Shown here in pieces: positions 1-64,000 of a DNA stretch of 64,000 bases. Position numbers and translations under genes: made by a program. The notes beneath the pieces were generated by a model that was not told the DNA's origin, did no database searches, and was given only the letters and a program-made list of their open reading frames with translations. Positions within the stretch are counted from its first letter, which is position 1, and each line of letters opens with the position of its first letter. Source of the DNA: Candidatus Methanoperedens sp. (GTDB lineage: Archaea; Halobacteriota; Methanosarcinia; Methanosarcinales; Methanoperedenaceae); assembly GCA_027460525.1 (NCBI GenBank), contig JAPZAS010000012.1, forward strand, positions 1 to 64,000, read 5' to 3'.

Positions 1-159
1 GTTTGGGTAGGCTGACTACGCTCTTTTTCGTGTCTTAGGGCGGCCACTGTGGCTTCGAGCCCGTTGTCGCGCCTGTACTCGTCTAACCATGCTTGGTAGC
101 AGGCAGCCACAACTGCAATCACACAGACGGAGACGTAATACTTCGCTGAAAGCGCCTTT
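1..159 (-). other. Unrelated sequence joined to the truncated thrS gene
   Basis: From about base 160 leftwards the reading no longer matches threonyl-tRNA synthetase. In another minus-strand frame the stretch reads without a stop to the window edge. It gives a short hydrophobic helix ([18 protein letters not shown]) followed by a charged, probably helical tail ([20 protein letters not shown]). This looks like a small single-pass membrane protein, somewhat like a phage spanin or similar accessory protein, but I do not recognise the family. Its own start is not visible. It is either a real insertion or rearrangement in thrS or an assembly join, and the sequence alone does not separate these. 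Confidence 0.4.
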
Positions 160-1125
160 TCTGTACGATATGGTCATGTCGTGGTTCATGAGGAACTGCC
201 CGAAGCATGCGGCGAAGCGAAGGAAAAGCTGCTTCTTGTCTGCCTCGATAGAATATTGCCGCGCAGGGAAGCGGTCGAGGTATTTTTTAAGAGTGGGATG
301 GTTCATATCATACATCAGGGGCGTCTCAACTTCCATTGCACCCTTTTTTGCGGTTTCATCCAGCACATAGGTCTCAATAAGGCTCTTCATAAGCCGCCCC
401 TTGGGATAGAAACGCATATTCCCCGAATCTGAGCCAGGCTCATAATCCGCAAGCTCAAGCCTCCTCATGAGTTCTACGTGAGGAGGGATTTTGTCAACGG
501 CGCGGCTCTTGTGAATCTCATAATTTACGAATTTCTTAAGATTGTCATGCCCTGTAAAATCAAAATTCTCAGGCTTGAGTAATTCACCCTCAGGCGTCAG
601 TATGTGCCAGTATGACGTCGCTTTTGCCTCGGATTTCAGGGCTTCAGATACCACTTCCTCCTTAGCCGTTTCCTTTATGACCGTAACGCATTTTTCCTCG
701 CCGCCTGTCCTTATTGTTCTTGAAAGCTCTGAAAGCGGGTGCCCCTTGCACTTTATTGTGAAGGATTTATACCAGCCGAAGGGTGCGCGCTTAACTTCAA
801 ATTTTGCCTCCTTAAGTAATTCTTCAAGGTTTTTCAGGGCTTCAATAGCCGCTTTTGGGGAGGAGAGGCTTGAACTCAGGTGTGCGTAGGGATATAACAT
901 CACGCGGTTTGTCTTTACCTGTTCCGTGACTTTTCTTATTTCCTCTGCTGTCTGTTGAGCGGCATATTCGATGTTTTCTTCATCATTCTTCTCAACAGCC
1001 ACAAAAACCGTGAGGGCTTCCTCCATCCGCCCTTTTTTCAGGGTATCGTCTATTTTCTCAGCAACAGGCGTGCTTCTTTTGGTCTCGTATTCTATGTAGT
1101 CTGAATGAATGAGCAGTATCTGCAT
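160..1125 (-). CDS. thrS: Threonyl-tRNA synthetase, archaeal type, 3' half missing
   Basis: This enzyme charges tRNA-Thr in the cytoplasm. The first ~145 residues ([14 protein letters not shown], then [11 protein letters not shown] and [10 protein letters not shown]) are the archaeal N-terminal editing domain that removes mischarged serine. The class II catalytic core starts near residue 195 and runs through [22 protein letters not shown]. About 322 codons are intact. The family is near 600 residues, so the rest of the catalytic core and the anticodon-binding domain are lost. After the arginine at 160-162 the frame runs into an unrelated tail and stops at base 16. I chose the ATG at 1125 over an in-frame ATG 18 bases upstream because family members begin at this motif and a GTGAT ribosome-binding site lies just before it. 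As it stands the product cannot aminoacylate. Confidence 0.9.
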
Positions 1126-1128
1126 GGT

Positions 1129-1133
1129 ATCAC
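1129..1133 (-). promoter_or_regulatory. Ribosome-binding site GTGAT for thrS
   Basis: GTGAT lies three bases before the chosen ATG. It is complementary to the ATCAC near the 3' end of archaeal 16S rRNA. It decides the start in favour of the inner ATG, and the same kind of site recurs before the genes at 18287 and 39749. Confidence 0.55.
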
Positions 1134-1210
1134 TTTCTCGCATCTACACTGCTATTAAGCTTAAAGTTTTGTCGGTTTTAAAAACAGGTTCAATTCGTGG
1201 TGGTATTATC

Positions 1211-4084
1211 CTAATGTGCAATATCATTAGTGGAAACCTTTTTTGCCAGTTCCTTACGTATTTTCAAAGCCTCTGTGTATGCCTTCTCCGCATCCTCAAA
1301 CTTATTTAGATGGCCATATAAGATTCCAAGATTGTTCTGAACCCTAGCGACTTCAGGCAGGTAAGCATCTGGATTCTTTTTTGCCACTTCCTTACTTATT
1401 TTCAAAGCCTCTATAAGTGCCTTCTTCGCATCCTCAAACCTTTCTAAATCGCTGTATAAGATTCCAAGATTGTTCTGAACCTTAGCGACTGCAGGAAGGT
1501 AAGCATCTGGACTCTTTTTTGCCAGTTCCTTACGTATTTTCAAAGCCTCTGTGTATGCCTTCCTCGCATCCTCAAACTTATTTAGATGCCTATATAAGGT
1601 TCCAAGATTGTTCTGAGTTGCAGCGACATCAGGAAGATAAGCATCTGGACTCTTTTTTGCCAGTTCCTTACGTATTTTCAAAGCCTCTGTGAATACCCTC
1701 CTTGCGTCCTCAAACTTTTTTAGATGCCTATATAAGATTCCAAGATTGTTCTGATTTGTAGCGACTTCAGGCAGGTAAGCATCTGGACTCTTTTTTGCCA
1801 GTTCCTTACTTATTTTCAAAGCCTCTGTGTATGCCTTCTCCGCGTCCTCAAACTTTTTTAGGTGGCTATATAAGATTCCAAGATTGTTCTGAGCTCCTGC
1901 GACATAACGCAGGTAAGCATCTGGACTCTTTTTTGCCAGTTTCTTATAAAATTTCAAAGTCTCTGTAAATGCCTTCTCCGCATCCTCAAACTTTTTTAGA
2001 TCACCATATAAGGTTCCAAGATTGTTCTGAACACTAGCGACTTCAGGTAGGTAAGCATCAGGATTCTTTTTTGCCAGTTCCTTACTTATTTTCAAAGCCT
2101 CTATAAGTGCCTTCTTCGCATCCTCAAACCTTTCTAAATCGCTGTATAAGATTCCAAGATTGTTCTGAGCCCTAGCAACATAAGGCAGGTAAGCATCTGG
2201 ACTCTTCTTTGCCAGTTTCTTATAAAATTTCAAAGCCTCCTTGTAAGACCTCTCTGCGTCCTCGAACTTATTTAGATTGCTATATAGGATTCCGAGTGTC
2301 CCCAATATAGATGCCTTTTCATCGTCTCCAAAGTAATTTTTCAGTTCCTCGCCAACATCTATAAGCCTTTTAAAACCATAGTGTACCGGTCTTAAATTTT
2401 CGCTTAAACCCAAGAAAATATTAATTAATTTTGCATCTTGGCTTAATTTTGAACTGTGATATAAAATTTCTACAACATCATCGTAATCTTGGAATTTCTC
2501 ACTTTTATTTTTATAATATTCAATCGCCTTTCCATGCATCTCTTTTTCATCTCCTTTCATCGCCTCCTGTATATGTTTATACGAGAATCTGTATATTCCA
2601 TCATCTCCCCTTCTTTTTTCTAAGAAACCAGTATCAATCAGTTCTCTAAAAATTTTATTAAAATCTGTAGGGTAAATTCGCTTAATTGCTTCAACATCAA
2701 GATTAGTTTCCAAATCTGTATTAATGACCGATAGATTCTTTAATAAAATAAATGCGTCTTTGCTAAGGACTTCCTCTATCACCCTGCTTAAGAACTCTGC
2801 AACATGATCAGGATTTGATAAATCAAACGCCTGTTTGTACTCTTTAAGTTTCTGAAAATTTATCATCTCATTATTTCTTACGAGTATTTCCGTGAAAACA
2901 GGATGTCCTTCAGATATATCTTTAATTTTCTCCTTTACTTCATCACTGATTTCTTCATCCAAACGATAAGCTATCAAGTCTATAAGTTCTCCTCTATCTT
3001 CAGCATCAATTCCAGTAAGATGGAGTTCGTTTTTTGTCAAACCCATTTTCTTTTTTGATGCGAGAACCATGTTCCTGTGCGTATTTTTTACTAATTCCTT
3101 AACATCATCATCCGCCAATTGAAAATCATCAATAAATAAGAATATATTTTCATTCTCAATTTTACCTGCAATTATTCTAATCTTTTCGTCTTTCTGTTTC
3201 GTTCTTATTCCATCAGGAACAGATAAAGCATACATAATATCATCCAGTGCTATTTTATTTCCGATGGTCTCATATTGATTCTTCTTGAAATTTTCTCTAA
3301 AAAATTTATATCCTGAATCAGTTATATAAGATTGTTTCGTACCCACTGTAACAATTTTCATCCCGTTTAATCTTTGAATGATCAAAGCTACATGAATCAA
3401 AGTTGTTTTGCCAATCCCTCCAACACCATAAACTTCAACACTTTCATCCATTTTTTCAAGTAAATCTTTCAGTTCTTCTTTTCTCCCGCAAAAATCCTTA
3501 AGATTTATCTTTCCTTCAGAATACCATTTTCCAATATTAGTAGCCAAATGTCCAGTTATTGTTTTAATATCATCAATATCTATGCTTGGACAGAATTCCA
3601 TTTCTGCTTCTTCTTTAAATCTCCAAACTTTTTTTGCAACTTCAAAATAGTGTTCAATTTCGTCACTATTCAATTCATTTAAAATCGAACTGTCCTTAAC
3701 TTGTCGCCAATCAATTTCCTTCCATTCCTTTAGAATTCTTATCGTATCCCAGCCTTTATCAATTATATAAGCCAGATGAGGTTTATTATCTGCCAAAGCT
3801 ACTTTATATTCACAATGAGTATAGGATATTTCACCAAGGGTGCATTCTTCTTTACAATCTTTGACTTTACATTCTTTCAAAAAAGAACCGTAATAAGGAG
3901 AGATAAGAAAAATCACAATATCACTGTCTTTCAATTTTTTGATGGCAATTTCTTGGGATGTTTTTCCGTCAGGAAAAAAATCCTCCATGCCGACAGTAAG
4001 GAGAGCAGGTTTTAATTTATCACGAAGGAGTTTTCTTTCTTTTTCCATATCTCGAAAAGTTGAGCTTATAAATACTTTTATCAT
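1211..4084 (-). CDS. DUF4062 - NTPase - TPR protein (STAND-like)
   Basis: The protein has about 957 residues in three parts. Residues 1-95 (IKVFISSTFRDMEKERKLL) are a DUF4062 domain, a TIR-like fold common at the front of signalling NTPases. Next is a P-loop NTPase with Walker A GVGGIGKT near 219-226 and Walker B IFLFIDDF near 315. Eight 46-residue TPR units of the kinesin-light-chain kind follow from about 596. This is the layout of STAND proteins, in which the repeats sense a ligand and the NTPase drives assembly; many act in anti-phage defence. That role is an inference here. The ATG at 4084 is preferred because DUF4062 starts right after it; an in-frame ATG at 4177 would add 31 unmatched residues. 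No partner effector gene is adjacent. Confidence 0.8.
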   Translation of the reverse strand: MIKVFISSTFRDMEKERKLLRDKLKPALLTVGMEDFFPDGKTSQEIAIKKLKDSDIVIFLISPYYGSFLKECKVKDCKEECTLGEISYTHCEYKVALADNKPHLAYIIDKGWDTIRILKEWKEIDWRQVKDSSILNELNSDEIEHYFEVAKKVWRFKEEAEMEFCPSIDIDDIKTITGHLATNIGKWYSEGKINLKDFCGRKEELKDLLEKMDESVEVYGVGGIGKTTLIHVALIIQRLNGMKIVTVGTKQSYITDSGYKFFRENFKKNQYETIGNKIALDDIMYALSVPDGIRTKQKDEKIRIIAGKIENENIFLFIDDFQLADDDVKELVKNTHRNMVLASKKKMGLTKNELHLTGIDAEDRGELIDLIAYRLDEEISDEVKEKIKDISEGHPVFTEILVRNNEMINFQKLKEYKQAFDLSNPDHVAEFLSRVIEEVLSKDAFILLKNLSVINTDLETNLDVEAIKRIYPTDFNKIFRELIDTGFLEKRRGDDGIYRFSYKHIQEAMKGDEKEMHGKAIEYYKNKSEKFQDYDDVVEILYHSSKLSQDAKLINIFLGLSENLRPVHYGFKRLIDVGEELKNYFGDDEKASILGTLGILYSNLNKFEDAERSYKEALKFYKKLAKKSPDAYLPYVARAQNNLGILYSDLERFEDAKKALIEALKISKELAKKNPDAYLPEVASVQNNLGTLYGDLKKFEDAEKAFTETLKFYKKLAKKSPDAYLRYVAGAQNNLGILYSHLKKFEDAEKAYTEALKISKELAKKSPDAYLPEVATNQNNLGILYRHLKKFEDARRVFTEALKIRKELAKKSPDAYLPDVAATQNNLGTLYRHLNKFEDARKAYTEALKIRKELAKKSPDAYLPAVAKVQNNLGILYSDLERFEDAKKALIEALKISKEVAKKNPDAYLPEVARVQNNLGILYGHLNKFEDAEKAYTEALKIRKELAKKVSTNDIAH
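1238..2296 (-). repeat. Tandem 138-bp coding repeats (eight TPR units)
   Basis: The 3' part of the DUF4062-NTPase gene holds seven full 138-bp units and one partial unit. Each encodes LGxLYxxLxxFEDA...KKxPDAYLPxVAxxQNN. The motif ATTCCAAGATTGTTCTGA recurs every 138 bases, for example at 1323 and 1461. Units two (2158-2021) and seven (1468-1331) are nearly identical to each other although five units apart, which points to recent duplication or gene conversion. The copy number may therefore vary between strains. Confidence 0.9.
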
Positions 4085-4566
4085 TTTATCCACATCTTTT
4101 CTATACCCTTGTTCATTAACAATTAATTCTCTTTCATATATATATTCCCCATAAAACCGTGACTCTGATTGAATCAAAGAATAAAATTAAAATCAAAATT
4201 TTTGCACCATATCCTAAATGAATTCATCTCCCGATTCATACGACCAATTATTGGATATGAACCAAGACGTTTTAATTCGTATTGATAAATTGAAACGGTC
4301 TCGCTTTTAAGCGAAAAAGAGTGACTGATTCACCGCGGAGGCGCGCAAAGCCTGAGTCGAGCCTCTGCGGCTTTGCGGTATCCTCATCGAATAAAAACAC
4401 AAAGCGCACAAAGAACGCAAAGTGCAGCTTGTTAAAAATTTCACCAAGAGTTCTTTTTGAGTTCGCTGTTATCCATTGTCGTCCACCCGATGCCAAGGTG
4501 CGGGTCGATGAGAGTAGAATAGAAGGTTACGGAGTTATTAGTATGCCGGTCTTTATCACTGGCACA
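4085..4566. other. Intergenic stretch with a G/C-rich repeat element
   Basis: I see no convincing gene here. The stretch contains an inverted repeat (GCAAAGCC at 4345-4352 and GGCTTTGC at 4369-4376) and a run of degenerate CACAAAG/CGCAAAG motifs at about 4395-4425. An 18-base segment is shared with 5461-5478. The short frames that can be read through it are low-complexity products of these repeats. Confidence 0.5.
4362..4379. repeat. Intergenic motif, copy 1
   Basis: CCTCTGCGGCTTTGCGGT occurs here and again, identical, at 5461-5478. Both copies lie in non-coding sequence between minus-strand genes. Here the motif forms part of an inverted repeat. Confidence 0.7.
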
Positions 4567-5025
4567 TCATGCCAATAATTCGCTAAGAGCATCCCGCACA
4601 TGATAAACTTTAAAGGCGGCTTTCTTTGCTTTGATTCTATCTATAAAATCCTCTTTATCCAGGGATATAAGCATGGTCTTAAAATCAAGCGATGTCTGTA
4701 AGTAAAAGGCATCGGCTGAATAAACCCGATACTTTAAGCCAGTTTTTCCGACCCTTTCGCACTGAATGCGAGAACCATAATCTTCCAGATGGTAAACCAT
4801 TTTATAAAAATCCTTCAATGCCTTCTTTGCCGCAGATTCGCCTTTTGTCTTTCCAATTGCATTGTATAGCTCTGTAATACAGATTGGGGGTTGATAGAGC
4901 AGGAATGATGTTCCCACATAACCCAATATCTCACTGCATTCTTTGCTATATTCTTCATTATTTTTTACAGCAGAAATAAGCACGTTAGAATCAAGAGTTA
5001 CCCTTGTATTAATAACCCCTCGCAT
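4567..5025 (-). CDS. PIN-domain protein, VapC-like toxin candidate
   Basis: This 152-residue protein has the PIN ribonuclease pattern. The expected acidic metal ligands are visible as D12 (TLDSN), E52 (ITELYNA), D105 (SADAFYLQ) and D123 (LISLDKED). PIN proteins of this size are usually Mg-dependent RNases that act as toxins in VapBC-type systems. The start ATG at 5025 overlaps the end of the small upstream gene by 17 bases, so the two are probably translated together. The next gene region downstream is non-coding. The toxin role is inferred from the domain and the pairing. Confidence 0.75.
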   Translation of the reverse strand: MRGVINTRVTLDSNVLISAVKNNEEYSKECSEILGYVGTSFLLYQPPICITELYNAIGKTKGESAAKKALKDFYKMVYHLEDYGSRIQCERVGKTGLKYRVYSADAFYLQTSLDFKTMLISLDKEDFIDRIKAKKAAFKVYHVRDALSELLA

Positions 5026-5233
5026 GCTTTCGCTCTTTTCTTACAAGTTCAACGGAACTTATTTCGATTTTATCCTGAACCTCTTTCAGCTTTAAAAAAT
5101 CCAGCGCAGCTTTATGCATCCCTCTTTTTTGTTTTACAATAGGAACTTCTATCTGAGAATATAGACCTCTCCTTAATTCCTGTATCTCTTTTTCTAATTT
5201 CTTCATCCGACCCAGCACTTTCTGTACTTGCAT
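5009..5233 (-). CDS. Small putative antitoxin paired with the PIN protein
   Basis: This 74-residue, highly charged protein begins with a predicted coiled coil (VLGRMKKLEKEIQELRRGL) and has a basic C-terminal half. It sits directly upstream of, and overlaps, the PIN-domain gene, which is the usual antitoxin position. I do not recognise a standard DNA-binding antitoxin fold such as AbrB, RHH or Phd in it. Its role is inferred from context. It could also be an unrelated small helical protein. Confidence 0.55.
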   Translation of the reverse strand: MQVQKVLGRMKKLEKEIQELRRGLYSQIEVPIVKQKRGMHKAALDFLKLKEVQDKIEISSVELVRKERKHARGY

Positions 5234-5460
5234 ATCATTCTCTATTTGCTTGTCAATTCTTAAGCTTATTTCTTGAACTTTGACTCATTCTTGCACCAAT
5301 CCTGTCAAAACGACTCTGTCTTACCGGCACCCCACACCCAATCCACAGCATCCCGCTGCAAAACTCAAGAACGGCGCCGAACAGTCAAAAATAATTCAGC
5401 CATCCTATTCCCAGACCACGGCGCCGACACAAAATGCGATAACCCCCAAAATCTTTGCGC

Positions 5461-5478
5461 CCTCTGCGGCTTTGCGGT
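5461..5478. repeat. Intergenic motif, copy 2
   Basis: This is an exact second copy of the 18-base motif at 4362-4379. It lies nine bases beyond the stop codon of the minus-strand HIT gene, inside a 253-base non-coding gap (5234-5486) in which I see no other supported feature. Confidence 0.7.
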
Positions 5479-5486
5479 GATTTAGA

Positions 5487-5828
5487 TTAAATTTCACTTC
5501 TCGCCCACCCGCCTATGAGATGTATGTGCAGATGGAAGATTATCTGTCCTCCTCCCCTGCCTACGTTTATTATCACTTTGTAGCCGCTCTCGTCTATCCC
5601 CAGTATTCTCGCAATTTCCTTCGCCTTGAGAATCATCCTGGAGATGATGGCGCTGTGGCGCTCATCAAGGGAATTTACGCTTTCAATATGCTCCACAGGA
5701 AGAATAAGCACATGGACAGGCGCTTTAGGTCTTGTATCGTGAAAGACCACCATGTTCTCATCCCTGTAAATAAAATTTGCAGGCGCCTCGCCTTTAATGA
5801 TTTTGCAGAAGATGCAGTCGCTGGTCAT
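5487..5828 (-). CDS. HIT family protein (HINT-like nucleotide hydrolase)
   Basis: This is a complete 113-residue HIT protein. It has the CIFCKIIKGEAPA start typical of the HINT branch, including the CxxC zinc pair, and the histidine triad HLHIHL at residues 99-104 with H101 as the expected nucleophile. HINT-type proteins hydrolyse purine nucleoside phosphoramidates and related AMP conjugates. The precise substrate cannot be read from the sequence. It follows the PD-(D/E)XK-like gene by 14 bases on the same strand and is probably co-transcribed with it. Confidence 0.9.
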   Translation of the reverse strand: MTSDCIFCKIIKGEAPANFIYRDENMVVFHDTRPKAPVHVLILPVEHIESVNSLDERHSAIISRMILKAKEIARILGIDESGYKVIINVGRGGGQIIFHLHIHLIGGWARSEI

Positions 5829-5842
5829 AACATTGCCTTTTC

Positions 5843-6385
5843 TTATGAAATCTGGTTTTGAATTTCTGAACTGTTTTTTAGATATTCTACTATTTTTTCT
5901 CGAATAATTGTATGCAAATCGAACTCTATTTCATCATCGAGTTTTTCCAATGGAAAAATAACGCAAGGATACTTGTTAGGATTATTATTGAAATCCTGAT
6001 TTTGAGTTATAAATAACGGTATGATAGATTCATAGGGAAATTTTTCTTTATAAGCAGCGATATAATCATCCATTCTACGCCTAGCAATTCTTCTCGCATT
6101 TTTTTTATTTTCACTCGAACCTTCATAAAACTTAATCTCGATAGCAATTACAATTCCATGCCCGTTTAATGAGGTGGATAGTTCCATATCAGGAGTTAAA
6201 TCTCCAATAAGTGGAAATAGGTTAAGCGAGCACCCATCTCTATTGCTAAAATACAATTCAAAACGCCTCTTAATTAAATATTCATAAACAGAAGTTTTAT
6301 TTTTCAGATCGGATTTGTCTTCAATCGGACTTGCACAATATTTATACAAATCCTTTAACATTAGACTCTTTTTATGATTGTTCAT
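5843..6385 (-). CDS. Hypothetical protein with PD-(D/E)XK nuclease-like motif
   Basis: I do not recognise a named family for this 180-residue protein. A PD...EXK arrangement is visible: P65-D66 (TPDMEL), then E83-I-K85 (IAIEIKF) after a strand, followed by a basic helix (KKNARRIARRRMDDY). This spacing fits the restriction-endonuclease-like fold, so a DNA- or RNA-cleaving role is possible. The protein is lysine- and asparagine-rich and its gene is A/T-richer than its neighbours, which hints at later acquisition. It lies 11 bases after the small gene ending at 6397 and 14 bases before the HIT gene. Confidence 0.55.
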   Translation of the reverse strand: MNNHKKSLMLKDLYKYCASPIEDKSDLKNKTSVYEYLIKRRFELYFSNRDGCSLNLFPLIGDLTPDMELSTSLNGHGIVIAIEIKFYEGSSENKKNARRIARRRMDDYIAAYKEKFPYESIIPLFITQNQDFNNNPNKYPCVIFPLEKLDDEIEFDLHTIIREKIVEYLKNSSEIQNQIS

Positions 6386-6396
6386 AAAATAATCCT

Positions 6397-6687
6397 TTAT
6401 TGTAACGCAAGCACCTTCTCCAGCATCTCAAACCTGCTCACCGCAAGCTCCTTGCTTGCAATGCGCCTGATTATGGCGCGCCCTGTATCGAAAACTATGA
6501 TCTTCTCAACAGGCGGGTTTGTAAGTATGAGCATCTCGTTGTCAGGAGTAACCTGCACGCTATCGAAATGTTTTTTAAGCTCTTCAACTGCATCCTGCGT
6601 TATTTTTATACTGCCGAGCTCAGCCTCCCCGCTGAATAAATCCTCCTCTCCTTTTGTGAAACACGGGTCGATGGTAATTATTTTCAT
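6397..6687 (-). CDS. Conserved-looking small protein of unknown function
   Basis: This 96-residue soluble protein (MKIITIDPCFTKGEEDLF) has no transmembrane segment, signal peptide or catalytic motif that I recognise. Base composition and codon use match the housekeeping neighbours, and the frame is clean from ATG to stop, so it is probably real. It opens a minus-strand run ahead of the PD-(D/E)XK-like and HIT genes. No function is proposed. Confidence 0.6.
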   Translation of the reverse strand: MKIITIDPCFTKGEEDLFSGEAELGSIKITQDAVEELKKHFDSVQVTPDNEMLILTNPPVEKIIVFDTGRAIIRRIASKELAVSRFEMLEKVLALQ

Positions 6688-6720
6688 AAAACTGTGCCTT
6701 TAACTTAAACAAATTAGCAA

Positions 6721-6749
6721 ATCTGCGTTCATCTGCGTTTATCTGCGGT
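6721..6749. repeat. Short tandem ATCTGCG repeat overlapping the coaBC 3' end
   Basis: Three ATCTGCG units, separated by TT(C/T), run from 6721 to 6749. The last two units encode the end of CoaBC (ETADKRR, stop at 6729-6731). The repeat therefore supplies the gene's final codons and stop. Confidence 0.7.
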
Positions 6750-7946
6750 TTCTATACCAAGAATATCTTCAACTTTATCCATGATTTCCTTTGCTATCTC
6801 ACTTTTGGTTCCCGAAACCCGCTTAACCGTGTCATCGATAATATAAACATCGTTTGTATCCGCTCCCATGCCGCCTCTTGATACATCGTTTGCCACAACC
6901 ATGCTGAGCCCGGAGGCTTCCAGCGATTCGCGCGCCCTTCTTACCAGTTCCTCTTCCGTTACGCCAGTTTCTGCTTTAAAGCCAATAATTTTCAGTTCAG
7001 GGTATTTTGAACGCACCTCTTTGATGAGTTTGGGCGCTGGCTTCAGGGTCAGCGTAACCTCTTTACCCGATTTTATCTTATTCTTGGATGGAGTAACTGT
7101 AAAATCCGATATCGCAGCTGCGCTTATCAGCAGGTCGTATCCCTTACCAAGCTCCCCAAGCACGGTATCGGTCATATCCCTCGCGCTCTCTACATCGAAT
7201 TCGCATATCCCCTGAAACCCGATGCATCCCCTGTGAACAAGAGTGACATCCGCTCCTCTCCTGAAAGCCTCAAGCGCAAGCTCGATTCCTGTCTTTCCGG
7301 AGGCGCGGTTGGTTAGTATCCTGATGGGGTCAATAGCCTCTGCGGTTGCGCCCCCTGTGATAAGGATGCGTTTGCCCGCCAGCGATTTCCCTCCAAGTGC
7401 CCTCTCCACCCGAAGCACGATTTCTTCATTTGTGGCTATCTTAGCCGCGCCTTCTTCGGTTATGGGATTCACGAATTCAACTCCCAACTCAACGAGTTTC
7501 CCTGTGTTCTCAATAACTATCGGGTGGTCGTACATGGATTCATGCATCGCAGGCACTATTATTATCGGGATACCTGAGCCAAAAGCCGTTGTCGCAAAGG
7601 TTGTGACCGGCGTATCGTCTATCCCGTGTGCCATCTTCCCGATGGTGTTCGCAGTACACGGCGCGATCAGCAAAAGAGAAGCCCTTCCACCGATTCCGCA
7701 GAATTCCACATGTTCCACATCGCCTGTTATTTCTGTAATCACCGGATTGCCCGTAGCATAGCGCATGGCTTCAGGATTCAGGATTTTCTGCGCAGCCTGC
7801 GTCATTACGGCATACACACTTGCGCCACGCCTTCTCAATTCACGGGCAAGCTCAACGCACCGCACGGCTGCGATGCTGCCCGTGATTCCAAGGACTATGG
7901 TCATGCCTTCGAGTGAGTTTGAGGACTGGATTATTTGAGCACTCAT
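6729..7946 (-). CDS. coaBC: Phosphopantothenoylcysteine decarboxylase / phosphopantothenate-cysteine ligase
   Basis: This bifunctional enzyme makes 4'-phosphopantetheine for coenzyme A. The N-terminal flavoprotein half (CoaC) shows VLGITGSIAAV, APCTANTIGKMAHGIDDTP and PAMHESMYDHP. The C-terminal ligase half (CoaB) begins near residue 190 with RILITGGATAEAIDPIRILTNRASGKTG. Total length, about 405 residues, is normal. I chose the ATG at 7946 over the GTG one codon upstream. The gene is divergent from the DUF166 gene across an ~84-base gap that must hold both promoters. Its last codons lie in an ATCTGCG repeat. Confidence 0.95.
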   Translation of the reverse strand: MSAQIIQSSNSLEGMTIVLGITGSIAAVRCVELARELRRRGASVYAVMTQAAQKILNPEAMRYATGNPVITEITGDVEHVEFCGIGGRASLLLIAPCTANTIGKMAHGIDDTPVTTFATTAFGSGIPIIIVPAMHESMYDHPIVIENTGKLVELGVEFVNPITEEGAAKIATNEEIVLRVERALGGKSLAGKRILITGGATAEAIDPIRILTNRASGKTGIELALEAFRRGADVTLVHRGCIGFQGICEFDVESARDMTDTVLGELGKGYDLLISAAAISDFTVTPSKNKIKSGKEVTLTLKPAPKLIKEVRSKYPELKIIGFKAETGVTEEELVRRARESLEASGLSMVVANDVSRGGMGADTNDVYIIDDTVKRVSGTKSEIAKEIMDKVEDILGIETADKRR

Positions 7947-8030
7947 CACTTTCTTTTACAGTGTAAAAAGATAAGAAGGTTTTGATTAAATTCCGCAAGA
8001 CCAAAATACTAAAGCGACAATAATAAATCA

Positions 8031-8696
8031 ATGATAACAATCGGCGTAATAACGCGAGGGAAATACGGTTTGCGTTTAATAGAAAATATCAAAAAAAATT
8101 CTGATTTCAAGGTCTCTTCCTTACAAATCCCTGAGTCACTTCCCGATTTTATAGAGGCTCCATCTGATTTTTTGGCTGACCTGAATCTTGATAAGAGCGT
8201 ATTTTCAAATGACCTTGTCATAGCATATACCCTTCACCCCGACCTTACCCCGGAAATCGTGCGCCTCGCAGGAGAGAACGGTGCCCGGGCAGTAATTATC
8301 GCAGGCGGCGCGGCAAGGGCAGGCGGGTTATCCGAGCTTCAAAAGATTTCTGAAAAATATAATATGCATATCGAAATCCACGAAATCTGCTGTGATATAG
8401 AACAATGCGGTAATAATGTCATTGACGAATTCGCTTCATGTTTCGGAAGACCCAGGATCAGGATAACCACAAAGGGTGGCATCATCTCAAACGTGGAGGT
8501 GCTCCGCGGCGCACCCTGCGGGAGCACATGGCACATGGCGAAGGGGCTTGTGGGGGCGAGCATAAAAGGTGCGCCGGGAAAAGCAGGGCTTCTTGTGCAG
8601 CAGTACCCGTGCAGGGCTCTTCGGGGCATCAAAGGCGGAATACATAAGGCAGGAGAGTTACATAAAAAAGCAGTGGAAATGGCACAAGAGGAGTGA
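8031..8696 (+). CDS. DUF166 family protein
   Basis: This 221-residue protein matches DUF166, a family found mainly in methanogens and relatives. Some members were once labelled thymidylate synthase, but the reaction is unknown to me. Visible features are a Rossmann-like start (ITIGVITRGKYG), a glycine/alanine stretch (AVIIAGGAARAGG), and several conserved-looking cysteines (EICCDIEQCGNN, GAPCGSTWHMAKGL, QQYPCRALRG) that could bind metal or a cluster. It overlaps or abuts the malic enzyme gene and begins a three-gene operon. Confidence 0.8.
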   Translation: MITIGVITRGKYGLRLIENIKKNSDFKVSSLQIPESLPDFIEAPSDFLADLNLDKSVFSNDLVIAYTLHPDLTPEIVRLAGENGARAVIIAGGAARAGGLSELQKISEKYNMHIEIHEICCDIEQCGNNVIDEFASCFGRPRIRITTKGGIISNVEVLRGAPCGSTWHMAKGLVGASIKGAPGKAGLLVQQYPCRALRGIKGGIHKAGELHKKAVEMAQEE

Positions 8697-8701
8697 GATG
8701 G

Positions 8702-9928
8702 ATGAAAAATTCAATATATGAAAAGGCGCTTCGGTTTCATGAATCCCATCATGGGAAAATAGCCCTGAAAAGCAAAGTCAGTGTAAAAACAAAAGAAGAT
8801 ATGAGCCTCGCCTATACACCCGGGGTTGCCGAGCCGTGCCTTCGGATTCATAAAAACAGCGAGGATGTCTACCGCTATACCGGAAAAGCAAACTTTGTGG
8901 CTGTTGTGAGTGACGGCTCATCCGTGCTCGGTTTGGGCGACCTCGGGGCTTTGGCTGCGATGCCGGTAATGGAGGGGAAAGCCATGCTTTTCAAGGTCTT
9001 TGCGGGTGTGGACGCGTTTCCAATATGCCTTGATACAAAGGATACCGATGAGATAATCAATATCGTAAAGAACATTGCGCCTGTTTTCGGAGGTATCAAC
9101 CTTGAAGATATTGGCGCTCCGAGGTGTTTTGAAATAGAGACGCGCTTAAAGAAATTGCTCGATATCCCTGTGTTTCACGACGACCAGCACGGCGCTGCAC
9201 TGGTAATGCTTGCAGGCTTGATTAACGCCTTAGCTGTAGTAGGGAAAAAATTCAATGAGATAAAAGTGGTCATAAGCGGAGCGGGAGCTGCGGGCACTGC
9301 AGGTGCCAGGCTCCTGATAAATGAAGGGGTAAAGGATATTCTTGTATGCGACTCCAGAGGCATAATTTATGAAGGCAGAGGTGATTTGAACCCAGCTAAA
9401 GAAGAGCTTGCGAAGCTTACCAACAAAAATAAAATCTCCGGGTCTCTTGCCGATGCAATGAAAGGAGCCGATGTTTTTATTGGTTTATCGGTAGGCGGTA
9501 TAGTTTCTGAGAATATGGTGCGTTCCATGGCTGATGATGCGATCGTTTTCCCGCTTGCAAACCCTGTGCCAGAGATTATGCCTGAAAAAGCAAAGAAAGC
9601 TGGGGCGCGCATCGTCGGGACGGGGCGTTCAGACTGCATAAACCAGATAAACAACGCCCTTGGCTTTCCGGGCATCTTCAGGGGTGCGCTGGACGTAAGG
9701 GCAAAGGATATCAATGAGGAAATGAAACTGGCAGCGGCAAGTGCACTGGCTTCGCTGGTGTCCGAGCCTTCGGAGGAACTGATTATACCCGGCATTTTTG
9801 ATCCGAGAGTTGCCCCCACTGTTGCTTCAGCCGTGGCGCAGGCTGCTATGGACAGCGGCGTGGCAAGGCTGCGCGTTGAACCCCTGGAAGTTGCAGAACA
9901 TACAAGAAAACTTGTGACATCGCAATGA
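8702..9928 (+). CDS. Malic enzyme (malate dehydrogenase, decarboxylating)
   Basis: The enzyme oxidatively decarboxylates malate to pyruvate. All diagnostic motifs are present: AYTPGVAEPC, KAMLFKVFAGVDAFPICLD with the catalytic lysine, EDIGAPRCFEIE and VFHDDQHGAA for metal and substrate, and a Rossmann motif VVISGAGAAGTAGARLL. Length (408 residues) fits the short prokaryotic form without the phosphotransacetylase tail. The ATG at 8702 is preferred to a GTG at 8693 because GAGGAGTGAG lies at the right distance before it. It is followed by a rhomboid gene with a four-base overlap. Confidence 0.95.
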   Translation: MKNSIYEKALRFHESHHGKIALKSKVSVKTKEDMSLAYTPGVAEPCLRIHKNSEDVYRYTGKANFVAVVSDGSSVLGLGDLGALAAMPVMEGKAMLFKVFAGVDAFPICLDTKDTDEIINIVKNIAPVFGGINLEDIGAPRCFEIETRLKKLLDIPVFHDDQHGAALVMLAGLINALAVVGKKFNEIKVVISGAGAAGTAGARLLINEGVKDILVCDSRGIIYEGRGDLNPAKEELAKLTNKNKISGSLADAMKGADVFIGLSVGGIVSENMVRSMADDAIVFPLANPVPEIMPEKAKKAGARIVGTGRSDCINQINNALGFPGIFRGALDVRAKDINEEMKLAAASALASLVSEPSEELIIPGIFDPRVAPTVASAVAQAAMDSGVARLRVEPLEVAEHTRKLVTSQ

Positions 9929-10521
9929 AGCTTACAAACCTGCTGATACTTCTATGCACAGCTTTCAGCTTATACGCATGGAACACATCAAACAATCTTG
10001 CCTTCAGCGAATATGCGCTATTTCATGGAGGATATTACACACTCTTAACAGGGTTGTTCGTCCATGCAAGCCTTGTCCATCTTGCAGGCAACATGCTTTT
10101 CCTGTATGTATTCGGAAGCAGCCTTGAGAATGAGGTAGGCGCACGGCGGACTGCAGCAGTGTTCTTTACAGGAGGAATACTTTCGTTCGTCCTGAGCATT
10201 CCATTCTATCCCGGCGCCGATATGCTTGGTGCCTCAGCGGCGATATTTGCGGTCATGGCTGCCGTTTTGCTGGTTCGCCGCCCCGGGTATTCGATTCAAT
10301 TTCTCTCGCCGTTGGGACCATTGGCTCTCTTGTATTTCATCTTCAATATAGCGTCAGTCGGGTCCGGGGGAAATGTGGCTTATATATCGCATGTCATCGG
10401 CTTTCTTATCGGGCTGTTTTTCGGGGCATGGTGGAATACCGAGTGGAAGAAAAGCCTGCTTTTGACACTGCTGCTTGCCGGATATATAATGCTTTATAAT
10501 TATTTGAAAGTGTGGATTTAA
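9925..10521 (+). CDS. Rhomboid family intramembrane serine protease
   Basis: This is a 198-residue membrane protein with about six hydrophobic segments. The rhomboid signature is complete: HLAGNMLFLYVFG in the second helix, the catalytic serine at 104 (GASAAIFA) and the catalytic histidine at 156 (AYISHVIGF). Rhomboids cleave substrates within the membrane; the target here is unknown. The start overlaps the malic enzyme stop by four bases (ATGA), so translation is probably coupled. It ends 13 bases from the convergent glmU gene. Confidence 0.9.
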   Translation: MKLTNLLILLCTAFSLYAWNTSNNLAFSEYALFHGGYYTLLTGLFVHASLVHLAGNMLFLYVFGSSLENEVGARRTAAVFFTGGILSFVLSIPFYPGADMLGASAAIFAVMAAVLLVRRPGYSIQFLSPLGPLALLYFIFNIASVGSGGNVAYISHVIGFLIGLFFGAWWNTEWKKSLLLTLLLAGYIMLYNYLKVWI

Positions 10522-10534
10522 AATGAGGGATTGT

Positions 10535-11737
10535 TCAGGGATAAGCTCCTTTAATAAACTCCCCAGGATCGATACACGCCCCGCTGGCTACCGTTGCGCC
10601 CACGTTGATCATACTGTTTATACCTGTGTGCACGTTATCCCCCATTATCACGCCTAATTTCCTCCTGCCCGAATCGAATCTCTTTCCCGAGAGTTTCATC
10701 ATTATCGTCCTGCCGTCATGCCTCAGGTTCGCCACCTTTGTGCCGGCTCCAAAATTGCAGCCTTCTCCGATGACACTGTCTCCAACATAACTCAAATGAC
10801 CTATATGTGTCCTGTTCATCAGGATGCTGTTCTTCACCTCAACGGCATTTCCTATACGTACCCCGTCCCCGATGCTGGTAAAAGGTCTGATAAAGCAGTT
10901 TGGTCCGATGTCGCCGTTCTTTCCTATGACCACAGGTCCGATAATATAAGCGCCGTTTCTTATTATGGTACCCTCGCCGACAGCCACATTGCCTTTCAGG
11001 GTTGCATAGGGCTCTATCTCGCCATGAATGTCCCAATCGGCTTTGTTTTTCAACATCATTTCATTGGCGGAAAACAGGTGCCAGGGGAATCCAATATCAT
11101 GCCATTCAGAAAGCTCAGTGTGGTTCACCTCCCTTCCGGAATCAATCAGGAGCTGGATGGAATCCGTTATTTCAAGTTCCCCCCGCGGGGATGGCTTTGT
11201 ATTTTCAATGGCATCGAATATCGAAGGCTCAAAGATGTAGATGCCGGCGTTTGCAAGGTCGGAGGCGGATTTTCTGGGTTTTTCAACGAGTCTTTCTACG
11301 CTCTTCCCCTTGACATACAAAATCCCATACACCTCTGGATTTGCCACTTTCATCGCTGTTAGGACAGCCTCTCCTTTAGCATTGCAGATTCTCTTGATAT
11401 CCGGAATACCCGTAAAAACATCACCGTTAGTTACAAGGAACCTTTCGTTTATCGAATCTCTTGCAACCGCTATGGCATCTGCAGTTCCTTTCTGGACCTT
11501 CTGCTCGATATATTCTATATCAACACCTAACCCGGAGCCGTCTTTGAAATAATCTGTAATCTTTTCTTTATGATAACCGGTAACTATCAAAAACTCCCTG
11601 ATGCCTGCTGCTTTCAGGTTAACGATAATATGCTCAAGTATGGGTTTATTTGCCACAGGAAGCATTGCCTTGGGCCTGTTCTCAGTGAGGGGTCCCATTC
11701 TAGTCCCCTTTCCTGCCGCAAGAATGACCGCTTTCAT
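10535..11737 (-). CDS. glmU: Bifunctional sugar-1-P nucleotidyltransferase / acetyltransferase (GlmU type)
   Basis: The protein completes UDP-GlcNAc synthesis by acetylating GlcN-1-P and transferring UMP. The N-terminal half is a nucleotidyltransferase (AVILAAGKGTRMGPL, RPKAMLPVANKPILEHI). The C-terminal third is a left-handed beta-helix with hexapeptide repeats (GNVAVGEGTIIRNGAYIIGPVVIG). Near the end it has GAGTKVANLRHDG and a long loop before GDNVHTGINSMINVG, as in archaeal enzymes with acetyltransferase activity. It is the last gene of the minus-strand glm operon and overlaps glmM by four bases. Confidence 0.85.
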   Translation of the reverse strand: MKAVILAAGKGTRMGPLTENRPKAMLPVANKPILEHIIVNLKAAGIREFLIVTGYHKEKITDYFKDGSGLGVDIEYIEQKVQKGTADAIAVARDSINERFLVTNGDVFTGIPDIKRICNAKGEAVLTAMKVANPEVYGILYVKGKSVERLVEKPRKSASDLANAGIYIFEPSIFDAIENTKPSPRGELEITDSIQLLIDSGREVNHTELSEWHDIGFPWHLFSANEMMLKNKADWDIHGEIEPYATLKGNVAVGEGTIIRNGAYIIGPVVIGKNGDIGPNCFIRPFTSIGDGVRIGNAVEVKNSILMNRTHIGHLSYVGDSVIGEGCNFGAGTKVANLRHDGRTIMMKLSGKRFDSGRRKLGVIMGDNVHTGINSMINVGATVASGACIDPGEFIKGAYP

Positions 11738-13041
11738 GCTATCGCCTCCCTTACAATCTCAGAAACCATATTATACAGCTCGCTGCACCTCTCCATGGAT
11801 TCCACCGTTATCCTGATTTTTGGCTCGGTGCCGCTGGGGCGGACAAGTATCCAGCCATCTTCGAGGTCAACCCTGATGCCGTCAAGGGTATTGAAAGTCC
11901 CAGTATTTAAATACGGGGACTCCTCCAATTTCCGGGCAATTTTAGCCATAGCCTTCTCTTTATCCGCGCAGGGAAATGCGCCGCGTTTGATTGGATACTC
12001 GGGTATTGCGTCAAGTAATTTGCTGAAATCGCCTTCTTTCTCTATTATCTCAACCAGGCGGGCGGCAGCATAAATCCCGTCGGGACAGAAAGAGAGCTTC
12101 GGGAAAATCCATGCACCTGAGGGTTCGCCTCCGAATTCCCCGCCTATTTTATTTAACTCTTCTGCAACATAAACATCCCCGACCTTTGTGCGTGAAATTT
12201 TTATCCCGCCCAAGAGGTCGTCAATTACCCTCGAAGTATCGACCGGAACCACGATGGCTTTTTTAGCTTCACGGAGAGCAAAAAAAGCCAGCATCTTATC
12301 CCCGCTGACGAATCGTCCATGATTATCCACAGCCATCATCCTGTCCGCATCCCCGTCATGGGCAATGCCCAGGTCTGCGCCAGAGGCTTTCACAGTATTT
12401 TTCAGAATGCTGAGCGTCTCATCAACGGGTTCAGGTTTTCTTGCCGGAAAATGACCGTTCGGCTGGCAATTGAGCGAAACCACCTTGCATCCCATTTCCC
12501 TGAGCACAAAGGGTGTGATAACGGAAGCTGCCCCGCATCCGCAGTCAACCACGACCTTCAACGATGCTTTGCCCACGTTTTTGAGTATATAGGCCGAATG
12601 CTCTTCAATAATATTGGCTTCGATTTCGACCTTGCCTATATCATCCCATGATGCGGTCTTCCAGTCCTCATTTTGTATCAGCGATTCAAGCTCATCCTGC
12701 TGCCGGGTATCAAATGCCCTTCCATCCCTGTTCCAGAATTTTATACCTGCGTATTCAGGCGGGTTATGCGATGCCGTTACCATCAAACCGCAGTCATGAC
12801 GCCTTGCCGCAAAAGCAAGGGTCGGGGTCGGCACCATACCTGCGCGGGTCACGCAGCACCCAGCAGAAAGCAACCCCGAGATCATGGCATGTTCTATCAT
12901 TTCGCCAGAGGTTCTCGGGTCACGCCCGATTATAGCTGAACCGTGCACCGATCCTACCGCATGCCCGACCTTAAGCGCAAGTTCGGGAGTTATTTCCTTA
13001 TTTGCCAGTCCCCTGATACCCGATGAACCGAATAACGACAC
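11734..13041 (-). CDS. glmM: Phosphoglucosamine mutase
   Basis: The enzyme interconverts GlcN-6-P and GlcN-1-P. All family sites are visible in 435 residues: the phosphorylated serine S91 in TASHNPPEYAG, the metal loop DGDADRMM, the sugar-specificity loop GEPSGAWIF and the phosphate loop RPSGTEPKIRI. Archaeal phosphohexomutases share this layout, so phosphomannomutase activity cannot be excluded. Its place between glmS and glmU makes GlmM the best call. The gap to glmS is three bases and the overlap with glmU is four. Confidence 0.92.
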   Translation of the reverse strand: MSLFGSSGIRGLANKEITPELALKVGHAVGSVHGSAIIGRDPRTSGEMIEHAMISGLLSAGCCVTRAGMVPTPTLAFAARRHDCGLMVTASHNPPEYAGIKFWNRDGRAFDTRQQDELESLIQNEDWKTASWDDIGKVEIEANIIEEHSAYILKNVGKASLKVVVDCGCGAASVITPFVLREMGCKVVSLNCQPNGHFPARKPEPVDETLSILKNTVKASGADLGIAHDGDADRMMAVDNHGRFVSGDKMLAFFALREAKKAIVVPVDTSRVIDDLLGGIKISRTKVGDVYVAEELNKIGGEFGGEPSGAWIFPKLSFCPDGIYAAARLVEIIEKEGDFSKLLDAIPEYPIKRGAFPCADKEKAMAKIARKLEESPYLNTGTFNTLDGIRVDLEDGWILVRPSGTEPKIRITVESMERCSELYNMVSEIVREAIA

Positions 13042-13044
13042 GGC

Positions 13045-14847
13045 TTATTCCACCGTCACGCTTTTTGCAAGGTTCCTGGGCTGGTCGATGGCGCAGTTGC
13101 GGTCTTTTGCGATATAATATGACAAAAGCTGCACTACAACTGTGGACAGGAAGGGGGAGAGGCTTTCCTCTGTCTCAGGCACGCATAACACTCCATCCAC
13201 GTATTTCTCAATCTCGCTGTCCCTCTCACCCGCAATTGCAAGGACGGGAGCTTCTCTGGCTTTTATTTCCTTGATGTTGTTGACCATTTTATCATATGTC
13301 AAACCTTTTGTTGCTATCGCGACAACAGGCGTGTTTTTAGTAATCAGGGCGAGAGGACCGTGTTTCAGTTCGCCTGCGGGATAGCCTTCCGCATGGATGT
13401 AGGAGATTTCCTTAAGTTTGAGGGCCCCTTCAAGTGCAATCGGGTAATTAATAGTTCGCCCGATAAAGAAAAAGTCATTTGATGACGAAAATTTCTGTGC
13501 ATATTTTTTAATCAGTTCTTTATTGCTGAGGATGCGTGTTATCTGCGCCGGTATCTGCTTCAGGGATACAAGCATGCGTTTCATGCGGTCGGGACTGATA
13601 AGTCCTTTGCTCTTCCCGAAATACAGGGCGAGAAGATACAGCACTCCGAGCTGGGAAACGAAAGTCTTTGTCGCGGCGACGCCGATCTCAGGCCCTGACC
13701 TTGTATATATAACGCCGTCAACTTCCCTTGTTATTGTACTGCCCATCACGTTCGTGATAGCCAGTGTTTTTACCCCGAAACTTTTGGCTTCGCGTAGCGC
13801 TGCAAGGGTATCGGCTGTCTCCCCGGACTGGGATATCACGATAACAAGGGAGCCGGGAGAGGAATGGGCATACCTGAACTCTGATGCTATCTCTACATCG
13901 ACATGGATATGCGCGAACTGCTCGAACAGGTATTTGCCAAGAAGCCCTGCGTTGAATGACGTTCCGCATGCGATGATACTTATCCTGGGCAGCTCTTTGA
14001 CCTGTTTCTCGGTCAGATTCAAACCGTCGAGGAAGATATTCCCTTCCAGTTCTGATATCCTGCCGGCAAGAGTCTCATGAAGTGCTTTAGGCTGTTCATG
14101 TATTTCCTTGAGCATGAAATGTTCATACCCTGATTTTTCAGCGGCTTCCAGGTCCCAATCAATAGTGGTTATGGTTTTTTCTATGGGATTTTTTCCGGCA
14201 CCAAAAACCAAAACACCCTCCGGGGTAACGGAAGCCACCTCCATGTCGTCTAAATATATCACCCTGCGTGTGTATTTCAGAATGGCGGGAACATCCGAGG
14301 CTATAAAGTTCTCGCCATCGCCTATACCTATTATGAGAGGGCTATCTTTTCTTGCAGCTACAAGTTCAGTGCCGCACAAAACGGCAATCGCATAAGAGCC
14401 TTTTATGTCTTTTAGGGCTGATATGACCGCATCTTTAAGATTATTCTTATAATTGTGGTTTATGAGATGCGCCAGTACTTCCGTGTCCGTTTCCGAGACA
14501 AAGGCATATCCAGAGCGTGAGAGTTTTTCCCTCAATTCCTGGTAATTCTCAATAATCCCGTTATGGACAACGGCGATGTTCCCTGAGGTATGAGGATGGG
14601 CATTTACTTTGTTTGGTTTGCCGTGAGTAGCCCATCTTGTATGACCTATCCCGACGGTGCCGGATATACCTGCAAGAGTTTTTTTCAGGTCGATTATCCT
14701 GCCTTTATCCTTGTACACTTCAATCTTGTTGCTGTTAAAAACAGCAATCCCGGCAGAGTCATAGCCCCTGTATTCCAGTCTTTCAAGGGAATCAATAAGT
14801 ATCGGGACAGCCTGTCTACTGCCGTTATATCCCACAATTCCGCACAT
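13045..14847 (-). CDS. glmS: Glutamine-fructose-6-phosphate aminotransferase
   Basis: GlmS makes GlcN-6-P from fructose-6-P and glutamine. The protein starts MCGIVGY, giving the N-terminal nucleophile Cys after Met removal, and has the class II amidotransferase motifs RGYDSAG, GHTRWATHG and HNGIIENY. Two SIS domains follow (ACGTSFNAG, SQSGETADTLAAL), and the C-terminus reads PRNLAKSVTVE. The length of 600 residues is standard. I moved the start four codons inside the longest frame so that Cys follows Met directly. Confidence 0.97.
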   Translation of the reverse strand: MCGIVGYNGSRQAVPILIDSLERLEYRGYDSAGIAVFNSNKIEVYKDKGRIIDLKKTLAGISGTVGIGHTRWATHGKPNKVNAHPHTSGNIAVVHNGIIENYQELREKLSRSGYAFVSETDTEVLAHLINHNYKNNLKDAVISALKDIKGSYAIAVLCGTELVAARKDSPLIIGIGDGENFIASDVPAILKYTRRVIYLDDMEVASVTPEGVLVFGAGKNPIEKTITTIDWDLEAAEKSGYEHFMLKEIHEQPKALHETLAGRISELEGNIFLDGLNLTEKQVKELPRISIIACGTSFNAGLLGKYLFEQFAHIHVDVEIASEFRYAHSSPGSLVIVISQSGETADTLAALREAKSFGVKTLAITNVMGSTITREVDGVIYTRSGPEIGVAATKTFVSQLGVLYLLALYFGKSKGLISPDRMKRMLVSLKQIPAQITRILSNKELIKKYAQKFSSSNDFFFIGRTINYPIALEGALKLKEISYIHAEGYPAGELKHGPLALITKNTPVVAIATKGLTYDKMVNNIKEIKAREAPVLAIAGERDSEIEKYVDGVLCVPETEESLSPFLSTVVVQLLSYYIAKDRNCAIDQPRNLAKSVTVE

Positions 14848-14848
14848 A

Positions 14849-16054
14849 CTAGACCACAATAGAATCGGGAGGGATGTCTTTATGCACAGTCACCCCTGCC
14901 TCGATGTTACAGTTATTTGCCACAAACTTCCCGGCTTTTATTAAAACACGGTTAGCAAGGAAATTATCATCTCCTATCACCGTCCCGAGCAATTCTGCAT
15001 GGTGCAATATACCTTTCATCTCTATCATAAGGTCTTTTCCCACCTCGGTTGAGAAATGCGGACCTATGTTGTTGTTAGCTCCGATGATAGAACTGGATAT
15101 GTATGAGTTGCTGCCAACCCGCACGTCGTTCATGAGTATGCTGTTCTGTATCTCCACCGAGGAATCGATCGAGGTATTATCTCCGATGGCGGTTGAGGGT
15201 AAAATCACGGTATTCGGTCCGATATCGCAGTTTTTTCCGATGGTCACCGGTCCGACTATATAACACCCGGCACGGATGATGCTGTTCTCCCCAATAGCTA
15301 CGTTTCCTTTTATTACGGCGCCCTTTTCGATAATCCCTGACAGCTCTTTCTTGTACTCCTCTAGCACCACGGCATTGGCTTTAAGGAAGTCCCAGGAATG
15401 TACGGCATCCATCCACATGGACTTTGATTCTACCATGCTTACGTTTTTCCCATTAAGAATCATCGACTGTATGGTATCTGTAATAGCATATTCCCCGGTT
15501 TCAGAAAGCGGCGTTTTTTCAATCTCATCAAAAATTTCAAGTGAGAAAATGTATGCTCCGGCATTAATAAAGTGGCTCACCACTTCTTTTGGCTTTTCCA
15601 GTATCTTTGTGACCCTGCCGTGCTCTGAAATTACAACCCCGTAGCCTGTGGTCTGTTCCCTCTCCACTGCAAGCAGGGTAATAGAGCCGCTTTTGCCAGC
15701 CAGGAGGTCAGAGATCGTGCCGGCGTCTATGAGGTTATCGCCATTAAGGACAAGAAAATCGCCATCCACGTAATCCTTCACCTGCTTCACCGCATGCGCG
15801 GTTCCAAGCTGCGCATCCTGGAAGACGTAGCTGATTTTCACTCCAAAGTCCACTCCTTCGCCAAAATAATCCATTATCCGTTCTTTCTTATACCCTACTA
15901 CAAGTACGATTTCCTTGATACCTTTCCCGGCTAACGCGTTAATAATGTGCTCCAGTAAAGGCTTATTCGCAACTGGCAGCATCACTTTGGAACGTGTCAG
16001 AGTGAGAGGGCGGCAACGCAGGCCTTCTCCGGCTGCAAGAATTACTGCTTTCAT
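14849..16054 (-). CDS. Second GlmU-like nucleotidyltransferase with beta-helix tail
   Basis: This first gene of the glm operon is a paralogue of the GlmU at 10535. It has AVILAAGEGLRCRPLTLTRSKVMLPVANKPLLEHI and LNGDNLI in the transferase half, then hexapeptide repeats. Its C-terminal part differs: NNNIGPHFSTEVGKDLMIEMKG replaces the loop of the other copy that I associate with acetyltransferase activity. It may only transfer nucleotide, or it may serve glucose-1-P or another sugar. It is 401 residues long and ends two bases before glmS. The upstream gap to 16310 must hold its promoter. Confidence 0.8.
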   Translation of the reverse strand: MKAVILAAGEGLRCRPLTLTRSKVMLPVANKPLLEHIINALAGKGIKEIVLVVGYKKERIMDYFGEGVDFGVKISYVFQDAQLGTAHAVKQVKDYVDGDFLVLNGDNLIDAGTISDLLAGKSGSITLLAVEREQTTGYGVVISEHGRVTKILEKPKEVVSHFINAGAYIFSLEIFDEIEKTPLSETGEYAITDTIQSMILNGKNVSMVESKSMWMDAVHSWDFLKANAVVLEEYKKELSGIIEKGAVIKGNVAIGENSIIRAGCYIVGPVTIGKNCDIGPNTVILPSTAIGDNTSIDSSVEIQNSILMNDVRVGSNSYISSSIIGANNNIGPHFSTEVGKDLMIEMKGILHHAELLGTVIGDDNFLANRVLIKAGKFVANNCNIEAGVTVHKDIPPDSIVV

Positions 16055-16193
16055 GCTCTTTATTTATGGTCAATTAGGTTTATTATCTTATCGTACGGAG
16101 TGGAAAAGCCTTCTGTTTATTTGAGGGTTTCAGCAAAAAACGGCGTCTCCTTCGATGGTTTTTAACATGTGCGCCTGCTGCCGCAGGGAGAGG

Positions 16194-16307
16194 CGCCGCT
16201 GTGTAAGGAGATGGTTAGCAGACAAGAAGTTGAAACCTAAAGTTTCACTTGAGGAGGGATTAAAAGAAACAATAAAATACTTTCAAGGATGTTTTGGGTG
16301 TGATTAA
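16194..16307 (+). pseudogene. Relic: C-terminal end of an NAD-dependent epimerase/decarboxylase
   Basis: Just before the epimerase gene at 16310 a frame ends LADKKLKPKVSLEEGLK, followed by ETIKYFQGCFGCD and a stop at 16305-16307. KPKVSLEEGLKETIKYF is the typical last helix of extended SDR sugar epimerases and UDP-glucuronate decarboxylases. The preceding RRRC also fits the RRRCPD of that family if a frame change is allowed. No gene body lies upstream. This looks like the tail of a deleted gene at the border between the housekeeping block and the island. Confidence 0.6.
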
Positions 16308-16309
16308 TA

Positions 16310-17299
16310 ATGAAAATATTACTGACTGGAGGACTGGGGCAGGTTGGTTCATATGCAGGGGAGAGGCTTTCTGAGAACAATGAGATTACTATCATAGATA
16401 ACTTTTCTAACAGTTTAAATAATATAAAATTCTCTTCAAATATTAAGATAATAAAAGGAGATATACGCAATCAGAAAATAGTAAATGATCTTGTCGGTAA
16501 GGCAGATACAATCATTCATACAGCGGCCCAGACAAGTGTCAATAAGTCCGTAGAAGACCCGATTTATGATGCAGATAACAATGTCAATGGAACCTTAAAC
16601 CTTCTTGAAGCAGCCAGAAAATCGGATATCGAGCGTTTCGTGTATATAAGTTCAGCCGCTGTGTACGGCGACCCGATAACCCTTCCGATCAATGAGGAAC
16701 ACCCAACCAACCCACTCTCACCCTACGGATTGAGCAAACTTACAGGCGAAAGATACGCAATGCTTTACCATAGCCTTTATGGGCTTCCGGTGGTTTGTCT
16801 GCGCCCTTTTAACATATTCAGCCCCCGCCAGAATCCAGGTAGTCCTTATTCGGGTGTGATCACGAAGTTCATTGAGAGGATAAAATATAACAAGAACCCT
16901 GTGATATTCGGGGATGGGAACCAGACCAGGGACTTTGTATATATAGAGGATGTGGTGGACGTTATATTTAATACGCTGGAGAACAAGAAAGCTGTTGGAA
17001 ATGTGTTTAATATAGGGACAGGCAAACCCACTAAAGTTAAGGAGCTGGCAGAAGTTCTCATTGAGATTTCAAACAGGAAATTGGAGCCGGAGTTTATAAA
17101 GGCACTGACAGGAGATATCAGGGAAAGCTATGCGGATATCACAAAAGCCAAGAGGATATTTGGATACAAGCCCGGGTATACCTTAGAAAAGGGACTGAGG
17201 TTATGTTTAAGCGAAATAGAAAGAAAGGATTCTAACCATCAAACTATCTTGAATGATGGTTACATGTTGCAGAAAAATACAAGCGCAAGCTTAAAATAA
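16310..17299 (+). CDS. NAD-dependent sugar epimerase/dehydratase (GalE-like)
   Basis: This is an extended SDR of 329 residues. It has the Rossmann motif TGGLGQVGSYAGERL, the catalytic Y-x3-K in SPYGLSKLTGER and the serine in ISSAAVYGDP. Conserved RPFNIFSPRQNP and GDGNQTRDFVYIEDV resemble UDP-glucose/GlcNAc 4-epimerases. It probably supplies a nucleotide-sugar epimer for the surface glycan; the exact substrate cannot be read. It is the first complete gene of the plus-strand island. Its stop precedes the NeuB-like gene by about 106 bases. Confidence 0.85.
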   Translation: MKILLTGGLGQVGSYAGERLSENNEITIIDNFSNSLNNIKFSSNIKIIKGDIRNQKIVNDLVGKADTIIHTAAQTSVNKSVEDPIYDADNNVNGTLNLLEAARKSDIERFVYISSAAVYGDPITLPINEEHPTNPLSPYGLSKLTGERYAMLYHSLYGLPVVCLRPFNIFSPRQNPGSPYSGVITKFIERIKYNKNPVIFGDGNQTRDFVYIEDVVDVIFNTLENKKAVGNVFNIGTGKPTKVKELAEVLIEISNRKLEPEFIKALTGDIRESYADITKAKRIFGYKPGYTLEKGLRLCLSEIERKDSNHQTILNDGYMLQKNTSASLK

Positions 17300-17405
17300 A
17301 TAAAACAGGTTAATTAGAATGGGTCGAAAATGCAATCAAGTATAAAACGCTTAAAGCATTTCAAATTCTTGAATATAGTAAATTTGTATCACATGAGGTA
17401 AATAA

Positions 17406-18278
17406 ATGAAACCAGCAACAGTAGTTGCAGAAATCGGTTGCAACCATATGGGAGATATCAACATAGCTAAAGAAATGATCGAAACAGCTAAATATTTCTG
17501 TAAAGCAGAAGTGGTCAAATTCCAAAAAAGGAATCCGAAAGAATGTTTGACAGAAGCCGAATATAATGCACCGCATCCTGTGGAATATCATGCTTATGGG
17601 AAAACGTACGGGAAACATAGAGAATTTCTGGAATTTAATTTAAATCAGCACAAGGAGCTAAAATCTTATTGTGAACAAATGGGAATAATATACTCATCTT
17701 CCGTATGGGATATGACTTCTGCCAAGGAGATCGTATCTTTGAATCCGAAATTCATTAAAATTCCTTCTGCAATCAATACTAATTTTGAAATTTTAGAATA
17801 TATCTGCAATAACTTTCAAGGTGATATTCATTTATCACTTGGAATGACGACCCATAAAGAGGAAGAAGATATTGTAGATTTGGTGAAAGAACAAAAAAGG
17901 AATAAAGATGTTGTCTTATATGCATGCACTTCTGGATACCCGGTACCTGATGAAAGTGTCTGCCTTCTTGAAATTAAAAGGTTACGGGAAAAATTCCTGG
18001 ATGATATAAAAGCCATCGGGTACTCTGGACATCACAATGGCATAGCGATAGATATAGCTGCTTTTGTGCTGGGAGCAGAATATATAGAACGCCACTTTAC
18101 ATTAAACAGGACATGGAAAGGAACGGATCATGCTGCATCACTGGAACCTGATGGTCTCAGGCGAGTGATAAGAGATATTAAATCAGTTTCCTCGGCCATG
18201 ACTTATAAATCAGAAGAGATCCTCGATATTGAAAAGGTACAGAGAAAAAAATTAAAATGGAATTGTAAGAGCTGGTGA
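17406..18278 (+). CDS. neuB: NeuB-family ulosonic acid synthase, short form
   Basis: The enzyme condenses phosphoenolpyruvate with a hexose or aminohexose (or its phosphate) to form a nonulosonic-type acid. NeuB landmarks are present: VAEIGCNHMGD near residue 7, VVKFQKRNP, IKIPSAINTN, LSLGMTT and GYSGHHNGIAIDIAAFVLGA. At 290 residues it stops at RKKLKWNCKSW, where longer NeuB proteins continue into a C-terminal SAF (antifreeze-like) domain. Short forms without SAF are known among KDN-type synthases. GAGGT lies before the ATG. It leads a tight module with an aminotransferase, an iron-type dehydrogenase and a CMP-sugar synthetase-phosphatase fusion. Confidence 0.85.
   Translation: MKPATVVAEIGCNHMGDINIAKEMIETAKYFCKAEVVKFQKRNPKECLTEAEYNAPHPVEYHAYGKTYGKHREFLEFNLNQHKELKSYCEQMGIIYSSSVWDMTSAKEIVSLNPKFIKIPSAINTNFEILEYICNNFQGDIHLSLGMTTHKEEEDIVDLVKEQKRNKDVVLYACTSGYPVPDESVCLLEIKRLREKFLDDIKAIGYSGHHNGIAIDIAAFVLGAEYIERHFTLNRTWKGTDHAASLEPDGLRRVIRDIKSVSSAMTYKSEEILDIEKVQRKKLKWNCKSW
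18274..18278 (+). promoter_or_regulatory. Ribosome-binding site GGTGA for the aminotransferase at 18287
   Basis: GGTGA ends nine bases before the ATG at 18287 and overlaps the stop codon of the NeuB-like gene. It matches the archaeal anti-SD. It favours the ATG over the GTG at 18275 as the start of the next gene. Confidence 0.5.
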
Positions 18279-18286
18279 AATTCCGT

Positions 18287-19477
18287 ATGTCCAATGGGTA
18301 TATAATAGACTGGAGTGGCAGAGCTTTTGACTATTCTGAAGAAGAGATTAACGCAATAGTAGATGCAATGAAGCATGCGGATCCTCTAACTCAGGGCAGG
18401 TTTTTAAACCAATTCCAGAAAGATTTCGGTACATATAACGGCACTCCAAATTCGTTTGCTGTGGCAAATTGTACCAATGCTCTGGACGTAGCCGCCCTTT
18501 TAACTGGATTGAAAAAGCACGATGAAGTTATAATCCCGGCCCATACCTTTTGTGCCAGTGCGATACCATTCGGAAGGACTGGAGCGAAAATCGTCTGGGG
18601 AGATATAGACCCCGATACACGGGTAATATCTGCTGAATCTATAGAAAAGAATATAACACCACGTACGAAGGTCATAGTCGCGGTGCATCTGTACGGGCTT
18701 ATGGCTGATATGAACCCAATAATGGATATCGCGACAGACAGGGGTTGCCTTGTCGTGGAGGATTGTGCGCAGGCGATTGGTGCGGAATACGATGGGAAAA
18801 AGGCAGGCTCCATAGGTGATTTTGGTGCATTCAGTTTCCACGGACAGAAGAATCTGACGACCTTGGGGGAAGGCGGCATGTTAACTGTGAAATCTGATGA
18901 ACTGGCAAAATTAGTGCCAGGGCTCAGGCACAATGGTGTGAAACCTTACGATTATGAGAGAGAGCATTATTGGATCCCTGCAATGAGTGATGTCAATCTG
19001 GATATGGAAGGGATATGGCCCTATAATTTCTGTCTGGGTGAACCTCAGTGTGCCTTGGGTTCCGCGATATTAAAAAGAATAGATCAGATGAATGAACTCA
19101 GGATAAAAAGAGCCAGGAAATTTATGGAAGCTGTTTCAGATTTTCCAGAACTTTCCTTTCAGAAAGTTCCAAAAAACCAAAAACATGTATATCATCTGCT
19201 CTCAGCAAAATATGATGGTACGGGATTCGGAAAAAGCAACCATGACCTGATAAAAATAATGGTATATAAATATAAAATAAAATCTATAGTTCAATACTAC
19301 CCTCTATATCGCTATCCACTGTTCAAGAAAATGGGATTTGGACAGCATAACTGCCCGAATACAGATGAATTTTTTGATAACATGATCTCATTTCCTTTCC
19401 ACTTGTGGATGAACGAGCAGCAATTCGATTACATGATTGATTCTACAGTAAAAGCACTTAAGGAACTGAGAAAATAG
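18287..19477 (+). CDS. DegT/DnrJ/EryC1 family sugar aminotransferase
   Basis: This PLP enzyme of about 396 residues adds an amino group to a keto sugar or aldehyde. Family motifs are ANCTNALDVAALL, DEVIIPAHTFCASAIP, VEDCAQAIGAEY and the PLP lysine in FSFHGQKNLTTLGEGG. It lies between the NeuB-like synthase and the iron-type dehydrogenase. That order recalls the Kdo-8-oxidase plus aminotransferase pair (KdnB/KdnA) that makes 8-amino-Kdo in Shewanella, but here the ulosonate would come from NeuB. That role is inferred from order only. Confidence 0.85.
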   Translation: MSNGYIIDWSGRAFDYSEEEINAIVDAMKHADPLTQGRFLNQFQKDFGTYNGTPNSFAVANCTNALDVAALLTGLKKHDEVIIPAHTFCASAIPFGRTGAKIVWGDIDPDTRVISAESIEKNITPRTKVIVAVHLYGLMADMNPIMDIATDRGCLVVEDCAQAIGAEYDGKKAGSIGDFGAFSFHGQKNLTTLGEGGMLTVKSDELAKLVPGLRHNGVKPYDYEREHYWIPAMSDVNLDMEGIWPYNFCLGEPQCALGSAILKRIDQMNELRIKRARKFMEAVSDFPELSFQKVPKNQKHVYHLLSAKYDGTGFGKSNHDLIKIMVYKYKIKSIVQYYPLYRYPLFKKMGFGQHNCPNTDEFFDNMISFPFHLWMNEQQFDYMIDSTVKALKELRK

Positions 19478-19489
19478 GCTGGTAGCTAT

Positions 19490-20635
19490 ATGATCAAATT
19501 TGATTCAAGAACGCAGATAATTATCTCTGAAGACCTGCCTTGGGACGTCCTGTCCGTGATCCAGGAAGAAAAGGCGGGAAAAGTAGGTATAATTGTGGAC
19601 AGGAACGTGGCGGGTAACAAAAATATAATAGAGCTGATGGAAGTCCTCGGAACTAGGGTTACTACAGTTTCAAAAATTATTGGTATCTCAGAACCTACAA
19701 CGGATATGGTTAATGAAGTTTCTTCCAGGTTCAAGAAAGAGAGGATAGAATTCTTTATTGGAATTGGCGGCGGGAGCACACTCGATTTGACAAAAGCGGC
19801 TTCAGCTATGGTTGTTAATCCGGGTAATGTGGAGGAGTATCATGGGACAAATAAAGAGATTAAAGAATCAGTTAAAAAAATGATGATTCCTACTACTGCT
19901 GGAACCGGCAGTGAAGTAACACCAGGAGCAGTCCTTATCAATAAAAAGAAGAATTTTAAAAGGGGGCTCAGTTCTAAATGCATGGTTCCCGATTACGCAG
20001 TCCTGAATGCCGCCCTCACGGTCGAGATGCCTGAAAAAGTCGCTGCATCGACAGGTATGGACGCTATAGGACATGCTATCGAATCCTATACAGCAAAAAA
20101 CGCAAATGAGATTACCCGCATGTACTCAAAAGAGGCGTTTAATCTTGTCTTCAATAATCTCATCAAGGTATTTGATGATAAGAATGATCTTACTGCCAGG
20201 AAAAATATTCAGTTAGGCGCATGTCTTGCAGGTTATGCCATCTATAATTCAAATACTGGCGCATGTCATGCTTTATCATATCCTCTGGGTATCTATCACA
20301 ATGTTCCTCACGGGGTCGCTGTTGCTCTTCTATTGCCTGAAGTAATTGGGATTAATATAGAGAAAGGTTGTTATCTCTATTCCGCTTTATATGATCTTGT
20401 CGAAAATAAAAAGGATCTCAAAGACCCTGTTGAAAAATCAAATAAACTCTGCGAACTACTAAAGGGTTATTCGCCCTTAAAACACCTTAAAACGCATTTA
20501 AGGGATTACGGTGTTGATGAATCCAATTATGAATTTTTAGCTGAAAGGGGATTGGATCTTGCCCCTGCATTAAATAATAATCCGGTTGCTTTTGGTTATG
20601 AAGACTCTAAAAAGGTCTTGAAACAATTAATATAA
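19490..20635 (+). CDS. Iron-type alcohol dehydrogenase
   Basis: This is a group III (Fe-ADH) NAD(P)-dependent dehydrogenase of 381 residues. The nucleotide site GIGGGSTLDLTKA is present. The likely metal ligands are the Asp and His of TGMDAIGHAIESY and the two histidines, 14 residues apart, of CHALSYPLGIYHNVPHG. The position equivalent to a further conserved histidine (HPLG in FucO-type enzymes) is tyrosine here. Sitting between the aminotransferase and the CMP-sugar synthetase, it could oxidise the terminal hydroxyl of an ulosonic acid to an aldehyde for transamination. A glycerol- or butanol-dehydrogenase-like role is the alternative. Confidence 0.85.
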   Translation: MIKFDSRTQIIISEDLPWDVLSVIQEEKAGKVGIIVDRNVAGNKNIIELMEVLGTRVTTVSKIIGISEPTTDMVNEVSSRFKKERIEFFIGIGGGSTLDLTKAASAMVVNPGNVEEYHGTNKEIKESVKKMMIPTTAGTGSEVTPGAVLINKKKNFKRGLSSKCMVPDYAVLNAALTVEMPEKVAASTGMDAIGHAIESYTAKNANEITRMYSKEAFNLVFNNLIKVFDDKNDLTARKNIQLGACLAGYAIYNSNTGACHALSYPLGIYHNVPHGVAVALLLPEVIGINIEKGCYLYSALYDLVENKKDLKDPVEKSNKLCELLKGYSPLKHLKTHLRDYGVDESNYEFLAERGLDLAPALNNNPVAFGYEDSKKVLKQLI

Positions 20636-20668
20636 GGATATTATCATAACTTCAATGAGACGATAAAA

Positions 20669-21820
20669 ATGATTCTTGGCGTGATACCGGCTCGAGGTGG
20701 AAGTAAAGGCATTCCTCGTAAGAATATTAAAACGATATGCGGAAAACCTCTTATAGCATGGTCTATTGAGTCTGCCAGGAAATCAAAACTCCTGGATGAT
20801 TTTGTTGTTTCGACAGAAGATAGCGAAATCGCAGATATTTCACGGCGGTATGGAGCAAAAGTCATAGACAGGCCGGCAGAATTAGCTACTGATGAGGCTA
20901 CAACGGTCTCCGTAATTCAACATATTGTTAATGTATTAAATCCCGATATTGTAGTAGTGCTTCAGCCAACGTCACCGATACGCGATGACGACCTAATTGA
21001 TATGTGCATCTCAAAGTTCTTAGAGATAAAACCCGATAATCTGGCTACCGGATATTATTGCAAGATGCGTGAATATGGCACCTATGACAATTTAAGGCGC
21101 CAAGATATTAAGGGCTTTTTCTATGACGACGGGAATGTCTATATTCTTAAAAGAGAGCTTATTCTGGAAGGAAAATGGACCGGGAAAAATATGGTAAAAA
21201 TACCCATAAGTCACGAGCAGAATTTTGAAATTGATGATGAAGTGGACTTCTTTATAGTAGAAAAATTACTTGAGAAAAGAGAGCTTAAAAAGCAAAATGG
21301 TATATTTAAGAATATTAAACTAATTGCGATGGATGTAGATGGGGTTCTAACAGATGCGGGAATGTATTATTCTGAAGATGGGAATGAGTTAAAAAAATTC
21401 AACACCCGGGACGGCAAAGGCATAGAATTGGCCCGAAGTGTGGGGATTAAGACTGCATTAATCACACAGGAGAAAACCAAAATTGTGGAGAAGCGGGCAG
21501 CGAAACTGGGGATTAATTATGTGTACCAGGGTATAAAAGACAAGACCAGAGTAATAGAAGAAATAGCATTAAAAGAAAAACTGGATATGAACCAGATTGC
21601 ATATATAGGTGATGATGTTAATGATATACCTCTTTTAAAAATGGTAGGTATCAGCTTTGCGCCGAACGATGCATCGGAAGAAGTAAAGCAGATTGTCAGT
21701 TTTATAACTTCACGAAAAGGCGGGGAAGGCGCAGTGCGTGAATCAGTGGATATTATTTTAGGAAATAAGCCGTTATATAATGAAATCTATCACAAATTGG
21801 CGCCAGGACTTAATAAATGA
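20669..21820 (+). CDS. neuA: CMP-ulosonate synthetase fused to a KdsC-like HAD phosphatase
   Basis: This is a 383-residue fusion. Residues 1-215 are an N-acylneuraminate cytidylyltransferase (GVIPARGGSKGIPRKNIK, STEDSEIAD, VVLQPTSPIRDDD) that transfers CMP to an ulosonic acid. From about 220 there is a HAD phosphatase of the KdsC/8-phosphate type (AMDVDGVLTDAGMYY, YIGDDVNDIPLL). The same fusion occurs in some bacterial and animal CMP-sialate synthetases. The phosphatase half suggests that the NeuB-like enzyme makes a phosphorylated acid that is dephosphorylated before activation. The stop overlaps the ATG of the small gene at 21817. Confidence 0.9.
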   Translation: MILGVIPARGGSKGIPRKNIKTICGKPLIAWSIESARKSKLLDDFVVSTEDSEIADISRRYGAKVIDRPAELATDEATTVSVIQHIVNVLNPDIVVVLQPTSPIRDDDLIDMCISKFLEIKPDNLATGYYCKMREYGTYDNLRRQDIKGFFYDDGNVYILKRELILEGKWTGKNMVKIPISHEQNFEIDDEVDFFIVEKLLEKRELKKQNGIFKNIKLIAMDVDGVLTDAGMYYSEDGNELKKFNTRDGKGIELARSVGIKTALITQEKTKIVEKRAAKLGINYVYQGIKDKTRVIEEIALKEKLDMNQIAYIGDDVNDIPLLKMVGISFAPNDASEEVKQIVSFITSRKGGEGAVRESVDIILGNKPLYNEIYHKLAPGLNK

Positions 21821-21969
21821 CTTGCAATTATTGTAAAGGAACCGAATATGAAGTTGTGGCAGAATACACAAGGCTTGAAAAGAATGACGTCTTGAAATGT
21901 AAAATCTGCGGACTTGCATATCTTGACATTAAAAATATGCCGAATTTTAACAGAGTAGAGGATATATGA
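21817..21969 (+). CDS. Four-cysteine 50-residue protein, truncated methyltransferase front end
   Basis: A 50-codon frame starts with ATG inside the previous stop (ATGA). It contains two zinc-knuckle-like pairs, CNYC and CKIC, spaced as in the N-terminal metal-binding domain of many surface-glycan methyltransferases (compare CPIC and CSNC in the next gene). It stops at NMPNFNRVEDI before any methyltransferase fold. It is either the remnant of a deleted methyltransferase or a free-standing zinc peptide. The coupled start shows that it may still be translated. Confidence 0.5.
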   Translation: MTCNYCKGTEYEVVAEYTRLEKNDVLKCKICGLAYLDIKNMPNFNRVEDI

Positions 21970-22002
21970 TTTTTGCAAAATTTATTGAAAAATTGGATAT
22001 TT

Positions 22003-23172
22003 ATGAAGAATATAATGAATAGACTATCTATTGCTAATGAAAAGGTATCATTGAAAGATTCAAAAGATATTACATATCGAAAAGATCATGTCTGCCCGAT
22101 TTGTTTGACATCGTTAGATTCTGTATTACGTGTAGAATACCTTGACGAAGAATTCAAATATTTGCCAAAGAAGGATAATCCTTTCTCAGATTTAGAGACT
22201 TTTGTATGCAGTAATTGTGGATTCGGTTGGGTAAATCGCTATATTGATCAAGCACAACTTAATAACTTTTATTCAAATGTTTACAGGGGCCTTGAATCTG
22301 TTTATAGCTATCAAAAACCAAAATTAATGATGCCAAAAATTAGGGGTTTTGCCCCGTTAGATGCCAGATTCGTTTCACAAATTCTTCTAGCAAAGATGTT
22401 TAAAAATTTTCAGGAAGGTGAGAAAGTTTTGGACATCGGTCCTGGTAGGGGGGAGAGTTTTCGGACCATTTCACAGATGATATCTGGTATGAATTATTTT
22501 GCATTTGAGCCTGATGAAAGTAGCAGGGCATTTCTTCAACGAACTGGTGTTTATGTATTCCCATATTTATTTTCATTAAACCTGAATATAAATTCAATTG
22601 TCAGAGGATGTAAATTTGATTTAATTCTGATGTCACATGTCTTAGAGCATTTCAATGGAAGAGACATTGTGGCTATATTGGAAAATATACGTAGAATATT
22701 ATCTGAAGATGGCATTCTTATATGTGAAGTTCCCAATTGTGACTGGAGGCAATATGAGAAAATGCGAATAAATGATTCACCACATCTGTCTTTCTTCACT
22801 GTTGATAGTCTGAGAAGTGCATTGATTAAAGCGGGGTTCGACGTTAGATTCTTAAACACGTGCTCTGCAGATTATAATTCTTGGTGGGACCGAAGCAAAT
22901 CGTCAATTCAAAGTAAACATAAATATCAAGTTAAGCCTTGTATGTTAGATTTGATAAAAAGAATTTACAGGATATTGCCCATTCCAGTTCCAAAAAGAAT
23001 TGGGACAGCTCTATATTCATTAATGTTTCCAGACAATCTATCCAATCTATTTCTCTCGGATGATTTCAAATATGGAGGCGAACGTACGTGTCTTCGTGCT
23101 GTAGCGCGTCCTTTGAGCAGAATCGATTCGGACCATCCTGATTTCAAGCATGAAAACATTGCCAAAATGTGA
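22003..23172 (+). CDS. Class I SAM-dependent methyltransferase with zinc-binding N-terminus
   Basis: The protein has about 389 residues. The first part carries CPIC...CSNCGFGWV, a zinc-ribbon-like module. Next is a Rossmann methyltransferase with motif I VLDIGPGRGESF, an acidic ribose-binding stretch (FEPDESS) and MSHVLEHF near the active site. Such enzymes methylate sugars during glycan assembly; the acceptor is unknown. The ATG at 22003 is used. A TTG 30 bases upstream is possible and would leave only a three-base gap to the four-cysteine frame. It is followed closely by a LIC12162-family transferase gene. Confidence 0.8.
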   Translation: MKNIMNRLSIANEKVSLKDSKDITYRKDHVCPICLTSLDSVLRVEYLDEEFKYLPKKDNPFSDLETFVCSNCGFGWVNRYIDQAQLNNFYSNVYRGLESVYSYQKPKLMMPKIRGFAPLDARFVSQILLAKMFKNFQEGEKVLDIGPGRGESFRTISQMISGMNYFAFEPDESSRAFLQRTGVYVFPYLFSLNLNINSIVRGCKFDLILMSHVLEHFNGRDIVAILENIRRILSEDGILICEVPNCDWRQYEKMRINDSPHLSFFTVDSLRSALIKAGFDVRFLNTCSADYNSWWDRSKSSIQSKHKYQVKPCMLDLIKRIYRILPIPVPKRIGTALYSLMFPDNLSNLFLSDDFKYGGERTCLRAVARPLSRIDSDHPDFKHENIAKM

Positions 23173-23179
23173 GATTTAT

Positions 23180-24931
23180 ATGTTTTTGATAAACACTGCT
23201 GACCAGCGTTTCTGGAAGAAGGATGAGAAGATACTATTCCTCGGCGAATGGTGTAAAATATACAACCAGAGGCATATCTGGTCAAATCTGGATCATGAGG
23301 TGCTTCCCTATCACTGGGATGACAGGGGAAGGCTTTATCGGGATTACCAGTACTTAAATGGTGTTTATGAGAAGTATCTGAAACTGTTGGCTGAAAGGCT
23401 CAACGATCTCCACGGTGGTGGTTACTCCGCTCGCTACTGGCGTATTATCATCGGGCCATGGCTATTCTATTTCATTGAAATATTATATGACAGGTACCTC
23501 TCCATCCAGACAGCCATTAGGTCAGGTTTGGTGACAGGTACATGGATAATTCCGAGAAAACTTGAGAAATGGGCTTCCAAAGACTTTCCAGTGGTCCGCA
23601 GATGGGGTGTTTCAGATGAGTATAATCAATACTTGTACAGCAGGATAATAGAAACACTTAAAGAAATGCCTTTTAACCTAGTAAATTTTGAAATAACACC
23701 ACCATTGGGCAAAGAGTCAAATTCGTATTTCAAAAACGCAGCCAAGAGGTTGTTTGGGATTTATTCCAAAAATCTTCCTTCACGTTGGAATCAGGTTGTC
23801 CTTGTTGCAAGCTATCTCAATTTTTGGGATTTAATAAGGCTGCAGCTCTCCATGGGACAAATGCCTTATCCGTTTATGCCCTCAGTTATGCTTGAAGATG
23901 TTTCCGTGAAACCATTGATGAGGGAAAAATTAGTTTTAAAACAAGGTAAAGATGAGTTTGAGTCCATTCTGGATTGGTTTATTGCTGACCAGATTCCTAA
24001 AGCATACATAGAAGGATATGCGGATATGCATCAGATGTCGCTTGATGCGTTTCCCAAAAAACCTAATGTAATCTTTACCGGCAACGCTTTCTACGGCAAT
24101 GAAGAATTTAAGTTCTGGGCGGCGTATCAGGTAGAATATGGAACTAAACTGGCAGGTACGCAGTATGGTGGACACTACGGCAGTGGCCTGTGGGCAATTT
24201 TAGAAGCTCATGAAATTAATAGTACTGATCGATACTATACTTGGGGCTGGAAAACCAATGGTGAACCGAAAACAGTACCCCTATCTGCTGGGAAATTTGC
24301 AAAAATCCAAAAAACCGTAAAACCTAATTTGAAGGGCTCTATTCTGTGGGTGGTCACATCGATGCCACGGTATTCGTACTGGATGTATAGCGTTCCGGTA
24401 GGACCGCAGATGCAGGATTACCTCAATGAGCAGTATCGATTTGCATTATCTGTTTCACCAGAAGTTCATGAACAGCTCCTCTTGCGTTTGTATATGAACG
24501 AATACGGCTGGAATGAAAGAGACCGTTGGGTTGACGTAGATCCCGCTCTCAAGCTATACAGGGGCAAAAAGTCGATGTATCGGCAGCTTAACGAAAGCCG
24601 GCTGTTCATAGGCACTAATAATGCAACCACATACCTTGAGACTTTTTCAGCAAATTTCCCGACAATTCTTTTCTGGAATCCGAAGCATTGGGAACTGCGA
24701 CCCTCAGCACAACCTTATTTCGATGGGTTACGCGGGGCAGGAATTCTCCACGATACACCTGAATCGGCTGCAGCAAGGGTCAATGAGATTTACAGAGATC
24801 CTGAGGCATGGTGGAGCCAGGAGGAGATTCAAAATGCAAAGGATGAATTCTGCCAGCAGTTTGCCCACACCTCGAAAGATTGGCTCAAAGAATGGAAGAT
24901 AGAGCTTCTTAATCTGGCTAAAAAAGCATAG
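23180..24931 (+). CDS. LIC12162-family surface-glycan transferase
   Basis: The product of about 583 residues matches the LIC12162 family of putative transferases from Leptospira-type O-antigen loci. The signature start FLINTADQRFWKKDEKILFLGEWC is clear, and the GT-B-like C-terminal part has TQYGGHYG, ESRLFIGTNNATTYLETFSANFPTILFW. The family often occurs beside ulosonic-acid genes and has no proven reaction that I know of. It may transfer the CMP-activated sugar made by the module just upstream. The ATG at 23180 is preferred to one at 23150, which would overlap the methyltransferase. Confidence 0.8.
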   Translation: MFLINTADQRFWKKDEKILFLGEWCKIYNQRHIWSNLDHEVLPYHWDDRGRLYRDYQYLNGVYEKYLKLLAERLNDLHGGGYSARYWRIIIGPWLFYFIEILYDRYLSIQTAIRSGLVTGTWIIPRKLEKWASKDFPVVRRWGVSDEYNQYLYSRIIETLKEMPFNLVNFEITPPLGKESNSYFKNAAKRLFGIYSKNLPSRWNQVVLVASYLNFWDLIRLQLSMGQMPYPFMPSVMLEDVSVKPLMREKLVLKQGKDEFESILDWFIADQIPKAYIEGYADMHQMSLDAFPKKPNVIFTGNAFYGNEEFKFWAAYQVEYGTKLAGTQYGGHYGSGLWAILEAHEINSTDRYYTWGWKTNGEPKTVPLSAGKFAKIQKTVKPNLKGSILWVVTSMPRYSYWMYSVPVGPQMQDYLNEQYRFALSVSPEVHEQLLLRLYMNEYGWNERDRWVDVDPALKLYRGKKSMYRQLNESRLFIGTNNATTYLETFSANFPTILFWNPKHWELRPSAQPYFDGLRGAGILHDTPESAAARVNEIYRDPEAWWSQEEIQNAKDEFCQQFAHTSKDWLKEWKIELLNLAKKA

Positions 24932-24983
24932 GAGTAAGATGATATTAAATAATTATAATCTTTATACTCTGGAGATATAGCAA

Positions 24984-25121
24984 ATGAACACCCTGATAGT
25001 TTATAGATTTCTTATCAAGCATTATCGCATCAAGATTTCATACAAGACAGGTTTGTTCCAAACAGCCTGGAATCTTAATAATATGATTGAATATAAAAAA
25101 AGAAAAGCATATAAAATTTGA
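24984..25121 (+). CDS. Small open frame of 45 codons, doubtful
   Basis: The frame from ATG 24984 to TGA 25121 encodes a basic peptide (MNTLIVYRFLIKHYRIKISY...). It has GGAG ten bases upstream. It could be a real small protein or a gene remnant in the 256-base gap before the flippase. No family is recognised. Confidence 0.25.
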   Translation: MNTLIVYRFLIKHYRIKISYKTGLFQTAWNLNNMIEYKKRKAYKI

Positions 25122-25187
25122 AAATCCGAAATTATTCCATATCTATATGCATCAAGAATTCTTAAATTATTGAATTTTCGATAAATC

Positions 25188-26657
25188 ATGCTAAACACGA
25201 CCTTCTCCCGAATCATGAATATCAGCCCTGTGCAGCGGCAGAGCATGATATCGATTTTATGGAGTCTTATATTCACGGTAATCGGTTTTTTAAGTACAAT
25301 GTATTTTGCGCATGCACTGGGAGCAGGAGTGTTGGGTGCATATTTTTTATTCATTACATATTTAGGTATATTAAATATATTTAGTGATGGCGGGTTAAAT
25401 AGCGCAACAATAAAACGAATCAGCGAAGGGGAAGACCAGTCTGCATTTTTTACTGCCTATTTTGCAGTTCGTATCTCACTTTTCTTATTTCTCATCTTAG
25501 GTTTGAAAATATTCGGAAATTTGTTCGTTGATATCGACAGATCTGTTATGATTTTTTGGCTGCCGTTGGCTTTATTTGTTTATATTTTTTCAGATGCGAT
25601 TACTGTTGGTAATGGTGGTCTTGGAAAAATAGGGGTTACTTCAACCTCCACGTTTATTGGCAATGTTTCGAGAGTTATTGTCCAGATTATAGCAGTCATA
25701 CTTGGTTATAGGACAGGCGGACTGATCGGAGGATTTATCATGGGAGTTCTGGTCAGCGGCATTTTTGGGTGGCGATTTTTCGAGGTGAGTTTTGCACGGT
25801 TTAACAGGAAACATTTAAAAAGTCTATTCTCCTTCTCCTTCTGGATGTTTTTATCCAGTAGTGGTGGCCTCGTATTCGCCTATGCAGATACTGCTTTGAT
25901 AGGGCATTTCCTGAAGAATTCAGATGTCGGAGTATATAACGTTGCTTTCCAGTTTACCGGTTTAGTTGTTCTGGTCTCAAACGCTCTTATAGCGGTTCTA
26001 TGGCCCAAAATCAGCTATGGGAGCAAGATTGGAGACATTGATTTATTAGAAAAATCATTGACAAAATCCATCATCTACTCATTAATTTTAGCTGTGCCTT
26101 TGCTGGTCGGTGGCTGGGTATTAGGGGATAAAATGCTTCTTTATTTTTATGGAAAAGAGTTTTCATCCGGAACATATGCGCTTATACTGTTGTTCCCTGT
26201 ACGATTGGTAACTATAATTGCATCATTATTAGGTACATATATATTTGCGATGGATCACCCGAAGGAAGGTTTTAGGATTATCCTGTTATCTGCGGTGACA
26301 AATATAATGCTGGATTGGTTTTTTATCCCTATCCTCGGGATTACTGGGGCAGCATTGGCAACACTGATATCCATGACACTCTTGGTCATTATAGAAAGAC
26401 ATGTACTTTCTCAGTATATGTCTGTAAAAATGGGTGTTAATAACATGAATAATATACTGAAAGCTTCACTAGTAATGGGTTTATTTATCGTAGGGTATCG
26501 TTTCTTAATGCCCTTAGACAATCTTTTATTTATGATACCAGTGATATTTGGTGCACTGATATATTTTGTATTATTACTTAAAATGGATAAAGCTATACAC
26601 GATGAACTTCAAGACATCATACAATCAGCAGGATTAATTTGGCCGAAATGGTTATAG
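25188..26657 (+). CDS. Oligosaccharide flippase (Wzx/PST type)
   Basis: This is a 489-residue membrane protein with roughly 12-14 hydrophobic segments and the layout of MOP/PST flippases. The start MISILWSLIFTVIGFLSTMYFAHALGAGVLGAYFL is typical, with the loop DGGLNSATIKRISEGED following. It should move lipid-linked glycan repeat units across the cytoplasmic membrane. In this window it is the only flippase seen, so it probably serves the whole locus. The gene is more A/T-rich than the nucleotide-sugar genes around it, as is usual for wzx genes. Confidence 0.88.
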   Translation: MLNTTFSRIMNISPVQRQSMISILWSLIFTVIGFLSTMYFAHALGAGVLGAYFLFITYLGILNIFSDGGLNSATIKRISEGEDQSAFFTAYFAVRISLFLFLILGLKIFGNLFVDIDRSVMIFWLPLALFVYIFSDAITVGNGGLGKIGVTSTSTFIGNVSRVIVQIIAVILGYRTGGLIGGFIMGVLVSGIFGWRFFEVSFARFNRKHLKSLFSFSFWMFLSSSGGLVFAYADTALIGHFLKNSDVGVYNVAFQFTGLVVLVSNALIAVLWPKISYGSKIGDIDLLEKSLTKSIIYSLILAVPLLVGGWVLGDKMLLYFYGKEFSSGTYALILLFPVRLVTIIASLLGTYIFAMDHPKEGFRIILLSAVTNIMLDWFFIPILGITGAALATLISMTLLVIIERHVLSQYMSVKMGVNNMNNILKASLVMGLFIVGYRFLMPLDNLLFMIPVIFGALIYFVLLLKMDKAIHDELQDIIQSAGLIWPKWL

Positions 26658-26759
26658 CTTGATAGTATTAACAAAAATCATAAAGACGCCTCTCGACCCA
26701 TATTATTATATTACTGTTTGACTATCAATAAAAGTGTAAATGCATACCGGAGATTATTT

Positions 26760-27536
26760 ATGAAAGTTGTAATACTTTGTGGAGGTCTAGGCACACGTCT
26801 TAGAGAAGAAACAGAATTCCGTCCCAAGCCAATGGTACTTATCGGTAACCGGCCTATCCTGTGGCACATTATGAAAATTTATGCTTACTATGGCCATAAA
26901 GAATTCATCCTCAGCTTGGGTTATAAAGGAGAAATGATTAAGGAATATTTTTATCATTATGAACTTATGAACAATGATGTGACTATTGAACTTGGGAATC
27001 CAGCAAATACCATTATTCACGAGGGTCATGAAGAAAATGGTTGGTCGGTCACTCTGGTTGATACGGGGGAGAAGGCCTTAAAAGGAGCTCGTTTAAAAAA
27101 AGTTGAAAAATATCTAAAAGATGATGATGTTTTTATGATGACTTACGGGGATGGATTATCGGATGTGAATATTAACGATCTGCTGCATTTTCATCAAAGC
27201 CACAGAAAGCTGGCGACCGTTACAGGAATTAATCCTGCTTCACGTTTTGGCGAACTGAAATACAAAGGAGACCAGGTAGAGGCATTCAATGAAAAACCCA
27301 AGACTGGGTCTAGTCTCATAAATGGTGGTTTCTTTGTATTCAACAGAGGCATATTTGATTATCTCTGTGCTGAAGATAATTGCGACCTAGAAATCGGGCC
27401 TCTTGAAAAGATCGCGCACGAAAGGCAGCTAATGGTATATAAGCATAAAGGCTCATGGGCATGCATGGATACCATACGAGATATGGATTATTTGAATAAG
27501 CTATGGAATGAGAACAAAGCTTTCTGGAAATTATAA
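26760..27536 (+). CDS. rfbF: Glucose-1-phosphate cytidylyltransferase, copy 1
   Basis: The enzyme makes CDP-glucose from CTP and glucose-1-P. The sequence shows VVILCGGLGTRLREETEFRPKPMVLIGNRPILWHIMKIY, MTYGDGLSDV, LINGGFFVF and SWACMDTIRDM, all characteristic of RfbF, in about 258 residues. The ATG at 26760 is used rather than one 42 bases upstream. A second rfbF lies at 60267 beside the only CDP-glucose 4,6-dehydratase gene of the window. Here it is followed by a C-methyltransferase and an RmlC-like epimerase. Confidence 0.93.
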   Translation: MKVVILCGGLGTRLREETEFRPKPMVLIGNRPILWHIMKIYAYYGHKEFILSLGYKGEMIKEYFYHYELMNNDVTIELGNPANTIIHEGHEENGWSVTLVDTGEKALKGARLKKVEKYLKDDDVFMMTYGDGLSDVNINDLLHFHQSHRKLATVTGINPASRFGELKYKGDQVEAFNEKPKTGSSLINGGFFVFNRGIFDYLCAEDNCDLEIGPLEKIAHERQLMVYKHKGSWACMDTIRDMDYLNKLWNENKAFWKL

Positions 27537-27550
27537 ATCGGTTATAATTT

Positions 27551-28780
27551 ATGTTCAAATGCAGATCATGCAATAACGAATTAAAAGAGTGTTTTTTGAC
27601 ACTCGGTAATTCTCCTCTTTCTAATTCATTTTTAACTAAAGATAATCTGAAAAAAATGGAACCCTACTATCCTCTTGATTTATATGTATGTGAAAAATGT
27701 TTTCTTGTACAGATAGATGAATTTGAAGCCCCAGAAAATATTTTTTCATCAAATTATGCATATTTCTCTTCTTTTTCAGAAAGCTGGCTGCAACACTGTA
27801 AGAATTATTCCATGATGATGGTGCAGCGCTTTTCTCTGGATAAGAACTCCTTTGTGATTGAGATCGGAAGCAATGATGGATATCTGTTACAGTATTTTAA
27901 ACAACAGTGTATACCCATCCTCGGGATAGAACCTGCATCAAATACGGCGGAAGCCGCAAGAAAAATCGGGGTCCCAACTGATATTGCTTTTTTTAGTACA
28001 TCGTATGCCAAGAAAATGAAGCAAGCAAATAAACTTGCAGATTTAATTCTGGGCAATAATGTCCTGGCTCATAATCCCAATTTGAACGATTTCGTTGAAG
28101 GATTAAGGATCGCATTAAAACCAGAAGGTGTTATAACAATGGAATTCCCTTCTTTACTAAGTCAAATGGAAGGTAATCAATTTGATACAATATATCATGA
28201 ACATTTCTCTTATTTTTCTTTCCATTCTGTAGAAAAATTATTTGCTTCTCATGACCTTGTACTTTTTGATGTCGAGGAACTTCCAACCCAGGGAGGATCA
28301 CTGCGTATATATGGTAAACACAAGAACGACACCTCAAAAACCATTGCCAGTAATGTGGCAGATTTATTAGATAAGGAGAAAGCTGCTGGGCTATTAAATT
28401 TAAAAACATATTATAATTTCGGAAGGAATGTGGAATCAACAAAGAGAAAATTGCTCCAGTTTTTAATCAAGACAAAAAACGATGGCAAGAAAATTATCGG
28501 ATATGGTGCTGCAGCCAAAGGTAACACGCTTCTTAATTATTGCGGGATTCGGACAGACTTTCTGGATTATGTCGTGGACAGAAGCCCATTCAAGCAAAAC
28601 AAGTATTTGCCTGGTACCCATATACCTGTCAAAGATCCGGACAAGATACGGGAAGATATGCCAGATTATGTTTTGATCCTTGCATGGAATCTCAAGGACG
28701 AGATTATAGAACAGATGGGTTATATCAGAGAATGGGGTGGGAGATTTGTTGTCCCTATCCCCGAGGTTCAGGTGCTATAG
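27551..28780 (+). CDS. Sugar C-methyltransferase (TylC3/NovU type)
   Basis: This 409-residue protein has the three-part layout of NDP-sugar C-methyltransferases. It starts with a zinc-binding front (CRSCNNEL...CEKCFLVQI), then a SAM-binding Rossmann domain (VIEIGSNDGYLLQYF), then a C-terminal domain with IGYGAAAKGNTLLNYCG and VDRSPFKQNKYLPGTHIPV. Such enzymes methylate carbon 3 of a 4-keto-6-deoxy sugar. The preceding rfbF and following RmlC-like gene suggest that a CDP-linked branched 6-deoxy sugar is made, with the dehydratase supplied from 58710. Confidence 0.9.
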   Translation: MFKCRSCNNELKECFLTLGNSPLSNSFLTKDNLKKMEPYYPLDLYVCEKCFLVQIDEFEAPENIFSSNYAYFSSFSESWLQHCKNYSMMMVQRFSLDKNSFVIEIGSNDGYLLQYFKQQCIPILGIEPASNTAEAARKIGVPTDIAFFSTSYAKKMKQANKLADLILGNNVLAHNPNLNDFVEGLRIALKPEGVITMEFPSLLSQMEGNQFDTIYHEHFSYFSFHSVEKLFASHDLVLFDVEELPTQGGSLRIYGKHKNDTSKTIASNVADLLDKEKAAGLLNLKTYYNFGRNVESTKRKLLQFLIKTKNDGKKIIGYGAAAKGNTLLNYCGIRTDFLDYVVDRSPFKQNKYLPGTHIPVKDPDKIREDMPDYVLILAWNLKDEIIEQMGYIREWGGRFVVPIPEVQVL

Positions 28781-29311
28781 TTGAAATTCATTGAGACAAA
28801 ATTGAAAGGTGCTTATATTATTGAACTGGAACCAGAATATGATGGGAGAGGTTTTTTTGCCCGCTCATTCTGTGAGAATGAATTTGAAAGATACGGCTTA
28901 AAAACCCGTATTGTTCAATGCAATGTATCTTTTAATAAAAAAAAAGGTACACTGCGCGGAATGCATTATCAGGCGGCTCCATACGAAGAAGCTAAACTGG
29001 TAAGTTGTACAAGAGGAGGAATATATGATGTGTTAATAGACCTAAGACAGGATTCTCCGAATTACTGCCAGTGGTTTGCTTCGGAGCTAAGTGCTGGAAA
29101 TTATAAGATGGTGTATATTCCCGAAGGTTTTGCTCATGGCTTTCAGACCTTGGAAAAGAACACAGTGGTTTTTTACCAGATGTTTGAGTTATATCATCCA
29201 GAATGTGCAAGTGGTATAAGATGGGATGATCCTTATATTGGAATTGATTGGCCCATTAAAGAAAAAATGATCTTATCAAAAAGAGATCAGGAATATAAGA
29301 ACTTTGGATAG
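28781..29311 (+). CDS. dTDP-4-dehydrorhamnose 3,5-epimerase-like protein (RmlC family)
   Basis: The 176-residue cupin matches RmlC. It has RGFFARSFCENEFERYGL, the catalytic-histidine region LRGMHYQ, VYIPEGFAHGFQTL and a late DDPYIGIDWP. It starts with TTG directly after the previous stop. The family epimerises carbons 3 and 5, or only one of them, of 4-keto-6-deoxy nucleotide sugars. With a CDP-glucose gene and a C-methyltransferase upstream, the substrate may be a CDP-linked intermediate rather than dTDP. That is inferred from the order. Confidence 0.85.
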   Translation: MKFIETKLKGAYIIELEPEYDGRGFFARSFCENEFERYGLKTRIVQCNVSFNKKKGTLRGMHYQAAPYEEAKLVSCTRGGIYDVLIDLRQDSPNYCQWFASELSAGNYKMVYIPEGFAHGFQTLEKNTVVFYQMFELYHPECASGIRWDDPYIGIDWPIKEKMILSKRDQEYKNFG

Positions 29312-29334
29312 TATATTTACCATGCAGTTATTTT

Positions 29335-30822
29335 ATGAATCAACTTAAAATATTGTTATTGTTTCCTAATACAAGCAATGATGGTGTTGCACCACTTGCA
29401 ATAAGTATCTTATCGACGATTGCAAAGAAAAGTGGATTTGATGTAAGATATTTTGAAACATCCTTTTATAAGAAAAAAAGTACAGCTGGGGAAGAGCGAG
29501 AACAAACAGGTGAATTTAAATCGGTCAATAGAGAAAGTTTTGTACACTTGCGTCCATTTAAATTTATGGCTGAAGATTTAAATACGGTTCTTTCCAATTA
29601 TCAACCTGATATTCTTGCAGTTAGCGCTAATTCACTTGAATATGATTTGTTTTGTGATTTGATAAAAAACATTAACTTTGGAGAAAAAAAACCATTTATA
29701 TTAGTTGGTGGGGTACATGCAACAATATCTCCACAAGAAGTAATTGAAAATAAATTCGTTGACGCCATATGTATCGGCCAAGGTGAAGAGGCTTGGCAAG
29801 AATTTTTAATTAAATTTAAAAATGGACTTGATTTTACAGATACCAAAAATTTATGGATAAAAACAGTCGGAAAAGTTATAAAGAATGGTGTAAGACCTTT
29901 ATTAAGTGAGGATAAACTTTGGGAAGTAGAATTGGATGAAATTTTTTTTGATGAACGGCATTATCTAAAACCTTTTGATGGAAGGATATACAAGCGAGGA
30001 TTAGTTGAATTATCAAGAGGATGTCCTTATAGTTGTAGCTATTGTGTTAACACTGCTTTTAAAAACATTTATAGAGGACAGGGGAAGTTTGTAGTTTTCA
30101 GGCCATATCCAAATCTAAAGAAAAGAATTATAAATCTTGTAGAAAGTGGGTTTGAAATGTTGCAATTTCAAGACGAATGTTTTTTAAGTGCTTCATATGA
30201 TTATTTGAAGGAATTTTGTAGCTGGTATGGAAAAGAAGTTAGGTTACCTTTATTAGTACAGACTCGTCCAGAATCAGTAACAGATGAAAAGATAAAACTT
30301 ATTTCTGATATGGGTGTACCTGTTCAAATTTCTTGTGGTGTAGAAACAGGAAGTGAAAGAATTTTACGTAAGATTTGTAATCGTAAAGTAACATTGGAAC
30401 AAATAAAAAAAGCATTTGGAATAATCCACAAATACGGATTACGTTCGAATGCATACACGATGATAGGTTTTCCAACTGAGACACGCAAAGATGTATTTGA
30501 TACAATAAATTTGATAAGAGAAATTAATCCTGATATTTCTATAATGTCTGTTTTTTATCCGTTTAAAGGAGTTCCACTTAGACAATTTTGCATCGATAAA
30601 GGATATATAAATGGAGATGAAAAAGCAAAAACGTTTACAGATAGGTCAATTTTGAAAAATCAACCGATGTCTCCGGAAGAAATCCAAAATCTGCGGCGAA
30701 CATATAGGCTATATACAAAATTACCACAGAAATATTTCCCAGAAATTGAATTATGTGAAAAAGATTATGAAAGCTATAAAAAGTTGTTTAATGAACTCGT
30801 TTCTTTATCCTGGAATATATGA
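29335..30822 (+). CDS. Cobalamin-binding radical SAM protein, copy 1
   Basis: This 495-residue protein has an N-terminal B12-binding-type Rossmann domain (ILLLFPNTSNDGVAPLAI; ILVGGVHATISPQEV; IGQGEEAW). A radical SAM core follows with CxxxCxxC in SRGCPYSCSYCVN near residue 230, plus QTRPESVT and MIGFPTETR. Class B enzymes of this kind methylate or rearrange unactivated carbons. The substrate here may be a sugar or lipid carrier, which is unproven. Its paralogue is at 52411. The gene is very A/T-rich (17 G/C in bases 29401-29460), unlike the flanking nucleotide-sugar genes, suggesting later acquisition. Confidence 0.85.
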   Translation: MNQLKILLLFPNTSNDGVAPLAISILSTIAKKSGFDVRYFETSFYKKKSTAGEEREQTGEFKSVNRESFVHLRPFKFMAEDLNTVLSNYQPDILAVSANSLEYDLFCDLIKNINFGEKKPFILVGGVHATISPQEVIENKFVDAICIGQGEEAWQEFLIKFKNGLDFTDTKNLWIKTVGKVIKNGVRPLLSEDKLWEVELDEIFFDERHYLKPFDGRIYKRGLVELSRGCPYSCSYCVNTAFKNIYRGQGKFVVFRPYPNLKKRIINLVESGFEMLQFQDECFLSASYDYLKEFCSWYGKEVRLPLLVQTRPESVTDEKIKLISDMGVPVQISCGVETGSERILRKICNRKVTLEQIKKAFGIIHKYGLRSNAYTMIGFPTETRKDVFDTINLIREINPDISIMSVFYPFKGVPLRQFCIDKGYINGDEKAKTFTDRSILKNQPMSPEEIQNLRRTYRLYTKLPQKYFPEIELCEKDYESYKKLFNELVSLSWNI

Positions 30823-31047
30823 CATATTAAATAATCTTAATAATCACATTTATACTTTTTTCCACTCATTACCAGAGAGCTTAGTAAAACATCATTGAAA
30901 TATATATAAACAAACTAATCTAATTTGTTTTTAATTTAAAAAAACGACATCATTAAGGCGGAGGATAACTATTTAAAGACGGATAATGTAATACTTATGC
31001 AAACAGGAGATTATGATATAATAAAAAAATTATACTACAAGTTTTCT

Positions 31048-31898
31048 ATGGATGTGTTAAAATAAAAGACAGAATTACAGTACTGGGTTCATCAGGTTTT
31101 ATTGGTTCAAATTTGATAGAATATTTGAAAAAAAAACAGATTGAATTTTTTGCACCAGAAAGAAATGACGATTCTATTTTCAGTACCCATCTTAATAATG
31201 TAATATATTGCATAGGGCTAACAGCAGATTTTAGAAATAAACCATTTGAAACGGTTGAAGCTCATGTTTCTTACTTAGCTAAAATACTTGAGAATTGTTC
31301 TTTTGATTCTTTTATTTATCTTTCATCAACTAGAGTATATGGTAATGAGTCCCAAGAAACGATAGTTAGTGAAGAAATGCCTTTAAAGATTAACCCACTT
31401 TATCCTAGTGATTTATACAATATTTCAAAAATAATGGGTGAATCTTTATGCTTAAATTGTAATAAAAAGAATGTAAAAGTAGTAAGATTATCCAACGTGT
31501 ATGGAAATGATTTCAATTCATCGAATTTTGTTACAGATATTTTAAGAGATATTTTAAAAACAAAAAGTCTTTTTCTTAGGACATCACTATCATCAGAAAA
31601 AGATTATATCAATGTTCAAGATGTTGTAGATTTATTAGTTAAAATATCGTTGAATAGTAAGTATAATATATACAATATTGCTAGTGGAATTAATGTTAAA
31701 AATGAAGAAATATTACAAGTGATAAACAAGTACATACCGTTTAAGTTGGAAATTATTAATAACCCGAAAGATTTGAAATTTCCTTTAATTTCAATTGACA
31801 GAATTCAAGAAGAATTTAAATTCGAACCTAAAATAATTCTTGATGATATTTTAGATTTAATTAAAGTTTATGGGAATCTCTATGAAAGAAATAACTAA
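31048..31898 (+). CDS. NAD-dependent epimerase/dehydratase with disrupted 5' end
   Basis: The body is an extended SDR: a Rossmann start ITVLGSSGFIGSNLIEYL, then SSTRVYGNES, the Y-x3-K motif LYNISKIMGES and VVRLSNVYG. The in-frame part before the Rossmann motif has no ATG, GTG or TTG. Another frame gives ATG at 31048 (MDVLK, extendable to ATG 30997) and stops in the A-rich run at about 31060. Adding one base there joins MDVLK to IKDRITVLGSSG. The gene thus has a -1 frameshift or a sequencing error in a homopolymer. It overlaps the next gene. Confidence 0.65.
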
Positions 31899-32655
31899 GG
31901 TCGATTTAGAAGAAGGAATTGTTTACATTCAGAAGGAAAACGATATTAAAGGATACAATTTGGATACACCAGAAGCTTTTAAAATTATTTCAGACATTTG
32001 GCTGCGTTGTGGATGGGACACTAAGTATGTTTATAGTTTCACATGGCTGGGTCGCCCGATTATCCAACTTCCTGAAGATATGATAAGAATACAGGAAGTC
32101 ATATATTCTGTAAAACCAGATGTTATCATTGAAACTGGTGTTGCACATGGTGGGTCACTAATATTCTATGCAAGTCTTTGTAAAGCAATTGGAAAAGGTC
32201 GTGTTATTGGTATAGATATAGAAATTCGTCCACATAATAGAAAAGCCATAGAACAACACGAACTTTTTTCGTATATTAAACTTGTTGAAGGTAGTTCTGT
32301 TGAATTATCTGTCGTAGAGCAAATTAGAAAAATTATAAAAACTGGTGAAAAGGTACTAGTTATACTTGATTCCTGCCATACAAAAGAACATGTTTTAAAA
32401 GAACTTGAGGCTTATTCAAATTTTGTATCCAAAGATTCGTACATAATTGTTATGGATGGCATAATGGGGAAAATTGTTGGTGCACCGAGAACGGAACCTG
32501 ATTGGGGATGGAATAATCCAAAGGAAGCTGCTGTTGAATTTGTATCAAAAAATAACGATTTCAAAATCGAAGAGCCAGAATTTCCTTTCAATGAAGGTGT
32601 TGTAGATTTTAGAGTGACTTATTGCCCCAGCGCATATCTGAAACGCGTAAGGTAA
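31882..32655 (+). CDS. CmcI-type (cephalosporin hydroxylase family) methyltransferase
   Basis: The protein of about 257 residues matches the CmcI/RhmT family: WLGRPIIQLPEDMIRIQEVIYSVKPDVIIETGVAHGGSLIFYASL, then VIGIDIEIR and VLVILDSCHTKEHV. Despite the family name, characterised relatives in glycan loci are SAM-dependent O-methyltransferases of sugars. The ATG at 31882 overlaps the end of the epimerase frame by 17 bases. It probably decorates a sugar of the surface glycan. The gene shares the A/T-rich composition of its upstream neighbours. Confidence 0.8.
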   Translation: MKEITKVDLEEGIVYIQKENDIKGYNLDTPEAFKIISDIWLRCGWDTKYVYSFTWLGRPIIQLPEDMIRIQEVIYSVKPDVIIETGVAHGGSLIFYASLCKAIGKGRVIGIDIEIRPHNRKAIEQHELFSYIKLVEGSSVELSVVEQIRKIIKTGEKVLVILDSCHTKEHVLKELEAYSNFVSKDSYIIVMDGIMGKIVGAPRTEPDWGWNNPKEAAVEFVSKNNDFKIEEPEFPFNEGVVDFRVTYCPSAYLKRVR

Positions 32656-32754
32656 GGTTTTTCGATATCAGATGACAAATATTTTCACAAGTGTTGGGAT
32701 CTCGCAGATTAAAAGAGTTGATGAATATGGTATTTTGGGAATTTAAGAGATGTT

Positions 32755-33732
32755 ATGGCTAACAGAAATCCTCTCGTCACAATATTAATACCCACATATA
32801 AAAGGACTGAATTGCTCAAACAGGCAATTGAAAGCGTATTGAGTCAGTCGTATAAGAATTTGCAGCTTGTAATACTTGATAATGCTTCCATGGATGAGAC
32901 CGGGCAAATAGTCAAGCACTTCATGGATACAGACAAAAGGGTCGTCCTTGTCGAGAACGAAATGAACATCGGGGTGAATGCCAATTTTCGAAAATCATTT
33001 AATTACATTAAAGGCGAGTATTTCTGTTGGCTATGCAGCGATGATATGATGCCTCCTGGCAATCTTGAGAAGCAGGTCGATTTCTTAATTGAACACCCTG
33101 ATATACCCCTGGTGGCCGGTACCAACCAGGTAATTGATAAAAATAATAATATAACTACGCCGCCTCTAGTTTACCCCCAGGAATCCATAGTCTCGGTAAG
33201 ACCCGAACTTGACAGGTTCCTTGGCCGTCGCCGCTGCTGGATGTTCAGTATAGACGGCATTTTGTTCAGGACAGATTATGTATTATGCAATAGAATAGAT
33301 ATTGGAAATTACCTCAATATGGATGCATATTTTCAGGCTGAGATGCTATTATATACAGAGAATATTGGTTTCATAAATGAACCCTCAGTTATAAGGAGGT
33401 ATCATACGGAACATTTTGATGAAAGAAATATTAATGTTTATTTCTTATCATGGGTTCAGATGCATTATCAGGTTTATGAATTTATAAATAGATTCGAATA
33501 CTTATTAATGCATAAAGGGTATCCAGTTGAAAAGTATAAATTCAAATTGTTTATTATATTTTGTAAAGCAAGCCTTGGTGCTGATCGAAATCTTTCTGTC
33601 TTTTGCGAACGAATTGCAGGGAAATTACTTTTCGATATTATTCATCAAAACATAATCTCGATTTTTCTTGTTCCGTTTAAAATAGCATTTACCTTATTCT
33701 ATCCTGCATACCGTAAGTATATTAAAAAATAA
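32755..33732 (+). CDS. Family 2 glycosyltransferase
   Basis: This 325-residue protein opens with a GT-A domain: VTILIPTYKRTELLKQAIESVLSQSYKNLQLVILDNASMDET, and FCWLCSDDMMPPGNLE carrying the DxD-like metal site. The C-terminal part has a hydrophobic end (FLVPFKIAFTLFYPAY) that may lie against the membrane. It should add one sugar to the lipid-linked glycan; donor and acceptor are unknown. It is separated from the next gene by about 200 bases that hold an aldolase relic. Confidence 0.88.
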   Translation: MANRNPLVTILIPTYKRTELLKQAIESVLSQSYKNLQLVILDNASMDETGQIVKHFMDTDKRVVLVENEMNIGVNANFRKSFNYIKGEYFCWLCSDDMMPPGNLEKQVDFLIEHPDIPLVAGTNQVIDKNNNITTPPLVYPQESIVSVRPELDRFLGRRRCWMFSIDGILFRTDYVLCNRIDIGNYLNMDAYFQAEMLLYTENIGFINEPSVIRRYHTEHFDERNINVYFLSWVQMHYQVYEFINRFEYLLMHKGYPVEKYKFKLFIIFCKASLGADRNLSVFCERIAGKLLFDIIHQNIISIFLVPFKIAFTLFYPAYRKYIKK

Positions 33733-33737
33733 TAGGA

Positions 33738-33866
33738 TATGGCAAACGGCGTCATCGCCCCCCCAGAGATCAGACTGAAGCTGCAGTAAAATATCCGCCG
33801 CTCGGTTCACGCGGCGTCGGGCTGGTAAGGGCGCAGGGATATGGTTTTGATTGTTTTTTGTTCCAT
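33738..33866 (+). pseudogene. Relic of an HpcH/HpaI-type aldolase
   Basis: Between the glycosyltransferase and the epimerase one frame reads TEAAVKYPPLGSRGVGLVRA, continuing as QGYGFD. This resembles the conserved segment of the HpcH/HpaI aldolase family (KYPP.G.RGVG..RAQGYG). A second frame just upstream reads ATG ANGVIAPPEI, matching the preceding GVIxP strand of the same family. The two pieces are joined by a frame change and the rest of the ~250-residue enzyme is missing. The local G/C content is higher than in the flanks. This is a decayed gene rather than a regulatory element. Confidence 0.6.
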
Positions 33867-33935
33867 AATTATATCGGTTACATATTAACACTTAACTCCA
33901 CCTAATTTAAGTAATGTAAGTTCAATTATACAGGT

Positions 33936-34889
33936 ATGAAATGCATGGTGACTGGCGGAGCCGGATTCATCGGAAGTAATCTAGTAGATCGATTATTGAG
34001 CACCGGGCACCATGTAATTGCATACGAAAATTTTTCTACTGGTTTTCAAAAGTTTTTGAGCGATGCTGTAAAACATAATAATTTTAAATTGGTTCGTGGA
34101 GACCTTTTAGATTTGGAAGTTCTAAGAAAATCTATGTCTGGTTGTGATTTTGTTTTCCATCTGGCAGCAAACGCAGATGTTCGCTTCGGAACATTACATC
34201 CAGATAAAGATTTAAAGCAAAACATAATTGCCACTTTTAATGTGCTTGAAGCAATGCGGTTAAACGGTATTAAAAAAATTGCTTTCTCTTCAACTGGTTC
34301 TGTCTATGGAGAGGCTACAGTTATTCCAACACCTGAAGATGCCCCATTCCCTATCCAGACATCCTTTTATGGCGCTTCAAAATTGGCTTGCGAAGGTTTG
34401 ATACAGGCGTATTGCGAAGGATTTGGTTTTCAATCATGGATTTTCCGTTTTGTCTCGATATTGGGAGAACGATATACTCATGGGCATGTGTTTGATTTTT
34501 ATAGGAAATTATTGGAGAACCCTGATAGGCTTGATATTCTTGGGAATGGCAAGCAGAAAAAATCTTATTTATATGTTCAGGATTGTATAGATGCGATGTT
34601 ACTTGTAATCGAAAAATCAGGTGAAAAGGTCAACATATTCAATTTAGGAACAGACGAGTATTGCGAAGTCAATAACTCCATCGAATGGATATGTAGTCAT
34701 CTTAATGTCTCTCCCCAATTGGTTTACTCAGGAGGAGACCGGGGATGGATTGGCGACAATCCTTTCATTTTCTTGGATTGTTCGAAGATACGAAGACTCG
34801 GTTGGAAACCTAAATATACAATAAAAGAGGGTATAATAAAAACATTAACTTACCTCGAAGAAAATAAATGGGTACTGGGCAGACAATGA
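33936..34889 (+). CDS. NAD-dependent sugar epimerase (UDP-glucose 4-epimerase family)
   Basis: This extended SDR of 317 residues has VTGGAGFIGSNLVDRLL, FHLAANADVR, FSSTGSVYGEA and the Y-x3-K in SFYGASKLACEG. The substrate is probably a nucleotide sugar. Its stop overlaps the ATG of the dehydrogenase-like gene, and the two share an operon with an SDR, a Gfo/Idh/MocA oxidoreductase and the heptose genes. Paralogues in this window lie at 16310, 31048 and 51372 and differ clearly in sequence. Confidence 0.85.
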   Translation: MKCMVTGGAGFIGSNLVDRLLSTGHHVIAYENFSTGFQKFLSDAVKHNNFKLVRGDLLDLEVLRKSMSGCDFVFHLAANADVRFGTLHPDKDLKQNIIATFNVLEAMRLNGIKKIAFSSTGSVYGEATVIPTPEDAPFPIQTSFYGASKLACEGLIQAYCEGFGFQSWIFRFVSILGERYTHGHVFDFYRKLLENPDRLDILGNGKQKKSYLYVQDCIDAMLLVIEKSGEKVNIFNLGTDEYCEVNNSIEWICSHLNVSPQLVYSGGDRGWIGDNPFIFLDCSKIRRLGWKPKYTIKEGIIKTLTYLEENKWVLGRQ

Positions 34890-36208
34890 AAATTTGCGTA
34901 TTTGGTTTATGGCACCTTGGTTCTGTAATTGCTTCGTGCCTGGCTGAGAAAGGGTTTGAAGTCGTTGGGCTTGACTCAGATTCAAATAGAATCAAGGATT
35001 TGCAGAAGGGGATTCCGCCAATATTTGAACCGGGATTAGAGGATTTAATTAAAAAAAGCTTGGCAAATAAAAAACTTGTTTTTACTACAGATGAGAAAAT
35101 TGCTTTAGATAAAACCAATATAGTATGGGTAGCATTTGACACACCAGTGGATGAAGCAGACAGAGCAGACGTTGATTATGTAATAGATCGAGTCAAGAAA
35201 TTATTCGTACATCTGGAATCAGGAATGATAGTATTGATTTCATCACAATTACCTGTCAGATCCACTAGGCAACTGCAGGATGACTTTTTTAAACAATATC
35301 CGAAGAAAAAATTAATTTTTGCATATTCCCCAGAGAATTTAAGACTGGGCAGAGCGATTGAATCTTTCACAAAACCTGAACGAATCGTGGTCGGTTTACG
35401 GAATAATCAGGGAAAGGAAAAACTCGAAGCGATATTCAAGCTTTATTGTAACAATATCGAATGGATGTCGGTGGAGTCTGCTGAAATGACCAAGCATGGT
35501 TTAAATGCATTTCTGGCAACATCTATATCTTTTATCAATGAACTTGCAATCCTGTGTGAAAAAGTAGGTGCTGATGCACGCGAAGTGGAGAGAGGCTTGA
35601 AGAGCGATCCGCGTATAGGTATAAAATCATATCTTAAAGCAGGCGCCGCTTTTGCAGGAGGGACTCTTGCAAGAGATGTTGTTTTTCTGGACACAATAGG
35701 TAGATTACTATCTATATCAACACCACTAATCACGGCAGTCAACGTAAGTAATCAAGAACATAAGATGTGGTCTTTAAACAAGTTAAGAACAGAACTGGGT
35801 AATTTAAATGATAAAACTGTCGCAGTTCTTGGCTTAACTTATAAACCTGGAACGAACACCTTAAGAAGGTCAAGTTCAATTGAACTCTGTGAAAATCTTG
35901 TTAAATATGGTGTAATTATAAAGTGCCACGATCCATCTCTTAAAAAACTTCCAAAGGACTATGAAGAAAAATTCAATTTTTCTTCATCAATTACAGATAC
36001 TCTAAAAGGGGCTGAGGCATTGGTCGTTGCAACAGAATGGCCAGATTATAAAACATTATCTATTGATGATATTCTACAAAATATGCGTAAACCCATTGTA
36101 ATCGACGCAAACAGGTTTTTGGATAAAAACTTAGGAGAGGATCAACGAATCTGTTATTTTGCGGTTGGTCGCCCACTAAAAACAGAGGGATATCCAAAAT
36201 GCAATTAA
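34886..36208 (+). CDS. UDP-glucose/GDP-mannose dehydrogenase family protein lacking the catalytic Cys
   Basis: Three domains of the nucleotide-sugar 6-dehydrogenase family are present in 440 residues: the NAD domain (ICVFGLWHLGSVIASCLA), the central domain (YSPENLRLGRAIESF, EMTKHGLNAFLATSISFINE) and the UDP-binding end (VLGLTYKPGTNTLRRSSSIEL). The catalytic loop, normally FGGSCxxKD, reads FAGGTLARD, so the nucleophilic cysteine is replaced by Thr260. The standard two-step oxidation of an alcohol to an acid needs this cysteine. The enzyme may oxidise only once, act on a different substrate, or be inactive. The neighbours (SDR, Gfo/Idh/MocA) fit other redox chemistry. Confidence 0.82.
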   Translation: MKICVFGLWHLGSVIASCLAEKGFEVVGLDSDSNRIKDLQKGIPPIFEPGLEDLIKKSLANKKLVFTTDEKIALDKTNIVWVAFDTPVDEADRADVDYVIDRVKKLFVHLESGMIVLISSQLPVRSTRQLQDDFFKQYPKKKLIFAYSPENLRLGRAIESFTKPERIVVGLRNNQGKEKLEAIFKLYCNNIEWMSVESAEMTKHGLNAFLATSISFINELAILCEKVGADAREVERGLKSDPRIGIKSYLKAGAAFAGGTLARDVVFLDTIGRLLSISTPLITAVNVSNQEHKMWSLNKLRTELGNLNDKTVAVLGLTYKPGTNTLRRSSSIELCENLVKYGVIIKCHDPSLKKLPKDYEEKFNFSSSITDTLKGAEALVVATEWPDYKTLSIDDILQNMRKPIVIDANRFLDKNLGEDQRICYFAVGRPLKTEGYPKCN

Positions 36209-37068
36209 AAAGTAAGAACGCGGTAATAACTGGGTCAAATCAAGGATTTGGAAAAGCTATCGCGGAAGAGTTTATAGCTCAGGGAGCAAATGTTTTGATT
36301 TGCGCACGTAATGAGCAACTTCTTGAATCTACGAGATTAGAACTTTCAAAAAAAGCTGCAGGATTTCAGAAAGTATATGGGTGCCAGGTTGACGTAGCGG
36401 ATCGTGAAAGTTTAAATCGGCTTTATAAAACGGCTTTGAAAAAATTTGGCAAGATTGATATTCTGGTAAATAACGCCGGGGTTTATGGTCCAAAAGGCGT
36501 TATTGAAGAAATAGATTGGGATGAATGGGTAGAAGCAATAAACATTAACCTATTAGGTACTGTTCTGGCGTGCAAAATTTTTATTCCGCATTTTAAAAAC
36601 AATGGGCATGGCAAAATAATCAATCTCTCAGGTGGGGGAGCTACTGCCCCGCTGCCCCGTATAAGTGCTTACGCTGCCTCTAAGGCTGCCGTCGTTAGAT
36701 TCACTGAAACAATTGCTGAAGAATTAAAAGACACTGGTGTGGAAGTTAATTGCATTGCTCCGGGTGCTCTAAATACAAGGTTACTCGATGAGGTTTTAGA
36801 AGCAGGTCTGGAAAAAGTTGGAAAAACTTTTTACGAACGTTCTCTCGTTCAAAAACAACAAGGTGGAACGCCGCTGGTTAAAGGTGCTGAATTGTGCGTA
36901 TTTTTAGCATCAGATAAGAGCAACGGCATCACAGGCAAGTTGATCAGCGCTGTTTGGGACCCATGGGATGAGCTTCCAGAACATCTTGAAGATTTGAAAA
37001 ATAGCGATGTGTACACGTTAAGGCGTATCGTACCAAAAGATCGGGGTATTGACTGGGGGGACGTTTAA
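36199..37068 (+). CDS. Short-chain dehydrogenase/reductase
   Basis: This is a classical SDR of 289 residues with NAVITGSNQGFGKAIAEEF, VNNAGVYGP, the Ser of INLSGGGA and Y-x3-K in SAYAASKAAVVRF. The tail after residue 250 (VWDPWDELPEHLEDLKNSDVYTLRRIVP) is longer than in FabG-type enzymes and probably specific to its substrate. It overlaps the previous gene by ten bases and is followed within two bases by the Gfo/Idh/MocA gene. The group probably modifies one sugar, but the product is unknown. Confidence 0.85.
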   Translation: MQLKSKNAVITGSNQGFGKAIAEEFIAQGANVLICARNEQLLESTRLELSKKAAGFQKVYGCQVDVADRESLNRLYKTALKKFGKIDILVNNAGVYGPKGVIEEIDWDEWVEAININLLGTVLACKIFIPHFKNNGHGKIINLSGGGATAPLPRISAYAASKAAVVRFTETIAEELKDTGVEVNCIAPGALNTRLLDEVLEAGLEKVGKTFYERSLVQKQQGGTPLVKGAELCVFLASDKSNGITGKLISAVWDPWDELPEHLEDLKNSDVYTLRRIVPKDRGIDWGDV

Positions 37069-37069
37069 T

Positions 37070-38047
37070 TTGAATATTGGAATTGTAGGCTGTGGTTTAA
37101 TTGGTCAAAAAAGAGCAGCATCTTTAGGTAATAATCTATTAAAGGCGGTTGCAGATGTTTCGCTTGATCGTGCACAAAAATTGGCTTGTTGTTATAAAGA
37201 TGTAAAGTCATTTTCGGATTGGAGAGAACTTGTTGAACTTAATGATATTGACCTGGTGATTGTATCAACAACAAATAACTGGCTCGCGCCTATAACCCTC
37301 GAGGCGGTCGAATCAGGTAAGCATGTTCTTGTAGAAAAACCAGGCGCCTGTCATTTTAAGCAACTTGATCCAGTAATACAAGCTGCAAGAAAAAACATGG
37401 TCAAAGTCAAAGTGGGTTTTAATCTACGCTGCCATCCTTCATTTATAAAGGCTCGTGAAATAGTCAATTCCGGGATTCTTGGGAAATTGATGTTTATTCG
37501 GGGACGCTACGGTCATGGTGGACGCTCAGGCTATGAAAAAGAATGGCGTGCAAATTCAGCCATTTCTGGAGGTGGAGAATTGATAGATCAGGGGGTACAC
37601 ATTATAGATCTTTCACGATGGTTTCTTGGGGATTTCTCACGCGTTTCGGGTTCTGCGCATACTTATTTCTGGAATATGCCTGTGGAAGATAACGGTTTCC
37701 TTCATCTTGAAAACTCTTCGGGAAATGTAGCATGGTTGCAGGTGAGTTGTACAGAATGGAAAAACATGTTTTCGTTTGAAATATATGGTGAAGGTGGAAA
37801 GTTGCAAATTGATGGGCTTGGAGGAAGCTATGGAACAGAAAGGCTAACATTTTATCATATGTTACCTCAGATGGGGCCGCCGGAGACAACAATTTGGGAG
37901 TATCCATTCAATGATACGTCATGGAAAATAGAGTTTGAGGAATTTATAAAAACAATAGAGAGTAATAGTGAGCCGCAACCGGGTCTTAAAGATGCCCGTG
38001 CAGCTTTAGAGATAGTATCGAAAATATATGAGGCCTCGAAAAAATGA
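37070..38047 (+). CDS. Gfo/Idh/MocA family oxidoreductase
   Basis: This 325-residue NAD(P)-dependent oxidoreductase has the N-terminal Rossmann motif IGIVGCGLIGQKRAASL, the EKPGA motif with the catalytic-type lysine (HVLVEKPGACHF) and the second-domain signature GGGELIDQGVHIIDLSRWFLG. Members oxidise or reduce ring hydroxyls of sugars and inositols. I take the TTG at 37070, right after the previous stop, with GGGGGG about nine bases before it; a TTG at 37049 is the alternative. It shares a four-base overlap with the heptose kinase gene. Confidence 0.85.
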   Translation: MNIGIVGCGLIGQKRAASLGNNLLKAVADVSLDRAQKLACCYKDVKSFSDWRELVELNDIDLVIVSTTNNWLAPITLEAVESGKHVLVEKPGACHFKQLDPVIQAARKNMVKVKVGFNLRCHPSFIKAREIVNSGILGKLMFIRGRYGHGGRSGYEKEWRANSAISGGGELIDQGVHIIDLSRWFLGDFSRVSGSAHTYFWNMPVEDNGFLHLENSSGNVAWLQVSCTEWKNMFSFEIYGEGGKLQIDGLGGSYGTERLTFYHMLPQMGPPETTIWEYPFNDTSWKIEFEEFIKTIESNSEPQPGLKDARAALEIVSKIYEASKK

Positions 38048-39027
38048 TAATTACACGCAGTCCACTTCGAATTTCACTTGGCGGTGGAGGTACAGATCTA
38101 CCATCGTACTACCGGGAACACGAAGGGTTTCTGATAGCTGCGGCTATTGATAAGTATGTGTACATCACTTTACATCAAACATTTGTAAATGAGCTTATCA
38201 TAAAATATTCAAAGATAGAGCGTGTATCTGCAATCGATGAAATCCAGCATCCCATCATACGCGAGGCTTTGAGGTTAGTAGGGATACAAAACCTTAACAT
38301 CGAATTAGCGAGCATGGCGGATATCCCGGCAGGCACCGGTTTAGGGTCATCTGGAAGCTTCACATGCTCTTTATTGAAGGCGCTACATGCATACACGAAA
38401 AACCTGATACATCCGAAAGAGCTTGCAGAGCAGGCATGTCACATCGAGATTGATTTGCTAAAAGAACCAATCGGAAAACAGGACCAGTACATATCAGCTT
38501 ATGGAGGTGTCAATTGTTTCAAGTTCTGCAAAAATGATACAGTCGAAGCAAAACCTCTCAAGATATCCGATGAGACGCTTTATAGTCTTGAAGACAACCT
38601 GTTACTTTTTTTCACAGGATATTCAAGATCAGCTTCTGCTATACTTAAAGAACAGGACGATAAAAGCAAACAAAAAGACACATCAATGATAGATAATTTG
38701 CATTTTATTAAGGAAATGGGTTATAAGAGCCAGCAGGCTCTTGAATCAGGGGATCTTGAAGAATTTGCCAGTTTAATGAATATCCACTGGGAACATAAGA
38801 AAAATCGTTCCAGTTCGATGAGCAATAATAAGATCAATGAATGGTATGACATAGCATTGAAAAATGGGGCGCTTGGCGGTAAACTCATCGGTGCAGGTGG
38901 AGGGGGATTTCTCATGTTTTATGCCAACGATAATATGAAGATAAGGCACGCGATGGCGCACGAAGGTTTGAAAGAAGTCCGCTTTAAGTTTGATTTCGAG
39001 GGAAGCAAGGTGGTGGCACAATCATGA
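38044..39027 (+). CDS. hddA: Sugar-1-kinase of the GHMP family, probable heptose 7-phosphate kinase
   Basis: The protein (327 residues) begins RSPLRISLGGGGTDLPSYYREH and has the GHMP ATP loop GTGLGSSGSFTCSLLKAL and the C-terminal GGKLIGAGGGGFLMFY. This pattern is that of D-glycero-alpha-D-manno-heptose 7-phosphate kinases (HddA/WcbL) and the kinase part of L-fucose enzymes. A nucleotidyltransferase, a GmhA-type isomerase and a GmhB-type phosphatase follow directly, so the heptose kinase is the strongest reading. It should give heptose 1,7-bisphosphate. Four-base overlaps occur at both ends. Confidence 0.85.
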   Translation: MIITRSPLRISLGGGGTDLPSYYREHEGFLIAAAIDKYVYITLHQTFVNELIIKYSKIERVSAIDEIQHPIIREALRLVGIQNLNIELASMADIPAGTGLGSSGSFTCSLLKALHAYTKNLIHPKELAEQACHIEIDLLKEPIGKQDQYISAYGGVNCFKFCKNDTVEAKPLKISDETLYSLEDNLLLFFTGYSRSASAILKEQDDKSKQKDTSMIDNLHFIKEMGYKSQQALESGDLEEFASLMNIHWEHKKNRSSSMSNNKINEWYDIALKNGALGGKLIGAGGGGFLMFYANDNMKIRHAMAHEGLKEVRFKFDFEGSKVVAQS

Positions 39028-39743
39028 TGCTGCCTGTGGTTATTCTTACAGGTGGATTGGCAACACGACTTTATCCAGCGACCTTAAAACTCCCAAAATC
39101 CCTCATCAAGGTGGCAGACAAACCGTTCATTTTTCACCAATTAGCTCTTTTGAAGCGGCAGGGTGTTTGTAATGTCATATTATGTGTCAGCAAGTTTGGA
39201 GAGATGATACAGGATTACGTTGGCGATGGGCATGAATGGGGTTTAAAAGTGCAATATTCTTATGACGGCGAAACACTGCTTGGAACTGGCGGGGCGATCA
39301 AAAAGGCAAATCCACTTCTTCCAGAAGTATTTTTGGTTCTATATGGCGATTCCTATCTCGATGTTGACCTGAAGCCAATTCTGGAGAGGTTTGAATGTGA
39401 AGGAAAACCAGCTTTGATGACTGTTTATCATAATAAAAATAAATGGGCTAAAAGCAACATTTTATTCAAGAATGGTCGAGTTGTAAAATACGACAAAAAA
39501 AATCCAATGCCCCAGATGGAGCATCTTGACTATGGAATAAATATCTTGAGAAAATCTATTTTCAATGAGTGGCCGGATGGGATACCCTTTGATCTTTCAG
39601 AGGTATTTATTAAACTCATAGAAAAAGGCGAAGTGTCGGCGTTTGAAGTTTTCAAACGCTTTTACGAAATTGGGTCTATCCAGGGTATAAAAGAAACCGA
39701 GGAATATTTAAATACCAAGCATCAAATTTGTCAAAATATGTGA
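39024..39743 (+). CDS. Sugar-1-phosphate nucleotidyltransferase, probable heptose-1-P guanylyltransferase (HddC-like)
   Basis: The 239-residue enzyme has a single nucleotidyltransferase domain: VVILTGGLATRLYPATLKLPKSLIKVADKPFIFHQ, LLGTGGAIKKA and LVLYGDSYLDVDL. It lacks a beta-helix tail. In bacterial GDP-heptose loci an enzyme of this kind (HddC) transfers GMP to D-glycero-alpha-D-manno-heptose 1-phosphate. Nucleotide specificity cannot be read from the sequence, so the product could also be CDP- or ADP-heptose. The gene lies inside the heptose cassette with short overlaps on both sides. Confidence 0.8.
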   Translation: MMLPVVILTGGLATRLYPATLKLPKSLIKVADKPFIFHQLALLKRQGVCNVILCVSKFGEMIQDYVGDGHEWGLKVQYSYDGETLLGTGGAIKKANPLLPEVFLVLYGDSYLDVDLKPILERFECEGKPALMTVYHNKNKWAKSNILFKNGRVVKYDKKNPMPQMEHLDYGINILRKSIFNEWPDGIPFDLSEVFIKLIEKGEVSAFEVFKRFYEIGSIQGIKETEEYLNTKHQICQNM

Positions 39744-39744
39744 T
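39740..39744 (+). promoter_or_regulatory. Ribosome-binding site GTGAT for gmhA
   Basis: GTGAT lies four bases before the ATG at 39749, within the end of the upstream gene. It supports that ATG over the TTG at 39728. Confidence 0.5.
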
Positions 39745-39748
39745 AGAT

Positions 39749-40354
39749 ATGGAACAGGAAGATTATATTGAAACTTATTTCAAAGATTGTGTTGAAATTA
39801 TAAATCGGATTGACAGGGAACAAATAATAAAAATTTCTGCGATCCTTAAGAAAATCCAACTAAGACAGGGCAGGCTGTTCATCCTTGGTGTAGGCGGAAG
39901 CGCAGGCAATGCATCACATGCTGTTAATGATTTTCGTAAAATTGCAGGTATAGAATCCTATGCTCCCACAGACAACGTTTCTGAACTTACAGCAAGGGTT
40001 AATGATGACGGCTGGGAGACGATATTTGTTAACTGGCTCAAAGGCAGCCGATTGAACACCAAAGATGGTATCCTTGTATTCTCAGTCGGCGGAGGGAATG
40101 CTGAAAAAAACGTGAGCGTTAACCTTGTCAAAGCATTACAATATGCCAAAGATGCTGGTGCAAGTATTATGGGAATCGTAGGACGTGACGGCGGATACAC
40201 TGCAAAGGTAGCAGATGCCTGCATCATAATCCCTCCCGTGAACGATGAAACCATCACGCCTCAAACTGAAGCATTCCAGGCAGTCGTCTGGCATTTACTG
40301 GTTTCCAGTCCTGATATGAAGAAATATGAAATGAAATGGGAGAGTACAAGGTAA
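39749..40354 (+). CDS. gmhA: Sedoheptulose 7-phosphate isomerase
   Basis: This SIS-domain protein of about 201 residues matches GmhA: FILGVGGSAGNASHAVNDFRKIAG, then FSVGGGNAEKNVSVNLVKAL and VGRDGGYTAKVADACIIIPP. GmhA turns sedoheptulose 7-phosphate into D-glycero-D-manno-heptose 7-phosphate, the entry step of heptose synthesis. The ATG at 39749 is chosen over a TTG at 39728 because of the GTGAT site. It is followed 12 bases later by the phosphatase gene. Confidence 0.88.
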   Translation: MEQEDYIETYFKDCVEIINRIDREQIIKISAILKKIQLRQGRLFILGVGGSAGNASHAVNDFRKIAGIESYAPTDNVSELTARVNDDGWETIFVNWLKGSRLNTKDGILVFSVGGGNAEKNVSVNLVKALQYAKDAGASIMGIVGRDGGYTAKVADACIIIPPVNDETITPQTEAFQAVVWHLLVSSPDMKKYEMKWESTR

Positions 40355-40366
40355 CAGGCGGCACGA

Positions 40367-40945
40367 ATGGCAGATGCTGTTTTCCTGGATAGGGATGGCG
40401 TGCTTAACGAGCTTGTATTAAATCCTGCGACTGGAGAGTATGAGCCTCCACATCGTATAGGGGATATGAAACTTTTTCCTTATGTGTTTGAATGCCTTGG
40501 AAAAATCCAAAATGCAGGGTATGATCTGTTTCTCGTCTCCAACCAGCCGGATTATGCTAAAGGGAAAACTACACTTGAAGCCTTAGAAAAAGTCCACAAC
40601 AAATTTGACCAATTGTTAACTTCTAAGGGAATATATTTTAAGGAATACTATTACTGCTATCATCATCCTCAAGGGATAATACCTGAATATTCTTACGAAT
40701 GTATGTGCCGCAAACCAAAGCCGTTCTTCCTTTTTAAAGCAGAAGAAAATTATAATATCGAGCTTGGGAGTTCATGGATGATTGGAGATCGGGATATAGA
40801 TATCGAATGCGGCAAAGCTGCTGGCACGAAAACAATATTAATAGAGGAGCCATTATCTATGAATAAACGCGGGAATAGTATGCCTGACCATAAGGTAAAA
40901 GATCTGATAGAAGCAGTGGAGATAATAATTCAAATAAATGGATAA
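40367..40945 (+). CDS. gmhB: D-glycero-D-manno-heptose 1,7-bisphosphate 7-phosphatase
   Basis: This HAD-IIIA phosphatase (192 residues) has FLDRDGVLNELVLNP at the nucleophile, LVSNQPDYAKG, the zinc-loop region YYYCYHHPQG...YECMCRKPKP and MIGDRDIDIECG. These are the GmhB features. It removes the 7-phosphate after the kinase has added a 1-phosphate. Its position between gmhA and a transaldolase supports the heptose pathway. The gap to the transaldolase gene is 38 bases and contains a strong Shine-Dalgarno sequence. Confidence 0.88.
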   Translation: MADAVFLDRDGVLNELVLNPATGEYEPPHRIGDMKLFPYVFECLGKIQNAGYDLFLVSNQPDYAKGKTTLEALEKVHNKFDQLLTSKGIYFKEYYYCYHHPQGIIPEYSYECMCRKPKPFFLFKAEENYNIELGSSWMIGDRDIDIECGKAAGTKTILIEEPLSMNKRGNSMPDHKVKDLIEAVEIIIQING

Positions 40946-40983
40946 AAAATAATATTAAAATATCAGAAGGAGACGAGGAAATT

Positions 40984-41700
40984 ATGAAAGGATCAAAACA
41001 ATTTAAAATAAAACTATATGCAGACGGCGCAGATCTGAAAGGAATGATAGAGGTTTACAATGAAGGGATTGTTAGTGGTTTCACAACAAATCCTACATTA
41101 ATGAAAAAAGCTGGTGTTAAGAACTATGAAGAATTCGCAAAATCTGCCATAAAAGCAATTCCAGACCTCCCAATTTCATTTGAAGTATTCTCGGATGATT
41201 TGGAAGGCATGGAGAGAGAAGCTCGCAAGATCGCAAGCTGGGGCGAAAAAGCTTACATAAAGATACCTGTTACAAATACTAAAGGAAAAAGCACAGCTTC
41301 CCTGGTGAAAAAACTGTCATATGATGGGTTAAAGCTCAATGTAACTGCCATCTTAACGACCGAGCAGGTAAAACAAGTTTCTAATGCTCTTTCACCTGCA
41401 ACCCCAAGTATAGTTTCGGTATTTGCGGGGCGTATAGCAGATACTGGCAGGGATCCTATGCCGATAATGAAAGAGGCAGTGAACATATTGAAATCGAACA
41501 CGAAATCGGAACTATTATGGGCGAGTACAAGGGAATTGCTGAATCTTGTGCAGGCTGAATCGTGCGGATGCCATATCATTACAATTACCAATGATATATT
41601 GAAAAAGGTCCCAATGCTTGGGAAGGATCTTAAGGAATTGTCGCTGGATACGGTGAAAATGTTCTATAATGATGCACAAGGGGCGGGTTACAAAATTTGA
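40984..41700 (+). CDS. Transaldolase, short (TalC/FSA-type) form
   Basis: This 238-residue TIM-barrel enzyme has the family start FKIKLYADGADLKGMIEVYNEGIVSGFTTNPTLM and the Schiff-base lysine in AYIKIPVTN. It also has LNVTAILTTEQV, SVFAGRIADTGRDP and LWASTRE. Transaldolases form sedoheptulose 7-phosphate from fructose 6-phosphate and erythrose 4-phosphate. Directly behind gmhB this would supply the substrate of GmhA. The ATG follows AAGGAGACGAGG, one of the strongest ribosome-binding sites in the window. It ends 23 bases from the convergent GtrA gene. Confidence 0.9.
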   Translation: MKGSKQFKIKLYADGADLKGMIEVYNEGIVSGFTTNPTLMKKAGVKNYEEFAKSAIKAIPDLPISFEVFSDDLEGMEREARKIASWGEKAYIKIPVTNTKGKSTASLVKKLSYDGLKLNVTAILTTEQVKQVSNALSPATPSIVSVFAGRIADTGRDPMPIMKEAVNILKSNTKSELLWASTRELLNLVQAESCGCHIITITNDILKKVPMLGKDLKELSLDTVKMFYNDAQGAGYKI

Positions 41701-41723
41701 TTCATGTAGCTTGGCATAATCTT

Positions 41724-42146
41724 TTAATCAATTAATTCTTTATTGAAAACATAAGAATTACTGGCATAATATCCCCATGCAAAACTTATTAATATCTGGA
41801 TAATTTTTGAAACTAATAAGCCAGTGCCAACCAATTCTATACTTACTATTAATATAAAATTATTTAAAATATAAGTAATTACCACAATGCGTAGATATCT
41901 ACTAAAAGTTTTTGAATTGTTAATAGTGAAATACTGAAAAGTCCAATTTTTTTGCAGATAATACACAAGCAATAACGCAAAAATGAACGATATTACATTA
42001 GAAACAAGGTAATAAAGATTAAAACTGTGTATCAAGAAAGCATATACTAAAAAATCAGTTGCCGCACCCAACACGCCTACTGTACAATATTTTAATATAT
42101 TCTTTGGCAAAAAATCTATCATAAAATGCTCTATAATTTGAATCAC
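41724..42146 (-). CDS. GtrA-like membrane protein
   Basis: This 140-residue protein has four hydrophobic segments and the GtrA family layout (KYCTVGVLGAATDFLVYAFLI, FIFALLLVYYLQKNWTF). GtrA proteins are thought to flip polyprenyl-phosphate-linked glucose, or to help present it to a membrane transferase. It is the last gene of a minus-strand group with a methyltransferase and a GtrB-type polyprenyl-phosphate glycosyltransferase. This is the expected pairing for lipid-linked sugar transfer. Confidence 0.85.
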   Translation of the reverse strand: MIQIIEHFMIDFLPKNILKYCTVGVLGAATDFLVYAFLIHSFNLYYLVSNVISFIFALLLVYYLQKNWTFQYFTINNSKTFSRYLRIVVITYILNNFILIVSIELVGTGLLVSKIIQILISFAWGYYASNSYVFNKELID

Positions 42147-42158
42147 AAAGTTTATAAA

Positions 42159-42884
42159 TTACTTTGGTAACATAATTAAACCTATACATAAATTTATAGT
42201 TTTTAAAGGGACGTTGAATGGAAAATATTTAATTTTTTTAAAATAAAAAAATTTCTTTAGTTCAATGAATATTTCATCGGGTAAATTTATGTGCTCTGAC
42301 TTAATCACCCAATCATAACTTTGTTTGAAGTGTTTTTCAAATATTCTACGAGCAGATATATTTCTAGCAAAGCTATATAAAAAACCTCCTTCTACGGGTA
42401 TCAATGCACAGAATTGTGCATTTCCGTTTTTCTTCATAACTCGATTTACTTCCTGTATCGCAGAAGGTAAATCTGGTAAATGCTCCAATACATGTATTGC
42501 TAAAACTCGGTCAAAATAATCACTCTTAAATGGAAGATTTTGGGCATCACCAATTATAACATTCACATCTGGATATTTTATCAAGATTTTTTTTGCCATG
42601 TTCCCCCTTAATTCAACACCAAAATACTCCTGAGTAGATAAGTTTTCGTAATTGATATGTTCGCCTAAACCTGACCCTATTTCTAGTGTTCTTATTTTTG
42701 TAGTATTATTTCTTTCTTGAACCGGAAATCCATGATTGAATTTTTCCACAATACCGTATTTTGCAGGTAAAACCTCATGCCAGCACTCCATAAACTCATT
42801 GCGAATTCTTTTTTGTTCAGGAGTGAATTCTGGGAGTTTTTTAGGCCATTTTTTTCGAGTGTTTTTAATCATACTAATATCCAT
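42159..42884 (-). CDS. Class I SAM-dependent methyltransferase
   Basis: This 241-residue protein has motif I IRTLEIGSGLGEHINY, the acidic residue FGVELRGN, the middle motif VIIGDAQNLPF and RVLAIHVLEHLPDL, typical of the UbiE/Methyltransf_11 group. The substrate is unknown. Its place between gtrB and gtrA suggests methylation of the transferred sugar or of the lipid carrier. The A/T-rich codon use is shared with gtrA but less so with gtrB. Confidence 0.8.
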   Translation of the reverse strand: MDISMIKNTRKKWPKKLPEFTPEQKRIRNEFMECWHEVLPAKYGIVEKFNHGFPVQERNNTTKIRTLEIGSGLGEHINYENLSTQEYFGVELRGNMAKKILIKYPDVNVIIGDAQNLPFKSDYFDRVLAIHVLEHLPDLPSAIQEVNRVMKKNGNAQFCALIPVEGGFLYSFARNISARRIFEKHFKQSYDWVIKSEHINLPDEIFIELKKFFYFKKIKYFPFNVPLKTINLCIGLIMLPK

Positions 42885-42908
42885 AGGTTTTGGCCGTTCA
42901 AAAATCCA

Positions 42909-43847
42909 TTACATGTTCTCCATTTTCTCGATAATATAGAGGGGGCGTCTCTTCACTTCCTCATAAATACGACCAATGTATTCCCCCATAATCCCGAGTG
43001 AAAGCAGCTGAATACCAGAAAAGAATGTTATCAATGCTACTGTCCATGAGAGCCCGGGTGTAAGGTCAGTATGCAATATTAATTTTTGAAAAATAAACCA
43101 CATTCCCAATAGAAACCCTGCGCCAGCTATCAACGCCCCAAACAGTGAGGCCAACTGCAACGGGCGGATAGAAAAACCAACTATCCCATTAAATGCAATT
43201 CTTAAGGATCCGAGATACCTATTATAATTTGTTTTACCTGATGCCCGCTCATCCCGATCATACTCGACAAAGGTCTGCCTGAAACCCACAAAAGCAACCA
43301 TACCCCGAAGAAAGCCATGCGTCTCATTAAGTTTTTTTAATTCTTCAACAACTCTTCCGTCCATCAACCGGAAATCTCCAGTGTCTTTCGGAATATTAAC
43401 ATCCGAAATCATATTAATGACCCGATAACCAAAATGCGATATCCACTCCTTAATAAAAGTTTCTCCTTTGCGTGATCGGCGTTTTGCATAAACAACTTTA
43501 AATCCTTCACGCCACTTCTCTAGCATTTGCTCTATTAGCTCTGGTGGATCTTGCAAATCCACATCAATAACAACACAGACATCTCCTTTACAAGAATGAA
43601 TCCCTGCCATAGTCGCTGCAGGCTGACCGAACCGGCGGCTGAACATAATTAAACGGATGTTTGGATTGCGTTTGATCTCATCCTGAATTACCCGTTCGGT
43701 GTTATCTGGAGATGGATCCAAACAAAAAATAATTTCATATTGTGAATTTAATTTTTCCATTACAGCTACCGTTCTTTTTAAAAAAGGTCTGATATTGGAT
43801 TCTTCTCTATATACCGGGACTATGATTGAAACAGCAGGTTGAATCAA
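42909..43847 (-). CDS. Polyprenyl-phosphate glycosyltransferase (GtrB/DPMS type)
   Basis: This GT2 enzyme of 312 residues has SIIVPVYREESNIRPFL, VVIDVDLQDPPELI carrying the DxD-type motif, and SRRFGQPAATMAGI. Two C-terminal transmembrane helices follow (LFGALIAGAGFLLGMWFIF and TVALITFFSGIQLLSLGIMG), ending in the GEYIGRIYEEVKRRPLYII signature of GtrB. It charges a polyprenyl phosphate with a sugar for a GT-C enzyme outside the membrane. The start is TTG with GAGGAG upstream. The membrane protein at 44007, divergent across 159 bases, is the probable partner. Confidence 0.9.
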   Translation of the reverse strand: MIQPAVSIIVPVYREESNIRPFLKRTVAVMEKLNSQYEIIFCLDPSPDNTERVIQDEIKRNPNIRLIMFSRRFGQPAATMAGIHSCKGDVCVVIDVDLQDPPELIEQMLEKWREGFKVVYAKRRSRKGETFIKEWISHFGYRVINMISDVNIPKDTGDFRLMDGRVVEELKKLNETHGFLRGMVAFVGFRQTFVEYDRDERASGKTNYNRYLGSLRIAFNGIVGFSIRPLQLASLFGALIAGAGFLLGMWFIFQKLILHTDLTPGLSWTVALITFFSGIQLLSLGIMGEYIGRIYEEVKRRPLYIIEKMENM

Positions 43848-44006
43848 TTTATATCTCCTCTTCTATTCAATATTGGCGGTAGTGATCTCATTTAGCGTAT
43901 AACTAATTAAGAAACTTTCATATTTAAAACCTCCTCTAATGTAGACTGTATTATCTGTATATTATATTCCAAAGATATATATAGAAAATTCGCATCTAAA
44001 AGCAAA

Positions 44007-45671
44007 GTGAACAATTATCCATTTAGTATTAAGATGTTGAATTTATTTTATAATACTAAGAGATATTTATTTGAGAATATAATACGATATAAATTTTATA
44101 TCTCATTAATTTTATTAAATTTTATAACCCATTATCTTTTCATATTAGATTTAAAATTTGTAGCTGATGATTGGGATTATCTGGTTTATTCAACGTTAAA
44201 TAAGTACTCCACAATTGATTTGGCATTCTCACCAAGACCCATATTATTCATTATTCTAAAAATTGTGTCAAATAAATTTGGAGGATTTGCATTAGGATAT
44301 CAAATATTGAATTTGATTACTTCGACAATTATTCTCTTGCTTGTTTTTAAAATTGCAGAACATTTATTTAGAAAAAACAATTCTAATGATAATAAAGAAT
44401 CATACGCCTTTATCACTGCTCTAATCTTTGTTATCCTGTTTAATAAGGATGAAATGTATGCATGGAGCTTATATTTTTCAATTAATATAGCATTAATATC
44501 ATACCTATTGTCATTATATTATTTTATAACTTCTGAAAAGAATAGAATTAAATTAGCCCTTTCAGTATTTTTGTTTTCAATAGCAATATTTACATATGAA
44601 ATAGGTATCTTTTTACCGATTTTTTATTTCATCTATGATTGGACTAATAAGCAAGACTTGAAAAAATCACTGTATTTTGGTCTACCTCTGGGATTATTCG
44701 GAATTGCCAGTTTAACAAATTGGTTTGGATATGGCTTGTGGCCAAGCAGTAATGATCTGACAAGTCCACATGAATTTTTGAATACCTTTTTACTCATGAT
44801 ATTACACTCGATAGGTGAAGCCATAAATAACGTCCTATTTTCCTTTTATGGTTCAAGTAGTCTGAATCAGGTGTTCCTTGTCTGCTTAGTCGCAACGGAT
44901 ATATTAATAATATGGTTTATTTTTAAATATATTTTAAGAGAGTTCAAGTGGAACAATTTTGATGGAAATTATCAAAATACAATGAATCTAACGGTAATTT
45001 CAATTGCAGGATTAGTACTCAGTTACATTCCAATGGCCATAAGGGGTTATATCGCTACACGCCACGTTCTTTTTATTGATTTTTTCATTTCTCTGCTTTT
45101 GGCGATATTAACCCTTCGTTTGGTTGCCAAAAAGCGTATTTTTCCACTTTTGATGTATTTCCTGATTATTCTTTGTCTGATAATAAACCAGGGATTATAT
45201 ATAAATTGGATAACATCAGGAGCAATACAAGAGAGTGTAAATCATTCAATATTCGACAATTCGAATGAATTAAATAAATATAATTGTATATATATTAATG
45301 CGACTGATTTAACCAGAGTTAAACCAAATTATCCACTTTATGTGTTATCAGAAAAAGATGCGATAACCCGATCTCAAGAAAAGGACAGAATATATTCACC
45401 ATATATGCATAGTCCAGGTCTTGAATCCGGAGAAGTAATCTTAATGCTTGGGGCAGCGAACATCAATTTATCAAAAACCAAGTTAATTTATGGTATTTAT
45501 GGAGGTTCCAATATTTTCATTAGTTCTGCGAATACTACTCTTACTTATAAAGATGCGGATTCGGGAGAATATCATACGATCAAGAGGTCAGAATGCTTTG
45601 AATTTAATGCATCGAATCTTCTTACATATTACAAAACTTACGAAAATACAAGTTTCCTTTTTTACAGATAA
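44007..45671 (+). CDS. Polytopic membrane glycosyltransferase (GT-C fold candidate)
   Basis: This 554-residue protein has about ten or more hydrophobic helices and a soluble C-terminal domain from about 400. The first outer loop has FVADDWDYLVYS, the paired-acid motif typical of GT-C enzymes that use lipid-phosphate sugars. No closer family is recognised, and an O-antigen polymerase role is less likely. It lies divergent from gtrB and A/T content is high. It probably transfers the sugar charged by GtrB to the surface glycan. The start is GTG at 44007, or ATG at 44034. Confidence 0.75.
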   Translation: MNNYPFSIKMLNLFYNTKRYLFENIIRYKFYISLILLNFITHYLFILDLKFVADDWDYLVYSTLNKYSTIDLAFSPRPILFIILKIVSNKFGGFALGYQILNLITSTIILLLVFKIAEHLFRKNNSNDNKESYAFITALIFVILFNKDEMYAWSLYFSINIALISYLLSLYYFITSEKNRIKLALSVFLFSIAIFTYEIGIFLPIFYFIYDWTNKQDLKKSLYFGLPLGLFGIASLTNWFGYGLWPSSNDLTSPHEFLNTFLLMILHSIGEAINNVLFSFYGSSSLNQVFLVCLVATDILIIWFIFKYILREFKWNNFDGNYQNTMNLTVISIAGLVLSYIPMAIRGYIATRHVLFIDFFISLLLAILTLRLVAKKRIFPLLMYFLIILCLIINQGLYINWITSGAIQESVNHSIFDNSNELNKYNCIYINATDLTRVKPNYPLYVLSEKDAITRSQEKDRIYSPYMHSPGLESGEVILMLGAANINLSKTKLIYGIYGGSNIFISSANTTLTYKDADSGEYHTIKRSECFEFNASNLLTYYKTYENTSFLFYR

Positions 45672-45905
45672 TACTCACATTCAAAAGGTCATAATTTTTC
45701 CTTTTGATTTTTTCGGAGAAATTAGCTTGGATTGTCATATTTCTCAGCAAATCGCAATCTAATGAAATGATAAAGATATAAGTATTTATACATTTAAACC
45801 GTGTTTAGGATCATTGCGAATAAATGGATTTGCAAAAAAATATAAGTCAACATAATTCTGTTATTTTCATAAGAAATGGCATTTAAATTAAAATGAGGTA
45901 AATCG

Positions 45906-46664
45906 ATGATATATCCCCCATCAAAAAGTAAAGTTGCATTAATTACGGGTGGATCAAGAGGAATAGGGCGGGAATGTGCGATCGCACTTGCCAAACGTGG
46001 ATATAAGATAGCGATCAATTATTTTAGAAATAATGAGCTGGCGGTCGAAACGCAGAAAAAAATCGACAAAATCGGTGTTGATACATATTGCGTCAGGGCA
46101 GATATATCAGACAAACGTCAGGTGAAAGATATGATAGAGACGGTATTAAATAAGTTTGATCATATTGATGTTCTAGTTAATAATGCAGGAATATCTGAAA
46201 TTAAGCCCATAGAGGATATTGATGAAGAGAGTTGGGATCATATGATGGACATAAATCTGAAAGGGACTTTCTTTTGTTCACAGATGGTTTTGAAGCACAT
46301 GAAGGAACAGCGCAAAGGGCGGATCATAAGCATCGCTTCCCAGGCAGGGCAAACCGGCGGGATTTTCATTGGTGCCCACTATTCGGCATCCAAAGCGGGT
46401 ATTATTTGCTTGACGAAAACCCTCGCTAAAATCGGAGCACCTTTCGGGATTCTCGTGAATTGCGTATCGCCTGGACTTATTGAGACAGATATGGCGGTGG
46501 ACTATCCTGAAAATGTGAAGCAAAATTTGATTGATTCCATACCCCTTGGAAGAATGGGACAGCCCGGCGAAGTAGCAAGTGTTGTGGCATTTTTGGCTTC
46601 TGAGGAAGCCAGTTATATAACAGGGGCCAATATACCTGTGAATGGCGGTATGTTCATGCCATGA
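45906..46664 (+). CDS. Short-chain dehydrogenase/reductase (FabG-like)
   Basis: This classical SDR of 252 residues has ALITGGSRGIGRECAIAL, VNNAGISEI, the Ser of ISIASQAG and Y-x3-K in AHYSASKAGII, and ends GANIPVNGGMFMP. FabG-like sequence does not mean fatty-acid synthesis here, since it opens a module with a KdsB-like cytidylyltransferase, an alcohol dehydrogenase and two 2-hydroxyacid dehydrogenases. It probably reduces a keto sugar acid or its precursor. GAGGT lies before the ATG, after a 234-base gap with a possible TATA element (TTTATACATTTAAA). Confidence 0.85.
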   Translation: MIYPPSKSKVALITGGSRGIGRECAIALAKRGYKIAINYFRNNELAVETQKKIDKIGVDTYCVRADISDKRQVKDMIETVLNKFDHIDVLVNNAGISEIKPIEDIDEESWDHMMDINLKGTFFCSQMVLKHMKEQRKGRIISIASQAGQTGGIFIGAHYSASKAGIICLTKTLAKIGAPFGILVNCVSPGLIETDMAVDYPENVKQNLIDSIPLGRMGQPGEVASVVAFLASEEASYITGANIPVNGGMFMP

Positions 46665-46722
46665 TGTTGATTATCTTATAATAAAATTTGGAGAAAAATA
46701 AAAATATAGAGGAGGAAATGAA

Positions 46723-47472
46723 ATGAAAGTCATTGGTATGATACCAGCTAGGATGGGTTCTTCAAGATTTCCCGGCAAACCCCTGGAAAAGATACTCGGT
46801 ATTCCCATGGTGGAGCATGTTTATAAAAGGTCTGAAATGAGCCAGAAACTAAATGGGTTATTCGTAGCCACCCCAGATAAAGAAATCATGGAAATTGTGG
46901 AGGGTTTTGGCGGCGAAGCAATAATGACTTCACCCCTTCATGACAGGTGCACTGACAGGATTGCTGAAGCAATGGAAAATATTGAAGCAGACATTGTTGT
47001 AAATATACAGGGAGATGAACCCATGCTATATCCCGATATTATTGATATGAGCGTAAAGCCGCTTATTGAAGATGATTCTATTTTGTGCAGCAATCCAATA
47101 GTAAAGATTCATGATATTGATACGTTCAATGATCGCAATCAAATAAAAGTGGTCTGCAACCAGAAGAGTTTCATTATGTTTATGTCACGTGAGCCGATTC
47201 CTACTATGGTTCGAATGGGTAGAAAAATTCCTATGTTAAAGCAGGTCTGCATAATGCCTTTTAGGAAGGATTTTTTGGTCACCTATAACCATTTACCCCA
47301 AACACCACTTGAAAAAGCTGAATCGGTTGATATGCTCCGTGTTCTAGAAAATGGATATCAGATAAAAGCTGTAGAGGTACCCTCCGAGACTTTTAGTGTT
47401 GATACTCCCCAGGATTTGATGAAGGTGGAAAAATTGATGAAGAATGACCCACTGGTAGAAAAATATATATGA
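46723..47472 (+). CDS. KdsB-like CMP-sugar-acid cytidylyltransferase
   Basis: The 249-residue enzyme matches 3-deoxy-manno-octulosonate cytidylyltransferase: VIGMIPARMGSSRFPGKPLEKILGIPMVEHVYKR, MTSPLHDRCTDRIAEA and VVNIQGDEPMLYPDII. The usual KdsB motif after the kinase-like part, YFSR, is FMSREPIPT here. It should activate a 3-deoxy-ulosonic acid or similar sugar acid with CMP. Archaea have no lipopolysaccharide Kdo, so the substrate is probably a different acid. GAGGAGG lies just before the ATG. It is separate from the NeuA-type enzyme at 20669. Confidence 0.88.
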   Translation: MKVIGMIPARMGSSRFPGKPLEKILGIPMVEHVYKRSEMSQKLNGLFVATPDKEIMEIVEGFGGEAIMTSPLHDRCTDRIAEAMENIEADIVVNIQGDEPMLYPDIIDMSVKPLIEDDSILCSNPIVKIHDIDTFNDRNQIKVVCNQKSFIMFMSREPIPTMVRMGRKIPMLKQVCIMPFRKDFLVTYNHLPQTPLEKAESVDMLRVLENGYQIKAVEVPSETFSVDTPQDLMKVEKLMKNDPLVEKYI

Positions 47473-47491
47473 ATAATACAGGTACAAATAA

Positions 47492-48526
47492 ATGTTAGCT
47501 CTTGTAAAAACCAAGAAAGGAACTGGTAACATCGATCTCATAGATGTTGAAATCCCAAGGATTGGTGTGAACGAGGTATTGATAAAAGTCCAGGCAGCCG
47601 GCATCTGCGGGACTGATATACATGTAAAAAATGATGAATTTCCATACTGGCCACCGGTAATCCTTGGGCATGAATTTTCCGGAAATATTATTGAGATAGG
47701 TTCCGATGTCAAAGATTACCGGATAAATGACCGGGTTGTTGCCGAGCCGCACACGCTAGCATGCGGTAAATGTTATTATTGCAGAACCGGGAACATACAG
47801 ATATGTTCATCCAAGAGATCCATCGGCTGGGGGATTGATGGTGCTTTTGCAGAATATATCAAGATGCCTGAGAGATTGTTGCACAGAATACCCGATAATA
47901 TCTCTTATGAAAATGCTGCTGTAGTTGAACCCACAGCCAATGTTGTCCATGATGTACTGGAGCGGGGGAAGATTGAACCGCAGGATTTCGTCGTGGTCCT
48001 GGGTCCAGGCCCGATAGGCCTTCTCGCCGCCATGGCCGCCAAAGCTCAGGGTGCAAGGGAAGTTGCCATTGTGGGAACTCCTGAAGATGAAAACTTGCGC
48101 CTCAAAATCGCTAAGGATGTTGGGATAGATTATGTGATCAATCTCGCAGAGGAAGATCCGTTAAGCAGGATCCTCGAATTAACCGATAACAATGGAGCGG
48201 ATCTTGTCGTGGAAGCGAGCGGGGCCGAGCCGGCAATTAATATGGCAGTTAATATCGTCCGAAAAAAAGGCAGGATTACAGTGATAGGAATGACCGGCAA
48301 GAAAAAGATAGAAGTCCTCTGGGATACAGCCATCTTCAAGGCATGTGATGTCCTTTTCAATTTTTCCACAAGCTACACAAGTTGGAATAGGGCTATCAGC
48401 ATGATCGGGCAGGGAAAAATAAATATTGGCGCCATTATCACTCACCGCGAACCTCTTGCAAATTGGGAGAAAGCTTTTGATGCTGTCGAAAATAAAAAAG
48501 CAATCAAAGCGCTACTTATTCCATGA
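47492..48526 (+). CDS. Zinc-type alcohol/polyol dehydrogenase
   Basis: This medium-chain dehydrogenase (344 residues) has the catalytic zinc ligands in GICGTDIH and LGHEFSG, the structural zinc set CGKCYYCRTGNIQIC and the NAD motif VVVLGPGPIGLLAAMAAKAQGA. Sorbitol, threonine and sugar-alcohol dehydrogenases share this layout. Within the KdsB module it probably oxidises a polyol or sugar-acid hydroxyl. It follows the cytidylyltransferase by 19 bases. Confidence 0.88.
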   Translation: MLALVKTKKGTGNIDLIDVEIPRIGVNEVLIKVQAAGICGTDIHVKNDEFPYWPPVILGHEFSGNIIEIGSDVKDYRINDRVVAEPHTLACGKCYYCRTGNIQICSSKRSIGWGIDGAFAEYIKMPERLLHRIPDNISYENAAVVEPTANVVHDVLERGKIEPQDFVVVLGPGPIGLLAAMAAKAQGAREVAIVGTPEDENLRLKIAKDVGIDYVINLAEEDPLSRILELTDNNGADLVVEASGAEPAINMAVNIVRKKGRITVIGMTGKKKIEVLWDTAIFKACDVLFNFSTSYTSWNRAISMIGQGKINIGAIITHREPLANWEKAFDAVENKKAIKALLIP

Positions 48527-48545
48527 AATAATACAAGGCAATTCT

Positions 48546-49352
48546 ATGAAATTGAGCTTGGTTCTGACACCTGAAAAAACCACTTTTGCTCCACTTCTTT
48601 TCGCTGGTGATATGGAAAAAGGTATTAAAAAGGCAGCAGAACTTGGTTACGATGGTGTGGAACTCAATATCCGGGATCCACTACAAATTGAAAAAGATAA
48701 ACTCATACAGTCGGTGCACTCAAATGGATTGGAAGTGGTGGCTCTGGGTACTGGGCAGGCTTACATCAAGGACGGCCTGAGTCTGGCAAATCCAGATCCG
48801 GGTATCAGATTTAGAACAATAAATAGGCTAAAGGATCATATCAATCTGGCGCAATACTTGGGCGCCCAGGTGGTGATTGGTGGAATAAGGGGGAGGTTCA
48901 GTTCGGATGAAGCCAGGAGGATTGAATACGAGAGCTCATTAAGCGCTATGCTCGAATGCATCAAGTTCGCAAATGAGCTTGGTGTAACCCTTACCGTTGA
49001 GCCAATCAACCGGTATGAAACGAACTTCATTAATACAATTGAAGAAGGGCTGTCCTTTTTGTGTGACCTGAACGATAATAATGTCAAGTTGCTCGCAGAT
49101 ACTTTTCATATGAATATAGAAGAGACATCATTCACAAAAAGCTTAAAAGCAGCAGGGAATAAACTGAGCCATATACATTTAGTAGATAGCAACCGCTTAG
49201 CCCCAGGAAAAGGCCATACCGACTTTTGCAACATTATAAAAGCACTTCGCGATATAAAGTACAAGGGTTATTTGTCGGCTGAAATCCTTCCAGACCCGGA
49301 CAGCGAGACCGCTGCGAGAACATACATTAATTATGTGAGGAAATTACTATAG
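48546..49352 (+). CDS. Sugar phosphate isomerase/epimerase (AP-endonuclease-2-like TIM barrel)
   Basis: The product of 268 residues is a xylose-isomerase-like TIM barrel: KLSLVLTPEKTTFAPLLFAG, AAELGYDGVELNIRD, GVTLTVEPINRYETNF with the metal-binding Glu, LLADTFHMNIEE and LSHIHLVDSNRLAPGKGHTDF. Metal ligands E, D and H are where the family has them. Relatives include hydroxypyruvate isomerase and 3-ketose epimerases. The next two genes are 2-hydroxyacid dehydrogenases, so a small keto acid could be the substrate. The ATG at 48546 is used; the frame upstream overlaps the previous gene. Confidence 0.85.
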   Translation: MKLSLVLTPEKTTFAPLLFAGDMEKGIKKAAELGYDGVELNIRDPLQIEKDKLIQSVHSNGLEVVALGTGQAYIKDGLSLANPDPGIRFRTINRLKDHINLAQYLGAQVVIGGIRGRFSSDEARRIEYESSLSAMLECIKFANELGVTLTVEPINRYETNFINTIEEGLSFLCDLNDNNVKLLADTFHMNIEETSFTKSLKAAGNKLSHIHLVDSNRLAPGKGHTDFCNIIKALRDIKYKGYLSAEILPDPDSETAARTYINYVRKLL

Positions 49353-49386
49353 AATCATGTATCAATTTTCCAGGAGATACTTGTAA

Positions 49387-50403
49387 ATGAAAATTAGTAT
49401 TACCGACTGCGACCACGGTTTCTTTGATCCTGAAAAAAAAGTCATCGAAGGAGCCGGACATATTTTAAACATTCTTCAGTGTAAAACACCTGAAGAAGTT
49501 GTACGGGCAGCCCATGATGCAGATGCGATCATATGTCAATATGCCCCGATCAATAAAGATGTATTGCAATCAATGCCAAAATGCAGGGTTGTGGGTCGTT
49601 ATGGGGTTGGTCTGGATAATATAGATATTGAAGCTGCCACAGACCTTGGGATCAAAATTGTTCATACGCCTTATTTTTGTTTCCAGGAAGTAGCAGATCA
49701 TACAATGGGATTGATATTGGCTTTGGCAAGACAGATCGTCAGTATGAACAATTTAATAAAATCAAATCGTGGTAAAAGCGGGATGAACTATGGTAATATG
49801 TTGAGCTACATGAAGAATGTCGAAAGACCGACAAAACAGATAATTGGCATAATTGGCTTTGGCAAGGCAGGAAAAGAGATAGCCAAACGGGCTATGAGTT
49901 TTGGGTTCAAGGTCATTGCATTCGATCCTTATATACCGCCTGAAATATTTGCCGCTCATGGTGTTTGTAAGGTTTCGCTTGAAGAGTTGGTAAGGAAATC
50001 TGACATAGTCACCTTGCATGCTCCATTGACAGATGAAACAAGAGGGATGATTGATAAAACGGTTTTGGCCCAGATGAAGCCGACAGCATATTTAGTAAAT
50101 ACCGCTCGGGGGGCAATCGTGAATGAAACCGCACTTATTGAAGCATTGGAAAACAATTATATCGCAGGGGCTGCACTGGATGTTACCGAAAAAGAACCTA
50201 TTTCAAATAATCACCCATTCCTGAGAATGGATAATGTACTTTTAACCCCGCATATCAGTTTTTATTCAAACACATCAATTCAAGATATGAAAACGAAAGT
50301 AGCTCAATATACTGTCAATGCTCTTAGAGGCCAGGGGGAATATGCATTAGCTAATCCCAAAGTCCTTAAAAATACCCAAGATTTCATTATATGGCATACC
50401 TAA
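49387..50403 (+). CDS. D-2-hydroxyacid dehydrogenase, copy 1
   Basis: This NAD-dependent enzyme of 338 residues belongs to the phosphoglycerate dehydrogenase family. It has VVGRYGVGLDNIDIEAA, the Rossmann motif IGIIGFGKAGKEIAKRA, the catalytic Arg in NTARGAIVNE, Glu in TEKEPI and His in TPHISFYS. It carries no C-terminal regulatory domain. It interconverts a 2-keto acid and a D-2-hydroxy acid, and the specific acid is unknown. It is followed after a 42-base gap by a related but clearly different copy, so the two probably act on different intermediates. Confidence 0.9.
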   Translation: MKISITDCDHGFFDPEKKVIEGAGHILNILQCKTPEEVVRAAHDADAIICQYAPINKDVLQSMPKCRVVGRYGVGLDNIDIEAATDLGIKIVHTPYFCFQEVADHTMGLILALARQIVSMNNLIKSNRGKSGMNYGNMLSYMKNVERPTKQIIGIIGFGKAGKEIAKRAMSFGFKVIAFDPYIPPEIFAAHGVCKVSLEELVRKSDIVTLHAPLTDETRGMIDKTVLAQMKPTAYLVNTARGAIVNETALIEALENNYIAGAALDVTEKEPISNNHPFLRMDNVLLTPHISFYSNTSIQDMKTKVAQYTVNALRGQGEYALANPKVLKNTQDFIIWHT

Positions 50404-50445
50404 ATACGTAAGTGATATAAATGTGTATATTATAATGGGGAATAT

Positions 50446-51375
50446 ATGAAAATCTTAATTTCAAGTGACTCATTTGGAAAGATCAACAGAGAATCCATAA
50501 AAACTATCGAAGCCGCTGGATTTGAACCTGTCCTTAACCCATATGGCAGGAAGCTTGAGTTCGGGGAATTTGTTAGGCTTATCAAGGATGCTGTGGGTCT
50601 GATCGCAGGGACCGAAAAGATTACATCTGAATTGCTCGAAAATGCTCCTATTTTAAAGGTCATATCCAGGTACGGTGTCGGGATGGATAATATTGATATG
50701 AAGGCTACAGAAAAATTGGGAATAACAGTACGAAATACACCTGATGCGCCGTCCCAGGCCGTAGCTGAACTTACTCTTGCGTTGATATTGAATCTATACA
50801 GGCGGGTGAGTGAAGCCGATAGAAATATCAAGAACAATAACTGGTCACCGTTGATGGGCAGGCTTCTTTCAGGAAAAACACTGGGTATTATCGGCCTTGG
50901 AAGGATAGGAAAAAAATTGGTAAAACTCATCCAGCCATTCAATATGAAAATATATGCGTATGATCCTTATCCTGACAACGAATTTGTCTCATCACACAAT
51001 ATTACTCTGGCATCATTGGATATCGTCATGTCCAAAAGTGACATAATATCCCTTCATGTGCCACTATCTGATAAGACGTATCACATGATCGGGAAAAAGG
51101 AACTATCTTTAATGAAAAAGGACGGTGTAATAATCAATACTTCACGTGGTGGCCTGATAGATGAAGAAGCCCTATTGATTGCTTTAAAAAATGAATCTAT
51201 AGAAGGTGCCGCTATCGATACTTTTGAAAAGGAACCCTATAAGGGTGATTTGACAGATTTCAATAATGTTATTTTGACATGTCATATGGGTTCATCGGCA
51301 ATAGAAACGCGCAAACAAATGGAATTGGAAACAGTGAAAAACCTGATCGACGCATTGAAGGAGAAAGGGATATGA
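50446..51375 (+). CDS. D-2-hydroxyacid dehydrogenase, copy 2
   Basis: This second member of the phosphoglycerate dehydrogenase family has 309 residues. It has VISRYGVGMDNIDMKAT, LGIIGLGRIGKKLVKLI, the catalytic Arg in NTSRGGLIDE, Glu in FEKEPY and His in TCHMGSSAIETR. It keeps the GxGxxG site and, like copy 1, has no ACT or regulatory domain. Its stop overlaps the ATG of the epimerase gene by four bases. The side-by-side pair in a sugar cluster is unusual and is discussed with the KdsB module. Confidence 0.9.
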   Translation: MKILISSDSFGKINRESIKTIEAAGFEPVLNPYGRKLEFGEFVRLIKDAVGLIAGTEKITSELLENAPILKVISRYGVGMDNIDMKATEKLGITVRNTPDAPSQAVAELTLALILNLYRRVSEADRNIKNNNWSPLMGRLLSGKTLGIIGLGRIGKKLVKLIQPFNMKIYAYDPYPDNEFVSSHNITLASLDIVMSKSDIISLHVPLSDKTYHMIGKKELSLMKKDGVIINTSRGGLIDEEALLIALKNESIEGAAIDTFEKEPYKGDLTDFNNVILTCHMGSSAIETRKQMELETVKNLIDALKEKGI

Positions 51376-52280
51376 AAGCAGTAGTCTTTGGCGGGTCAGG
51401 TTTTCTTGGAAGTCATCTTGCGGATGCATTGCTGAAGGAGGGATACAAGGTGGCTATTTTTGACATAACATCATCTCTCTACCTGCAAAAAGAACAGAAA
51501 ATGATAGTTGGGGATATCCTTGACAGAGAAGAAGTAAAAATGGCTGTAAAGGGCAGCGATGTTGTGTATAATTTCGCGGGTATAGCAGACCTTGAAAAAG
51601 CTAAAGAAAATCCTGTCAAGACTGTTGAAACCAATATACTGGGCAACACAATCATTCTGGACGCCTGCAGGGAATACAATATCAAAAGGTTTGTCTTTGC
51701 AAGCAGTCTGTATGTCTATAGTAAAGAAGGCTCATTTTACAGGAGCAGTAAACAGGCTTGTGAATTAATAACAGAAAACTATCACGAGGATTACGGGCTG
51801 CCTTATACTATCCTCAGATACGGTTCACTGTACGGTCCGAGAGCGGATGAAAATAACTTTATCCACAGGATATTGAACCAGGCAATCGCTGAAGGCAAGA
51901 TTACGCGCTACGGAGACGGCGAGGAATTAAGAGAATATATACATGTCGAGGATGCAGCAAGATGCAGCGTTGATATTCTTTCAAAGGAGTTTGAAAATGA
52001 ATATGTAATACTCACAGGCTATCAGCAGATGAAAATTAGAAATCTCCTGACAATGATCAATGAAATGCTCGGGAATCGATTGGAAATAGAATACCTTCCA
52101 GCTAAATCAAATCTGCACTATGAAATAACACCCTACTCTTTCAGCCCGAAAATTGCGAAAAAATATGTCAGTAAGTATTATCTCGATATCGGTCAGGGGC
52201 TATTACAATGCATTGAGGAAACATACAGGAAACAACATAGATATAAAGAGGTCAGCGGCCTGTTAATGCGGGATGAATGA
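51372..52280 (+). CDS. NAD-dependent epimerase/dehydratase
   Basis: This extended SDR of 302 residues has VVFGGSGFLGSHLADALL, VYNFAGIADLEKAK, FASSLYVYSKEG and Y-x3-K in SFYRSSKQACEL, followed by LRYGSLYGPRADENNF and GDGEELREYIHVEDAA. It is a nucleotide-sugar epimerase-like enzyme. Its last ~78 bases and the following HAD start recur at 53941-54025, downstream of the radical SAM gene. The original operon therefore ran from this gene straight into the HAD gene with a four-base ATGA overlap. Confidence 0.87.
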   Translation: MKAVVFGGSGFLGSHLADALLKEGYKVAIFDITSSLYLQKEQKMIVGDILDREEVKMAVKGSDVVYNFAGIADLEKAKENPVKTVETNILGNTIILDACREYNIKRFVFASSLYVYSKEGSFYRSSKQACELITENYHEDYGLPYTILRYGSLYGPRADENNFIHRILNQAIAEGKITRYGDGEELREYIHVEDAARCSVDILSKEFENEYVILTGYQQMKIRNLLTMINEMLGNRLEIEYLPAKSNLHYEITPYSFSPKIAKKYVSKYYLDIGQGLLQCIEETYRKQHRYKEVSGLLMRDE

Positions 52281-52285
52281 AAGTG
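52203..52285 (+). repeat. Direct repeat A flanking the radical SAM gene
   Basis: This segment is the end of the epimerase gene (from TTACAATGCATTGAGG) through ATGAATGAAAGTG. It matches 53941-54025 at nearly every position, apart from a two-base length difference and about ten substitutions. The intact coding sense of this copy shows that it is the original 3' end. The HAD-like start that follows it is decayed. Confidence 0.85.
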
Positions 52286-52410
52286 TCAATGATCGATTTT
52301 AGGTTGAAAAGGGGAAAATGAAAACCGTCAGGTTCATATCGAAGGTTTAATTTGATATGGGATATATATTGAATCTAATTGCAAAACTAAAATATAAAAT
52401 TTGAGGAATT

Positions 52411-53940
52411 ATGCATACTAAAAATCTAAAAGACAAACCAAACACTAATGAATCTTCCAAGTTTAAAGTTCTTTTAATTTATGCAAATAAAATGATGGAA
52501 AACCTTATTTCGATAAATGTTTCAATATTATCTGCAGCATTAAAACAACATGGTTTTGATGTAAAACTTTTTGATACCACATTTTATCGCACTGAAGATG
52601 AAAGTGTATATGATATACGAGTAAATAACTTACAAGTTAGAAAATTTGATTTGTCATCATATGGTATTAAAATAAATGATTCCGATATACATGAAGATCT
52701 AATAAAATTAGTTGAAGAGTATAAGCCAAATTTAGTAGGATTATCAGCCGTCGAAGAAACATATCTTTTAGGTTTATCGCTATTAAAAAGTATTAAAAGC
52801 AACTTTAATATTCCTACCATTGTTGGGGGAGTTCATACTATTTTTTCACCAGAGGAAGTTTTAGCTCAAGATGATGTGGATATGATATGCATTGGTGAAG
52901 GTGAAGAAGCGTTAGTAGAATTGTGTCAAAAAATGCAAAATGGTGAAGATTACTATAAGGTTAAAAACATTTGGTTTAAAAAAGATGGCGTTGCAGTCAA
53001 AAATCCACGCAGAGATCTTATGCCATTAAAGGATTTGCCGTTCCTTGATTTTTCAATATATGATAAAAGGCGTATGTATCGTCCAATGCAGGGTAAAATA
53101 TATAAAATGCTTCCTATCGAATCAAGTCGCGGTTGTCCTTATACCTGTACTTATTGTAGTGCATCAACTCTAAGAAAACTATATTCAAATCTGGGTAATT
53201 ATTATAGGAGAAAAAGTGTTGAGCAAATTATAAAAGAAATCCAACATTATCGCAAACAATATGGTTTAGATTTCGTATATTTTACTTCAGAATCATTTTT
53301 ATCTATGCCAGATAATGAGTTTGAAAACTTTGTTGAATTGTATAGTGAAATTAAATTACCATTTTGGTTGCAAACTCGACCAGAATCAATAACAAAAGAA
53401 AGAATCAAGAAACTAGAAACTATTAATTGTAATCGTATTTCTGTTGGGTTAGAAAGTGGAAATGAACAATTACGAAAAAAGATGTTAAAACGTAATATTT
53501 CTAATCAACAAATAATAGAATCTCTGGATGTTTTTAAACACTCGAAAATACCACTTAGTGTTAATAGCATGATTGGATTTCCAGACGAAACACGCGAACA
53601 GATATTTGATACAATAAATTTAAATAGGATTATTAATGCGGATAGTTCAAGCCTATTTATATATACGCCATATCGCGGATCAGAGTTAAGGCAGTATTGT
53701 ATAGAAAAGGGGTATGTTAAGCCAGATTTACTTATGGGATCAGTTTTTCAAAACTCAATACTAAAAATGCCACAAATTACAAACGATGAGATAAAAGGGT
53801 TGTTTAGAACATTCTCGCTATATATTAAACTTCCAGAGGAATACTATCCCGATATACAAATAGCGGAAAAATTTGATAAACGGGGTAATGAAATGTTTGA
53901 ACATTTAAGCAAAGTATATGTAGATGAATTTTTTAAATAA
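52411..53940 (+). CDS. Cobalamin-binding radical SAM protein, copy 2
   Basis: This 509-residue paralogue of the gene at 29335 has a B12-type N-terminal domain (VLLIYANKMMENLISINVSI, TIVGGVHTIFSPEEV, IGEGEEALVELC). Its radical SAM core has SRGCPYTCTYCSAS near 241-248, then WLQTRPESIT and MIGFPDETREQIFDTINL. The gene is A/T-rich and sits between two copies of an ~84-bp direct repeat, so it is an insertion in the epimerase-HAD operon. The substrate is unknown; carbon methylation or rearrangement of a sugar or lipid is a family-based guess. Confidence 0.85.
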   Translation: MHTKNLKDKPNTNESSKFKVLLIYANKMMENLISINVSILSAALKQHGFDVKLFDTTFYRTEDESVYDIRVNNLQVRKFDLSSYGIKINDSDIHEDLIKLVEEYKPNLVGLSAVEETYLLGLSLLKSIKSNFNIPTIVGGVHTIFSPEEVLAQDDVDMICIGEGEEALVELCQKMQNGEDYYKVKNIWFKKDGVAVKNPRRDLMPLKDLPFLDFSIYDKRRMYRPMQGKIYKMLPIESSRGCPYTCTYCSASTLRKLYSNLGNYYRRKSVEQIIKEIQHYRKQYGLDFVYFTSESFLSMPDNEFENFVELYSEIKLPFWLQTRPESITKERIKKLETINCNRISVGLESGNEQLRKKMLKRNISNQQIIESLDVFKHSKIPLSVNSMIGFPDETREQIFDTINLNRIINADSSSLFIYTPYRGSELRQYCIEKGYVKPDLLMGSVFQNSILKMPQITNDEIKGLFRTFSLYIKLPEEYYPDIQIAEKFDKRGNEMFEHLSKVYVDEFFK

Positions 53941-54025
53941 TTGCAATGCACTGAGGAAACATACAAAGAAACAACAAAAAATATAAAGAGGTCAGCGGTC
54001 TGTTAATGTGGAATGAATGAAAGTG
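53941..54025 (+). repeat. Direct repeat B flanking the radical SAM gene
   Basis: This is a degenerate second copy of the epimerase 3' end with a two-base length change that breaks its frame (compare TACAAAGAAACAACAAAAAA here with TACAGGAAACAACATAG at repeat A). It runs into the true HAD start at 54017. It is the scar of the event that placed the radical SAM gene here. Confidence 0.85.
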
Positions 54026-54655
54026 GTCAGTGCAATAATATTTGATTTTGACGGAGTTATCATAGAATCCTTTGATATAAAGACGCAAGCATTCAGGGAA
54101 TTATTTAAGATGTATCCCGATGAAGTGGATGAAATAGTTGAATATCATCAGCAAAACGGCGGCGTCTCAAGGTATAAGAAATTCAAGCATATTTATAGCC
54201 AGATACTGAAGAAGCCTCTTGATGAGAAGACCTGCATGGAGCTTGGCAAAAAATTCTCAAGCCTTGTTGTGGAAGCGGTTAAAAAATGTTCCTATGTTCC
54301 CGGAGCGCTTGAATTCATTCATGAGAAATCCAGAATAATGAAATTATTTGTGGCTTCAGGAACACCTGAAGATGAATTACAATCCATTATGAGTGCAAGG
54401 GGGATTTCCAAATATTTCAAAGGGATTTATGGAAGTCCAGCCACGAAATCGGAAATAATATATGGAATTCTAAAAAGAGAGAATATCGAAAGGAAAGATG
54501 CTATTTTTATAGGGGATACAATAACGGATTACAATGAAGCGTGCAAGGTCGGTGTGCCGTTCATGGCAAGGATAAATACATTAACAAACAATCCATTGCT
54601 GAAACTTGCCGTCCCAAAATTCCATGATTTTTATGAACTCAACGCCAGAATATAA
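54017..54655 (+). CDS. HAD-superfamily phosphatase (phosphoglycolate-phosphatase-like)
   Basis: This 212-residue HAD enzyme of subfamily I has the nucleophile loop AIIFDFDGVIIESFDI, a helical cap (FRELFKMYPDEVDEI), the Thr-type motif VASGTPEDEL, the lysine in GSPATKSEII and IGDTITDYNEA. It probably removes phosphate from a sugar or sugar acid of the module, before activation by the KdsB-like enzyme. It overlaps the direct repeat at its start. The 3' end overlaps the start of the cyclase gene if the longer start is used there. Confidence 0.85.
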   Translation: MKVVSAIIFDFDGVIIESFDIKTQAFRELFKMYPDEVDEIVEYHQQNGGVSRYKKFKHIYSQILKKPLDEKTCMELGKKFSSLVVEAVKKCSYVPGALEFIHEKSRIMKLFVASGTPEDELQSIMSARGISKYFKGIYGSPATKSEIIYGILKRENIERKDAIFIGDTITDYNEACKVGVPFMARINTLTNNPLLKLAVPKFHDFYELNARI

Positions 54656-55328
54656 AATGCTTTCATATCCAATCAAAGCTGGCATGCCTTTGTACGGGGA
54701 TACTCCTGAACCCTGTATAAAACCTCAAAGCCGGATCGCAAAGGGTTATATAAGCAATAGTTATATGATCTCGGTTCACAATCATACGGGCACGCATGTC
54801 GATGCTCCGAACCATTTTATTGACAATGGAAAAACCATATCACAGTACTCGTTGGATGAACTCATATTCAAAAATCCGGTGATCATCGATTGCCCGAAGG
54901 ACAGCGCAACTCTGATAAATCCGGATGATCTGAGGCATGCTTCACAAAAGCTTCGAATAGGGGATTGCCTGCTTTTGCGTACAGGGTTCGGGCGGTTCAG
55001 AGGGGAAGAAAAATATCGGACTCACAACCCAGGCATTTCACCGGAGACGATTGTATGGATTAGGAAATATTATCCAGGGGTTCGATGCATCGGTATAGAT
55101 AGCATTTCAATATCTTCATTCCAGCACAGGAATGAAGGGCGGGAAGCCCACAGAGCAGCATTCATCGAACAAAAGGGACTTGGAAAACCTTTGTTGTTGA
55201 TTGAGGATATGAATATTGATATACTATCGGGCGAAAGTATCGAGATGATGATTGTACTCCCATGGCAGATTGATGGATTAGATAGTGCACCTTGTAATAT
55301 AATAGGAAGTATTAAAGATAGATTATAA
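54633..55328 (+). CDS. Cyclase-family metal hydrolase (kynurenine-formamidase-like)
   Basis: This ~231-residue enzyme of the PF04199 family has the signature HNHTGTHVDAPNHF, a Zn/Mn site, and the late RNEGREAHRAAFIEQKG. The front SYPIKAGMPLYGDTPEP is typical. Characterised members hydrolyse N-formyl bonds or open lactones and cyclic esters. In this module it might act on a sugar lactone; that is inferred. The start is uncertain: ATG 54633 keeps the first strand complete, while ATG 54657 leaves a one-base gap to the HAD stop. Confidence 0.8.
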   Translation: MNSTPEYKMLSYPIKAGMPLYGDTPEPCIKPQSRIAKGYISNSYMISVHNHTGTHVDAPNHFIDNGKTISQYSLDELIFKNPVIIDCPKDSATLINPDDLRHASQKLRIGDCLLLRTGFGRFRGEEKYRTHNPGISPETIVWIRKYYPGVRCIGIDSISISSFQHRNEGREAHRAAFIEQKGLGKPLLLIEDMNIDILSGESIEMMIVLPWQIDGLDSAPCNIIGSIKDRL

Positions 55329-55329
55329 T

Positions 55330-57225
55330 GTGGCAAAGATAATGGAATATATGCAAAAAGATCGTTTGGTGTTGATATTTCCTCATAAAGATACTTCAAC
55401 ATTAAAACACATGTTTCCTAAAGATAACTTGACTCCATGGGTATATTTGGGTCAAAATTTCTCGAAAAAACATTGCTTGGAAAAAGAATTAGGAAGTAGT
55501 TTCAGGTATGTCGATATCACAAGACTTCATGATCAAGTTGCCAGGGATTTAAGGCATGAATACGTTCGGTGGATTGATAACCTGAATGAACAGTATGGAA
55601 ATAATCTTGAATGGTGGTTTGGGTCCATTTCTTCCAGGAATCCTTACATCAGCAGTATATTTCAGTATTGCTGCTATCTGGAGATACTGGAAAGATTATG
55701 GACAGACAAGGATAAACGACCCGGGTTAATAATTGTTGAATCCGTAGGATTGGCGGAAGCGATCCGGAAATGGTCCTCCAATAAAAACATTGAAATAAAA
55801 ATTATCCAGTATAATTATGCAAGACTTAAGTCTTTTATATCCAATTCATTTTTTTTTCTCAGATGGGGAAATTTTTTTGTTGTTCTGTTATTGCGTTGGG
55901 TAACAGCTTACACCACAAGGAAAAAATATTATTCAAACAAACATAATGAGAATCCCTCTGTAATTGTGAGCACCTTTCTTCATGATTACTGCTTATCAGA
56001 TGATGGAGCCTTTAAAGACCGTTATTTTCCTCATCTCCACGAATATTTATCAGAAAAAGGAATGATAACTATTGTTCATCCAGTACTTTCAGGTTTCGGG
56101 TACAACTATTTTTCAATTTATAGAAAGATGCGAAAAAGCAACACTCGTTTTATTGTGCAAGAAGACTTCCTGCATTTTTCAGATTATCTATGTGCTCTCA
56201 TTTATCCGTTAAAAGTTATAAGGCAGGAGATTAAACCAGTTTTATTTCATAATTTTAATATTTACGACATATTAAAGGAAGAAAAAAAACAAAACTCGAT
56301 TACCTGTGGCATGGAAGCTGTTTTAATTTACCATCTGTTTTTACGGCTGGGAAAATCAGAATTAAGTCCTAAAATAATCATTGATTGGTATGAAAACCAT
56401 GTTATTGATAAGGCATTAATTATCGGTGCTCGCAAGGTGTTCCCAAAAGCAAAAATTATCGGAGCACAGATATTTGTCGCGAGTCATAATTTTATCAGCG
56501 TGTTCCCGTCCCAATCAGAAGTGGATGCGCATATTGTTCCGGATCTTTTACTTGAAACAAGCAAATATCGATGTCAGATCGCTCAATCATTTACTAAGGA
56601 CATTCCCTGCAAATCTGCCGCTGCACTGAGATATTCGCATATTTTTAGTGATGAAAGTATATCGAATCAAAGTTTAGATCAAAAATCACAAAAAATCTTA
56701 GTGCTCTTGCCAGGTATCATCGATGAAGCTGTTGAATTATTGGTAACATTAAAGGAAGTACTGGAACAAACAAGTGATGAGATAATGATCAAAGGACATC
56801 CGGATTATACTCCCGAAGAATTGAGGCGTGCTTTTGGAGAAGGAGAGTGGCCGGACAGATTTGAGATTTTTAACGGTGCTCTGCCGGATGCTTTGAATAG
56901 GGCATCTGTGGTGATATCATCAAACTCAAGCTCCATGGTAGAAGCGGCAGCAAAAGGGATACCAGTTATTTTTCTTGGAAGACAAACGGTACTTAATAAT
57001 AATATACTTTCCGACCTAAATATGGATATTGTGACTGAGTGCTTCTCAGTTCCCGAATTGGTTAAAGCTATTGATAAGTATCTAAATATATCTCCGAATG
57101 AAAAAATTATATACAAAGAAATGGGCAGAAAAGTGCGTGATCTTTTCTTTGAACCTGTGAATGAGGATACCTTATTGCCTTTCCTGGGGATAGAGAAGGA
57201 TATAAAATGCAAACCAGAATACTGA
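55330..57225 (+). CDS. Surface-carbohydrate transferase, GT-B-like
   Basis: This is a large protein of 631 residues. A short hydrophobic patch near 180 (FFVVLLLRWVTAY) may touch the membrane. The C-terminal half has LVLLPGIIDEAVELLVTL, IMIKGHPDYTPEELR and ISSNSSSMVEAAAKGIPVIFLGRQ. The last two are the GT-B donor-binding loops found in capsule transferases such as KpsC-like proteins and in LIC12162-type enzymes. The first half matches nothing that I recognise. It is probably a glycosyltransferase for the glycan, perhaps for a CMP-linked acid. GTG 55330 is the longest start; ATG 55342 and 55351 are alternatives. Confidence 0.65.
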   Translation: MAKIMEYMQKDRLVLIFPHKDTSTLKHMFPKDNLTPWVYLGQNFSKKHCLEKELGSSFRYVDITRLHDQVARDLRHEYVRWIDNLNEQYGNNLEWWFGSISSRNPYISSIFQYCCYLEILERLWTDKDKRPGLIIVESVGLAEAIRKWSSNKNIEIKIIQYNYARLKSFISNSFFFLRWGNFFVVLLLRWVTAYTTRKKYYSNKHNENPSVIVSTFLHDYCLSDDGAFKDRYFPHLHEYLSEKGMITIVHPVLSGFGYNYFSIYRKMRKSNTRFIVQEDFLHFSDYLCALIYPLKVIRQEIKPVLFHNFNIYDILKEEKKQNSITCGMEAVLIYHLFLRLGKSELSPKIIIDWYENHVIDKALIIGARKVFPKAKIIGAQIFVASHNFISVFPSQSEVDAHIVPDLLLETSKYRCQIAQSFTKDIPCKSAAALRYSHIFSDESISNQSLDQKSQKILVLLPGIIDEAVELLVTLKEVLEQTSDEIMIKGHPDYTPEELRRAFGEGEWPDRFEIFNGALPDALNRASVVISSNSSSMVEAAAKGIPVIFLGRQTVLNNNILSDLNMDIVTECFSVPELVKAIDKYLNISPNEKIIYKEMGRKVRDLFFEPVNEDTLLPFLGIEKDIKCKPEY

Positions 57226-58535
57226 ACTACGCAACGAAGATACCAGAATTTTTGAAGCTCTTAACGTTACCCTACCAGATAGGATTTGTTAAGGGGCATT
57301 CTCATCTGAATGGGCAGCAATTGTTGGAGTTAAAAAAGACATTGAATTCTAGTGACACCGGTGGCATCGTTCGAACCTATGAGCGCCGGATGACTGATCT
57401 TATCGGCCAGGGATACGGTATTAGTTTTGCAGCGTGCAGAATGGCTTTTTTTACACTGCTCAAAGTTATGAATGTTGGGCCAGGAGATGAAGTTATCCTT
57501 CCTGGGTTCACTTGCTCTGTGATGCCGAATGCTGTTTGGCGTGTCGGTGCCACCCCGATTTTTTCAGACATTGATATCCAGACCTTTGGTTCTGGTTCCG
57601 AAGACATTGAAAAGAAGATTACATCCCGCACAAAAGTAGTTGTCGCCCAGCACTCTTTTGGGATCCCCTGCAATATTGGTGAGATCGCTGAGCTCTGTAA
57701 GAAAAAAAAGCTCTTTTTGATAGAAGACTGCGCGATTACGCTTGATTCTTCTATAGATGGCATAAAAGTTGGCAACTGGGGAGACGCAGCAGTATTTTCT
57801 ACAGATCATAGTAAACCTTTAAATACAATAATTGGCGGTTTCCTATATACAAAAAATAGATCATTATTTGAAAAAGCCATGAAGATTTCCGCTGACATGC
57901 CTCATCTGGAAAGAGCACATCAAGAACGCCTCTATGACCAATTTCTGTTTGAGCGGGATAATTACACACCAGAAAAATATCCCCGTACAGTTTTTATAAA
58001 TCAAGTTAAAACCATGATACGATATAGGAAACAGAAGTTCACTTTTCTTGAAGATGATTATAAAAAAGTGCCATCTCCAGGCACAGGTTATCCTTATCCA
58101 TCCAAGATACCACCATTCCTGGCACAACTTGGGCTTTTTGAAATTGATCGCTGGGCAAAAGAGAAGAAGCGAAGAAAAGATTTACTGAAGCAATATTTAT
58201 GTTTCGCCGAACAATCAGATATTAAAGGACATTTACCGGAAGCTTACTCCAATTCCAGTCTTGATATCGTCCCGTTAAGGTTTGTATTCCAACATCCGGA
58301 TTCGGAGAGATTATTGAAGAAAATGTCAAGGTATATTGATACGAAATGGACTTGGTTCAGAGAACCTATTATATGCTGTCCTGATGGACCAGAAAGTCTG
58401 GGTTATTCTCTTGGAAGCTGCAGGATCGCGGAAAAAGCTTGCCAGGATATAATAAATTGGCCGTGTGATGTTCCAGAGAATTGGGACTCCAAAATTATAG
58501 AAATTTTTCGCAATGTTGTAAAATATGACGATTAA
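57207..58535 (+). CDS. DegT-family aminotransferase, long form
   Basis: This DegT/DnrJ-type PLP enzyme of 442 residues has YGISFAACRMAFFTLLK, DEVILPGFTCSVMPNAV, LIEDCAITLDS and the PLP lysine in STDHSKPLNTIIGG. It is longer than the ~380 residues usual for sugar aminotransferases and has an extra segment after residue 230. It overlaps the end of the transferase gene by 19 bases, so the two may work on the same sugar. Substrate unknown. It is the second of three DegT-type genes in the window. Confidence 0.83.
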   Translation: MQTRILNYATKIPEFLKLLTLPYQIGFVKGHSHLNGQQLLELKKTLNSSDTGGIVRTYERRMTDLIGQGYGISFAACRMAFFTLLKVMNVGPGDEVILPGFTCSVMPNAVWRVGATPIFSDIDIQTFGSGSEDIEKKITSRTKVVVAQHSFGIPCNIGEIAELCKKKKLFLIEDCAITLDSSIDGIKVGNWGDAAVFSTDHSKPLNTIIGGFLYTKNRSLFEKAMKISADMPHLERAHQERLYDQFLFERDNYTPEKYPRTVFINQVKTMIRYRKQKFTFLEDDYKKVPSPGTGYPYPSKIPPFLAQLGLFEIDRWAKEKKRRKDLLKQYLCFAEQSDIKGHLPEAYSNSSLDIVPLRFVFQHPDSERLLKKMSRYIDTKWTWFREPIICCPDGPESLGYSLGSCRIAEKACQDIINWPCDVPENWDSKIIEIFRNVVKYDD

Positions 58536-58548
58536 GGAGCTGGATTGT

Positions 58549-58620
58549 ATGATGAGCCGTGAATATTGGAATGATATTGAAATCAAGAAAACAAAACCAT
58601 ACTGGATTGGATGTATCTGA
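58549..58620 (+). CDS. Tiny open frame, probable gene remnant
   Basis: A 23-codon frame (MMSREYWNDIEIKKTKPYWI...) follows AAGGAGC at the right distance and stops at 58620. The opening resembles the first residues of sugar methyltransferases (SREYWD...), but the rest is absent. The remaining sequence up to 58709 holds no other convincing frame. It is probably a leftover of a lost gene. Confidence 0.25.
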   Translation: MMSREYWNDIEIKKTKPYWIGCI

Positions 58621-58709
58621 TTTAAAGTTGCTTCATTTCCTCCAGGATGCATTGGGGTTTGCTCAATACTAAAGTTTAAATGAGTTAAGATATTTTATAT
58701 ATTAAAATT

Positions 58710-59828
58710 ATGCAGACAAAAAATCTCTCTCTCTTCGGCGATATTTACAGCAACAAAAAAGTCCTTATCACAGGAAACACAGGCTTCAAAGGCTCATGGC
58801 TTAGCATATGGGTTTCAATGCTTGGAGCCGATGTCTATGGCCTGTCCAATGGGATCCCTACCACACCATCCCATTTCACCGCTGCCGGACTAAAAGATAA
58901 AATCACCTACTACGAAAAAGATATCCGGACTCTACAAGATGTTAGACAGATTATAGAAGAAGTTAAGCCGGATTTTGTTTTCCATCTGGCAGCCCAACCG
59001 TTAGTTCGTCTATCTTATAGCAATCCAGCTCTTACAATCGAGACCAATGTCATCGGGACAATGAATATTCTGGAAGCGCTTAGACAATTAGATCATCCCT
59101 GCTGTGCGGTGATGATAACCAGTGACAAATGCTATGACAATGTGGAATGGATATGGGGATACAGGGAAACCGATTCCCTTGGGGGAAAAGACCCTTACAG
59201 CGCATCAAAAGGTGCGGCTGAGCTCGTGGTCAGGACATATGCCAATTCCTTTTTCAACAGGCCGGAAAGCAAGGTAAAAGTGGCATCCGTCAGGGCAGGC
59301 AACGTCATCGGAGGGGGCGATTGGGCCATGCACCGCATCGTGCCTGACTGCATGAGGGCATGGTCGCAGGGAGAGCCTGTCAAAGTCCGAAACCTCAATG
59401 CGACACGACCCTGGCAGCATGTGCTTGAACCCCTCAGTGGCTATCTTCGTGTGGGACAGAAGCTCTCTGAAGATCCGGGACTGAACGGAGAACCATTCAA
59501 TTTCGGACCCCCGGCAGACCAGAATTATACGGTCGGTGAGCTGATAGCGCAGATGCAAGAAAGCTGGCAGGGAGGAGTGGATGTGCTCCAGCCGGGCAGG
59601 GACGAAAAAGAAGCCACTCTCCTGAAGCTGTGCTGCGACAAGGCACTGCATATGCTGGGCTGGAAAGCGAACATGAATTTTCAGGAGACTGTTAAGTTCA
59701 CTGTTGACTGGTATAAAACGTATTATGAGCAAAAAGAGGATGTTTTCAACATGACCTGTGACCAGATTGAGGAATATGTCAAGATGGCAAAAGACAGGAA
59801 ATTGATTTGGGTGAGCGGCAATGATTGA
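58710..59828 (+). CDS. rfbG: CDP-glucose 4,6-dehydratase
   Basis: The enzyme makes CDP-4-keto-6-deoxyglucose. This extended SDR (372 residues) has VLITGNTGFKGSWLSIWVSMLG, FHLAAQPLVRLSYSNP, ITSDKCYDNVEWIWGYRETDSLGGKDPYSASKG with Y-x3-K, and VRAGNVIGGGDWAMHRIVPDC, all diagnostic of RfbG. It is the only CDP-glucose dehydratase here. The cytidylyltransferase at 60267, two genes downstream, and a second one at 26760 supply its substrate. G/C content is clearly higher here (40 of 60 in bases 59281-59340) than in the radical SAM genes. Confidence 0.95.
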   Translation: MQTKNLSLFGDIYSNKKVLITGNTGFKGSWLSIWVSMLGADVYGLSNGIPTTPSHFTAAGLKDKITYYEKDIRTLQDVRQIIEEVKPDFVFHLAAQPLVRLSYSNPALTIETNVIGTMNILEALRQLDHPCCAVMITSDKCYDNVEWIWGYRETDSLGGKDPYSASKGAAELVVRTYANSFFNRPESKVKVASVRAGNVIGGGDWAMHRIVPDCMRAWSQGEPVKVRNLNATRPWQHVLEPLSGYLRVGQKLSEDPGLNGEPFNFGPPADQNYTVGELIAQMQESWQGGVDVLQPGRDEKEATLLKLCCDKALHMLGWKANMNFQETVKFTVDWYKTYYEQKEDVFNMTCDQIEEYVKMAKDRKLIWVSGND

Positions 59829-60270
59829 AGGTGTGTTTCTAACTCCTCTCAAGATCATCCCCGGTGAAAATGGCGATGTCCTGCATGCGATAAAGGTCAC
59901 AGACCCTTCATTTGCAGGATTCGGCGAGGCATATTTTTCTACTGTCAATAAAGGTGCGGTAAAGGCATGGAAGCGCCACCGAAAAATGATGCTCAATCTG
60001 ATAGTTCCGGTCGGTGAGATAAAATTTGTCCTATATGATGATAGGCAGGACTCTTCGACATGCGGAAATATCTCTGAAATAATTCTTTCCCGCAGCAATT
60101 ACCAGCGTTTGACCGTCCCACCGATGATCTGGATGGGGTTCAAAGGGCTGGGGAAGGGATTAAATATGCTCTTGAACGTATCGAACATACCACATGACCC
60201 GGATGAAGTCGATCGACGGGATGCTTTCGAAAATTATATTGGTTATGACTGGGAGAAGGATAATACATGA
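59821..60270 (+). CDS. RmlC-like sugar epimerase family protein (short)
   Basis: This cupin of 149 residues resembles the dTDP-4-dehydrorhamnose 3,5-epimerase family (FAGFGEAYFSTVNKGAVKAWKRHRKMMLNLIVPVGEIKFVLYDD). It is shorter than RmlC (about 180) and lacks the usual RGxHxQ core, so it may be an epimerase for a CDP sugar or an isomerase of the FdtA kind. Overlaps of eight bases upstream and four downstream tie it to rfbG and rfbF. The overlaps are ATG-type, suggesting coupled translation. Confidence 0.75.
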   Translation: MIEGVFLTPLKIIPGENGDVLHAIKVTDPSFAGFGEAYFSTVNKGAVKAWKRHRKMMLNLIVPVGEIKFVLYDDRQDSSTCGNISEIILSRSNYQRLTVPPMIWMGFKGLGKGLNMLLNVSNIPHDPDEVDRRDAFENYIGYDWEKDNT

Positions 60271-61040
60271 AAACAATAATCCTCGCAGGTGGATTGGGCA
60301 CCCGTCTATCAGAGTACACAGATCTTGTGCCAAAGCCTATGGTGGAGATTGGAGGGCAGCCGATACTGTGGCACATCATGAACATCTATGCGCATTACGG
60401 ATACAAGGATTTCATGGTGGCTCTTGGCTACAAGGGTGAAGTGATCAAGGACTATTTCCTGAATTACTATTCGCTAAAGTCTGACTTCACTATCGACCTT
60501 TCCAATGGGAATGCAAATTATCATCGGAAAAAGACCGTGGACTGGAAAGTCACCCTTGTGGACACGGGCTCAAGTTCAATGACCGGAGGGCGTGTAAAGC
60601 GCCTTCAGGAATACATCGGGGATGAGACCTTTATGCTCACATACGGTGACGGGGTGGCAAATATTGACATCACAAAATTGGTCGAATTCCACAGGAAACA
60701 CGGTAAGATAGCAACCATCACGGCTGTGCACCCGGCAGCCCGGTTCGGGGAACTTGTCATTTCCAAAGACCAGAGCGTGCAGTCCTTCAAGGAAAAGCCG
60801 CAGACTGCACAGGGCTGGATCAACGGTGGCTTTTTCGTGCTGGAGCCCGAGTTCCTTGACCTGATAGAGGGAGATGCCACAGTCCTGGAGGAGGAACCGC
60901 TGGAACGCGCAGCGCGGTCAGGGGAGCTAAAAGCATTTCTGAATGATGGGTTCTGGCAGTGCATGGATACCGTGCGGGATAAGAACGTATTGGAAGAACT
61001 GTGGCAGACAGGAAAAGCACGATGGAAAGTGTGGGAATGA
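60267..61040 (+). CDS. rfbF: Glucose-1-phosphate cytidylyltransferase, copy 2
   Basis: This 257-residue CDP-glucose synthase has TIILAGGLGTRLSEYTDLVPKPMVEIGGQPILWHIMNIY, LTYGDGVANIDI, WINGGFFVLEPEF and FWQCMDTVRDKN. It is more like bacterial RfbF than the copy at 26760, and its G/C content matches rfbG beside it. It overlaps its neighbours by four bases on both sides. The rfbG-epimerase-rfbF-aminotransferase order is a compact unit. Confidence 0.95.
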   Translation: MKTIILAGGLGTRLSEYTDLVPKPMVEIGGQPILWHIMNIYAHYGYKDFMVALGYKGEVIKDYFLNYYSLKSDFTIDLSNGNANYHRKKTVDWKVTLVDTGSSSMTGGRVKRLQEYIGDETFMLTYGDGVANIDITKLVEFHRKHGKIATITAVHPAARFGELVISKDQSVQSFKEKPQTAQGWINGGFFVLEPEFLDLIEGDATVLEEEPLERAARSGELKAFLNDGFWQCMDTVRDKNVLEELWQTGKARWKVWE

Positions 61041-62161
61041 TGGACAAGGTCATTCGCTTATCAAAATCCGTAATAGGCGAAGCTGAGAAAAAAGCCGTGA
61101 TGGGTGTGCTTGACCGGGAGTATCTGGGCATGGGAAAAGAGGTGCAGGAATTCGAGAACGTGCTGCATGATTTCCTGGGGCGACCGACTGTGTGCGTGAA
61201 CACTGGTACTGCTGCCCTGCATCTGGCGCTTCAAGCTCTCGGTATTGGTCCCGGTGATGAGGTGCTGGTGCAGTCCCTCACCTATGTGGCATCATTCCAG
61301 GCAATATCAGCCACGGGCGCAACACCTGTTCCTTGCGAGGTAGATCCGGATACGCTCACGCTGGACGTGAATGATGCTAGGAAGCGCCTGACAGAAAGAA
61401 CTAAGGCTGTAATGCCGGTACATTATGCCGGAGGTATGGGTGCTCTGGATGAGATATATGAATTCGCAAAAGAAAGCGGACTGCGTGTCGTTGAGGATGC
61501 TTGCCATGCCTTCGGCGGCTGCTACAAGGGAAAGAAAGTAGGGAGCTTCGGAGACATACCATGCTTCAGCTTTGACGGTATCAAGAACATCACCTGTGGG
61601 GAAGGCGGTGCGATCGTTACAGACGATGAGACAGTCCTTCAAAAGGTCCGCGATGCAAGGCTTCTGGGTGTCAATAAGGATACGGAAAAGAGGTATAAAG
61701 GCGAGAGAAGCTGGGATTTTGATGTTAGCCGGCAGGGATGGCGCTACCATATGAGTAATATCATGGCAGCCATTGGGATTGAGCAGTTTAAAAGACTTCC
61801 GGAATTTGCTACCCGGCGAAGGCTGCTTGCAAAACGGTACCATAAAAACCTGGGCTCCGTGGATTCGATAGAATTACTAAAGCAAGACTTGAGTTCGATT
61901 GTTCCTCATATCTTCGTTATAAAATTAAAATTCGGAAATCGTGAAAAAATTAGAAAAAAAATGCTTGAGCGAGCTATTGAGACTGGAGTTCATTATCAAC
62001 CAAATCATACTTTGAGTTTTTATAAAGCGAGTAGAGAAGTCTCTCTTCCTGTCACAGATGAGATATCCCCAAGATTATTAACCCTTCCCCTCCACGCTGA
62101 TCTTGAAGTTTCAGATATTGATTATATATGTGATCAGCTCATCGAATGTTGTAATTTATGA
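61037..62161 (+). CDS. DegT-family aminotransferase of the CDP-sugar unit
   Basis: The PLP enzyme (374 residues) has VCVNTGTAALHLALQALGIGPGDEVLVQSLTYVASFQA, VVEDACHAFGG and the PLP lysine in SFDGIKNITCGEGGAIV. RfbH-type CDP-sugar 3-dehydratases replace this lysine by histidine. The lysine here means a true aminotransferase, so the unit should give a CDP-4-amino-4,6-dideoxy sugar rather than a 3,6-dideoxy sugar. The start overlaps the rfbF stop (ATGA). The last third of the gene is A/T-richer than the first two. Confidence 0.87.
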   Translation: MMDKVIRLSKSVIGEAEKKAVMGVLDREYLGMGKEVQEFENVLHDFLGRPTVCVNTGTAALHLALQALGIGPGDEVLVQSLTYVASFQAISATGATPVPCEVDPDTLTLDVNDARKRLTERTKAVMPVHYAGGMGALDEIYEFAKESGLRVVEDACHAFGGCYKGKKVGSFGDIPCFSFDGIKNITCGEGGAIVTDDETVLQKVRDARLLGVNKDTEKRYKGERSWDFDVSRQGWRYHMSNIMAAIGIEQFKRLPEFATRRRLLAKRYHKNLGSVDSIELLKQDLSSIVPHIFVIKLKFGNREKIRKKMLERAIETGVHYQPNHTLSFYKASREVSLPVTDEISPRLLTLPLHADLEVSDIDYICDQLIECCNL

Positions 62162-63012
62162 CTGCATCCACAGATCCTAAAGTAAGTGTAATTATGAACT
62201 GCCACAACTGCAGCAAGTATCTTCGTGAGGCACTGGATAGTATTTACCAGCAGACTTTCAGGGATTACGAAATTATTTTTTGGGATAATAAATCAATTGA
62301 CAATAGTGCAGATATTGCACTAAGCTATGGAAAGCCTCTTAGATACTTCAGGGGAGAGGATTTCTTGCCATTGGGAGCTGCACGTAACTTAGCCATCGAA
62401 AAGGCAAAAGGTGAATATATTGCTTTTCTTGACTGTGATGACGTCTGGCTGCCAGAAAATTTAGAGAAACTGGTTAGACTTCTGGATTCGAACAGAAAGT
62501 TGGGATTGGTTTATTCCGATAGTTACATAACCGATAAGAAAGGTTTAAGACAGAAAACTTGCTTTAATATTTTAAGACCTTTTAAAGGAAATGTTTTCAA
62601 TGAGTTATTTCTTGATAATTTTATCCCCTTATTGACTGTAATGGTCAGGAAGAACATACTTTATAGAGTTGGTATATTCAACCCAATATACGAAATAAAT
62701 GAGGAATATGATTTGTGGCTGAGGATAGCTGAAAATCATCCCGTTGATTTCATTGAGCAGCCTCTGGCAAAATATAGAATTCATACTGGAAACGTAGGTA
62801 AAAATGTTGAAGCGTATGTTAATGAATCTTTTCAAATAATGGAATATTGGCTGAATAAAAAACCTGGGCTTAAAAACGAATTGAAAGGTAAAATTAAACT
62901 CAAAAAATTACGGTTATATTCTAAGTTAATGAGGTATTATATTAATAAACATGAAAATAAAAAAGCAATAATAGCACTTATAAACTCTCTAAGGTCACCT
63001 TTGCATAACTAA
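62158..63012 (+). CDS. Family 2 glycosyltransferase
   Basis: The protein has 284 residues, with the GT-A domain in the first 200: VSVIMNCHNCSKYLREALDSIYQQTFRDYEIIFWDN, then AFLDCDDVWLPENLEKL with the DDx metal site, and EYDLWLRIAEN. The C-terminal part is basic and may bind the membrane surface. It should add a sugar to the growing glycan, possibly the amino sugar of the upstream unit. It overlaps the aminotransferase by four bases. Confidence 0.88.
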   Translation: MTASTDPKVSVIMNCHNCSKYLREALDSIYQQTFRDYEIIFWDNKSIDNSADIALSYGKPLRYFRGEDFLPLGAARNLAIEKAKGEYIAFLDCDDVWLPENLEKLVRLLDSNRKLGLVYSDSYITDKKGLRQKTCFNILRPFKGNVFNELFLDNFIPLLTVMVRKNILYRVGIFNPIYEINEEYDLWLRIAENHPVDFIEQPLAKYRIHTGNVGKNVEAYVNESFQIMEYWLNKKPGLKNELKGKIKLKKLRLYSKLMRYYINKHENKKAIIALINSLRSPLHN

Positions 63013-63038
63013 TCATAATACCACTTAACCGAATAGAT

Positions 63039-64000
63039 ATGAAAATCTGCATCATTTCACCTTACTTTACCCCATTTGTAAAAGGAAGTGAACACGGCTT
63101 AGCTCAAAAGCTCACCGAATTCGATCATGATGTAACCATTTTAACATCCACAAGCAATGCCCCACGTGAGAAAATGGTGATTAAAAAAAAATATAAGGAA
63201 GAGTACAATTTTAAGGTAAAATATCTTGCTTCTATCGATTTCTATGAGAACCCAATAGCTCCTTCGGTTTTTCTTCATGTTCTTCGAGGTAAATACGATG
63301 TTGTAATGTTGCGAGAAGATTACCCTGTCATGTGCCATCTAGCATACCTTGCAGCGAGGATAACGAATACGCCGTTGACGTTATCGACCGATAGAACATA
63401 TTCCTTGAGCAGTTTCACGCTTAAGGGTATCTTTTTAAAAATTCTCGACTGCACAATAAACAGGATTGTGAGAAATAATGTAGATGCGTACATAGCTCAT
63501 TGCAGCTCTGCTAAAGAGTTTGTAATCAAAAAATTAAAAACCAATAAGGATGTGAAGGTGATACACATAGGTGTTGATACGGACTTTTTTAAACCGGTGG
63601 TCACCCAGTGCATCTATTTAAAAGAGGGAGAGTTCAAAATATTAACGATCGCGCGGTTGCACCAGTACAAGGGATTAGAGTACCTTATAAAGGCTATGAC
63701 TGCAGTCGTTAAAAAGCATAAGGATGTTAAATTATATGTTAAAGGGAAAGGACCTGAAGAAAAACATCTAAAAAAAATGGTTGAAGAATTAGGATTAAGT
63801 AAGCATGTTATATTCTTAAAAGAAGCGATTCCTGGCGATAAGCTGCCTGAATTTTATTCTGAATGTGATCTCTACGTTCAGCCCAGTATCATAGAACCCT
63901 TCGGGATCGCTGTTCTGGAGGCAATGGCATGTGGAAAGCCGGTGGTCGGGTCAAAGACAGGCGGGATGCTGGATACTATTGTAGATGGAGTAACCGGCTT
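63039..64000 (+). CDS. Family 4 glycosyltransferase, 3' end beyond the window
   Basis: The frame is open from ATG 63039 to the window edge, giving 320 residues. The C-terminal GT-B half is clear: FKILTIARLHQYKGLEYLIKAM, VKGKGPEEKHLKKMVEELGL, and the EX7E signature EPFGIAVLEAMACGKPVVGSKTGGMLD. The N-terminal part (MKICIISPYFTPFVKGSEHGLA) is the acceptor domain. It adds one sugar, probably with retention of configuration. Only the last helices are likely to be missing. Confidence 0.88.
   Translation, partial: MKICIISPYFTPFVKGSEHGLAQKLTEFDHDVTILTSTSNAPREKMVIKKKYKEEYNFKVKYLASIDFYENPIAPSVFLHVLRGKYDVVMLREDYPVMCHLAYLAARITNTPLTLSTDRTYSLSSFTLKGIFLKILDCTINRIVRNNVDAYIAHCSSAKEFVIKKLKTNKDVKVIHIGVDTDFFKPVVTQCIYLKEGEFKILTIARLHQYKGLEYLIKAMTAVVKKHKDVKLYVKGKGPEEKHLKKMVEELGLSKHVIFLKEAIPGDKLPEFYSECDLYVQPSIIEPFGIAVLEAMACGKPVVGSKTGGMLDTIVDGVTG

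Follow-up and report, generated by a model that had tools for sequence, protein, structure and literature searches.

A KdsB-type synthetase gene cluster in an archaeal surface-glycan locus, predicted to activate a 2-keto acid other than Kdo

Related Pathways

The CMP-Kdo pathway (KdsD-KdsA-KdsC-KdsB) has in common with the gene cluster described here the KdsB fold family, the residues that contact CTP and metal, and a CMP-ulosonic acid destined for surface glycans. The cluster lies in a 64,000-nucleotide stretch of an archaeal contig, which we call the window, and differs from the CMP-Kdo pathway in that its genome has neither a KdsA-family synthase nor LpxC, its KdsB-like protein belongs to a separate clade with different acid-side residues, and its partner genes are not the same. 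The CMP-nonulosonic acid pathways (NeuB/NeuA, legionaminic, pseudaminic and Kdn) likewise activate a 2-keto acid sugar with CMP, and an archaeal case is the legionaminic acid of Halorubrum (PMC6137143). In contrast to these pathways, the window module contains no PEP-dependent NeuB-type synthase and its synthetase is of the KdsB type rather than the NeuA type; relatives of the module carry an HpcH aldolase, which the window does not.

A hexonate dehydrogenase and an IolO-family 5-ketohexonate epimerase are shared with the IolO/LguG plus LguD system that interconverts L-gluconate and D-tagaturonate. Luteolibacter turns L-gluconate into D-tagaturonate via 5-keto-L-gluconate by the joint action of a dehydrogenase and an IolO-like epimerase (PMC12632266). 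This system is catabolic, whereas the window genes sit inside a CMP-sugar and glycosyltransferase locus. A further point of comparison is a set of HpcH-KdsB-HADH2-Epim-HAD operons (our loci L032-L034, L044, L085-L089 and L093-L102, together with a version in Acuticoccus, L049, with a NeuA-type synthetase). Like the window, these have an orthologous KdsB clade; HADH2, Epim and HAD are present in most of them, and some also carry a B12-binding radical SAM gene, Cyc and orf631. They differ in having the HpcH aldolase, in place of which the window has ADH, IolO, HADH1 and SDR1.

The Gene Cluster

Eleven co-directional genes, separated by short gaps or overlapping, occupy positions 45906-57225 of the plus strand (ORF layout, Pfam and NCBIfam):

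45906-46664, plus strand: SDR1, a FabG/gluconate-5-dehydrogenase-like short-chain dehydrogenase (Pfam PF13561, E 5e-65)
46723-47472, plus strand: KdsB-like CMP-acid synthetase, CTP_transf_3, of a non-Kdo clade (PF02348)
47492-48526, plus strand: ADH, a zinc MDR dehydrogenase (Tdh/idonate-5-dehydrogenase-like) and candidate C5 hexonate dehydrogenase (PF08240/PF00107)
48546-49352, plus strand: IolO-like 5-keto-L-gluconate/D-tagaturonate epimerase, a TIM barrel (NF041099, PDB 2zvr)
49387-50403, plus strand: HADH1, a D-2-hydroxyacid dehydrogenase specific to the window (PF02826/PF00389)
50446-51375, plus strand: HADH2, a PGDH/glyoxylate-reductase-like D-2-hydroxyacid dehydrogenase, conserved module gene (Pfam; PDB 1wwk, E 9e-68)
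51372-52280, plus strand: Epim, an extended SDR (NAD-dependent epimerase/dehydratase), conserved module gene (PF01370, E 2e-47)
52411-53940, plus strand: B12-binding radical SAM protein with a CxxxCxxC motif (PF04055 and PF02310)
54017-54655, plus strand: HAD-superfamily phosphatase, conserved module gene (PF13419)
54606-55328, plus strand: Cyc, a hydrolase of the PF04199 cyclase/arylformamidase fold, overlapping the HAD gene (PF04199, E 4e-28)
55330-57225, plus strand: orf631, a probable GT-B-like glycosyltransferase with no Pfam family, starting one base past the end of Cyc

HADH2 and Epim overlap by 4 bases. An earlier note made from the sequence had named most of these genes within 45906-55328; all those it named are present as described, on the plus strand and in a tight run, and both Pfam and NCBIfam match its gene names. 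Its list passed over Epim (51372-52280), the radical SAM gene (52411-53940) and orf631 just beyond its span. In NCBIfam, SDR1 passes only broad subfamily cut-offs and no equivalog cut-off among those shown, ADH scores under the equivalog cut-offs shown, and HADH1 and HADH2 both fall below theirs. Catalytic motifs can be read in the translated ORFs: YxxxK in the SDR, the Cys and GHE of the zinc ADH, the Glu/Asp/His/Glu set of IolO, the Arg/Glu/His triad of the 2-hydroxyacid dehydrogenases, DxD in the HAD protein and HxGTHxD in the cyclase. The lactone opening that the earlier note had assigned to the cyclase goes no further than membership of the PF04199 fold family.

Gene calls in the window place no KdsA, KdsD, KdsC or HpcH aldolase in the run around KdsB. 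The lack of KdsA and KdsD had been noticed before, and for the KdsA family it extends to the entire genome.

The C-terminal domain of orf631 resembles GT-B nucleotide-sugar domains in a structure model, with KpsC among the matches. The model is of low confidence (mean pLDDT 40) and poor over the first two thirds, and our reading uses the C-terminal domain only. On this basis orf631 is a probable GT-B-like transferase for the acid.

Genome and Surrounding Locus

The genome that contains the window measures 2.44 Mb and is 99.5% complete. It encodes methyl-coenzyme M reductase alpha (McrA), and the window itself encodes the archaea-specific threonyl-tRNA synthetase editing domain (tRNA-Thr_ED), which together identify the host as a methanogenic or methane-oxidizing archaeon. 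Searches of this whole genome found no LpxC, which marks the lipid A pathway where Kdo usually ends up, no HpcH/HpaI aldolase (PF03328) and no member of DAHP_synth_1 (PF00793), the family of KdsA; a control search for DAHP_synth_1 was positive in 11 of 14 genomes. Without LpxC, the KdsA/DAHP-synthase family or the HpcH/HpaI aldolase, this organism is very unlikely to make CMP-Kdo by the standard route.

The genome has one full-length KdsB-like gene. Neither of two sampled genomes, one from its genus and one from its family, has such a gene, and the locus is therefore variable. The run is part of a large surface-glycan locus, with genes for CDP-glucose 4,6-dehydratase and glucose-1-phosphate cytidylyltransferase downstream, and heptose-type kinase, SIS and HAD genes plus a transaldolase upstream. 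Further upstream is a NeuB set, in which NeuB (17406-18275) lies 28 kb from the KdsB-like gene and is accompanied by its own cytidylyltransferase-phosphatase fusion.

The KdsB-Like Synthetase

The KdsB-like protein scores 290 bits against NF009905, a subfamily model with a cut-off of 255, and stays below the cut-offs of the TIGR00466 kdsB equivalog (150.6 against 155.2) and NF003948 (168.5 against 281). The Kdo-type KdsB of another archaeon (L039) reaches 211.7 on TIGR00466. One module member (L044) passes narrowly at 157.6, and the TIGR00466 score alone is a weak discriminator.

For comparison, relatives were drawn from the window's own phylum, from the phylum of a delta-proteobacterial MAG and from one beta-proteobacterial MAG, with lower-ranking KdsB proteins and four solved KdsB structures as controls. 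In a maximum-likelihood tree, a branch with 100/98 support divides 30 proteins, the window's among them, from 27 of Kdo type; the labels had been picked by score rank and neighborhood, and the split is thus not a blind one. The window protein retains the conserved CTP-loop residues and both metal aspartates (R10, R15, K19, D98 and D227). Its C-terminal domain, which is the Kdo-binding part in described KdsB enzymes, carries C176, M178 and V202-D203-M204. At these columns (176, 178 and 202-204) the module clade has C, I/M and VDM, and the controls have G, Y and LEQ, each in 27 of 27. Column 174 (H to Q) was dropped as a diagnostic position, since the Kdo-type L039 protein also has Q.

Locus L039 belongs to an archaeon of the same order; its KdsB has the control signature and adjoins KdsA, KdsD and KdsC. 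Set against the module loci, it indicates that Kdo-type and module-type KdsB both occur in archaea and can be separated by sequence and by neighbors. We found no characterized enzyme of the module clade. That the window protein is a Kdo enzyme is very unlikely. The proposal in the earlier note that the acid is not Kdo agrees with the separate clade, the different acid-side residues and the missing KdsA/DAHP_synth_1 and LpxC genes, and the prediction that this KdsB-type synthetase activates some 2-keto acid that is not Kdo is well supported.

The Module in Other Genomes

A contig scan with KdsB returned two relatives only, and the survey was thus based on whole-genome searches in two phyla. Neighbors were tallied within 8 kb of KdsB for 28 module-type loci from Archaea and Proteobacteria (the window excluded) and 26 control KdsB loci. 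The HpcH aldolase is the most frequent partner, at 23 of 28 module loci against 0 of 26 controls, followed by Epim and HAD (17/28 against 0/26 for each) and HADH2 (15/28 against 2/26). The B12-binding radical SAM gene is found at 5 of the 28, orf631 homologs beside 7, and Cyc at 4, all archaeal. When one closely related lineage is collapsed to a single locus, the HpcH association is 15/20 against 0/26 (Fisher p 3e-8). The gene clustering is not chance: several of its members turn up again in other genomes, next to KdsB of this clade.

A conserved core, which the earlier note had proposed to look for in a neighborhood survey, does exist: HADH2, Epim, HAD and Cyc recur with the KdsB clade instead of being scattered away from it. 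Three other genes that the note had included in the set, ADH, the IolO isomerase and HADH1, have no counterpart beside KdsB at any of the 28 loci, and are a local variant rather than part of the conserved module. The HpcH pyruvate-type aldolase, a conserved partner elsewhere that is missing here, had not been foreseen.

The composition of the module varies between lineages. The collapsed lineage has the order HpcH-Epim-KdsB-acetyltransferase-HAD, and in two of its loci, L096 and L098, flagellar genes adjoin the module (from Pfam for L098). In the lineage L093-L102, KdsB has no HADH2 close by. On a plasmid of the alphaproteobacterium Acuticoccus sp. I52.16.1 (L049), genes for the aldolase, a cytidylyltransferase, a phosphoglycerate-dehydrogenase-like protein, HAD and Epim follow one another, and the synthetase is of the NeuA type, replacing the KdsB type. 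In a second, DHQS-type subtype (L045, L091, L092 and L103), Epim is replaced by SDR1 and an AroB-related putative cyclase, and HpcH is near KdsB in L045 and L091. SDR1 is near a module KdsB in six loci, namely these four plus L035 and L036. Archaeal members additionally hold the radical SAM gene, Cyc and orf631, so that KdsB, HADH2, Epim, radical SAM, HAD, Cyc and orf631 are all common to them and the window, and the aldolase is what the window lacks.

None of 80 KdsB-bearing viral contigs has the tested module genes near KdsB. In Streptomyces and Fusobacterium, the KdsB neighborhoods contain kdsA-SIS or unrelated genes.

We read the HpcH-associated KdsB cluster as a putative CMP-2-ulosonic-acid module that is widespread and apparently unstudied; the literature searched, a set without most subscription journals, yielded no description of it.

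A Predicted Hexonate Kit in the Window

The IolO-like protein scores 321.5 bits against NF041099 (5-keto-L-gluconate epimerase, cut-off 300) and matches TM_0416 (PDB 2zvr) with an E value of 4e-62, the metal ligands being conserved in the alignment. Its relatives in the same phylum, on plasmids and on viral contigs are at most 37% identical. Because of this family score, the TM_0416 ligands and the Luteolibacter enzyme pair (PMC12632266), ADH, IolO, HADH1 and SDR1 look like a kit that would oxidize, epimerize and reduce hexonates.

What the Cluster May Make

In our preferred explanation, to which we give somewhat better than an even chance, the cluster makes a CMP-activated non-Kdo 2-ulosonic acid for an archaeal surface glycan by way of hexonates. 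ADH and SDR1 would oxidize and reduce C5 of hexonates, and the IolO-type enzyme would epimerize the 5-keto intermediate at C4. At C2, HADH1 would convert between hydroxyl and ketone to give a hex-2-ulosonate, an identity that we infer. KdsB would then activate this acid with CTP and orf631 would transfer it. HADH2, Epim and HAD may serve in tailoring or precursor supply, and so may Cyc and the radical SAM protein; these roles are guesses. The hexonate kit would replace the aldolase route of the relatives, in which HpcH is predicted to assemble the 2-keto acid. Aldolases of the HpcH/HpaI family can combine pyruvate or hydroxypyruvate with either glyceraldehyde or erythrose (PMC7610986), and the aldolase and hexonate routes could thus both yield 2-ulosonic acids.

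ADH, IolO and HADH1 are found beside KdsB in this genome only and could therefore belong to the synthesis of some other sugar from this locus. The acid could also come from a different pyruvate aldolase encoded outside the cluster; the families searched in the genome were PF03328 and PF00793. In the unlikely but serious alternative built on these two points, a non-PF03328 aldolase from elsewhere in the genome would use pyruvate to make an ordinary 3-deoxy-2-ulosonic acid (C6 to C9), KdsB would activate it, and ADH, IolO, HADH1 and SDR1 would produce a separate sugar for that glycan. The 23 of 28 module loci in which this KdsB clade is partnered by HpcH are in keeping with it, as are the normal use of pyruvate by HpcH enzymes (PMC7610986) and the genes for several other sugars in the locus; however, the genome has no HpcH or KdsA-type synthase, and these four additional genes alternate with KdsB and HADH2 within a single run on one strand.

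The closest relatives of HADH2, phosphoglycerate dehydrogenase and glyoxylate reductase, could instead suggest that the core acid is non-deoxy everywhere, with HADH2 and HAD supplying hydroxypyruvate, the HpcH aldolase joining it to an aldehyde, and the window arriving at an acid of this kind by interconverting hexonates. This we consider quite improbable. Nineteen HpcH-family enzymes accept hydroxypyruvate (PMC7610986) and both routes would converge on 2-ulosonic acids, but the absence of HADH2 from the vicinity of KdsB in the lineage L093-L102 does not fit, and HAD has no known phosphatase specificity.

A standard Kdo (or Kdn) enzyme, to which the NF009905 score and the KdsB-KdsA-KdsD-KdsC set of the same-order archaeon might point, is scarcely credible against a genome devoid of KdsA-family synthase and LpxC, a synthetase of separate clade and acid-side residues with no KdsA, KdsD or KdsC nearby, and a NeuB already paired with its own cytidylyltransferase-phosphatase fusion. 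We also considered CMP activation of a simple hydroxy acid, for instance glycerate, and set it aside because the KdsB family activates the anomeric hydroxyls of ulosonic acids.

Implications

CMP-ulosonic acid pathways are already known; the module itself is a variant, and the part specific to the window is known from a single genome. Automatic naming relies on curated family models that call members of this clade CMP-Kdo enzymes, and this label wrongly implies Kdo both in archaea and in bacterial flagellar and O-antigen-like loci. If our preferred explanation is true, an unrecognized CMP-activated sugar acid would be common to archaea and bacteria, with two separate supply routes. A broader and doubtful possibility is that this KdsB clade is the signature of a distinct class of CMP-activated 2-ulosonic surface acids, widespread in Archaea and Proteobacteria and non-deoxy or, in the DHQ-synthase subtype, carbocyclic, which would mostly be built by HpcH and here by a hexonate redox/epimerase loop instead. 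Two different chemistries would then converge on a single type of activated acid.

Loci L093 to L102 of other genomes, with the exception of L095, share the operon order HpcH-Epim-KdsB-acetyltransferase-HAD, in which HpcH is an HpcH/HpaI aldolase and Epim an extended SDR. Because flagellar genes adjoin this operon in L096 and L098, a link to flagellin glycosylation is suggested. In L045, the module KdsB is adjoined by an AroB-related putative sugar-phosphate cyclase (TIGR04425; L045:14908-16017), and such a cyclase is likewise found close to KdsB in L091, L092, and L103. The presence of this putative cyclase beside the module KdsB hints at a module subtype whose precursor is carbocyclic or cyclised.

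The window's archaeal surface-glycan locus also harbors a second ulosonic-acid-like set (16310-21820), which consists of an epimerase, NeuB, a DegT aminotransferase, an Fe-ADH, and a fusion protein that joins a cytidylyltransferase to a KdsC/Kdn-9-phosphatase. We take the aminotransferase and Fe-ADH pair to be reminiscent of KdnA/KdnB of 8-amino-Kdo. The genes at 38044-41700 (HddA-like kinase, nucleotidyltransferase, SIS, HAD, and transaldolase) constitute a heptose-type pathway; the transaldolase, which scores above the TIGR02134 cut-off, perhaps supplies sedoheptulose 7-phosphate. This single locus also encodes two B12-binding radical SAM proteins, at 29335-30822 and 52411-53940.

A kdsA-SIS-kdsB operon lies on a plasmid of Streptomyces sp. 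NBC_00963 (L047:7551-9726), an actinomycete and an organism without LPS. A complete CMP-Kdo gene set, KdsB-KdsA-KdsD-KdsC, is found in an archaeon of the window's order (L039:9647-12842), with the NCBIfam cut-offs exceeded for KdsA and for the KpsF and KdsC subfamilies. Archaeal Kdo would be surprising.
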